Shown piece by piece: positions 1-33,065 of a DNA stretch of 33,065 nt. The position numbers and the translations under genes were made by a program. Numbering within the stretch: the stretch's first letter is position 1; each line of letters opens with the position of its first letter. The stretch comes from Candidatus Cloacimonadota bacterium (GTDB lineage: Bacteria; Cloacimonadota; Cloacimonadia; Cloacimonadales; TCS61). Location: assembly GCA_021735645.1 (NCBI GenBank), contig JAIPGP010000042.1, positions 1-33,065 on the forward strand, in the 5' to 3' direction. A model generated the notes under the pieces. It was not told the DNA's origin. It saw only the letters and a list, made by a program, of their open reading frames with translations, and did no database searches.

Positions 1-2319
1 ACTGTAGCCTGTACAGGTGATACGATTTATTTTACTGACTTATCAACATCAATAGATGACCCAATAACTTCATGGGCTTGGGACTTCCAGAATGATGGAA
101 TTATTGATAGCAATGAGCCGAATCCACTTTGTGTTTATATTGAAGAGGGATTATACAGTGTTAGTTTAACGGTTGCAGATGATTATGGTAGAGAATCGGA
201 TACATTGATAAAGGATGATTACATAACAATAGCATCATATGACCCAGTATTGAACTTACCTGAAGAGTTTACTTTCAATGAAGATGAAAGCTCAGAGCTT
301 GATCTGGAGGAATACATTGAATATGAACCAATTGAAGAATTGCAGGTAATTTGGAGTGGAAATGATCAAATACACATAGAATCTGAAGGTCTTGTACTTT
401 ATTTCAGTGCCAATCTTAACTGGTTTGGGCAGGAACAAGTCACAATTTACCTTAGTAATGAAGCTTCCAGAAGTATTGTTTCTGATAGTATCATCGTGAT
501 TGTTGAGCCAGTAAATGATGCGCCGATGATTTCAATTCCTGATACTCTTTCTTTCATTGGAAATAAAATCTTTGATTTTGGTGAATTAGATTATGTTTCA
601 GATGTTGATGGGGATATGTTAGATTTATCCTATAGTGGTAATGAGAATATTTCTGTTAGTATTGAAGGACTGCTTGTATCCTTTGAGTCTAATGGTTGGT
701 ATGGCTCTGAGAATATAGTATTTGCAGTAAATGACAATGTGCAAAGAACAGCTGCTTTAGATACTGTACTTGTCATTGCATACCCTAATTGGTCAGTAAA
801 TCCACCTGATTATGAATATAGTGCTTCCATCTGGGGTATTGTCCTTCTTGATGATATCGAAGTGGATGTAACGAGTGGTATGCTGAGTTGCTTCGTAGGT
901 GAAGAATGTCGTGGAATAGCCAGCTTTGATGATGGTTCTATAATAGATTACAATGAATACTTTGGTCATATCATATTCCTGCCTATGATTTACAGCAATG
1001 TTACTTCCGGTGAAACTATAGATTTTCTCTATTTTGATGCTGAAACTGTAGGAATTTATCAAGTAGCAGAATCTATTGACTTTGTAGCTGACGTTGTGGT
1101 GGGAGATGGTTATGATCCTTTTGTTTTTCACGCTTCCACAGTTTCTACCATTGACATTAGCAAAGCAATGATTCCTGGCTGGAACTGGTTTTCGCTTAAT
1201 GTAACAGGTGAAGACATGAGCACAAACAGTGTGCTGGCTTCTATTGGAACAAATGCTTCTAATATCAAAAATCAAACCCAAAGTGCCATGTATTATCCCG
1301 GTCCTGGCTGGCTGGGTTCATTAAACACGATCAATAATATTACCTTTTATAAATTATCAGTAAATAATCCTGATACTTTGGAATATAGCGGTATGCCAGT
1401 TGAAATTTCAGAGATTACTTATGATCTTACGGCTGGCTGGAACTGGATATCTTATGCACCGCAGGCAGCGGAAAATATCAATTATGCTTTAGCTACATTG
1501 GATGATGGCTCAAATATTAAGAGTCAGACCCAAAGTGCGATGTACTATCCCGGACCGGGCTGGCTGGGAAGTTTGACTACCCTGCAGCCTTTGGATGGTT
1601 ATATGCTAAATATGAATGCTCCTGATCAACTTATTTATCCTGAACCAGAACCAGCAGTTAGAAGCTTTGCTGATATTTCTGAATTTAAAGTTGAATCTGC
1701 TGGCTGGAGCGTTAATCCGCATGAATACGAATTTAATGGAGTTGTCAATGCAGAGATTGTGGGAGAATCACAGATTGATCCTGTTGATTATGAACTTGCT
1801 GTTTTCTGTGGAGATGAGTGTCGTGGTATTGCAGAAGTATTGGATTACACTCAGCTTTTTGGTGGGGTATATCATTCTGTGATGGTTTATTCTAATGAAC
1901 TTGCTGGTGATGAAATGAGGGTTGTGCTTTACGATAAGGCAAGCGCGGATATCCTGGAAACTGATATATACTTTACTTTTATTGCCGATATGGTTAGCGG
2001 TGACTTCATCGATCCAGTGCAAATCATGCTGCCTGGTGATGAGACTAAGATCATAACAGCAACTCGTCTGGTAAGTTGTTATCCCAATCCTTTTAATCCT
2101 GAGACTAATATCAGCTTTGAACTTGCAGGTGATGAGATGGTGCGAATAGAAGTGTATAATATTAAAGGCCAGAAAGTTGCAACTGTGCTTGAGCAGGAGA
2201 TGACTGCTGGGGCACATTCGATTGTCTGGAATGCTCAGGGGCAGAACAGCGGAATATTCTTCCTTCGCTTTGAAGCTGATGGGGAATGTGATGTGAAGAA
2301 GGTGATTTTGTTGAAGTAG
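1..2319 (+). CDS. Exported PKD/cadherin-like repeat protein with T9SS-type C-terminal sorting domain (5' end outside window)
   Basis: Reading frame 1 is open from base 1, so the gene begins upstream of the window; 772 codons are visible. A TTG at 205 is only an internal codon. Domains in order (window residues): a PKD domain, about 1-75, with the core SWAWDFQNDG; two cadherin/VCBS-like beta domains, about 80-262, with a FNEDES opening and the linker EPVNDAP; a WSVNPPDYEY module with a CFVGEECRG core, about 263-380; two GWNW half-repeats, about 393-553, each with TQSAMYYPGPGWLGSL; a second WSVNPHEYEF/CRG module, about 567-680; and a sorting domain from about 688 starting CYPNPFNPETNISF and ending VKKVILLK. 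That last domain is the type A signal of the type IX secretion system, so the protein is probably carried across the outer membrane and cell-attached or released. No catalytic motif is visible. The modules recur in the giant protein at 22440-32711. Confidence 0.9.
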   Translation, partial: TVACTGDTIYFTDLSTSIDDPITSWAWDFQNDGIIDSNEPNPLCVYIEEGLYSVSLTVADDYGRESDTLIKDDYITIASYDPVLNLPEEFTFNEDESSELDLEEYIEYEPIEELQVIWSGNDQIHIESEGLVLYFSANLNWFGQEQVTIYLSNEASRSIVSDSIIVIVEPVNDAPMISIPDTLSFIGNKIFDFGELDYVSDVDGDMLDLSYSGNENISVSIEGLLVSFESNGWYGSENIVFAVNDNVQRTAALDTVLVIAYPNWSVNPPDYEYSASIWGIVLLDDIEVDVTSGMLSCFVGEECRGIASFDDGSIIDYNEYFGHIIFLPMIYSNVTSGETIDFLYFDAETVGIYQVAESIDFVADVVVGDGYDPFVFHASTVSTIDISKAMIPGWNWFSLNVTGEDMSTNSVLASIGTNASNIKNQTQSAMYYPGPGWLGSLNTINNITFYKLSVNNPDTLEYSGMPVEISEITYDLTAGWNWISYAPQAAENINYALATLDDGSNIKSQTQSAMYYPGPGWLGSLTTLQPLDGYMLNMNAPDQLIYPEPEPAVRSFADISEFKVESAGWSVNPHEYEFNGVVNAEIVGESQIDPVDYELAVFCGDECRGIAEVLDYTQLFGGVYHSVMVYSNELAGDEMRVVLYDKASADILETDIYFTFIADMVSGDFIDPVQIMLPGDETKIITATRLVSCYPNPFNPETNISFELAGDEMVRIEVYNIKGQKVATVLEQEMTAGAHSIVWNAQGQNSGIFFLRFEADGECDVKKVILLK

Positions 2320-2324
2320 GGATT

Positions 2325-2452
2325 CGGGACTTGGTACTCGGGATTTGGGTCTCGGGTCTCGGTACTTGGGACTCGGGACTCGGGACTTGGGACTTGGGAT
2401 TTGGGACTTGGAACTTGGGACTCGGGATTTGGGACTGGGGACTCGGGACTCG
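2325..2452. repeat. G-rich heptamer array, consensus (C/T)GGGACT
   Basis: Directly after the stop of the exported protein lie about 17 imperfect copies of a 7-nt unit, mostly TGGGACT or CGGGACT with a few GGGATTT variants. GGG runs recur every 7 nt on the + strand, so the stretch meets the usual four-run G-quadruplex pattern many times over. It lies between two convergent genes (the + strand exported protein and the - strand hypA). Minus-strand frames through it are open for up to 98 codons but only encode monotonous Pro/Ser/Gln peptides, which is what a 7-nt repeat gives by chance. Confidence 0.85.
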
Positions 2453-2461
2453 CATCACTCA

Positions 2462-2495
2462 TAACCCTTAACCCTTAACCCTTAACCCTTAACCC
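2462..2495. repeat. C-rich heptamer array (TAACCCT)x4.9
   Basis: Four perfect TAACCCT units and a partial fifth follow the G-rich heptamers after about 9 nt. The G-rich strand is here the minus strand (AGGGTTA units), so the two adjacent arrays have opposite G-strand polarity. The array resembles telomere-type repeats in form, but it lies inside a chromosomal segment between genes. It starts about 19 bp beyond the hypA stop codon and might influence transcript ends on both sides. Confidence 0.9.
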
Positions 2496-2513
2496 ATCCC
2501 CCTTAAACAGAGA

Positions 2514-2858
2514 TTATTCTGGTTCGAGGGATTCTATGTAAAGTTCTTTACCGGAGATGATAGTTGTTGAGGTGGAGTGGCAGTGGGGGCAGCGGAAATT
2601 GGGCTGGTTGAGTGAGATGATCTGATGACAGTTATTACAGCGGATTTTCAGGGGAGTGATCTTAATAATCAGTTGAGCGGACAGGAAGCCGGGGAATTCG
2701 GGTTTTAGAAGTTCAAAACTATTTTGCATAGCTGTGGGGATTATCTGGTGCATTTCACCGACTGTGATATTAATTTTGGCGATATTTGTGAGATTATGCT
2801 GTATTTTTACTTTGTGGGCAATTTTTAGTAAAGAATGGATCAGGGCAGTTTCGTGCAT
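2514..2858 (-). CDS. hypA: HypA, nickel-delivery hydrogenase maturation factor
   Basis: A 114-residue protein of typical HypA length. It starts MHE, in which His2 and the N-terminal amine form the Ni site in the family, and it carries the zinc ribbon CNNC (74-77) and CPHC (90-93). HypA binds nickel and passes it into the hydrogenase large subunit after the Fe(CN)2CO group is in place, normally with the GTPase HypB. It is the last gene of the minus-strand hyp operon, starting 6 nt after the hypE stop. No hypB lies in the operon or elsewhere in the window, so a distant HypB or direct HypA delivery must be assumed. Confidence 0.95.
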   Translation of the reverse strand: MHETALIHSLLKIAHKVKIQHNLTNIAKINITVGEMHQIIPTAMQNSFELLKPEFPGFLSAQLIIKITPLKIRCNNCHQIISLNQPNFRCPHCHSTSTTIISGKELYIESLEPE

Positions 2859-2864
2859 GTCTGG

Positions 2865-3848
2865 TCAGCAGATGCGGGGCAGGGGATCGGCATTGAGCAT
2901 GGGCAGAGGTCTGAGGCTGCCTAGAGAAGTTCGCAGATATACACCCTTTACTTCATTTGTTACGTAGCCAATCCGGGCAGCATTTTTGCCGTACTTATGG
3001 TTTTGCATAGTGGAGAGCAATTGCCGGGGCTGAGAAGCGGCAAAGGTGACAATAACTCCTTCGTTTGCCATGTAGAGCGGTTCCAGTCCCAGCAGGTCAC
3101 TGATAGCCTGGGTGGGGGAACTGATCGGCAGGGCAGATTCTTCGATGATAATGCCCAAAGCACAATCATCAAAGACTTCATTAAGAATGGTGGCAATTCC
3201 TCCGCGGGTGGCGTCCCGCATGAAATGAATATCTGAGCAGGTCAGCATTTTCTGGATGAGATGATTCAGCGGAGCACAATCGCTGCAGGGTGGTGGATTC
3301 AGGTTAAGCTGGTTACGGCTGTTGATGATGGCGATAGTGTGCTCACCGATAAAATTATTGATAAATATATTATCATTAAGAGCAATTTTACTGGTACTGA
3401 GATGGCAATTTGGTGGGAGGAATCCTATGCCGGTAGTGGTGATGTATAACCCTTCGGCGTTGTGTTTTTCCACAACTTTTGTATCACCGGCAATAATTCT
3501 CACACCAGCTTCCAGAGCAGTTTCCTGCATGGAAGCAACAATTTTCTGCAAATCTGAGACAGCAAACCCTTCCTCGATAATAAATGTAGCCAGCAGATAG
3601 GCGGGAACAGCTCCGGAAACAGCTATATCGTTAACAGTTCCAGTAACAGCCAGTCTGCCGATATCACCTCCGGGGAAGAAAAGGGGTTTGATCACATGAG
3701 CATCTGTGGTAACCACCATATTATGCTCAATCGTGGCATAATCAGAGAGTTCTGTCATATTAAAGGACGCAGCAAAGACGATGGAGATCAGTTTTTGGGT
3801 GAGTCGGGCACCACTACCGTGGGCGAGAGTAATAATTTTATCTTTCAT
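2865..3848 (-). CDS. hypE: HypE, carbamoyl dehydratase for cyanide ligand synthesis
   Basis: 327 residues from the ATG at 3848 (MKDKIITLAHGSG), the usual HypE beginning. The frame is open a further 73 codons upstream, but that stretch lies inside hypD and has no HypE character. The protein shows the AHGSG N-terminal motif, the PurM-like central part (GDTKVVE, MRDATRGG) and the invariant C-terminal PRIC, whose last Cys carries the thiocarboxamide that HypE dehydrates with ATP to a thiocyanate. It receives the carbamoyl group from HypF and gives CN to the iron held by HypC-HypD. It overlaps the end of hypD by 11 nt, suggesting translational coupling. Confidence 0.95.
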   Translation of the reverse strand: MKDKIITLAHGSGARLTQKLISIVFAASFNMTELSDYATIEHNMVVTTDAHVIKPLFFPGGDIGRLAVTGTVNDIAVSGAVPAYLLATFIIEEGFAVSDLQKIVASMQETALEAGVRIIAGDTKVVEKHNAEGLYITTTGIGFLPPNCHLSTSKIALNDNIFINNFIGEHTIAIINSRNQLNLNPPPCSDCAPLNHLIQKMLTCSDIHFMRDATRGGIATILNEVFDDCALGIIIEESALPISSPTQAISDLLGLEPLYMANEGVIVTFAASQPRQLLSTMQNHKYGKNAARIGYVTNEVKGVYLRTSLGSLRPLPMLNADPLPRIC

Positions 3849-4896
3849 ATTTATAATAAGCGGCACAAGAGCCTTCGGAAGAGACCATGCAGGGACCAAT
3901 GGGATGAGCTGGAGAGCATGAATCAGCAAATAAAGGGCATTGAGGCGGGAGTATTTTACCTTTGAGGATATCTGCGCATCGGCAGGGAGAGGGTGGTTCA
4001 TAGTAAGAAATATCCAGATCATATTTTTGGGTGGCATCAAACCTGGAGAATTCAGGTTTAATGGCAAGCCCGGAAGCGGGAATAATTCCTAACCCTCTCC
4101 AGCAGGCGTCCCGGGGATAAAGAACCTGGTTCATAATATTTTGAGCCTGCAGATTACCGGAGGGGGATACCACCCGTTGATATTCATTTTCTATGGCATT
4201 TTTACCAGATTCCAATATGTCAATGATCATTTTGATTGCCAGCAGTATATCAAGTGGTTCAAACCCTGAGATCACGCCGCTGGTATCAAATTGAGCGGGA
4301 AGGAAGCTATAGGCATTGGAACCGATGATCGCACTTACATGACCGGGCAGTAAAAAGGCATCAATTTCTACATCATCAGCCAGCAGGAGATATTTCAGGG
4401 CGGGGGGGATGAGCTTAAAAGCCGGAAGAACCGAGAAATTAGTGATATTATTTTCCTGGGCAAGTCTGATAGTGTGGGCAATACCTGGTGTAGTAGTTTC
4501 AAAGCCGATACCGGCAAAGACAGTTTCCTGTTTTTGGGCGATTTTGAGAGCATCCAGCGGAGAAAATACGAGGCGGACATCAAGTCCTTGAGCCCGGGCA
4601 GTTTCCAGAGTGGTGAGTGAACCGGGCAGTCGCAAAAGATCACCGAAGACGGTAATCGTGAGGGATTTAAGGCTGATGAGAGCGTCAATATAGGAAACAG
4701 GAGTAACGCAGACCGGGCAGCCGGGACCGGAGATAAGCTGAATATTAGGGGGCAGCAGTTTTCGGAGTGCCCATTTACCAATTGCCATAGTGTGTGAACC
4801 GCAAACTTCCATAATCCGCAGTTCTTTTTTATATTCGGAGATTTGATTGAGGATTTTGTGAGAAAGCCCGGGGTCCTGGAACGAATTATTTAGCAT
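3838..4896 (-). CDS. hypD: HypD, FeS scaffold for Fe(CN)2CO assembly
   Basis: 352 residues from the ATG at 4896 (MLNNSFQDPG). Longer readings run back over hypC and are unlikely. Family motifs are all there: EVCGSHTMA (Cys32), GPGCPVCVTP (Cys60 and Cys63), GFETTTP, a GLGIIPASGL stretch, and the Cys-rich C-terminal part with CRC, PQC, DSC, GPC and GSC that holds the [4Fe-4S] cluster. HypD forms a complex with HypC, on which iron receives its cyanide and CO ligands. It overlaps hypC at its start by 11 nt and hypE at its end by 11 nt. Confidence 0.95.
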   Translation of the reverse strand: MLNNSFQDPGLSHKILNQISEYKKELRIMEVCGSHTMAIGKWALRKLLPPNIQLISGPGCPVCVTPVSYIDALISLKSLTITVFGDLLRLPGSLTTLETARAQGLDVRLVFSPLDALKIAQKQETVFAGIGFETTTPGIAHTIRLAQENNITNFSVLPAFKLIPPALKYLLLADDVEIDAFLLPGHVSAIIGSNAYSFLPAQFDTSGVISGFEPLDILLAIKMIIDILESGKNAIENEYQRVVSPSGNLQAQNIMNQVLYPRDACWRGLGIIPASGLAIKPEFSRFDATQKYDLDISYYEPPSPCRCADILKGKILPPQCPLFADSCSPAHPIGPCMVSSEGSCAAYYKYER

Positions 4897-5101
4897 AAAC
4901 AGCCTGGAGCAGCTCAATTGTCTGCAGAGCGTCAGATTCTGAAATAATATTAATGGCAAAGCCGGTGTGGATGAGAACCCAGTCACCAAGAGTGACCTGC
5001 GGGATAAAGGTGAGTGATACTTCCTGACTGATCCCGCCGAGATCGACAGTTCCCTGATCTTGAGAGATTTTAATAATTTTTCCTGGTATGGCAAGACACA
5101 T
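4886..5101 (-). CDS. hypC: HypC, hydrogenase assembly chaperone
   Basis: 71 residues, starting MCLAIPGKI. The N-terminal Met-Cys-Leu-Ala-Ile-Pro-Gly is the HypC signature, and Cys2 binds the iron precursor and contacts the immature large subunit. A GAGGT ribosome-binding site lies just upstream of the ATG at 5101, in the 14-nt gap after hypF. The stop overlaps the hypD start, fitting a fixed HypC-HypD stoichiometry. This is probably the chaperone for the large subunit at 11747-12949; HycE-type enzymes elsewhere use a dedicated HypC. Confidence 0.95.
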   Translation of the reverse strand: MCLAIPGKIIKISQDQGTVDLGGISQEVSLTFIPQVTLGDWVLIHTGFAINIISESDALQTIELLQAVYAK

Positions 5102-5115
5102 AATAAATTACCTCA

Positions 5116-7326
5116 TTATATCTGCTGATTAGCGATCATTACCTGTCCCAAAGCGATGGAACTATCATTAGGGGATATAGTTTGAGCGGAAAAAACTGTA
5201 AAGTTATTTTTCTTGAGGAGACGTGACAGGTTATTAAGAATAATGGCATTTTGCATGACGCCTCCAGCCAGAGCCACGCTATTGATAGAAGTTTCCTGCC
5301 GCAGTTGAATAACTGCCTGGAGAGTGAAATCAATAATGGTGTGGTGGAAACGGGTGGAAATGATGTGGTGGGGTACATTATTATAAAGGTCACGGATAAC
5401 ATTTTCTAATAATGGTTTGATCTGGAGATTTTGCCGGCAGATAGAATAATCATATGGCTGACATTTTAAGGAAGTATCATCAGAGCAGAGAAATTCCAGA
5501 GCCATGGCTGCTTGAGCTTCATAAGTGATATTAGGGGCTAAACCTAAAAGAGCACTCAGGCAGTCAAACATCCTGCCCAGGCTGGAAGTCATAAATACAT
5601 TCAGTCCGGTTTGCAGTTGTATATCAAGGATTCTTTTTGCCCAATCAGAAATGTCAGGTACAAGGCTGGTATCTAAATCAAGATTTTTCAGCCAGGCATA
5701 AGCAATTCGGGGTGGATGCAAGGTGGCAGCATCACCGCCGGGGAGAGGCAGAGGTTCGAGGTGAAATCTGCGCTGGTATGATTTATAATCAACTACCATT
5801 ATCTCACTTCCCCAGATATTGCCATCATCACCCAGTCCTGTGCCATCATAAGCGATGCCGATCACTGGCTCATTAATCTGATGCTCTACCATCACAGCAG
5901 CAATATGAGCATGATGGTGCTGAACTCTTATGAGGGGAATATTCAGGCTCTCGGCAAAACGGGTGCTCATGAAGTCCGGCTGTAGATCGCAGGCAGCTAA
6001 CTGGGGCGATATCTTGAACCATTTCTGGTAACGGGCAAGAGTTTCCTGATAGAAATGGCGTGAGCGCAGAGTATCACTATTTGAGATGTAGGGGGACAGA
6101 AATATTGAATTCTCACTGGCAAGAGCAAAAGTGAGTTTCATTTCTGCTCCGGCAGCAAAGGTTTCTTTGAGCGGGATGATTGATTTAACGGGGATGGGAA
6201 CATAGCCGCGGGAACGACGGATGAAGATATTATGTGAGCTGGTTGAGCGGATCACGGAATCATCACAGCGATTTAGAATGGCTCTGTTATGTGTGAGAAT
6301 ATAGTCATAATAATTCGGTAATTCAGCTGCTATGGCGGCAACTGGCTCATTATGAGGATTTGCCGAAGTCATGATCAGAAATTTAATATTTTCTTGCAGT
6401 AATAGATGATGCAGGGGAGTGTAGGGCAGGAAAACACCTAAGAAGGGATTATCAGGAGCTACCAGGAGTGAGATGTGCCTACCGGTAGCTGGAAGGATGA
6501 CAATAGGTGCTGCCGGAGAGTGCAGGAGCTGCCGTGCAGAATCATTAAGATGAACAATAGATTCAAGATCTTTTGCCTGGCACATCACCGCAAAGGGTTT
6601 GTGAGGTCTCTGTTTGCGTGACCTGAGCACAGAAACCGGGTCATTATCTGTAGCCAGGCAGGCAAGATGAAATCCACCTATACCTTTGATGGCAATTATT
6701 TTCCCTTCTTTGAGGAATTTTCTGGTAACATATAGTGGATCGCCAGGGACTGGATTCTGATTCTCATCAAGCAATTGCAATTGGGGACCACATTGTGAGC
6801 AGGCTACAGGCTGGGCATGAAATCTGCGATTGAGTGGCTCACAATATTCCTGATGACAATAATCGCACATCTCAAAACTGCGCATGGATGTGGCAGGTCT
6901 ATCGTAGGGCAGAGAGTCAATAATAGAATAGCGTGGTCCGCAATTAGTACAATTAATGAAGGGATAATTGAATCTTTGATCAGAAATATTGAGCAGTTCT
7001 GAGAGGCATTCAGGGCAGGTAGCGAGGTCAGGAGCGATGAAAGTGGAGCCAGAAGTTGATTGACTATTCATGATAATGAATGCCTTAAAATTGCGATCAG
7101 GGTATGTAGTAACGATCATAGTATCAATTTTGGCAGCCATTGGAGCGTCTTTTTTAAGTTGTTCAACAAAGATTTTCAGTGATTTTTGACTGCCAGTAAC
7201 TTTAATATCAACACCCTGAGAAGAGTTTCTCACATAGCCTTTCAAGTTATTAATAGAAGCTAACTTATATACAAAAGGCCGGAAGCCAACACCTTGAACA
7301 ATACCGTTGATATTTATACTTAACAT
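5116..7326 (-). CDS. hypF: HypF, carbamoyltransferase for hydrogenase cyanide ligands
   Basis: 736 residues, close to the family norm of about 750. In order: an N-terminal acylphosphatase-like domain (GIVQGVGFRPFVYKLA); two zinc-finger pairs (CPEC with CTNC, CDYC with CSQC); a YrdC-like domain that makes carbamoyl-adenylate; and a Kae1-like C-terminal domain with HHAHIAAVM, IAYDGTGLGDDG and LAGGVMQNAI. The enzyme converts carbamoyl phosphate and ATP to a carbamoyl-adenylate and transfers the group to the HypE C-terminal Cys. The ATG at 7326 has an AAGGA site at good distance. It is the first gene of the hyp operon, with a strong sigma70-like promoter just upstream. Confidence 0.96.
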   Translation of the reverse strand: MLSININGIVQGVGFRPFVYKLASINNLKGYVRNSSQGVDIKVTGSQKSLKIFVEQLKKDAPMAAKIDTMIVTTYPDRNFKAFIIMNSQSTSGSTFIAPDLATCPECLSELLNISDQRFNYPFINCTNCGPRYSIIDSLPYDRPATSMRSFEMCDYCHQEYCEPLNRRFHAQPVACSQCGPQLQLLDENQNPVPGDPLYVTRKFLKEGKIIAIKGIGGFHLACLATDNDPVSVLRSRKQRPHKPFAVMCQAKDLESIVHLNDSARQLLHSPAAPIVILPATGRHISLLVAPDNPFLGVFLPYTPLHHLLLQENIKFLIMTSANPHNEPVAAIAAELPNYYDYILTHNRAILNRCDDSVIRSTSSHNIFIRRSRGYVPIPVKSIIPLKETFAAGAEMKLTFALASENSIFLSPYISNSDTLRSRHFYQETLARYQKWFKISPQLAACDLQPDFMSTRFAESLNIPLIRVQHHHAHIAAVMVEHQINEPVIGIAYDGTGLGDDGNIWGSEIMVVDYKSYQRRFHLEPLPLPGGDAATLHPPRIAYAWLKNLDLDTSLVPDISDWAKRILDIQLQTGLNVFMTSSLGRMFDCLSALLGLAPNITYEAQAAMALEFLCSDDTSLKCQPYDYSICRQNLQIKPLLENVIRDLYNNVPHHIISTRFHHTIIDFTLQAVIQLRQETSINSVALAGGVMQNAIILNNLSRLLKKNNFTVFSAQTISPNDSSIALGQVMIANQQI

Positions 7327-7355
7327 ACAAATTCCTTCTCAAATAATCTAAATAT

Positions 7356-7384
7356 ATAATATGAAACGGAAGAAATTTTGTCAA
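7356..7384 (-). promoter_or_regulatory. Sigma70-type promoter of the hypFCDEA operon
   Basis: On the minus strand TTGACA (7384-7379) is followed after exactly 17 nt by TATTAT (7361-7356), a near-consensus housekeeping promoter. The expected transcription start is near 7349, giving a leader of about 23 nt that contains the hypF ribosome-binding site. Found by reading only. Confidence 0.7.
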
Positions 7385-7500
7385 GGACAAGAGGAGAAAT
7401 AATCTAAAAAGCAGTAAATTATTAAACAGTTATCAGATATTATTATTAGTCTAATGATGAAAAAAAAATCACCTGGTTGAAATAAATTATAATAAAATAC

Positions 7501-7530
7501 TTGACATTAATTTTGAGTAATTATTATTTT
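7501..7530 (+). promoter_or_regulatory. Candidate promoter of the 17-gene hydrogenase operon
   Basis: A perfect TTGACA lies at 7501-7506. The -10 box is less certain: TATTTT at 7525-7530 gives an 18-nt spacer, while TATTAT at 7522-7527 fits better by sequence but with only 15 nt. The leader to the first ATG at 7605 would be about 65-70 nt. Confidence 0.45.
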
Positions 7531-7604
7531 TGTCTCAGAAATCAAGAAACGAAAATAAGATCGAAATTATAGAAGCTAAATAAATATATTTTTATGGAAG
7601 TGCT

Positions 7605-8600
7605 ATGAGTGTCTATTCTATTGCTAGGCAGGAGTGGGCAGAATCGATCTTCAAGGTTTCCACAGAATATGCGATTTATGCTCCAGTAGAGAAGTTTAAG
7701 ACTGTCGATTATGAGTTAGTTACGGCAGAGAATGTATCTGAAATAGCTTATAATGGGCAGTTACCGGTCCTCCCCTTGAAGGCGTTTTTCTTTCCTGTGA
7801 AGGAGAATGTAGGTCAGGAGCCAGTAGCTGATAAGCGGATAATAATCGGGGTACGGAATTGCGATTTGATGGCGCTTAAGCTCTTGGATGCAGTATTTCT
7901 GGATGAGGAATTTCTGGATATCCACTACCAAAGCCGTCGAGAAAACACAATACTGATTGGTAATGACTGCTATGCTATCAAAGAAACCTGTCATTGTACA
8001 GTTTACGGACTGGAACCATATCCTCAGGAAAACATGGATATCACGATATCACCGGTGGGAGAAGTACTGTATTTATCAGTTGCTACACCTAAAGGTGCAA
8101 CTCTGCTAACGAAACTGAATATGACGGGTTTACGGGAAGAGAGCGAACTTCCGGAATCTGTACAGCGGAAACGGGCAGTGATCCGTGAGAAACTGAAAAA
8201 TCAGCACAAAGAGCTACCGGGTTTGGAAGAGACGAAAGCAGGGCTACTGAAGACGGATGCATCATTCTGGCAGGAATATGCCCAAAAATGTGTATCCTGT
8301 GGAGCTTGCGCGATGATTTGTCCCACTTGTCATTGTTTTCTGCTGATCGACCGGCAGAATTTTGAGAAGGTGAAGAACTGGGATACATGCCAATATCCGT
8401 CGTTTGAGAAGGTCGCCGCTGGAGAAGATCCTTTGAGGAGATTAAGTAAACGGCTCAAGAACAGATATGAGTGCAAGTATATTCATAAGCCGGAAATGTT
8501 CAATGCTTTAGCCTGTACTGGATGTGGCAGGTGCATAGATGCCTGTATTGGCAAGATAGATAAAAACCAAATTATCATAGCAGCTTGTAAAAAGGATTAG
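7605..8600 (+). CDS. Sulfhydrogenase beta-subunit-like / AsrA-like iron-sulfur protein
   Basis: 331 residues, soluble. Residues 1-220 form the alpha/beta domain seen in sulfhydrogenase beta subunits and anaerobic sulfite reductase A, including VRNCDLMALKLLD (about 83-95) and DCYAIKETCHC (121-131). Two [4Fe-4S] motifs follow: CVSCGACAMIC (229-239), with extra CHC at 242-244, and CTGCGRCIDAC (304-314). In the family this subunit relays electrons between the flavin subunit and the hydrogenase. It is the first gene of the operon and lies 2 nt from the flavoprotein gene, so the two probably form an NAD(P)H-linked input module. An AsrA role is less likely because no AsrC sulfite reductase gene is present. 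Confidence 0.85.
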   Translation: MSVYSIARQEWAESIFKVSTEYAIYAPVEKFKTVDYELVTAENVSEIAYNGQLPVLPLKAFFFPVKENVGQEPVADKRIIIGVRNCDLMALKLLDAVFLDEEFLDIHYQSRRENTILIGNDCYAIKETCHCTVYGLEPYPQENMDITISPVGEVLYLSVATPKGATLLTKLNMTGLREESELPESVQRKRAVIREKLKNQHKELPGLEETKAGLLKTDASFWQEYAQKCVSCGACAMICPTCHCFLLIDRQNFEKVKNWDTCQYPSFEKVAAGEDPLRRLSKRLKNRYECKYIHKPEMFNALACTGCGRCIDACIGKIDKNQIIIAACKKD

Positions 8601-8602
8601 TT

Positions 8603-9424
8603 ATGCCGGGAAAAAACATTTATAAGCCCATTTTATTTAAGCTTGATGAAATAGAAACAGAGAGTCCATTGATCAAGACATTTTTCCTGCATCCGGAAGC
8701 CGACTTTCATTTCAAGACAGGGCAGTTTGTGGAAGTGACCATTGACGGGATTGGAGAAGCACCATATACTCCCTCATCATCCGCGACAGTATCAGACCGG
8801 ATGGAGATAACAATCATGAAGGCTGGTTATGTGACCAGCAAGATGCATGAGTTACACCCGGGGGCGACACTGGGTATTCGCGGACCTTTTGGCAGGGGCT
8901 ATCCGCTGGAGAAATTTTATGGCAAGGATGTGATTATTTTAGGAGGAGGAGTGGGGATAGCTCCCTTAAGATGCCTGATTTTAACGATGCTTGCCGAGAG
9001 TGAGAAATACCGGAAAATCCATGTTTGTCTGGGTGCAAAGTCGCCGGGTGATTTTATATATAAAAGCTGGTATCCGCAGTTGAGAGCTATGGAAAAGATC
9101 AATTTACTGCGGGCAGTAGACAAAGCCGATCAGGAATGGGACGAAACGGTAGGTGTGGTAACTGTGCTATTAGATAAACTGGATCTGGATTTTTCCGAGA
9201 GTGTAGCAATTGTGTGTGGACCACCCGTAATGATGAAATTTGGGACTTATAAATTACTGGAAAAAGGTGTGAGGGAAGAAAACATATACCTATCGATGGA
9301 AAAGAATATGTCATGTGGACTTGGTAAATGCGGTCATTGTGCACTTGGTGATTATTATGTATGCAAAGATGGACCCGTATTCACCTATGATCAAATCAAA
9401 GACTATCCAGACATCTGGATATAA
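8603..9424 (+). CDS. Sulfhydrogenase gamma-subunit-like / AsrB-like FAD and NAD(P)-binding reductase
   Basis: 273 residues of the ferredoxin-NADP reductase superfamily. The FAD-binding beta barrel carries EAPYTPSSS (52-60), the form found in sulfhydrogenase gamma subunits in place of the classical RxYS. The nucleotide-binding half begins with ILGGGVGIAPLR (112-123) and later has VCGPPVMM. The C-terminal [2Fe-2S] motif is CGLGKCGHC (238-246) with Cys254, as in PyrK relatives. It should exchange electrons between NAD(P)H and the beta-like FeS protein encoded just before it. An AAGGA site lies 6 nt before the ATG. The sequence alone does not settle whether NADH or NADPH is used. Confidence 0.87.
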   Translation: MPGKNIYKPILFKLDEIETESPLIKTFFLHPEADFHFKTGQFVEVTIDGIGEAPYTPSSSATVSDRMEITIMKAGYVTSKMHELHPGATLGIRGPFGRGYPLEKFYGKDVIILGGGVGIAPLRCLILTMLAESEKYRKIHVCLGAKSPGDFIYKSWYPQLRAMEKINLLRAVDKADQEWDETVGVVTVLLDKLDLDFSESVAIVCGPPVMMKFGTYKLLEKGVREENIYLSMEKNMSCGLGKCGHCALGDYYVCKDGPVFTYDQIKDYPDIWI

Positions 9425-9434
9425 GAGAAAACTT

Positions 9435-9932
9435 ATGAGCAAGAAGATATTGATTGATTTAGCAAAATTTCGGGTCAGCCAGAAAGGGGACTTCAACTAC
9501 GGAGAGTGCATCTATGATTTTCATCCTGATAATGTGGGTATGAAAGCAGTGATAGAACGAGCCATGCTGCGATTTACCTGTCGCAGGTGTGAAGATGCAC
9601 CCTGTATAGCAATATGTCCCGAAGACGCTTTGGAAAGAGATGAAGAAGGGATAATAGACCGGGCGACGAATCTTTGCGTGGGCTGTCAGTCCTGTGTGGC
9701 AGTTTGCCCGTTTGGAACTTTGATGAACGAGATAATCACAGCCAAAAAATCGATATGTGATCTGGAATCATGTCTGAAATCTGAAAGTCCTCTGCGGTGC
9801 ATTGAAACAGCACCGGCGGGGGCAATAATCGTCACAGAAATGGAAGCTGATCATGAACAGAATATATTTCAACTGGATGATCATATATTAGTAAAAGAAG
9901 TGCGTTGGGAAGATTTAATAAAAGATGAATAA
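9435..9932 (+). CDS. Polyferredoxin-like electron-transfer protein (HycB/CooF type)
   Basis: 165 residues from the ATG at 9435 (MSKKILIDLAKF). The frame runs 40 codons further upstream, but over the end of the flavoprotein gene. [4Fe-4S] motifs: CRRCEDAPCIAIC (49-61), CVGCQSCVAVC (81-91), and a looser third set with Cys108, Cys113 and Cys122 before CIETAPAGAI. It is soluble, without a twin-arginine signal. Its place between the flavin/FeS pair and the membrane hydrogenase genes suggests it wires the two together. Whether it also takes electrons from free ferredoxin is open. Confidence 0.85.
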   Translation: MSKKILIDLAKFRVSQKGDFNYGECIYDFHPDNVGMKAVIERAMLRFTCRRCEDAPCIAICPEDALERDEEGIIDRATNLCVGCQSCVAVCPFGTLMNEIITAKKSICDLESCLKSESPLRCIETAPAGAIIVTEMEADHEQNIFQLDDHILVKEVRWEDLIKDE

Positions 9933-9941
9933 AGGGTCAAC

Positions 9942-10871
9942 ATGACAAAAGAGATTTTTTATTTTTTAGTATTTCCCGGACTGTTATTTGCCGGAGTTCT
10001 GGGTGGATTCTTAAGCTGGTTTGACCGCAAGATCACAGCCAGAGTGCAATTTCGCCAGGGACCACCATTATTTCAGCCTTTGTATGATTTTGTGAAGCTG
10101 CTTGCCAAGGAGACGATTCTACCGAAGTATGGCTCACCCCTTACTTTCCTGCTTTCGCCGGTATTTGCTTTAGCAGGTGCCACTTTGGCAGCCGTATTCA
10201 TACTGCTGCCGGTTTTGGGAATTGAGAGTGGTTTTTCGGGGGATCTGCTGGTGATCATTTATGTGCTTAATATACCATCAGTTACTTATATCATCGGTGG
10301 ACTGGCGAGTGGGAATCCTCTGGCAGCAGTTGGTTCCTCGCGAGAGATCAAGCTGATTTTGAGCTATGAATTGCCTTTTCTACTGGTATTGACCTCGATT
10401 ATCATCAAGTCTGGCATGACGATCAATCTTAGAGAAATAATCGATGTACAAATTGCGCAGGGGGCTAATATCGGTAGTTTATCGGGGATATTTGGTTTTA
10501 TTACAATATTAATGTGCGTTCAGGCAAAGCTGGGACTTGTTCCTTTTGATATGGCAGAAGCAGAGGGTGAGATCTGTGATGGTATAATGATCGAGAGTTC
10601 TGGTAGCGTATTAGCGATTTATAAGTTAGTGAAATATATCATGTTTCTGACTCTGCCGGCATTGATCTGCGGTTTGTTCTTTTCCGGTTTAGAGCTGAGT
10701 GGTATCAATATCCTGTGGAGTATTCTCAAGGTATTATTAGTAGTACTGCTGATAACTTTGATCCGCAACACAAACCCGCGAGTTCGTATTAAACAGGCGA
10801 TGAGATTTTTCTGGGTCTGGATGAATCTTTTTGCAGTGATCAGTATAATTCTGTCAATAATAGGCGTATAG
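9942..10871 (+). CDS. mbhM: NuoH/HycD/MbhM-like membrane anchor subunit
   Basis: 309 residues, with about eight hydrophobic helices. Conserved loops of the family are visible: WFDRKITARVQFRQGP near the N-terminus, GSSREIKLILSYE in mid-protein, PFDMAEAEGEI (the equivalent of PFDLPEAE in complex I NuoH), and RNTNPRVRIKQAMRFFW near the end. This subunit anchors the peripheral hydrogenase arm and forms the start of the ion path linking the active site to the antiporter-like subunits. The charged loop residues (Glu and Asp) are retained. It precedes the small-subunit gene by 9 nt. Confidence 0.93.
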   Translation: MTKEIFYFLVFPGLLFAGVLGGFLSWFDRKITARVQFRQGPPLFQPLYDFVKLLAKETILPKYGSPLTFLLSPVFALAGATLAAVFILLPVLGIESGFSGDLLVIIYVLNIPSVTYIIGGLASGNPLAAVGSSREIKLILSYELPFLLVLTSIIIKSGMTINLREIIDVQIAQGANIGSLSGIFGFITILMCVQAKLGLVPFDMAEAEGEICDGIMIESSGSVLAIYKLVKYIMFLTLPALICGLFFSGLELSGINILWSILKVLLVVLLITLIRNTNPRVRIKQAMRFFWVWMNLFAVISIILSIIGV

Positions 10872-10880
10872 GAGATTAAA

Positions 10881-11291
10881 TTGGGTTTCAAGGAATCATG
10901 TTTCAAGAAATCATTATGGGTTTACCACTTAAGTGCTGGTTCCTGTAATAATTGTGATATAGAGATATTAGATTGTCTTACTCCCAGATATGACATAGAG
11001 CGGTTTGGCATGAAGCTGGTGGGCAGTGTTCGTCATGCAGATGTGCTGCTGGTAACGGGCATTGTGACAAAGAAGACCAAACCAAGAGTAATCGAAGTAT
11101 ATGAACAGGCACCCAAGCCCATAGTGGTGATTGCCATTGGGGCATGTCCCTGCACGGGCGGTATATTTGCTTCGGGGTATAATTTTGCCGGACCTCTGGA
11201 TAAAGTAATACCAGTGGACCTATATATTCCCGGTTGTCCTCCCAAACCAGAAGCGATGCTGGCGGGAATCATGAAATTATTAAATAAGTAA
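10881..11291 (+). CDS. mbhJ: [NiFe]-hydrogenase small subunit, group 4 (NuoB/MbhJ-like)
   Basis: 136 residues from a TTG start at 10881, which has an AGGAG site about 6 nt upstream; no better ATG exists. It carries the four Cys of the proximal [4Fe-4S] cluster: SCNNC (Cys22 and Cys25), GACPCTGG (Cys89) and PGCPPKPEA (Cys119). It is short, like other group 4 small subunits, lacking the extra cluster domain and signal peptide of periplasmic enzymes. It passes electrons between the [NiFe] site of the large subunit and the ferredoxin subunit. Confidence 0.94.
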   Translation: MGFKESCFKKSLWVYHLSAGSCNNCDIEILDCLTPRYDIERFGMKLVGSVRHADVLLVTGIVTKKTKPRVIEVYEQAPKPIVVIAIGACPCTGGIFASGYNFAGPLDKVIPVDLYIPGCPPKPEAMLAGIMKLLNK

Positions 11292-11303
11292 CAGGGAAAC
11301 TTT

Positions 11304-11741
11304 ATGAAGATAGAAAAATTCATTGAAGAAGTAAAACAAAAATATCCAGAAAGTGATATTGAAGTGATTAACCAGAAAAGACTGATGATCAAAATTCCCC
11401 GAGGACTGCTTTTGAAAGTTACTGATTACATTTTTAATGTGAGGGAATTGCGCTATATAATTGTCTCAGCTATGGATTCTCAGGATGGTTATGAAATCAT
11501 CTATCATTATTCTGATGATGCCAGTGGCTGGATAATTAATCTGAATGTCCTGCTGCCTCACAACCTGCCGGAAGTGGAATCTATCACACCAGTAGTATAT
11601 GGAGCAGAATGGATAGAGCGGGAGATAATGGATCTTTTGGGAATCACGTTTCTAAATCACCCTAAGCCGGAGCGTTTTCTGATGGCAGAATCCTGGCCCG
11701 AGGGAGAATATCCTTTTCGCAGAAAAGAGAATAAGGAGTAA
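11304..11741 (+). CDS. mbhK: NuoC-like 30-kDa type subunit (MbhK/HycE N-terminal-like)
   Basis: 145 residues. The C-terminal half has the family pattern TPVVYGAEWIEREIMDLLGI, followed by HPKPERFLMAESWPEGEYPFR, which matches NuoC/HycE N-terminal domains. It has no cofactor of its own; it braces the large and small subunits in the peripheral arm. It is a separate gene here, whereas E. coli HycE has it fused to the large subunit. Its TAA overlaps the first possible ATG of the next gene by one base. Confidence 0.9.
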   Translation: MKIEKFIEEVKQKYPESDIEVINQKRLMIKIPRGLLLKVTDYIFNVRELRYIIVSAMDSQDGYEIIYHYSDDASGWIINLNVLLPHNLPEVESITPVVYGAEWIEREIMDLLGITFLNHPKPERFLMAESWPEGEYPFRRKENKE

Positions 11742-11746
11742 TGAAT

Positions 11747-12949
11747 ATGGGCAAAAAAACTATTATTCCAATTGGTCCTTATCACCCTTTACTGGAAGAG
11801 CCGGAGTTCTTTAAATTATATTGTGATGGAGAAACAGTGGTGGACATGGTCTGGGAGACCGGATATAATCATCGGGGTATTGAGAAAATATGCGAGTCCA
11901 AGACGTTTGAGCAGGTTTTTTATGTGGTAGAACGTATTTGCGGAATATGCTCCACTTCGCATCCCTTTGCTTATGCCAATGCTGTAGAGAGTATTCCCGG
12001 AATAGAAATTCCGTTACGGGCTAAGTATATTCGTACTCTAATTGGTGAATTGGAAAGAATTCACAGTCATTTGCTCTGGGTAGGACTGGCAGGACATTTT
12101 CTGGGATATAATACAGTATTCATGTGGGCGTGGAAATATCGTGAACCAGTACTTGATATGTTTGAGATGATCACAGGAAATCGTAACAGCTATGCCATGT
12201 TCACTATTGGCGGGGTAAGGCGTGATATCGACTCTGAGAGAGCCGGGAAACTATTTAAGGTTCTGGATGAAGCGGAGAAGAAGATAAATCTTTTAATCGG
12301 GGCAGTGATGGATGATCCGGTTATACATGCCAGACTGAAAGGAGTGGGGACACTCACAGCTAAGGATATTCATGATTTTGGAGCAGTGGGACCTACTGCC
12401 CGGGCTTCGGGAGTAGATATTGATGTTCGCAGAGACGATCCTTATGCTGCTTATGATCTGGTGAACTGGAAAGTGATCACTGCACAGGCAGGAGATGTTT
12501 TTGCCAAGGCGGAAGTAAGACTTCTGGAAATGCTTGAATCCATTAAAATTATCAGACAATGTCTGGACTTTCTTCAGAAAAATCCTGAGGGAGAAATTAA
12601 AGCAAAAGTGAGGGAAATCCCTGCTGGCATTGGAATCGGGCATGCTGAAGCACCGCGGGGTGAAGTATTTCATTTTGTGAAATCAGATGGGGGAAACAGC
12701 CCGATCCGGCACAAGATCAGAGCACCAAGTTATACCTGTATTCCTACATTTAGAAGGTCTTGTATTGGTGGAACAATCTCTGATGCTGCTATCGCTACAG
12801 CAGCGGTTGATCCCTGTTATTGCTGCACAGAAAGAATGAGCCAGGCTTATGATTTCAGGACAGGAAAGAAATTATATAATGCAGCAGATTTGATCAGATT
12901 ATCCCAACAGAAAACAGAAGAAATAAAAAAACAGCTTCATAAAAGGTAA
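11747..12949 (+). CDS. mbhL: [NiFe]-hydrogenase large (catalytic) subunit, group 4 Mbh/Ech type
   Basis: About 400 residues. Both Ni-ligand pairs are present: RICGICSTSHP near the N-terminus (Cys65 and Cys68 from the chosen start) and DPCYCCTERM near the C-terminus (Cys357 and Cys360). It is therefore a true hydrogenase and not a Nuo/Mbx-type relative. A 36-residue tail follows ERM, the kind removed by a HycI-type protease, and such a protease is encoded at the operon end. I chose the second ATG (11747) because the AAGGAG site at 11733-11738 lies 8 nt before it; the ATG at 11741 is only 2 nt from that site. An extra Cys sits between the two ligands of the second motif. Confidence 0.95.
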   Translation: MGKKTIIPIGPYHPLLEEPEFFKLYCDGETVVDMVWETGYNHRGIEKICESKTFEQVFYVVERICGICSTSHPFAYANAVESIPGIEIPLRAKYIRTLIGELERIHSHLLWVGLAGHFLGYNTVFMWAWKYREPVLDMFEMITGNRNSYAMFTIGGVRRDIDSERAGKLFKVLDEAEKKINLLIGAVMDDPVIHARLKGVGTLTAKDIHDFGAVGPTARASGVDIDVRRDDPYAAYDLVNWKVITAQAGDVFAKAEVRLLEMLESIKIIRQCLDFLQKNPEGEIKAKVREIPAGIGIGHAEAPRGEVFHFVKSDGGNSPIRHKIRAPSYTCIPTFRRSCIGGTISDAAIATAAVDPCYCCTERMSQAYDFRTGKKLYNAADLIRLSQQKTEEIKKQLHKR

Positions 12950-12953
12950 AATT

Positions 12954-14783
12954 ATGGTCAATTTCCAAATGATGATCTTTTTCCCAATGTTGGCGGGGAT
13001 AATATTATTTCTGATCCCGGAGACCCTGAAAGCCGTTAAGGGAATTATCACGATATTAATTTCGGTCTATATTCTGTATCTAGCTTTCAGTGTTTTTTCT
13101 GCTGCTTCCGGTTTATATCAGATGCAATGCACTATCCCGTATATCAGTAGTTATTTAATACTGAATGTTGACGGACTCAGCAAATTGATAGTGATCTTTC
13201 TTAGTTTATTCAGTTTTCTCTTTGCCTTGTATTCTTATGGATATTTGAAGGGGAAACAGAGCGTAGAATGCTACTATTCTTATTATGTGATCACAATAGG
13301 TGCTGCCATGGGTGCAGCACTGGCAGAGAATCTTCTGTTTTTTATTTTCTGCTGGGGAATATTGGGATTGACATTGTATAAACTGATCAAAGGTCATAAT
13401 GAAGAGAGTTCTTCGGCAGCCAAGAAGGCTTTTATCCTGATAGGAGGCTCTGATTCCATTCTGATTCTGGGCATAGGTCTGATATTCAAACTAACCGGAA
13501 CTTATAATATTTCAGCGATAAATATCAGCACAAGCGGAGCACTGGCAAATGCAGCCTTTCTATGCTTACTGATAGCAGCTTTGACGAAGGCAGGAGCAAT
13601 TCCTTTCCACACCTGGGTACCAGATTATGTAGAACATGCACCGGCATCTTCTTCCGCCTTTTTACCGGCGTCACTGGACAAACTTCTTGGTATCTATCTT
13701 CTTGCCCGGATTTGCATTCAACTATTTAGTTTAACTGCCTGGGCAACGATGCTGTTAATGATAATCGGTTCACTGACAATAATATGTGCCGTGATGATGG
13801 CGCTTGTGCAGCATAATTATAAGAAACTCCTGGGTTATCATGCTGTTTCGCAAGTTGGCTATATGGTAACAGGATTAGCTCTGGGAACTCCATTGGGAAT
13901 TGCAGCCGGACTATTTCACTTGATAAATCATGCTCTCTATAAAGGCGGTTTATTTTTATCAGCCGGCAGTATCGAGAAACAAACCGGAGAAGAGGAAATA
14001 GATAATCTGGGTGGATTATCGAAGCTGATGCCACTCACTTTTTTTTCAATGCTGGTCTTTGCCTTATCCATTTCCGGAATACCGCCGTTCAATGGTTTTT
14101 ATTCTAAGTGGATGATTTATCGTGGAATAATAGATTTTGGTTCAGGACCTGATCTGGTTAATAAGCTCTGGATACTCTGGTTAGGACTGGCTGTATTTGG
14201 TTCTGTGCTAACTTTGGCAAGTTTTATAAAACTAATTTCCGGTGTATTTCTGGGCAGGTTTAACCAGAAATTCGCTAAAATAAAAGAAGTGAAATTTACA
14301 ATGTGGTTACCCCAGTTAATACTTGCTTCATTATGTATTTTCTTCGGAGTTTTTGCAGCCACTGCAATATTACCAACATTATTTAATTTTGCACCAATCT
14401 CCGGGGCTCAAAATCTCGACGGATTATGGCAATCACCCCAGGTGTCAATATTGATCCTTATCTCTATTGTGCTGGGTTTTGTAATCTATGCTATAGGGAA
14501 TATTGGCAAGCACCGACGGGAAGACAGCTTCATAGGTGGAGAGAATATACAGGATGAGACAAATTTTGCTCCCTCAGATTTCTATAAGACCATAACAGAA
14601 TTCAAATTGATAGCATTTTTCTATAATGCTGCCAGAAAGAAATGGTTTGATATTTATTATCTGGGGAAAGGGTTTATTTTAGGCTTATTTAACATCTTCA
14701 GTGCTTGTCATACCGGTATATTATCCACTTATCTGGTATGGGTAGCTGCTGGATTAGCAATAATACTGCTAATCCTTATCTAA
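12954..14783 (+). CDS. NuoL/MrpA-N-like antiporter subunit lacking the TM5 glutamate
   Basis: 609 residues and about 15-16 hydrophobic helices. It has the proton-conducting transporter core: the TM7 lysine in LTKAGAIPFHTWVPDY, a lysine in the next helix (PASLDKLLGIY), KLLGYHAVSQVGYM, HALYKGGLFL and ISGIPPFNGFYSKW. The C-terminal 90 residues add an amphipathic stretch and a final membrane helix, as in long NuoL-like chains. The conserved Glu of helix 5 is absent: where MrpD proteins have CFE(V/I), this one has CWGIL (Gly135, codon GGA at 13356). Its place ahead of the MbhD/E-like gene suggests it stands for the N-terminal part of MrpA. Confidence 0.9.
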   Translation: MVNFQMMIFFPMLAGIILFLIPETLKAVKGIITILISVYILYLAFSVFSAASGLYQMQCTIPYISSYLILNVDGLSKLIVIFLSLFSFLFALYSYGYLKGKQSVECYYSYYVITIGAAMGAALAENLLFFIFCWGILGLTLYKLIKGHNEESSSAAKKAFILIGGSDSILILGIGLIFKLTGTYNISAINISTSGALANAAFLCLLIAALTKAGAIPFHTWVPDYVEHAPASSSAFLPASLDKLLGIYLLARICIQLFSLTAWATMLLMIIGSLTIICAVMMALVQHNYKKLLGYHAVSQVGYMVTGLALGTPLGIAAGLFHLINHALYKGGLFLSAGSIEKQTGEEEIDNLGGLSKLMPLTFFSMLVFALSISGIPPFNGFYSKWMIYRGIIDFGSGPDLVNKLWILWLGLAVFGSVLTLASFIKLISGVFLGRFNQKFAKIKEVKFTMWLPQLILASLCIFFGVFAATAILPTLFNFAPISGAQNLDGLWQSPQVSILILISIVLGFVIYAIGNIGKHRREDSFIGGENIQDETNFAPSDFYKTITEFKLIAFFYNAARKKWFDIYYLGKGFILGLFNIFSACHTGILSTYLVWVAAGLAIILLILI

Positions 14784-14794
14784 AGGATATAATT

Positions 14795-15325
14795 ATGGAA
14801 ATATATTTAATTATTATGCTGGTTTTGATGATTTGTGGTTCTTTGTTTTCTTTGCATGCCAAAGATCTGCTCTCAGCAGTGATATCTTATGGTATTGTAG
14901 GATTTGGTTTAGTTATTTCATTTTTATTATTACAGGCACCTGATCTGGCAATAGTGCAGGTCGTGGTTGAAATCGTAACCCTGGTGATCATGATCGCAGT
15001 TATTAAGGATACCACAGAAGAGCAAAATAAGCAGACTGCCAGTTTCAGCCACTTCGTATATCTTCTGGTTTTACTGCTTTTTACGATAGCTTTTTATCTG
15101 GCATTTGAAAAGGTGTCAGGCGGTTTAAGTCCATTTGGACAGCATGTGACACGAATGGCTACTGCATATACCTATGGAGTAAATACGACAGGAAGTGCTA
15201 ATCTGGTAACTGGAGTAGTATTCGGGTTCAGGGCTTATGACACATTGGGTGAAGCGACGGTGCTTTTCACAGCAGTGATAGGAGTTTTGACAATTTTGAG
15301 GTTAAAAGGCAAAAAGGGAGAGTGA
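14795..15325 (+). CDS. MbhD-MbhE-like fusion (MrpA C-terminal domains, DUF4040-type)
   Basis: 176 residues from the ATG at 14795; the frame runs 30 codons further upstream, inside the previous gene. The first half has LHAKDLLSAVISYGIVG and QAPDLAIVQVVVEIVTL, the MbhD/DUF4040 motif with its conserved Asp and Glu. The second half ends with RAYDTLGEATVLFTAVIGVL, the MbhE-like motif found at the MrpA C-terminus. In Pyrococcus these are two genes; here they are one polypeptide. Together with the 609-residue gene before it, this makes a split version of MrpA. Confidence 0.88.
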   Translation: MEIYLIIMLVLMICGSLFSLHAKDLLSAVISYGIVGFGLVISFLLLQAPDLAIVQVVVEIVTLVIMIAVIKDTTEEQNKQTASFSHFVYLLVLLLFTIAFYLAFEKVSGGLSPFGQHVTRMATAYTYGVNTTGSANLVTGVVFGFRAYDTLGEATVLFTAVIGVLTILRLKGKKGE

Positions 15326-15329
15326 TATT

Positions 15330-15770
15330 ATGAAGGGTATGACGATAATTGTAAAAAAAGTCACTCAGTTCATTGCACCAATAATCTTTATTTTCGGTTT
15401 ATACATTGTCTTTTATGGTCATTTATCTCCTGGTGGCGGTTTTGCCGGGGGGGTGATCATGGCAAGTTCATTTATTCTGCAGATCCTGGCAAATGGCGAA
15501 ATTCTTGATAAACTACGGCAGGAGGAATCGGGACTGGAATTTCTGGAGAGCGGAGCGATTCTGGGATTTATAATAATTGCAGCGCTGGGATTGATCTTAT
15601 CGGGTTCATTTGTATTTTTCAGTAATTTTCTGCATAATGGTGTAATTGGCAGATTATTGAGTGCCGGGATAATACCAATTGAAAATATTATTGTAGGAAC
15701 TGAAGTGTGTGCTGCTATTACCACCATCTTCATTGCTCTGGTTGTATATAAGGATGAGGTAGCATTATGA
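15330..15770 (+). CDS. mrpB: MrpB/MnhB/MbhF-like antiporter subunit
   Basis: 146 residues with four hydrophobic helices. The signature GHLSPGGGFAGGVIMASS lies between the first two helices, as in MnhB proteins. A second conserved patch, PIENIIVGTEVCAA, precedes the last helix. It is a structural subunit of the Mrp sodium/proton antiporter module. It is preceded by a GGGAG site, and its TGA overlaps the mrpC start as ATGA. Confidence 0.93.
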   Translation: MKGMTIIVKKVTQFIAPIIFIFGLYIVFYGHLSPGGGFAGGVIMASSFILQILANGEILDKLRQEESGLEFLESGAILGFIIIAALGLILSGSFVFFSNFLHNGVIGRLLSAGIIPIENIIVGTEVCAAITTIFIALVVYKDEVAL

Positions 15771-16105
15771 TACCATTTATTTTGTGTTTGATCCTGTTTC
15801 TCATTGGACTATATGGGATAATTACTCAAAAGAATCTGATCAAGATCATTCTCGGACTGGCAATAATGGAATACAGTGTAAATCTCTTTCTGATTATGAT
15901 CGGGTATATTGATGGCGGCACTGCACCGATATTTTCTGAGAAGTTTCATATCAGCAGTTATGTAGATCCCCTGCCTCAGGCAATGATCCTTACTGCTATT
16001 GTAATCGGACTGGCAACAACTGCCCTTCTATTGGCAATGGCAATAAGGTTATATAGGAAATATGGCAGTTTTGATATCAGAAAGATAAATAGTCTAAAAG
16101 GATAA
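15767..16105 (+). CDS. mrpC: MrpC/MnhC/NuoK-like subunit
   Basis: 112 residues with three hydrophobic helices, the NuoK fold. Typical residues are LGLAIMEYSVNLFLI in helix 2, with its conserved Glu, and DPLPQAMILTAIVIG in helix 3, a strong MrpC signature. It overlaps mrpB by 4 nt and leads into mrpD after 3 nt. It forms part of the lateral ion path linking MrpA and MrpD-like subunits to the hydrogenase side. Confidence 0.94.
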   Translation: MIPFILCLILFLIGLYGIITQKNLIKIILGLAIMEYSVNLFLIMIGYIDGGTAPIFSEKFHISSYVDPLPQAMILTAIVIGLATTALLLAMAIRLYRKYGSFDIRKINSLKG

Positions 16106-16108
16106 AAA

Positions 16109-17632
16109 ATGAATGCATTGATCCCGCTTTATGTAATTGTTCCATTAGCTTCTGCCTTTATTATGGCAATTCTGGGGCGACTTATAAAAAACTTTGGAAA
16201 AGCAGTTCTGATTTTAGAATTGCTTTTTCTAACATGTCTTACATTCTCATTTATTCTGAACTCCCAGGGTACATTGGTTTATAAAGTTGGAGGCTTTCCT
16301 GATACTGGTGATATTCCGATTGCTATCTATATGGTAATAGATGGACTTTCCAAACTGCTGCTTTTAATAATTTCTGTTGTAGGATTGTTAACTGCACTAT
16401 TCTCAAGTTCATATACCAGAGAATACACTGCTGAGCGAAAGTTTTATGTGTTATTCAGTTTAATGATCGCTGGTATGAATGGGATAGTGATCAGTGGAGA
16501 TATTTTTAATATTTACGTATTTCTGGAAATAGCAGCAATATCATCCTATATTCTTGTTGCCTTTGGAGTAGAAAAACATCAATTAGAAGCTTCTTTTAAG
16601 TATCAGGTTCTGGGTTGTCTTGCCTCACTAATGATCCTTCTGGCAATTGGTTTCATTTATTGGGGAACAGGAACTCTTAATATTGCTGACATATCTCGTC
16701 AGTTGCCTTACTCGGCACATTTTGTAAAATTTGTATCGATACTCTTTCTGGTCGGCTTTGGGTTAAAAGCGGCAATTTTTCCTTTTCATTCCTGGTTGCC
16801 GGATGCTCATTCTTCGGCACCTTCACCTATCTCTGCGATGCTCTCCGGTGTACTAATTAAGGCTATCGGTATCTACGTTCTGTTCCGCATCTTTTTTTCG
16901 ATGTTCGCCCTCTCCTATCAGATGTCCGTGACTTTTACAGTACTGGGAACTCTTTCTATGGTCATCGGTGGATTAATGGCAATAGGTCAGTGGGACTTTA
17001 AAAGGCTTCTGGCTTTTCACAGTATTAGCCAGATGGGATATGTTATTGTAGGTGTTGGTATTGGCATGATCTTACTTACTACCGGAGGCAGTAAAACTAT
17101 TGCGGCTTTTTCCATCTTTGGGGGTTTGTTCCACATGGTAAATCACTCAGTCTTCAAAGGACTGCTATTTCTTAATGCTGGTTCCGTGGAATATGCCACC
17201 GGAACCAGAGATCTGCGTAAACTGGGAGGGCTAGCCGAAAAAATGCCCATTACTGCCTCAACTTCTATGGTAGCTTCTTTTGCCATCTCAGGTATTCCTC
17301 CTTTTAACGGCTTCTTCAGTAAACTGATCATTATTGTAGCCGCCGTTTCTGCTCAATATTACTGGGTAGCTCTTTTTGCAGTAATTGTCAGTATTATCAC
17401 CATTTCCTCTTTCATGAAAGTGCAAAAATACGTCTTTTTTAATACTCCCAAGAGGAGTTATAAAAACTTCAGGGCAATTCCACTCCCGATGAAATTCTCA
17501 ATGATCATTATGGCACTTCTTTGCCTACTCCTCAGTATGTTGGTCCTTTCTCCGATCAGAGATATTTTTATTACTCCTGCGGTTGATGCTCTGATAAATA
17601 CACTGCAATATTCAGCAGCAGTTATAGGATGA
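16109..17632 (+). CDS. mrpD: MrpD/MnhD/MbhH-like antiporter subunit
   Basis: 507 residues, about 14 hydrophobic helices, normal MrpD length. All key residues are seen: the helix 5 Glu in IYVFLEIAAISSY, the helix 7 Lys in GFGLKAAIFPFHSWLPDAH, and the helix 8 Lys in SGVLIKAIGIYVL. Also present are HSISQMGYV, NHSVFKGLLFL and ISGIPPFNGFFSK. It should be the fully competent ion-pumping subunit, in contrast to the 609-residue relative upstream. An AGGA site lies 6 nt before the ATG. Confidence 0.95.
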   Translation: MNALIPLYVIVPLASAFIMAILGRLIKNFGKAVLILELLFLTCLTFSFILNSQGTLVYKVGGFPDTGDIPIAIYMVIDGLSKLLLLIISVVGLLTALFSSSYTREYTAERKFYVLFSLMIAGMNGIVISGDIFNIYVFLEIAAISSYILVAFGVEKHQLEASFKYQVLGCLASLMILLAIGFIYWGTGTLNIADISRQLPYSAHFVKFVSILFLVGFGLKAAIFPFHSWLPDAHSSAPSPISAMLSGVLIKAIGIYVLFRIFFSMFALSYQMSVTFTVLGTLSMVIGGLMAIGQWDFKRLLAFHSISQMGYVIVGVGIGMILLTTGGSKTIAAFSIFGGLFHMVNHSVFKGLLFLNAGSVEYATGTRDLRKLGGLAEKMPITASTSMVASFAISGIPPFNGFFSKLIIIVAAVSAQYYWVALFAVIVSIITISSFMKVQKYVFFNTPKRSYKNFRAIPLPMKFSMIIMALLCLLLSMLVLSPIRDIFITPAVDALINTLQYSAAVIG

Positions 17633-18123
17633 TTAATATGAAGCAGATTACTTTATTTATTATTATGTTTCTTTTATGGATGGGTTTCTCCTTCAGTCTG
17701 GAAGTTGCTAACATCATTGCTGGTATCTTTGCTGCCCTGCTCACTACAATAATATTTTCCAACAGATTTCTCACTTCCTGGCAGAAATTCTATAACCCGC
17801 TAAGATATTTCTGGTTGATCATTTATATAGTCATCTTCGTCTGGGAATGTATCAAGGCGAATTTTGATGTTGCTTATCGTGTTCTCAGTCCCAAAATGCC
17901 AATTAAACCCGGAATTGTAAAAGTGCATTCTTCGTTGAAAACAGATATAGCAAGAGTGATCCTGGCAAATTCCATCACTATGACTCCCGGAACAATTACT
18001 GTAGATATTATCGATAGCGATCTGTATATCCATTGGATATATGTGAAAAGTGATGATCCTGAGTATTACACCAAAAAGATCATCGGAAGATTTGAAACAC
18101 TATTAAAAAGGATATTTGAATAA
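17629..18123 (+). CDS. mrpE: MrpE/MnhE/MbhA-like subunit
   Basis: Up to 164 residues. It has two or three N-terminal helices, then a soluble domain with the MrpE signature NSITMTPGTITVD and a C-terminal YIHWIYV strand. The first ATG overlaps the mrpD stop as ATGA, the pattern also used at mrpC and at the ferredoxin gene. A second ATG at 17638 has an AGGA site 8 nt upstream and would give 161 residues; I cannot decide between them. The subunit is needed for Mrp complex assembly, and its ion role is unclear. Confidence 0.92.
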   Translation: MINMKQITLFIIMFLLWMGFSFSLEVANIIAGIFAALLTTIIFSNRFLTSWQKFYNPLRYFWLIIYIVIFVWECIKANFDVAYRVLSPKMPIKPGIVKVHSSLKTDIARVILANSITMTPGTITVDIIDSDLYIHWIYVKSDDPEYYTKKIIGRFETLLKRIFE

Positions 18124-18380
18124 TGATTGATATCTTACTGTATATTTTAATGGGATTAAGTTTCCTGTGTTTCCTGCGGGTTATCATGGGACCATCTGTT
18201 GCCGATCGTATGGTGGCTATTGATATTTTTGGAATTCTGGTCGTGGGCATCTGCGTTTTTCTAGCAATTAAAACACAAAGACTGTTCCTGATCGATGTTG
18301 CTATCGCCTGGATACTCATCAGTTTCATCGGCACCATCACATTGGCAAAGTATTTAACAAGGAAGAAATTAGATGAATAG
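18123..18380 (+). CDS. mrpF: MrpF/MnhF/MbhB-like subunit
   Basis: 85 residues with three hydrophobic helices, the usual MrpF size. The conserved stretch RVIMGPSVADRMVAIDIFG follows helix 1, and DVAIAWILISFIGTI forms helix 3. The start shares one base with the mrpE stop (TAATG), and the gene overlaps mrpG by 8 nt. It is a small structural part of the Mrp antiporter module. Confidence 0.94.
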   Translation: MIDILLYILMGLSFLCFLRVIMGPSVADRMVAIDIFGILVVGICVFLAIKTQRLFLIDVAIAWILISFIGTITLAKYLTRKKLDE

Positions 18381-18696
18381 TATCAGCATTATTCTTTATA
18401 TTGTCGGAGCAGCATTTGATTTGTTTGGCTGCCTGGGACTGCTTCGTCTGCCGGATGTTTATAATCGCCTGCAGTCTGCTACCAAGTCTGTCACCTTAGG
18501 CACCTGCAGCATTCTGTTGGGATTATTTATCCAATATGGATTTTCTGCTACAGGTATCAAGGCACTCATTGCAATACCTCTATTATTTTTCACTTCCACA
18601 GTTGCTGCTCATGCTCTGATCAGAGGATCATATAAAGCTGGAATTGATTTGTGGGATAAAACTGTGGTTGATCATTATAAGGAGCAGAACAAATGA
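18373..18696 (+). CDS. mrpG: MrpG/MnhG/MbhC-like subunit
   Basis: 107 residues with three hydrophobic helices. The MrpG signature LGLLRLPDVYNRLQSATKS follows helix 1, and FTSTVAAHALIRGSYKAG closes helix 3. With mrpB to mrpF and the two MrpA-like pieces upstream, this completes a full A-to-G Mrp set within the hydrogenase operon. The end overlaps the next gene as ATGA. Confidence 0.94.
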   Translation: MNSISIILYIVGAAFDLFGCLGLLRLPDVYNRLQSATKSVTLGTCSILLGLFIQYGFSATGIKALIAIPLLFFTSTVAAHALIRGSYKAGIDLWDKTVVDHYKEQNK

Positions 18697-19304
18697 GGTA
18701 TCCTAAATTGCGTGAAGTTAAAGAAGCCCTGGTTTCTTTATTCACAAAGCCATATACTAGTTCGTTCCCTAAGGGTGACTTCAAACCTTATCCAGGTTAT
18801 CGTGGAAAGCCGGTGGTAGATGAAGATAATTGTGTAGGTTGTGAAACCTGTGCAAATGTATGTCCACCTAATGCCATCACTTTTACAGATGACCCTGCAA
18901 CAGGTATGAGAACCATAACCCGCGATTATGGCAGGTGCATATTTTGTGGAAAATGCGAAGAACACTGCATTACAGGCAAAGGAGTGAAGCTTTCTGATGA
19001 GATATATGACCTTGCCTGCTTTGATCGTAACGAAGTAGTGGAAACTCAGCAACGTGAATTGCTTATCTGTGAAAATTGCGGTGCTATTATCACAACAAAG
19101 CAGCATCTGGAGTTTATTCATAATAAGCTGGGCGCTAAGGCTTTTGCCTCGGTTCTCAATCTGAATATGCTAAATGAAAGATTGCAGCTTGCCAAGGCAG
19201 AAGATGTCACGATTTCCATTCAAGATGGCTTAAAGAGAAAGAATACTTTCAATATTCTATGTCCTAATTGCAATCGCCAGCTTCAGGTAGAAAACCTTAG
19301 TTAA
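18693..19304 (+). CDS. mbhN: MbhN/EchF/HycF-like ferredoxin subunit with C-terminal zinc-ribbon-like cysteines
   Basis: 203 residues. Two [4Fe-4S] motifs of the NuoI type are present: CVGCETCANVC (47-57) and CIFCGKCEEHC (82-92). A C-terminal extension adds CENC (126-129) and CPNC (190-193), which could bind zinc or another metal, as in some HycF/MbhN relatives. The protein should sit on the small subunit and act as the electron entry/exit point for ferredoxin or for the operon's own FeS proteins. It lies far from the catalytic subunit genes, after the Mrp genes. Confidence 0.9.
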   Translation: MRYPKLREVKEALVSLFTKPYTSSFPKGDFKPYPGYRGKPVVDEDNCVGCETCANVCPPNAITFTDDPATGMRTITRDYGRCIFCGKCEEHCITGKGVKLSDEIYDLACFDRNEVVETQQRELLICENCGAIITTKQHLEFIHNKLGAKAFASVLNLNMLNERLQLAKAEDVTISIQDGLKRKNTFNILCPNCNRQLQVENLS

Positions 19305-19754
19305 GTGTTCACATCCTTTCAACCTCTTTTGGATAATCGTCAGAAACTGCTCTTTACCGGAGTAGGCAATCGCTTAAAATCAGATGATGCTATCGGCATT
19401 CAGGTCTGCGAAAATCTTATAAAAACTGCTCGTCTGGATACTCTGATCGTAGAAGCTGCCATTGAAAAATTCGTTGGAAAAATAAATTCACTTGCTCCCG
19501 ATATTCTCATTCTAGTAGATTGTACAGATTTTGATCAGTCACCAGGTTTTTTCAAATTGATCAGTGTCACGGATATTCCCGATACTACATTCCATACGCA
19601 TACTGTCTCTTTGCGCCGTATATCAGAATTCTTTGAAATGAAAACCTATCTCCTGGGTATTCAGCCCCAAAACGTGAAATTCGGAGAGATTATCTCCCCA
19701 CCGGTCTGGCAGGCTGCTCAAAAGATTATTAATTATCTGAATTCCAATTTATAA
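19305..19754 (+). CDS. hycI: HycI-type [NiFe]-hydrogenase maturation endopeptidase
   Basis: 149 residues from a GTG start placed directly after the ferredoxin stop. The family pattern is complete: GVGNRLKSDDAIG (19-31) with the metal-binding acidic residue, LVDCTDF (70-76) with Asp72 and Asp75, THTVSLRRI (98-106) with nearby histidines (97 and 99), and LLGIQPQNVKFGE. After nickel insertion the enzyme cuts the C-terminal tail of the large subunit. The tail of 36 residues on the subunit encoded at 11747 is the obvious substrate. It is the last gene of the operon. Confidence 0.92.
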   Translation: MFTSFQPLLDNRQKLLFTGVGNRLKSDDAIGIQVCENLIKTARLDTLIVEAAIEKFVGKINSLAPDILILVDCTDFDQSPGFFKLISVTDIPDTTFHTHTVSLRRISEFFEMKTYLLGIQPQNVKFGEIISPPVWQAAQKIINYLNSNL

Positions 19755-19767
19755 AGCTTATAAGAAC

Positions 19768-19798
19768 TATAAGTCCTATAGGTCCTATAGGACTTATA
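19768..19798. terminator. 31-nt perfect palindrome between convergent operons, probable bidirectional terminator
   Basis: Arms TATAAGTCCTATAGG (19768-19782) and CCTATAGGACTTATA (19784-19798) are perfectly complementary around a single T. The centre is also two direct copies of the 9-mer TCCTATAGG. It lies 13 bp after hycI and 45 bp before the end of the response-regulator gene on the other strand. There is no long T run, only ATAATTTA, so it is a weak Rho-independent terminator at best. A smaller hairpin, CTTGCT/AGCAAG, lies at 19811-19824. Confidence 0.6.
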
Positions 19799-19842
19799 AT
19801 TTACCAATAACTTGCTAAAGCAAGATTCTCTCAGAAACAAAG

Positions 19843-20232
19843 TTACAATAATTTGCTTTCCACCAATTTCACAAATTTATCAGGATCAAGTGGTTTTTCC
19901 AGATAGGAAACCAGTTTATTATTGAAATGATTCTTCACGTCTTCTTCCTGAAAATGTGCTCCTCTCTTCTCCGCTATACCAGTGAGGAAAATCACCGGCA
20001 GACCCGGTGCTTTATTTTCTGCCAGCAGTTTCTTGAACATCTCAAATCCGTCCATTTTGGGCATTTGCACATCCAGTATCACTAAATCTGGTGGTGAGGC
20101 TGCTATCTTATCAAATCCTTCTAGTCCATCAAATGCAGAATCAAATTCATACTTGTCAGTATCCAGTAAATTCTCCACTAATACGTGCATGTCACGTTCA
20201 TCATCTATGATCAATATCTTCTTTTTATTCAC
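19843..20232 (-). CDS. Single-domain response regulator (CheY-like receiver)
   Basis: 129 residues from a GTG start with a GGAGG site 4 nt upstream. It is a receiver domain only: acidic pair Asp10/Asp11, phospho-acceptor Asp54 in LVILDVQMPKMDG, Thr84 in VIFLTG, and Lys113 in YLEKPLD. There is no DNA-binding or enzyme output domain, so it must act by protein contact or in a phosphorelay. It follows the CBS-domain gene by 18 nt, in the same operon, with a histidine kinase gene just upstream; the kinase is its likely partner. Confidence 0.92.
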   Translation of the reverse strand: MNKKKILIIDDERDMHVLVENLLDTDKYEFDSAFDGLEGFDKIAASPPDLVILDVQMPKMDGFEMFKKLLAENKAPGLPVIFLTGIAEKRGAHFQEEDVKNHFNNKLVSYLEKPLDPDKFVKLVESKLL

Positions 20233-20250
20233 TATGCCTCCAATTCCTGA

Positions 20251-20706
20251 CTAAGCAGGATAGGTTCCTGAAATGTATTCTGTCAAAGTTTTTTGCATCT
20301 GCTGAGATTCTTTCAGCAGTATCCTGATAACGTCTCTCATTGAAATGATCCCTTCCAAAGCACCTTCCGAATTTACTATTGGGATATGACGAATGCTCTT
20401 CTCTGTTAAAAGCTTCATGATATCACCGATTGGTTCATCACCGGTAGTATAGATAACTTTTTCACTGGGAGTCATTATCTCACGGACAGGTAAATGACCT
20501 ACAGTCCCATCTGTACTTGCCAGTTTTTTCATAACATCACGTTCCGTTACTATTCCCTCAATATCACCATCAATAGTGATCACCATTAAGGCACCAATAT
20601 GATGACGATTCATCAAATCTACTGCCTCCTTGAGCTTGGTTGATCCACTCACAGAATGGATAACATTCCCGCGTTCCTTAAAAAGAACCTTAAGTTTTTT
20701 GTTCAT
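20251..20706 (-). CDS. CBS-domain pair protein
   Basis: 151 residues from the ATG at 20706 (MNKKLKVLFKERG), which has an AAGGAG site 6 nt upstream; an ATG 7 codons earlier lacks one. Two CBS motifs fill the protein: the first around AVDLMNRHHIGALMV...GIVTERDVM, the second around IMKLLTEKSIRHIPIV...GIISMRDVI. Such pairs bind adenosine nucleotides and sense energy state. No attached enzyme or channel domain is present. Its place between the kinase and the response regulator suggests a regulatory link between nucleotide level and this signalling pair, which is inference from position. Confidence 0.9.
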   Translation of the reverse strand: MNKKLKVLFKERGNVIHSVSGSTKLKEAVDLMNRHHIGALMVITIDGDIEGIVTERDVMKKLASTDGTVGHLPVREIMTPSEKVIYTTGDEPIGDIMKLLTEKSIRHIPIVNSEGALEGIISMRDVIRILLKESQQMQKTLTEYISGTYPA

Positions 20707-20769
20707 TTTGTCTCCTTTATTGCCCATTACTACTTTTTCCTGCGACCAAAATAACTGCTAATTTTATCT

Positions 20770-20789
20770 CGTTACTTATTATCGTAACG
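20770..20789. promoter_or_regulatory. Inverted repeat at the predicted start of the CBS/response-regulator transcript
   Basis: CGTTAC (20770-20775) and GTAACG (20784-20789) are inverted around 8 nt, immediately downstream of the -10 box at 20801-20796 on the minus strand. Position over the expected transcription start would suit a repressor operator. No regulator is identified. Confidence 0.4.
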
Positions 20790-20795
20790 TAACAG

Positions 20796-20823
20796 ATAAT
20801 AGCAATTTTCCAGAAACTGTCAA
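20796..20823 (-). promoter_or_regulatory. Sigma70-type promoter with extended -10 for CBS/response-regulator genes
   Basis: Minus strand: TTGACA (20823-20818), 16-nt spacer, then TATTAT (20801-20796) preceded by TG one base upstream (TGCTATTAT), an extended -10. It lies in the 153-bp gap between the kinase stop and the CBS gene, so these two genes can be transcribed without the kinase. The leader would be about 80 nt. Confidence 0.65.
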
Positions 20824-20859
20824 CTTTTTTTTCTACACTGCGATAATTTATTTTTCACC

Positions 20860-21876
20860 TCAATGAAAAGGAATGCAAAAACTGAAGGTGCTGCCTTTGC
20901 CCTCTTCACTTTCCACCCAGATATTTCCGTTGTTCTGTCTGATGAATTCTCGACAGATCACCAAACCTAAACCGCTGCCCTGCTCGTTATCTGTTCCAGG
21001 CTTTGAGGCATTAGTTTCCAGCTCAAATAGACCCTTCACCTGCTTGGCATTCATACCCACTCCTGTATCAGAGATGCTTAGGACCACATCATTTTCGCGA
21101 ACTTCCCTGGAAATAGTAATTCTACCATCGACGGGAGTAAATTTTATTGCATTAGAAAGTAAATTCCGGATTACGGTAGAGAGCATATTCTCATCCGCCA
21201 CTACCAGGATGTGTTTATCCAGCTTATTATTGATGGAAATATTCTTAGCATCGGCATTTTCTGTTAAAAAGAGAATATTCTGCTCAACCAGCAGGTTTAA
21301 ATTCACTTCCTCCAACTTAAGATCAATGGTACCGGTCTGAAAACGTGACCATTGTAAAAGATTCTCCAGCAGCGTATAACCGCATCTCGCCTGTTTATGT
21401 ATCCGCTTAATGAAATCATAAGCCTTTTCCGGTATGGGCTGCTTATAGTTTCTCAATAGTAGTTGAGAGAAATTTAGTATTGTATTAAAAGGGTTTTTTA
21501 GATCATGTGATATTATGGAAAAAAGCCGGTCTTTGGATTTATTGATCTTCTCCAGTTCCTGATGATTGCTGTATATCCTGTCCTTAACTTCCAGAATGCT
21601 TACAAAGTATTTTTTGATCATAGATATGCCCAGAAACATCAGAATTGAGATCAATAATCCCACTATCTCATTGGATAAAATAAAATTTCGCGAGTCACAA
21701 TGCAGTGCATAAAATGATGCTACCCGACGATAGATCATAAACAGATTTGCCAAAGATATCAAAATCCAGCCTAGTCGTCTGCCGGTTACCTTGATGAGAT
21801 GAAGACCCACTATTGAAGCAGATAACTGAAATAATATGGACAAACTTAAGATCAGGTAATGAGCAAAACAATACAT
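20860..21876 (-). CDS. Membrane-bound sensor histidine kinase
   Basis: 338 residues. Residues 1-95 contain about three hydrophobic helices with short loops and no separate extracytoplasmic sensor domain. A short helical linker follows, then the HisKA domain with SIISHDLKNPFN (His124) and a HATPase domain with NLLSNAIKFT (N box), DTGVGM (G1) and GSGLGLVI (G2). It autophosphorylates His124 and should pass the phosphate to a receiver, most likely the one encoded downstream at 19843. The gene has its own stretch upstream, with TTGACA at 21931-21926 on the minus strand but no convincing -10. The signal sensed is unknown. Confidence 0.92.
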   Translation of the reverse strand: MYCFAHYLILSLSILFQLSASIVGLHLIKVTGRRLGWILISLANLFMIYRRVASFYALHCDSRNFILSNEIVGLLISILMFLGISMIKKYFVSILEVKDRIYSNHQELEKINKSKDRLFSIISHDLKNPFNTILNFSQLLLRNYKQPIPEKAYDFIKRIHKQARCGYTLLENLLQWSRFQTGTIDLKLEEVNLNLLVEQNILFLTENADAKNISINNKLDKHILVVADENMLSTVIRNLLSNAIKFTPVDGRITISREVRENDVVLSISDTGVGMNAKQVKGLFELETNASKPGTDNEQGSGLGLVICREFIRQNNGNIWVESEEGKGSTFSFCIPFH

Positions 21877-21973
21877 ATAACCTGCCTATGTTATTTTTAT
21901 TACAATCTATCTAAAAATCCGGATATGTCAAATTTATTTATTTGAAGCTGATTCTTTATAGGTAAATACTTCT

Positions 21974-22055
21974 ATGGACATAATGGACACAATAGACAAA
22001 ATAGACGAATACCATTCCCTGAATCTATAATGTTCATTTAGTCCATTCTGTCCAT
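21974..22055. repeat. Imperfect inverted repeat with arms made of ATGGACANA 9-mers
   Basis: Left arm: four 9-mers, ATGGACATA, ATGGACACA, ATAGACAAA, ATAGACGAA (21974-22009). The right arm, read on the other strand, has ATGGACAGA and ATGGACTAA and a degenerate third copy (22055-22029). The outer 15 nt match at 14 positions. A transcript could fold into a long hairpin with a loop of 20-50 nt. Confidence 0.75.
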
Positions 22056-22153
22056 TAATTCCCTTAGGAATTGGATTAGTAATTCAGTGAGACAGTAGAA
22101 ATAAATCAGAACTAATGTTATAGTTATAGATCATAACAAATCAAAAGCTACAT

Positions 22154-22186
22154 GGAAGTCACAGGGAACTCACAGGGAACTCACAG
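22154..22186. repeat. Three tandem 11-mers (GGAACTCACAG)
   Basis: GGAAGTCACAG (22154-22164) followed by two identical GGAACTCACAG units (22165-22186) and a partial GGAG. Only three copies and no spacers, so it is not a CRISPR array. Eleven nt is about one helical turn, which would place the repeats on one DNA face. Confidence 0.8.
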
Positions 22187-22401
22187 GGAGTATAGTAGAT
22201 AGGGCAAGAAACACATTTACATAGCTTAAAGTACGATTAAACAGTGATTTATGGAGGTTTTCACCGGGATAAAATAAAAATTCCTAATTAAATGCGGTTA
22301 CGGACAAGAAAAAGTTTTGAATCAAGACGAACGTTATTACGTGATATCCTCCCTGGCAAAGCTAGCGTGGAAGACAGGAAAGGGACCTGGCAGTTAGATG
22401 G

Positions 22402-22426
22402 AGGGGACAGAGTATTTCTGTCCCCT
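22402..22426. repeat. Palindrome AGGGGACAGA / TCTGTCCCCT downstream of the giant gene
   Basis: Perfect 10-bp arms (22402-22411 and 22417-22426) around GTATT, 14 nt beyond the giant-gene stop on the minus strand. A T run precedes the hairpin in that direction instead of following it, so it is not a normal Rho-independent terminator, though it may still protect or shape the transcript end. It resembles REP-like palindromes; no transposase gene is near. Confidence 0.65.
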
Positions 22427-22439
22427 ACAAAAAAGTCTT

Positions 22440-25400
22440 TTATTTATCTTCCGGATTTTGTCTGGAGATAGTTTCCACAGGAAATTCATCAATCATATCG
22501 ACAGTAAACATTAATATCAGGGCAGCGTCGTAAGCTTCCACGCAGCCATTACCATCAACATCGGCAACTGTGATCTGCCAGTTTTCCCAATCAGTGATCA
22601 ATAGACAGAAGTATTGCAAGACCAGAGAAGCATCAATTGCTTCTACTTCGATATTATGATTAACATCCCCATAAGGATAGCCACCAGAAATAGCAGGCGA
22701 AAGCTCGCTTTCGTTAGCATGACAATCAACTGCCGAAATCTGGTAGTCACCGGATTCCCCGATGATATTTAATACCGGTTCAGTGATGTATTCCAGTAAC
22801 TCACCATCTAAAAAAACACAGAAATAGGCAAAATCCTCATCCACGGGTTCATTCCAAACGATGTACCCGGCATCAAACAGTAACTCAGTTGGCACTTGCG
22901 GACAGATATTATCCAACGAGTATCCTATCATAATATTACTAACGAAATTACCCTCATCCATACCTGCTATAACGCGGAATTCATAAATATTAGAGTCTCC
23001 CGGCATTGAGTCCTGCAGAGTATGAACCAGCACCTGATATGTCTCAGCACCGTAGGCAATTGTAGAACCAGCGGCTATCCAATCTCCATCAACCAGATAT
23101 TCTACCAGATATTGTTCATTTGGTCTTGTGATCAGACTATCCGTATCTAAACCGCTACGGGTGAATTCTGCCATAACCCAGCCACCCTGGTCATCCGGGA
23201 CATCATAAACATCTTCCAGAACAGGGTAGGGGGAAACATCTTTCACTACTAACACTGTATCACAGGCAGTCAGTCGCTCAAACTGATCGTCAACGTAAAA
23301 AAGTACTGTTTCACTGCCCAGCCATGAAGGCTCAGCACAAATATTTACTATACTTCCTGAAACATTAGCAATAAGAGTATCTCCGGTTACTACTGAATAA
23401 GCCAGATTCTCATTATCGACATCCCAGGCGTAGTTTTCCAAATTTATTTCAAGCTGTCCGCACCCATCCAGATAGAGCGTTTCAGGCAAGTCTATTTCCG
23501 GAGCATCGTTAACCGGATTTACGTGTACGGTCACAGTGTCAGAAGCAGAAAGTCTATTAGAATTGTCATGCACTGTAAATATTAGAGTCTCATTGCCAAA
23601 CCAGTTGTCTAAGGCACTAAAATGCACCTCTGTATCAACAATTGATACATTGATTTCCACATTATCTGTTACCGTTAATGACAATGAATCACCATTAGGA
23701 TCATATAAATATTGTGAGAAATCTTCATCCAGCGTTTCGTCTTCATTAAAGAACAGACTGTCTGGCAATTCAATTATTGGGGTATTAATATTCTGAGTAA
23801 CTGTTACGAAGTCTTCTTTGATTAAAGTTTCTGCATTTGACTGCTCATCTGTTACGGTTAAACTTACACAGTAAACACCCGGCTGATAATATATCCATTG
23901 AGGATTTGATTCATAACTGTCTATTACACCGTCATGCTCAAAATCCCAAGCCCAGGAAACAACATTTGGATTAACAACAGCACTAAATTCAACTGTCAAA
24001 GGTGCCATACCAGAATCAGGTTCAGCAAATAAATCAGATAAGAGTGGGGCATAAACATCAATAGGGCATAAATTTGGTGGATAGCCAATATCAGTCCCCG
24101 GAGAGCTATTTGTTGTAAAACCTGCCTCATAAATCATATCGCTACTCGCATCATATACAGAAAAAGTTACAGTTTCCGTCGTATCTCCATTTATCAACAT
24201 TGAAACATAGGCCAATTCTTGATCTAATACAACTTCCTGACTACCCCGACATTCTCCATCTACAAATGCTGCAACAATATCACCAGCTTCTGCCGGTTCC
24301 CCATTTACCGTCACTTCTCCATACATAACTGTAGAGTTTGTGTAGATTACAGGTTCAAATACTTCATCATCACGTGTATTTGTTTCTCTGATTACTGATC
24401 GATTACTTCTGCCTGCCGGAGAAGGATAGTAGAATTCAGTATCATTATTGACGCGAACCCAATATGCTTCACCCGGATGAACAGTAGTTAGTGTATTGAA
24501 ACCTTGACCAAGAAGCGGGTCGAAACTGGTAGTTATATTCTTGACTTTTATAAGATTTCCGTTATTGATCAAATCTTCAAAAGCCACTTCCACATTCATG
24601 CTACCCTGAGTGATACAAGCGATCAGGTTCCAGCCGGCTTTCAATGAGATTCCAATAGTCTCTGGATTCAGATAACTTCCATATATATTGAGATTTGCTG
24701 AATTTGCCATTTTGATCCAATATCCACAACCATCTGTTAAATGAGTTAAAGTATTAAAAGTTGGTGATAAAGAGGGGTCTTCAACAGATTTAGTATCTTT
24801 CACTTTTACCAATCCGTTTGACATCAAATCAGCAAAGACGCTTTCAATTTCGCTATTTTCTAAATGAACATTAAGAGAAACTAGATTCCAGCCTGTATTC
24901 AGATCAATATCCAAATCAATACCTGTACCAGATATAGCATCAATAGGTAATAGATTAGGTGGGTAACCAATATCATTACCAGGATTCGTATATGTTTCAT
25001 AAGTTACGGTGCAAACCAGATCTCTGCTCACATCATACACTGCAAAATTTACTGTCTCGGCTTCATCTCCCTGAATATTTATTGAACTAATTGTTTGAGA
25101 GCCAGTATAGACCACGGAACCAACTCCACGGCACTCTTCACCCACAAACGCTCCAACTTCATCACCTTCATCAGCCATTTCTCCATCTATTGTTACATCA
25201 CAGTAAGCATATGTTGTGTTAGTATAACAAACAGTATCCCATGGTCTGGGGAAATTATAATATTCTAAAACTGAAATGTAATCATCCTTTAATTCCGTTG
25301 AAATTAATCTTGTTGAATCTGATACGGTTAAACTTACGCTATAAACTCCAGGTTCATCATAGGACCAAACCGGTTCCTGTTCATAACTGTCTATCTCTCC

Positions 25401-28400
25401 GTCATTATCGAAATCCCATGCCCAGCTTATCGGATTTCCAGACGATATATCTGAAAATTCAACTGTTAAGGGTGCTGGTCCTGTAGTAATGTCAGCAGTG
25501 AAATCTGCAATTAATGCTGGATTCACGTATGAGGAAGCGGCTATTGGCAATAGATTGGGTGGATAACCAATATCTCCACCGGGGTTCGACTGAGTTGTAA
25601 AACTTACAATACAGACCATATCCTCGCTCACATCATATACGGCAAAATTTAATGTTTCTATTACTTCACCTTGAATATTCATTGTACATATTGCCTGAGA
25701 ACCACTCATCATTATCTGACCAACAGACCGGCACTGTTCATCCACAAATGCTCCTACTTCATCATCATTTGCTGCGGGTTCACCATCAATTGTTACTAAG
25801 CTGAAAGCTACTGTTGCATTAGCATAATATGTCACATTCCATGGTCTGGGGAAGTAGTGTATCTCTAGACCTGATGCAGCAGCAAACTGAATTAAATCTG
25901 GAGGGTAGCCTAAGATATCACCTGGATCACTTAGTGTTGTATATTCTATATCATAAGTTATATCTGCACTGGCGTCATATACAGCAAAAGATATTTCTTC
26001 CGCTGCTTCTCCATTGATCAGAAGAGACGCATAAGCTGCTCCATCATTGATAACAACTTCCTGGTATCCCCGGCATTCTCCGTTAACAAAAGCTGCTACA
26101 ATATCAGATTCTTCTGCCGGGAATCCATCAATTGTTACTTCGCCAAACAAGGTAGTAGAATTTGTGTAGATAACCGGATCAAAGATGTCATTATCACGAG
26201 TGGTTGATTGTCTGATAACTGATCGGTTACTTCTACTCCCAGAAGCTGGATAATAGAAGTCTATATCGTTAGTAACTTCTACCCAATATGCCATACCGGG
26301 AACTAAAGTCTGTAATGTATTAAAACCAGGGTCAAGATTTGGGTCATAACTCTGGGTAATACTTTTTACTTTAATTAAGCAGTTTAAATCAACTAATTCA
26401 GCAAAAGCCGTTTCCACATTCATATTTGATTCAGGAATAAAAGCAACCAGGTTCCAGCCGGCATTGAAAGGAATGACAGTAGTGGCAGGGTCAAGATATG
26501 TACCACAAATTTCCACAGTATCAGAATTTCCTACCTTCACCCAGTAACCGTAGCCATTTGAGAAATTATCCAGAGTATTGAAATATTGAGGGATCAGCGG
26601 CACATCAGTGAGTTTAGTATCCTTGACCTGAATCAGGTTATCATCAGCTATCTGTTCGGAGAATATAGCTTCAATACTATTATCTTCTAATTCCATGTTT
26701 ATAGAGAACAGGTTCCAGCCGGCATCCAGATATGTTTCCTGATTGCTGAATACTGTTATAAAATCTTCTTTGATTTCTGTAGATGAATTCCTGGTAGAAT
26801 CTGAAATCGTTAAACTCACGTTGTATACTCCAGGCTCATCGTAAACCCAAGCCGGATTCTGCTCATAGCTGTCTATCTCTCCATCATTCTCAAAATCCCA
26901 TGCCCAGCTGATCAGATTACCATATGATATATCTGAAAATTCAACTGTTAAAGGTGCTGGGCCTGAAGTAATGTCAGCAGCGAAATCTGCAATTATTCCT
27001 GGATACGAGTATGATGAAGCGGCTATTGGCAATAGATTGGGTGGATAGCCAATGTCTCCACCGGGGTTCGACTGAGTTGTAAAACTTACCCTACAGACCA
27101 TATCCTCGCTCACATCATATACTGCGAAATGAACCGTCTCTATATACTCTCCTTGAATATTTAAATAAAGTGCATAAGGCACTCCTCCGTTATTATTTAC
27201 ATATCCGACTGCTCGACATTCTCCATCAACAAATGCACCTACTTCATCATCATCCGCTGCCGGATCACCATCAATTGTTACTTCACAGTAAGCTATTGTT
27301 GAGTTAGTATAATACACTACATTCCAGGGTCTGGGAAATGTTAATAATTCTTCTCCTACTATGATGTAATCAACTTTTAGTTCAGTGGAAGCCTCTCTTC
27401 TTGAATCATCAGCAACCGTTAGACTTACACTGTAAACTCCTGATTCATCATATACCCAGGTCGGATTCTGCGCATTGCTATCAATCTCTCCGTCATTCTC
27501 AAAGTCCCATGCCCAGCTGATCGGATTTCCAGACGATATATCTGAAAAATCAACTGTCAAGGGTGTTAGTCCTGATGTAGGATCTGCTGTAAAATCTGCG
27601 GTTAATGATGACATTGCACTAAGTATAACTAATTCGGGTGGATAACCTAAGAAACCACCTGGATTGCTCTGAGTTATATATTCTATATCATAAGTTATAT
27701 CTGCACTGGCATCATATACAGCAAAAGATACTGATTCCTGACTCTCTCCATTGATCAGAAGAGACACATAAGCTGTTCCTTCACTGATAACAACTTCCTG
27801 GTATCCGCGGCATTCTCCATTGATATAAGCTGCTACAATATCAGATTCTTCTGCCGGAACTCCATCAATAGATACTTCACCAAACAAGGTGGTTGTATTT
27901 CTGTAGATAACCGGTTCAAAAATGTTATTATCACGTGTGGTTGACTGTCTGATAACTGATCGACCATTTCTACCCCCAGAAGCTGGATAATAAAAGTCCA
28001 CATCTGTAGTAACTCTTACCCAATATGCCATGCCAGGAACTAAAGTACTTAATGTATTAAAGCCAGAGCCAAGCGAGGGGTCATAACTTTCTGTAATACT
28101 TGTTACCCTTATTAAGTAGTCTAAATCAACTAATTCAGCAAAAGCTATTTCCACATTCATATTTGATTCAGGAATAAATGAGATCAGATTCCAACCCGCA
28201 TTCAAATGAATCACAGTACTGGCTGGATCAAGATATGTACCACTTATTTGCACAGTATCAGAACTTCCTACCTTCACCCAGTAACCATAACCATTTGAAA
28301 AATTATCCAGAGTATTGAAATATTGAGAGAGCAGAGGAACATCTGTGAGTTTAGTGTCCTTGACTTGAATCAGGTTATCAGCGGCTATCTGTTCAGAGAA

Positions 28401-31400
28401 TATCCCTTCAATACTATTGTCTTCTAATTCCATGTTTATAGAGAACAGGTTCCAGCCGGCATCCAGGTTTATTTCCTGATCTTCCATGACCATGATATAG
28501 TCTTCTTTGATCTTTGTAGATGCATTCAGACCATTACTAAGTTCCACAGTCAAACTTACACTGTATATTCCAGGGTTTTCATAGACCCACACCGGATTTT
28601 GCTGGTAGCTGTCAATCACTCCGTCATTCTCAAAATCCCATTCCCAACTGATTATAGAATCTTGTAAAGTAGATAAATCTGTAAATTCTACTGATAAAGG
28701 TGCAATCCCTGAAACAGGATCAGCAGAGAAATCTGGCATCCAATTTGTATATAGTTCTTGAACTTCTAAATTGGAAAGAGCACGATTAAAAATTTGAATA
28801 TCATCTATTGATCCATGAAAATACTTATCCCATCCATAATTATGAGACTGACACCCAATTCCCAGTGGTCTCGAACTCCCATTAATGAAATTATTGGTAT
28901 TGTCCTCAATTGTCATCTCCAAAACTCCATCTAAATAAAATTTGTATTGCATATTATTTCTATCTCTAATCCAGACAATATGATGCCAGTTGTTGTCTCC
29001 TGCTATTTGATAATTGCTATAAGCTATATGTTGACCACCATGTGAAAAATATCCGTCACAACGAGAAGTTGCAGCAATCTTATTTGCATAGTTGATATGT
29101 TCTGAATTGAAAACACACATTGTCACTTCCCCATCATCAGAATCTTCATATCCCAATATTATGGAATTCCCATAAATATTAAATACTTCTTCACTTCTTA
29201 TCCAAGTTGACCATGTAAAGCTTTCATTTATGCCGTATTGGAGTATAAGATCAGTAGTAATATATTGATCCTCTCCATTAAAATGCATTGCTCCTGTTGA
29301 ATTAAAAAACCTGTCTTCGGTTGCAGTAGCTCCGTGATTTGTACCATGGTGATTATTACCACTTTCATCAGCTGCATTGCCATCTAAAGGAAAATATGCA
29401 ACTATATCTTCACCTGATTCAAATATAGAAATATAATCTTCCTTCAATTCCGTTGAAGTCTCTCTTCCGGCATCATCAGCAACCGTTATACTTACACTAT
29501 AAACTCCTGGTTCATCATACTCCCACACCGGATTCTGCTCATAACTGTCTATCTCTCCGTCATTCTCAAAATCCCATGCCCAACTTACAGGATTACCATA
29601 CGAAATATCTGAAAATTCAACTGTCAAGGGTGCTGGTCCTGAAGTTATGTCAGCAGTGAAATCTGCAATTAATGCTGGATTCAAGTATGACGTAGCGGCT
29701 ATTGGCAATAGATTGGGTGGATAACCAATGTCATGGCCTGGATGCGACTGCGTTGTATAGCTTACACTACAAACCATATCTCGGCTTACATCATACACAG
29801 CAAAGTTTACTATCTCTATTGTTTCTCCCTGAATGCCAAATGTACTAACTGCTTGAGAACCATTCATCGCTACTTGACCAATCCCTCGACACTGATCATT
29901 AACAAAGGCTCCCACCTCATCACCACTTGCTGCGGGCTCATCATCTATCGTTACTTCACAATAAGCTACTGTTGAATTAGCATAATATGCCACATTCCAT
30001 GGTCTTGGAAATTCTGGTAATTCTTCTACTACTGTGATGTAATCAACTTTCAGTTCAGTGGAAGTCTCTCTTCCTGAATCATCAGCAACCGTTAGACTTA
30101 CACTGTAAACTCCTAATTCATCATATTCCCAAACCGGATTCTGCGTATTGCTGTCAATCTCTCCGTCATTCTCAAAGTCCCATGCCCAGCTGATCGGATT
30201 ACCATACGATATATCTAAAAATTCAACTGTCAAGGGTGCTAGTCCTGATGTAGGATCTGCTGTAAAATCTGCGGTTAATGATGACATTGCACTAAGTATA
30301 ACTAATTCGGGTGGATAACCTAGGAAACCACCTGGATTGCTCTGAGTTATATATTCTATATCATAAGTCATATCTGCACTGGCATCATATACAGCAAAAG
30401 ATACGTTTTCCGATACTTCTCCATTGATCAGCAGTGAAACGTATGCAGTTCCATCATGGATAATTACTTCCTGGCATCCACGGCATTCTCCGTTCACGAA
30501 AGCTGCTACAATATCAGATTCTTCTGCCGGGAAGTCATCAATTGTTACCTCGCCAAACAAGGTAGTAGTATTTGTGTAGATAACCGGCTCAAAGATGTCA
30601 TTATCACGGATGATTGACTGTCTGATAACAGGTCGGTTGCATCTACTTCCAGAATCTGGATAATAAAAGTCAATATCGTTAGTAACTCTTACCCAATATG
30701 CCATGCCCGGTTCTAAGGTTTCCAAAGTATTAAACATTGGATTTAGATCAGGATCAAAACTTTGGGTAATACTTTTTACTTTCATCAGATAATCAAGGTC
30801 AATCAGCGCTGCAAAAGCATCCTCAACATCCATCTCTGTTTGGGGAGTATAGGCAATCAGGTTCCAGCCTTCATTTATCGCTATCAAGGTATTAGCAGGA
30901 TCAAGCGTAACTCCTTCTAGCGTTACACTACAATCTTCTTCTACATCTACCCAGTAACCAATTCCTTGTTCCATTGCCTCAAGCGTATTGAAGTAATCAG
31001 GGATATCCGGCACTTCTGTAAGTTTTGTATCTTTCACCTGTACTAACTCACCCTCAGATATTTGATCTGCAAACACCTCCTCAAGATTTGAGTTTTCCAA
31101 TGCCAGATTCACAGAAAACAGATTCCAGCCAGCATTAAGACTGATCTCCTGACTACCTAATGTTACAGAGTAGGCATCAATGGGCATCAAGTCAGGTGGA
31201 TAACCAATAATATCTCCTGGATAAGTCATAGTACTATATTCAACATTGATAATCTCATCTGCACTGGCATCATAAACAGCAAAAGATACTGATTCCGGCA
31301 TTTCCCCATTGATTAAAAGAGACACATAAGCTATACTGTCATGTATTACAACTTCCTGGCATCCTCGGCACTCCCCTTCAACAAAAGCAGCCACAATATC

Positions 31401-32711
31401 TCCTGATTCTGCCTGTATATTATCTATCGTTACTTCTCCAAACAGTGTGGTTGAATTAGTATAAATCACCGGTTCAAAGATTTCATTATCACGATTCGTT
31501 GTTTGTCTGATAACTGATTGACCATTTCTACTCCCAGAAGCTGGATAAAAAAAGTCTATATCATTAGAAACTCTTACCCAGTATGCCATGCCAGGAACTA
31601 AAGTACTTAATGTATTAAAACCAGGGTCAAGATTGGGGTCATAACTTTCTGTTATACTTTTTACCATTATTAAGTAGTCTAAATCAACTAATTCAGCAAA
31701 AGCTATTTCCACATTCATATTTGATTCAGGAATAAATGAGATCAGATTCCAACCAGCATTCAAAGGAATTACAGTGCTGTCAGGATCAAGATATGTACCA
31801 CTTATTTGCACAGTATCAGAACTTTGTAATCGTACCCAGTAACCGTATCCGTTTGAGAAATTATCCAGAGTATTGAAATATTGAGTGATCAGAGGAACAT
31901 CAGTAAGTTTGGTATCCTTGACCTGAATCAGGTTATCATTAGCTATTTGTTCAGAGAATATAGCATCAATACTATTATCTACTAATTCCATGTTTATAGA
32001 TATCAGGTTCCAGCCGGCATTTAGACTAATTTCCTGATTGCCGAATACTGTAATAAAATCTTCTTTCAATTCTGTGGAAGTTGCTCTTCCAACTGAATCT
32101 GTGATGGTTAAACACACGCTGTAAATCCCAGGCTCATAGTAAATCCAAACAGGATTCTGCGCATAGCTGTCTATCTCTCCATCATTATCAAAATCCCACT
32201 CCCAGCCGACAGGATTCCCACCGGATAAATCCGTAAACTGAACCTCCAATGGCTCTATACCCGTTAATGTATCAGCACTAAAATCTGCTGCAAATTCACG
32301 CACCTGAAAATTGCCACTAACACCTGAGCCGGTATTACCAAAATAATCGATGGCAGTGACTCTTGAAAATACATCGTTAGAGACTATTTGCGGCACCTGC
32401 CAGTTATATTCGTAATTACTATCAGGTTCTGCTGCCAGGCTTACATCTTCATCAGCATTGTGCTCATCATCATAATAAAATTCTAATAAAACAGGTTCCG
32501 CCAGATTGTCATTAAAATAATCTTCTATTATACAAAACTCTATGTTTACTGAATCTTCAGTAAGAAATTCCTCGCCTCCTGCCGGGTAACTGATAGTCAC
32601 CACCGGATCAACGCTATCCAATATTCCAACACCTGAATCCACTGTCACTACTACTGCATTGACCAATACAAACATCATCATGAATAGAAAAAACACTATC
32701 CTAATCTTCAT
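22440..32711 (-). CDS. Giant exported multi-PKD repeat protein with LamG-like, cadherin-like and C-terminal dockerin-like domains
   Basis: 3,423 residues from the ATG at 32711 (MKIRIVFFLF), placed 5 nt after the GGAGG; earlier ATGs overlap or precede that site. An N-terminal signal peptide (hydrophobic to about residue 20) is followed by an Ig-like region. Eight PKD domains with a SWAWDFENDGEIDS-type core are centred near residues 174, 845, 1047, 1359, 1735, 1939, 2432 and 2922. Between them lie five double GWNL modules (first at about 230-397), nine modules with AAFVNGECRG or GAFV.. cores, and one LamG-like domain at about 1100-1322 (YFPLDGNAADESGNNHHG, WHHIVWIRDR, GSIDDIQIFNRAL). Then come two cadherin-like domains (about 2970-3160), an Fn3-like part, and a dockerin-like end (about 3345-3410: GDVNHN..EAIDASLVL and DVDGNGCVEAYDAALIL). 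No T9SS sorting domain. Probably an adhesin or surface protein; no enzyme motif seen. Confidence 0.93.
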   Translation of the reverse strand: MKIRIVFFLFMMMFVLVNAVVVTVDSGVGILDSVDPVVTISYPAGGEEFLTEDSVNIEFCIIEDYFNDNLAEPVLLEFYYDDEHNADEDVSLAAEPDSNYEYNWQVPQIVSNDVFSRVTAIDYFGNTGSGVSGNFQVREFAADFSADTLTGIEPLEVQFTDLSGGNPVGWEWDFDNDGEIDSYAQNPVWIYYEPGIYSVCLTITDSVGRATSTELKEDFITVFGNQEISLNAGWNLISINMELVDNSIDAIFSEQIANDNLIQVKDTKLTDVPLITQYFNTLDNFSNGYGYWVRLQSSDTVQISGTYLDPDSTVIPLNAGWNLISFIPESNMNVEIAFAELVDLDYLIMVKSITESYDPNLDPGFNTLSTLVPGMAYWVRVSNDIDFFYPASGSRNGQSVIRQTTNRDNEIFEPVIYTNSTTLFGEVTIDNIQAESGDIVAAFVEGECRGCQEVVIHDSIAYVSLLINGEMPESVSFAVYDASADEIINVEYSTMTYPGDIIGYPPDLMPIDAYSVTLGSQEISLNAGWNLFSVNLALENSNLEEVFADQISEGELVQVKDTKLTEVPDIPDYFNTLEAMEQGIGYWVDVEEDCSVTLEGVTLDPANTLIAINEGWNLIAYTPQTEMDVEDAFAALIDLDYLMKVKSITQSFDPDLNPMFNTLETLEPGMAYWVRVTNDIDFYYPDSGSRCNRPVIRQSIIRDNDIFEPVIYTNTTTLFGEVTIDDFPAEESDIVAAFVNGECRGCQEVIIHDGTAYVSLLINGEVSENVSFAVYDASADMTYDIEYITQSNPGGFLGYPPELVILSAMSSLTADFTADPTSGLAPLTVEFLDISYGNPISWAWDFENDGEIDSNTQNPVWEYDELGVYSVSLTVADDSGRETSTELKVDYITVVEELPEFPRPWNVAYYANSTVAYCEVTIDDEPAASGDEVGAFVNDQCRGIGQVAMNGSQAVSTFGIQGETIEIVNFAVYDVSRDMVCSVSYTTQSHPGHDIGYPPNLLPIAATSYLNPALIADFTADITSGPAPLTVEFSDISYGNPVSWAWDFENDGEIDSYEQNPVWEYDEPGVYSVSITVADDAGRETSTELKEDYISIFESGEDIVAYFPLDGNAADESGNNHHGTNHGATATEDRFFNSTGAMHFNGEDQYITTDLILQYGINESFTWSTWIRSEEVFNIYGNSIILGYEDSDDGEVTMCVFNSEHINYANKIAATSRCDGYFSHGGQHIAYSNYQIAGDNNWHHIVWIRDRNNMQYKFYLDGVLEMTIEDNTNNFINGSSRPLGIGCQSHNYGWDKYFHGSIDDIQIFNRALSNLEVQELYTNWMPDFSADPVSGIAPLSVEFTDLSTLQDSIISWEWDFENDGVIDSYQQNPVWVYENPGIYSVSLTVELSNGLNASTKIKEDYIMVMEDQEINLDAGWNLFSINMELEDNSIEGIFSEQIAADNLIQVKDTKLTDVPLLSQYFNTLDNFSNGYGYWVKVGSSDTVQISGTYLDPASTVIHLNAGWNLISFIPESNMNVEIAFAELVDLDYLIRVTSITESYDPSLGSGFNTLSTLVPGMAYWVRVTTDVDFYYPASGGRNGRSVIRQSTTRDNNIFEPVIYRNTTTLFGEVSIDGVPAEESDIVAAYINGECRGYQEVVISEGTAYVSLLINGESQESVSFAVYDASADITYDIEYITQSNPGGFLGYPPELVILSAMSSLTADFTADPTSGLTPLTVDFSDISSGNPISWAWDFENDGEIDSNAQNPTWVYDESGVYSVSLTVADDSRREASTELKVDYIIVGEELLTFPRPWNVVYYTNSTIAYCEVTIDGDPAADDDEVGAFVDGECRAVGYVNNNGGVPYALYLNIQGEYIETVHFAVYDVSEDMVCRVSFTTQSNPGGDIGYPPNLLPIAASSYSYPGIIADFAADITSGPAPLTVEFSDISYGNLISWAWDFENDGEIDSYEQNPAWVYDEPGVYNVSLTISDSTRNSSTEIKEDFITVFSNQETYLDAGWNLFSINMELEDNSIEAIFSEQIADDNLIQVKDTKLTDVPLIPQYFNTLDNFSNGYGYWVKVGNSDTVEICGTYLDPATTVIPFNAGWNLVAFIPESNMNVETAFAELVDLNCLIKVKSITQSYDPNLDPGFNTLQTLVPGMAYWVEVTNDIDFYYPASGSRSNRSVIRQSTTRDNDIFDPVIYTNSTTLFGEVTIDGFPAEESDIVAAFVNGECRGYQEVVINDGAAYASLLINGEAAEEISFAVYDASADITYDIEYTTLSDPGDILGYPPDLIQFAAASGLEIHYFPRPWNVTYYANATVAFSLVTIDGEPAANDDEVGAFVDEQCRSVGQIMMSGSQAICTMNIQGEVIETLNFAVYDVSEDMVCIVSFTTQSNPGGDIGYPPNLLPIAASSYVNPALIADFTADITTGPAPLTVEFSDISSGNPISWAWDFDNDGEIDSYEQEPVWSYDEPGVYSVSLTVSDSTRLISTELKDDYISVLEYYNFPRPWDTVCYTNTTYAYCDVTIDGEMADEGDEVGAFVGEECRGVGSVVYTGSQTISSINIQGDEAETVNFAVYDVSRDLVCTVTYETYTNPGNDIGYPPNLLPIDAISGTGIDLDIDLNTGWNLVSLNVHLENSEIESVFADLMSNGLVKVKDTKSVEDPSLSPTFNTLTHLTDGCGYWIKMANSANLNIYGSYLNPETIGISLKAGWNLIACITQGSMNVEVAFEDLINNGNLIKVKNITTSFDPLLGQGFNTLTTVHPGEAYWVRVNNDTEFYYPSPAGRSNRSVIRETNTRDDEVFEPVIYTNSTVMYGEVTVNGEPAEAGDIVAAFVDGECRGSQEVVLDQELAYVSMLINGDTTETVTFSVYDASSDMIYEAGFTTNSSPGTDIGYPPNLCPIDVYAPLLSDLFAEPDSGMAPLTVEFSAVVNPNVVSWAWDFEHDGVIDSYESNPQWIYYQPGVYCVSLTVTDEQSNAETLIKEDFVTVTQNINTPIIELPDSLFFNEDETLDEDFSQYLYDPNGDSLSLTVTDNVEINVSIVDTEVHFSALDNWFGNETLIFTVHDNSNRLSASDTVTVHVNPVNDAPEIDLPETLYLDGCGQLEINLENYAWDVDNENLAYSVVTGDTLIANVSGSIVNICAEPSWLGSETVLFYVDDQFERLTACDTVLVVKDVSPYPVLEDVYDVPDDQGGWVMAEFTRSGLDTDSLITRPNEQYLVEYLVDGDWIAAGSTIAYGAETYQVLVHTLQDSMPGDSNIYEFRVIAGMDEGNFVSNIMIGYSLDNICPQVPTELLFDAGYIVWNEPVDEDFAYFCVFLDGELLEYITEPVLNIIGESGDYQISAVDCHANESELSPAISGGYPYGDVNHNIEVEAIDASLVLQYFCLLITDWENWQITVADVDGNGCVEAYDAALILMFTVDMIDEFPVETISRQNPEDK
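27361..27730. repeat. Near-identical internal DNA repeat, copy 1 (partner 30034-30403)
   Basis: Lies within the giant gene and covers a PKD domain and the start of the neighbouring ECRG module. It aligns without gaps to 30034-30403 at an offset of 2,673 bp, a multiple of three; more than 100 bp around 27600-27730 differ at only a few positions. Weaker similarity continues to about 27985. It points to recent duplication or gene conversion. Confidence 0.85.
28021..28465. repeat. Internal GWNL-module DNA repeat, copy 1 (partner 31579-32023)
   Basis: Covers most of the third GWNL double module of the giant protein. It aligns without gaps with 31579-32023 at 3,558 bp (1,186 codons); long runs, for example around 28105-28190, are identical. 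Copies in the fourth module (about 26280-26740) are more diverged. Confidence 0.8.
30034..30403. repeat. Near-identical internal DNA repeat, copy 2 (partner 27361-27730)
   Basis: Second copy of the PKD-plus-ECRG block in the giant gene. The spacing of 891 codons means recombination between copies would delete or duplicate a reading-frame-preserving segment that includes the LamG-like domain. Confidence 0.85.
31579..32023. repeat. Internal GWNL-module DNA repeat, copy 2 (partner 28021-28465)
   Basis: Second copy, coding for the first GWNL double module after PKD domain 1. Same frame and no gaps against the partner. Confidence 0.8.
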
Positions 32712-32715
32712 CATT

Positions 32716-32721
32716 CCCTCC
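32716..32721 (-). promoter_or_regulatory. Ribosome-binding site of the giant gene, deciding the start
   Basis: GGAGGG on the minus strand lies between a first ATG (32723) that overlaps it and a double ATG at 32714 and 32711. Only the last has normal spacing (5 nt from GGAGG), so translation should begin MKIRIVFF. Confidence 0.7.
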
Positions 32722-32748
32722 ATTATAATTTAATTCAATATCTCTTTT

Positions 32749-32917
32749 AACCGCTAAAGCCGCTAAACTACGCGAAAAAATACCAGAAAAAGCACTAAGA
32801 CCAGAGTTATCTATGCAAACAACTCTCATTCTGTCCCTTCTCATTTTCGCATTTTCATATTTTGTCAATTTCATTCTTTCCCTCTTCCTTTCGCGTCATT
32901 TCGCGCTTTTCGCGGTT
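32749..32917. repeat. AACCGC...CGCGGTT intergenic element, copy 1
   Basis: Begins AACCGCTAAAGCCGCTAAAC followed by TACGCGAAA, and ends with three TTTCGCG-type units (32889-32917) closing in CGCGGTT, so the ends are imperfect inverted repeats (AACCGC / GCGGTT; CGCGAAA / TTTCGCG). The interior is AT/C-rich and non-coding. It lies about 40 bp upstream of the giant gene start and so inside its likely promoter/leader region. Confidence 0.75.
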
Positions 32918-32940
32918 GATAATCTTCTCTCTTTCTTCTG

Positions 32941-33065
32941 AACCGCCAAAGCCGCTAAACTACGCGAAATAATACAAGAAACATCAGCAAAACAAGTTCT
33001 TCCAATAAACTCCATCCTTCTTCTCATTACATTTCTTCCTTTCGCGTCTTTTCGCGCCTTTCGCG
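32941..33065. repeat. AACCGC...CGCG intergenic element, copy 2 (runs off the window)
   Basis: Begins AACCGCCAAAGCCGCTAAAC plus TACGCGAAA, 23 bp after copy 1 and in the same orientation. The TTTCGCG units at 33040-33065 are cut by the window end. Its interior is about 40 bp shorter than in copy 1 and not similar, so only the ends are conserved. Confidence 0.75.

Follow-up and report, generated by a model that had tools for sequence, protein, structure and literature searches.

The window analysed here, the whole stretch of 33,065 nucleotides from a Candidatus Cloacimonadota bacterium, encodes a giant modular protein (P0001) built largely from two kinds of repeated module. An earlier note made from the letters alone had taken this protein to be exported and placed it at 22440-32711 without naming a strand; its start holds, and the open reading frame (ORF) proved to be 22440-32723 on the minus strand (Table 1), with an N-terminus that, by pattern match, resembles a signal peptide, in agreement with export. 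All five double modules with GWN motifs (GW) and all nine modules with CRG motifs (CRG) that had been described were located, and PKD domains are indeed interspersed, in eight stretches; the inventory had, however, missed a LamG domain, a Big_9/Cadherin_4 region and a C-terminal dockerin. This dockerin is the best clue to the function of P0001.

Table 1. Features of P0001 and P0002 (positions in the window) and scaffoldin ORFs of the source genome
Feature	Position	Strand	Basis or remark
P0001, giant modular exported protein	22440..32723	minus	single ORF, 3427 aa
P0001 signal-peptide-like N-terminus	32655..32723	minus	pattern match only; end approximate, by eye
P0001 PKD 1	32040..32288	minus	local-model bounds
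P0001 GW double module 1	31494..32039	minus	GW profile; form without W/Q/W set
P0001 CRG 1, after GW 1	31149..31481	minus	CRG profile
P0001 GW double module 2	30609..31154	minus	GW profile
P0001 CRG 2, after GW 2	30264..30596	minus	CRG profile
P0001 PKD 2	30021..30272	minus	local-model bounds
P0001 CRG 3, second type	29670..30002	minus	CRG profile
P0001 PKD 3	29418..29666	minus	local-model bounds
P0001 LamG (Laminin_G_3, concanavalin-A-like), residues 1149-1322	28758..29279	minus	Pfam, E 2e-16
P0001 PKD 4	28479..28733	minus	local-model bounds
P0001 GW double module 3	27936..28481	minus	GW profile
P0001 CRG 4, after GW 3	27591..27923	minus	CRG profile
P0001 PKD 5	27351..27599	minus	local-model bounds
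P0001 CRG 5, second type	26997..27329	minus	CRG profile
P0001 PKD 6	26742..26990	minus	local-model bounds
P0001 GW double module 4	26199..26744	minus	GW profile; structure model made
P0001 CRG 6, after GW 4	25854..26186	minus	CRG profile; structure model made
P0001 CRG 7, second type	25512..25844	minus	CRG profile
P0001 PKD 7	25263..25508	minus	local-model bounds
P0001 CRG 8, second type	24912..25244	minus	CRG profile
P0001 GW double module 5	24372..24917	minus	GW profile
P0001 CRG 9, after GW 5	24030..24362	minus	CRG profile
P0001 PKD 8	23790..24038	minus	local-model bounds
P0001 cadherin-like Big_9/Cadherin_4 region, residues 2981-3115	23379..23783	minus	below Pfam cut-offs
P0001 C-terminal type I dockerin, residues 3351-3403	22515..22673	minus	Pfam; two Ca loops
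P0002 CRG, before GW	772..1152	plus	CRG profile
P0002 GW double module	1141..1656	plus	GW profile; full W/Q/W set
P0002 CRG, after GW	1696..2043	plus	CRG profile
P0002 T9SS type A sorting tail	2080..2307	plus	Por_Secre_tail match
Scaffoldin, 2997 aa			8 cohesins (local model)
Scaffoldin, 2359 aa			5 cohesins (local model); CRG-GW-CRG block mid-protein
Scaffoldin, 1271 aa			2 cohesins; N-terminal C10 peptidase; tail under Pfam cut-off
Scaffoldin, 4756 aa			4 cohesins (local model)
Scaffoldin, 5164 aa	L124:3-15494 (G000:C98)		contig edge; nine cohesins alternating with CRG

From N- to C-terminus, P0001 consists of the signal-peptide-like start, a region without Pfam match, and then PKD, GW-CRG, GW-CRG, PKD, CRG, PKD, LamG and PKD; this fourth PKD domain is followed by GW-CRG, PKD, CRG, PKD, GW-CRG, CRG, PKD, CRG, GW-CRG and PKD, and the last PKD domain by the cadherin-like region, approximately 235 residues without Pfam match, and the dockerin. 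GWN motifs occur in pairs at residues 237/324, 532/619, 1423/1510, 2002/2089 and 2611/2697, and CRG motifs at residues 451, 746, 944, 1637, 1835, 2216, 2330, 2530 and 2824; the repeats are not due to chance, with profile E-values between 5.6e-51 and 1.6e-47 in the CRG set of nine and between 1.1e-100 and 6.7e-90 in the GW set of five, both sets having also served to build the profiles. Each GW double module is directly followed by a CRG module of one sequence type, and the remaining four CRG modules are of a second type with no GW before them; the true repeat unit thus appears to be GW-CRG, with approximately 300 residues and five copies. Identity among the five copies is 51-78% in residues and 59-83% in bases, and different codons are used at 18-53% of the positions with identical residues, so that we read the repeats as mostly old duplications under constraint; a tandem repeat finder returned no repeats. 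The same modules had also been claimed for an exported protein at 1-2319 of the window, and this protein (P0002) is indeed CRG-GW-CRG followed by a tail of the type IX secretion system (T9SS).

The P0001 dockerin (PF00404) scores 30.2 bits against a cut-off of 22.9, has calcium loops of the pattern D1 N3 N5 E9 D12 and D1 D3 N5 E9 D12, and is closest, among solved structures, to the scaffoldin adaptor protein B dockerin (4uyp_B, E 2.3e-9), which together suggest that it binds a cohesin. It is one of 35 dockerin matches in the source genome, 33 of which lie in ORFs that were examined; two loops with D or N at positions 1, 3, 5 and 12 are present in 31 of these 33, P0001 included, and single-loop dockerins were found on contigs C61 and C111 (the latter a fragment). 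Positions 10-19 from the loop start are common to the set (A/S, Y/F, D, A, S/A, L, I/V, L, Q, Y), and it is thus plausible that the giant protein and the enzymes use the same sockets. In a Pfam scan of 19 of the 33 dockerin ORFs, 10 showed catalytic-type domains (three C25 gingipain-like peptidases, three M14 carboxypeptidases, one peptidyl-arginine deiminase, GH18, GH57 and CotH kinase); the others scanned carry sortilin/BNR, X25, LTD or Ig-like domains, or nothing else. One dockerin-bearing peptidyl-arginine deiminase ORF adjoins two short cohesin ORFs in a compact gene group (L140:2726-5924, G000:C130), and at L132:3-18817 (G000:C110) a scaffoldin with five cohesins is immediately preceded, on its own strand, by three dockerin ORFs, one of which encodes a C25 peptidase.

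Cohesins are likewise present in the source genome, with 27 matches at E up to 0.1, 18 of them above the Pfam cut-off; a local model counts 28 cohesins together in five scaffoldin ORFs (Table 1). CRG modules occur in all five of these scaffoldins and GW in four; these four, whose C-termini lie within their contigs, all have a T9SS tail, and CRG-GW-CRG is the last block before the tail in three of them. CRG and GW modules therefore belong to scaffolds too and not to P0001 alone. The layouts of the 2997, 1271 and 4756 aa scaffoldins recur in the genomes G013, G040 and G105, with some copies truncated at contig ends; that of the 2359 aa scaffoldin recurs in G013. At L133:351-4163 (G000:C69), cohesins and a CRG-GW-CRG-tail end are fused to a C10 (streptopain-type) peptidase and its propeptide region; the layout cohesin-CRG-GW-CRG-tail is also found at L177, L178 and L182 in three relatives, in scans of the sequence beyond their N-terminal parts. 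As for the secretion system itself, the source genome encodes the T9SS translocon protein SprA (449 bits, counted with neighbours in the frame, against a cut-off of 200) and at least 150 T9SS sorting tails (the best 150 of 247 candidates having been scored).

The source genome (G000) belongs to the same genus as G105, whose matches agree in contig number, coordinates and score with those of G125, a Ca. Stygibacter frigidus genome (locus L006), and the window is therefore very probably from a species of Ca. Stygibacter (Candidatus Cloacimonadota). For this genus, passages of an Antarctic lake metagenome study report a cellulosome-like system, with dockerins on GH18, GH57, S8 and C25 enzymes and a scaffoldin of 3,755 aa that carries cohesins, CBM2/CBM3 and a C-terminal surface-attachment domain, and propose that the complex binds starch, chitin and protein (PMC8542988). 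A group 4g Mbh-Mrp hydrogenase is also reported in these passages (PMC8542988), and genes at 2514-19754 of the window fit it; as read from translations, [NiFe] hydrogenase maturation genes (HypA, HypE, HypD, HypF-like) on the minus strand adjoin plus-strand genes for membrane-bound hydrogenase, ferredoxin and Mrp antiporter-like subunits, a cluster that closes with a maturation-protease-like ORF.

The system described here and the published one are alike in genus, in dockerins on GH18, GH57 and C25 enzymes, and in a tandem-cohesin scaffoldin with a C-terminal T9SS domain; by contrast, the passages of the published account that concern the complex make no mention of CRG, GW or P0001 and describe CBM2/CBM3 in the scaffoldin, and their dockerin-borne halomucin-like protein (944 aa) differs from P0001 (PMC8542988). 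A Pfam scan of three of our own scaffoldins found neither CBM2 nor CBM3. We suspect that the published "CBM2/CBM3" is a superfamily label that also covers cohesins. In the relative G040, one scaffoldin combines 14 cohesins with five CRG modules and a single GW module and, read from Met25, has exactly 3755 aa; because this length is the one given in the published passages, the published scaffoldin or a close orthologue would carry CRG and GW modules. Clostridial-type cellulosomes resemble the present system in a dockerin with two calcium loops (nearest 4uyp_B) and in scaffoldins with several cohesins but differ from it in that, here, the scaffoldins are T9SS-tailed and the enzymes are mainly peptidases, cellulases being absent from the 19 dockerin ORFs (of 33) that were scanned.

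The reading that we favor, and hold with moderate confidence, is that P0001 is a non-catalytic accessory arm of a cellulosome-like surface complex in Ca. Stygibacter-like Cloacimonadota, in which CRG and GW modules would be mainly structural. The modules, dockerin, cohesins, scaffoldins and T9SS translocon gene on which this reading draws are all present in the source genome. P0001 would be exported by its signal peptide and would plug, through its C-terminal dockerin, into cohesins of the large scaffoldins, which would be fixed on the outer surface through their T9SS tails; the PKD, CRG and GW modules would form a long arm, with CRG and GW serving mainly to position other modules, and LamG, the likeliest glycan- or protein-contacting part, or other modules would touch substrate or neighbours. 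In most scaffoldins, and in many surface proteins unrelated to them, the same CRG-GW-CRG block adjoins the sorting tail and would act there as a stalk between the tail and the working domains.

The nature and spread of the two modules bear on this role. That they are unnamed, as the earlier note had it, was borne out: Pfam and NCBIfam scans of whole proteins and of 100 CRG and 61 GW members gave stray matches only (for CRG, CelD_N in one row at E 0.0085 in Pfam and three in NCBIfam; for GW, one in Pfam at E about 0.009 and none in NCBIfam), so that neither module could be assigned to a named family. The best sequence matches among solved structures were at chance level (E 0.47 to a ribosomal protein and 0.99 to the repressor NemR); in the open-access library searched, none of the papers listed dealt with CRG or GW modules, and four GWN strings occurred in no paper. 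The suggestion that the modules are lineage-specific, by contrast, failed: GW occurs in 96 of 117 sampled Cloacimonadota genomes and in 45 of 198 sampled genomes of Bacteroidota (the phylum of a Prevotella communis genome), with loci in further phyla. CRG was found in at least 84 of the 117 Cloacimonadota genomes (a lower bound, with the best 37 candidates per CRG-rich genome scored) and cohesins (E up to 1e-4) in 59; the source genome alone has 94 CRG and 21 GW matches. A CRG profile search of genome contigs confirmed 86 relatives at 79 loci in Cloacimonadota, Ignavibacteriales, many Bacteroidota and Neomarinimicrobiota, and in single Desulfobacteraceae, "Deltaproteobacteria" and Verrucomicrobia bins.

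In ORFs of these 79 loci, GW double modules have CRG on both sides in 45 of 69 cases, before in 62 and after in 49 with shorter models; with a longer model, CRG is found upstream in 14 of 71 and downstream in 68 of 71, the low upstream count reflecting overlapping model ends, and all such adjacency counts are biased upwards because the loci were found through CRG. A match between the alignments A4 and A5 (78.5% over 29 columns) was disregarded, since the module ends probably overlap there. The last GW ends a median of 198 aa (range 20-241) before the C-terminus in 69 ORFs of other genomes with their C-terminus in the locus; a local T9SS-tail model matches 33 of these, and among the other 36, many have, by eye, tail-like ends and two (L058, L015) dockerin-like ends. 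Such a position near the C-terminus of many unrelated proteins favors a stalk or platform. Among Bacteroidota surface proteins, giant LamG proteins (Prevotella, Saprospiraceae and others) carry CRG-GW-CRG within a few hundred residues of their C-terminus, whereas in P0001 GW-CRG is internal and fivefold and a dockerin takes the place of the sorting tail. At L011, L018, L019, L021, L059 and other Bacteroidota loci, the gene for a giant LamG protein with CRG-GW-CRG at its end is often directly followed by one that starts with CRG, a recurrent two-gene arrangement.

The main alternative is that CRG and/or GW bind a ligand (carbohydrate or peptide) and that P0001 serves chiefly as a multivalent arm for targeting substrates, which we consider possible but unlikely. 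An AlphaFold2 model of CRG from 100 sequences (pLDDT 91.1, pTM 0.81) has eight strands, and its best PDB neighbours by Foldseek are CBM20 starch-binding domains (E 1.5e-3, TM-score 0.37), which would suit ligand binding, as would the substrates proposed for the complex in the published passages (PMC8542988). TM-scores to CBM20 domains are, however, 0.35-0.44, and a second aligner (VIA) places these domains at Z 6.0-6.6 amid many sandwiches and ranks unrelated ones equally high, with teneurin, a lipoxygenase, rhamnogalacturonan lyase, usher C-terminal domains, transthyretin-like and CnaB domains at Z 6-8.3; moreover, a CBM20 sequence profile matched 0 of 100 CRG members and no CRG row matched any CBM family in Pfam. 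We read the modelled CRG as a common transthyretin/CBM20-like sandwich with no assignable family: it resembles CBM20, transthyretin-like and CnaB-like beta sandwiches in general arrangement but differs from them in that there is no sequence match, TM-scores are weak and no single family is prominent. Several CRG positions are near-invariant over the 100 rows (F35 in 98, R41 and G95 in 97, W4 in 93, F69 and A34 in 91), and E39 is kept in 87. The single conserved cysteine, considered as a disulfide or metal site, is Cys in 78 rows, Leu in 13, Val in 6 and Ile in 3, and exactly one cysteine is present in 45 of 100 rows; such a role is thus unlikely, and the exchange with Leu, Val and Ile suggests that the residue is most likely buried.

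The description of both modules as beta domains suits CRG, which is all-beta in its model, but not GW, whose model (pLDDT 85.2, pTM 0.79) is mixed alpha/beta with two strand-helix repeats. The two GW halves are homologous (hhalign 99.7%, 81 columns, 25% identity), and the double module is thus an internal duplication. No credible fold match for GW was found in the PDB (Foldseek best E 0.54, VIA best Z 3.9), in rows that cover mostly model residues 63-176 and barely test the first half; the absent match does not make GW a new fold. Six positions covary, namely W12, Q43 and W54 and their counterparts W99, Q127 and W140: among 33 distinct copies from the source and related genomes, all six residues are present in 21, five in one, two in one and none in ten, and in the GW alignment (A5) at least four are kept in 51 of 55 rows from other loci. 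This duplicated, nearly all-or-none set may mark some kind of site in the W/Q/W form and, along with the conserved aromatics, speaks for ligand binding; however, all five P0001 copies have none of the six residues (the P0002 copy has six of six), which argues that GW is structural, at least in the P0001 arm.

P0001 might instead be an independent adhesin or matrix protein whose dockerin only caps its end, stabilised by calcium, a function that some dockerins outside cellulosomes may also have. Adhesins commonly contain PKD, LamG and cadherin-like domains, and P0001 has all three; there is no cohesin match in the window's contig (C36); and other giant CRG-rich ORFs have neither a cohesin match nor a complete dockerin, such as a 6106 aa open frame (L123:3-17051, G000:C29), whose examined part has 18 CRG modules and no cohesin or dockerin match. 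The genome is, however, rich in both partners, its dockerins share one pattern and its scaffoldins have sorting tails, and we consider an end cap very unlikely. That CRG is itself another type of receptor, or a cohesin that has diverged, as its alternation with cohesins in the 5164 aa scaffoldin and its abundance in the genome might suggest, is extremely improbable, given that a profile-profile comparison with the genome's cohesins gave an hhalign probability of 0.72% over 14 columns and that no partner module is apparent.

Several observations count against P0001 as an accessory arm with mainly structural CRG and GW modules. The near-invariant CRG residues and the W/Q/W set exceed what a bare spacer needs, and the cohesins of the source genome are divergent (best solved match E 0.0085). 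The dockerin-bearing C-terminus of P0001 is conserved in relatives (68% in G105; 62-63% in G040, in which one copy has an internal stop), but the best orthologue, in G105, has a single GW, of the W/Q/W form, and its CRG and PKD domains in a different order; the arm has thus been remodelled within the genus and its repeat layout is not conserved. Finally, P0001 has no match to Por_Secre_tail, the sorting domain of T9SS type A cargo, which leaves its passage across the outer membrane unaccounted for. A sorting tail is likewise absent from 18 of the 33 dockerin ORFs, P0001 included; these end 7-45 residues after the dockerin, too short for a tail of approximately 75 residues, and 14 of the 18 have a signal-peptide candidate by a crude pattern. 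Tail-less dockerin proteins could conceivably bind cohesins of T9SS-tailed scaffoldins in the periplasm and be exported with them as pre-assembled complexes, a form of hitch-hiker export that we consider quite unlikely.

The surface route of dockerin proteins without a sorting tail thus becomes a testable question. CRG and GW are now defined as two unnamed, widespread surface-protein modules, and a GW structure would be informative because this module combines a nearly all-or-none residue set with no credible solved relative. A seemingly odd giant protein is now placed, probably, in a complex, and the Ca. Stygibacter system, described in the published passages as enzymes and one scaffoldin, would come to include several scaffoldins and one or more giant arms without catalytic function.
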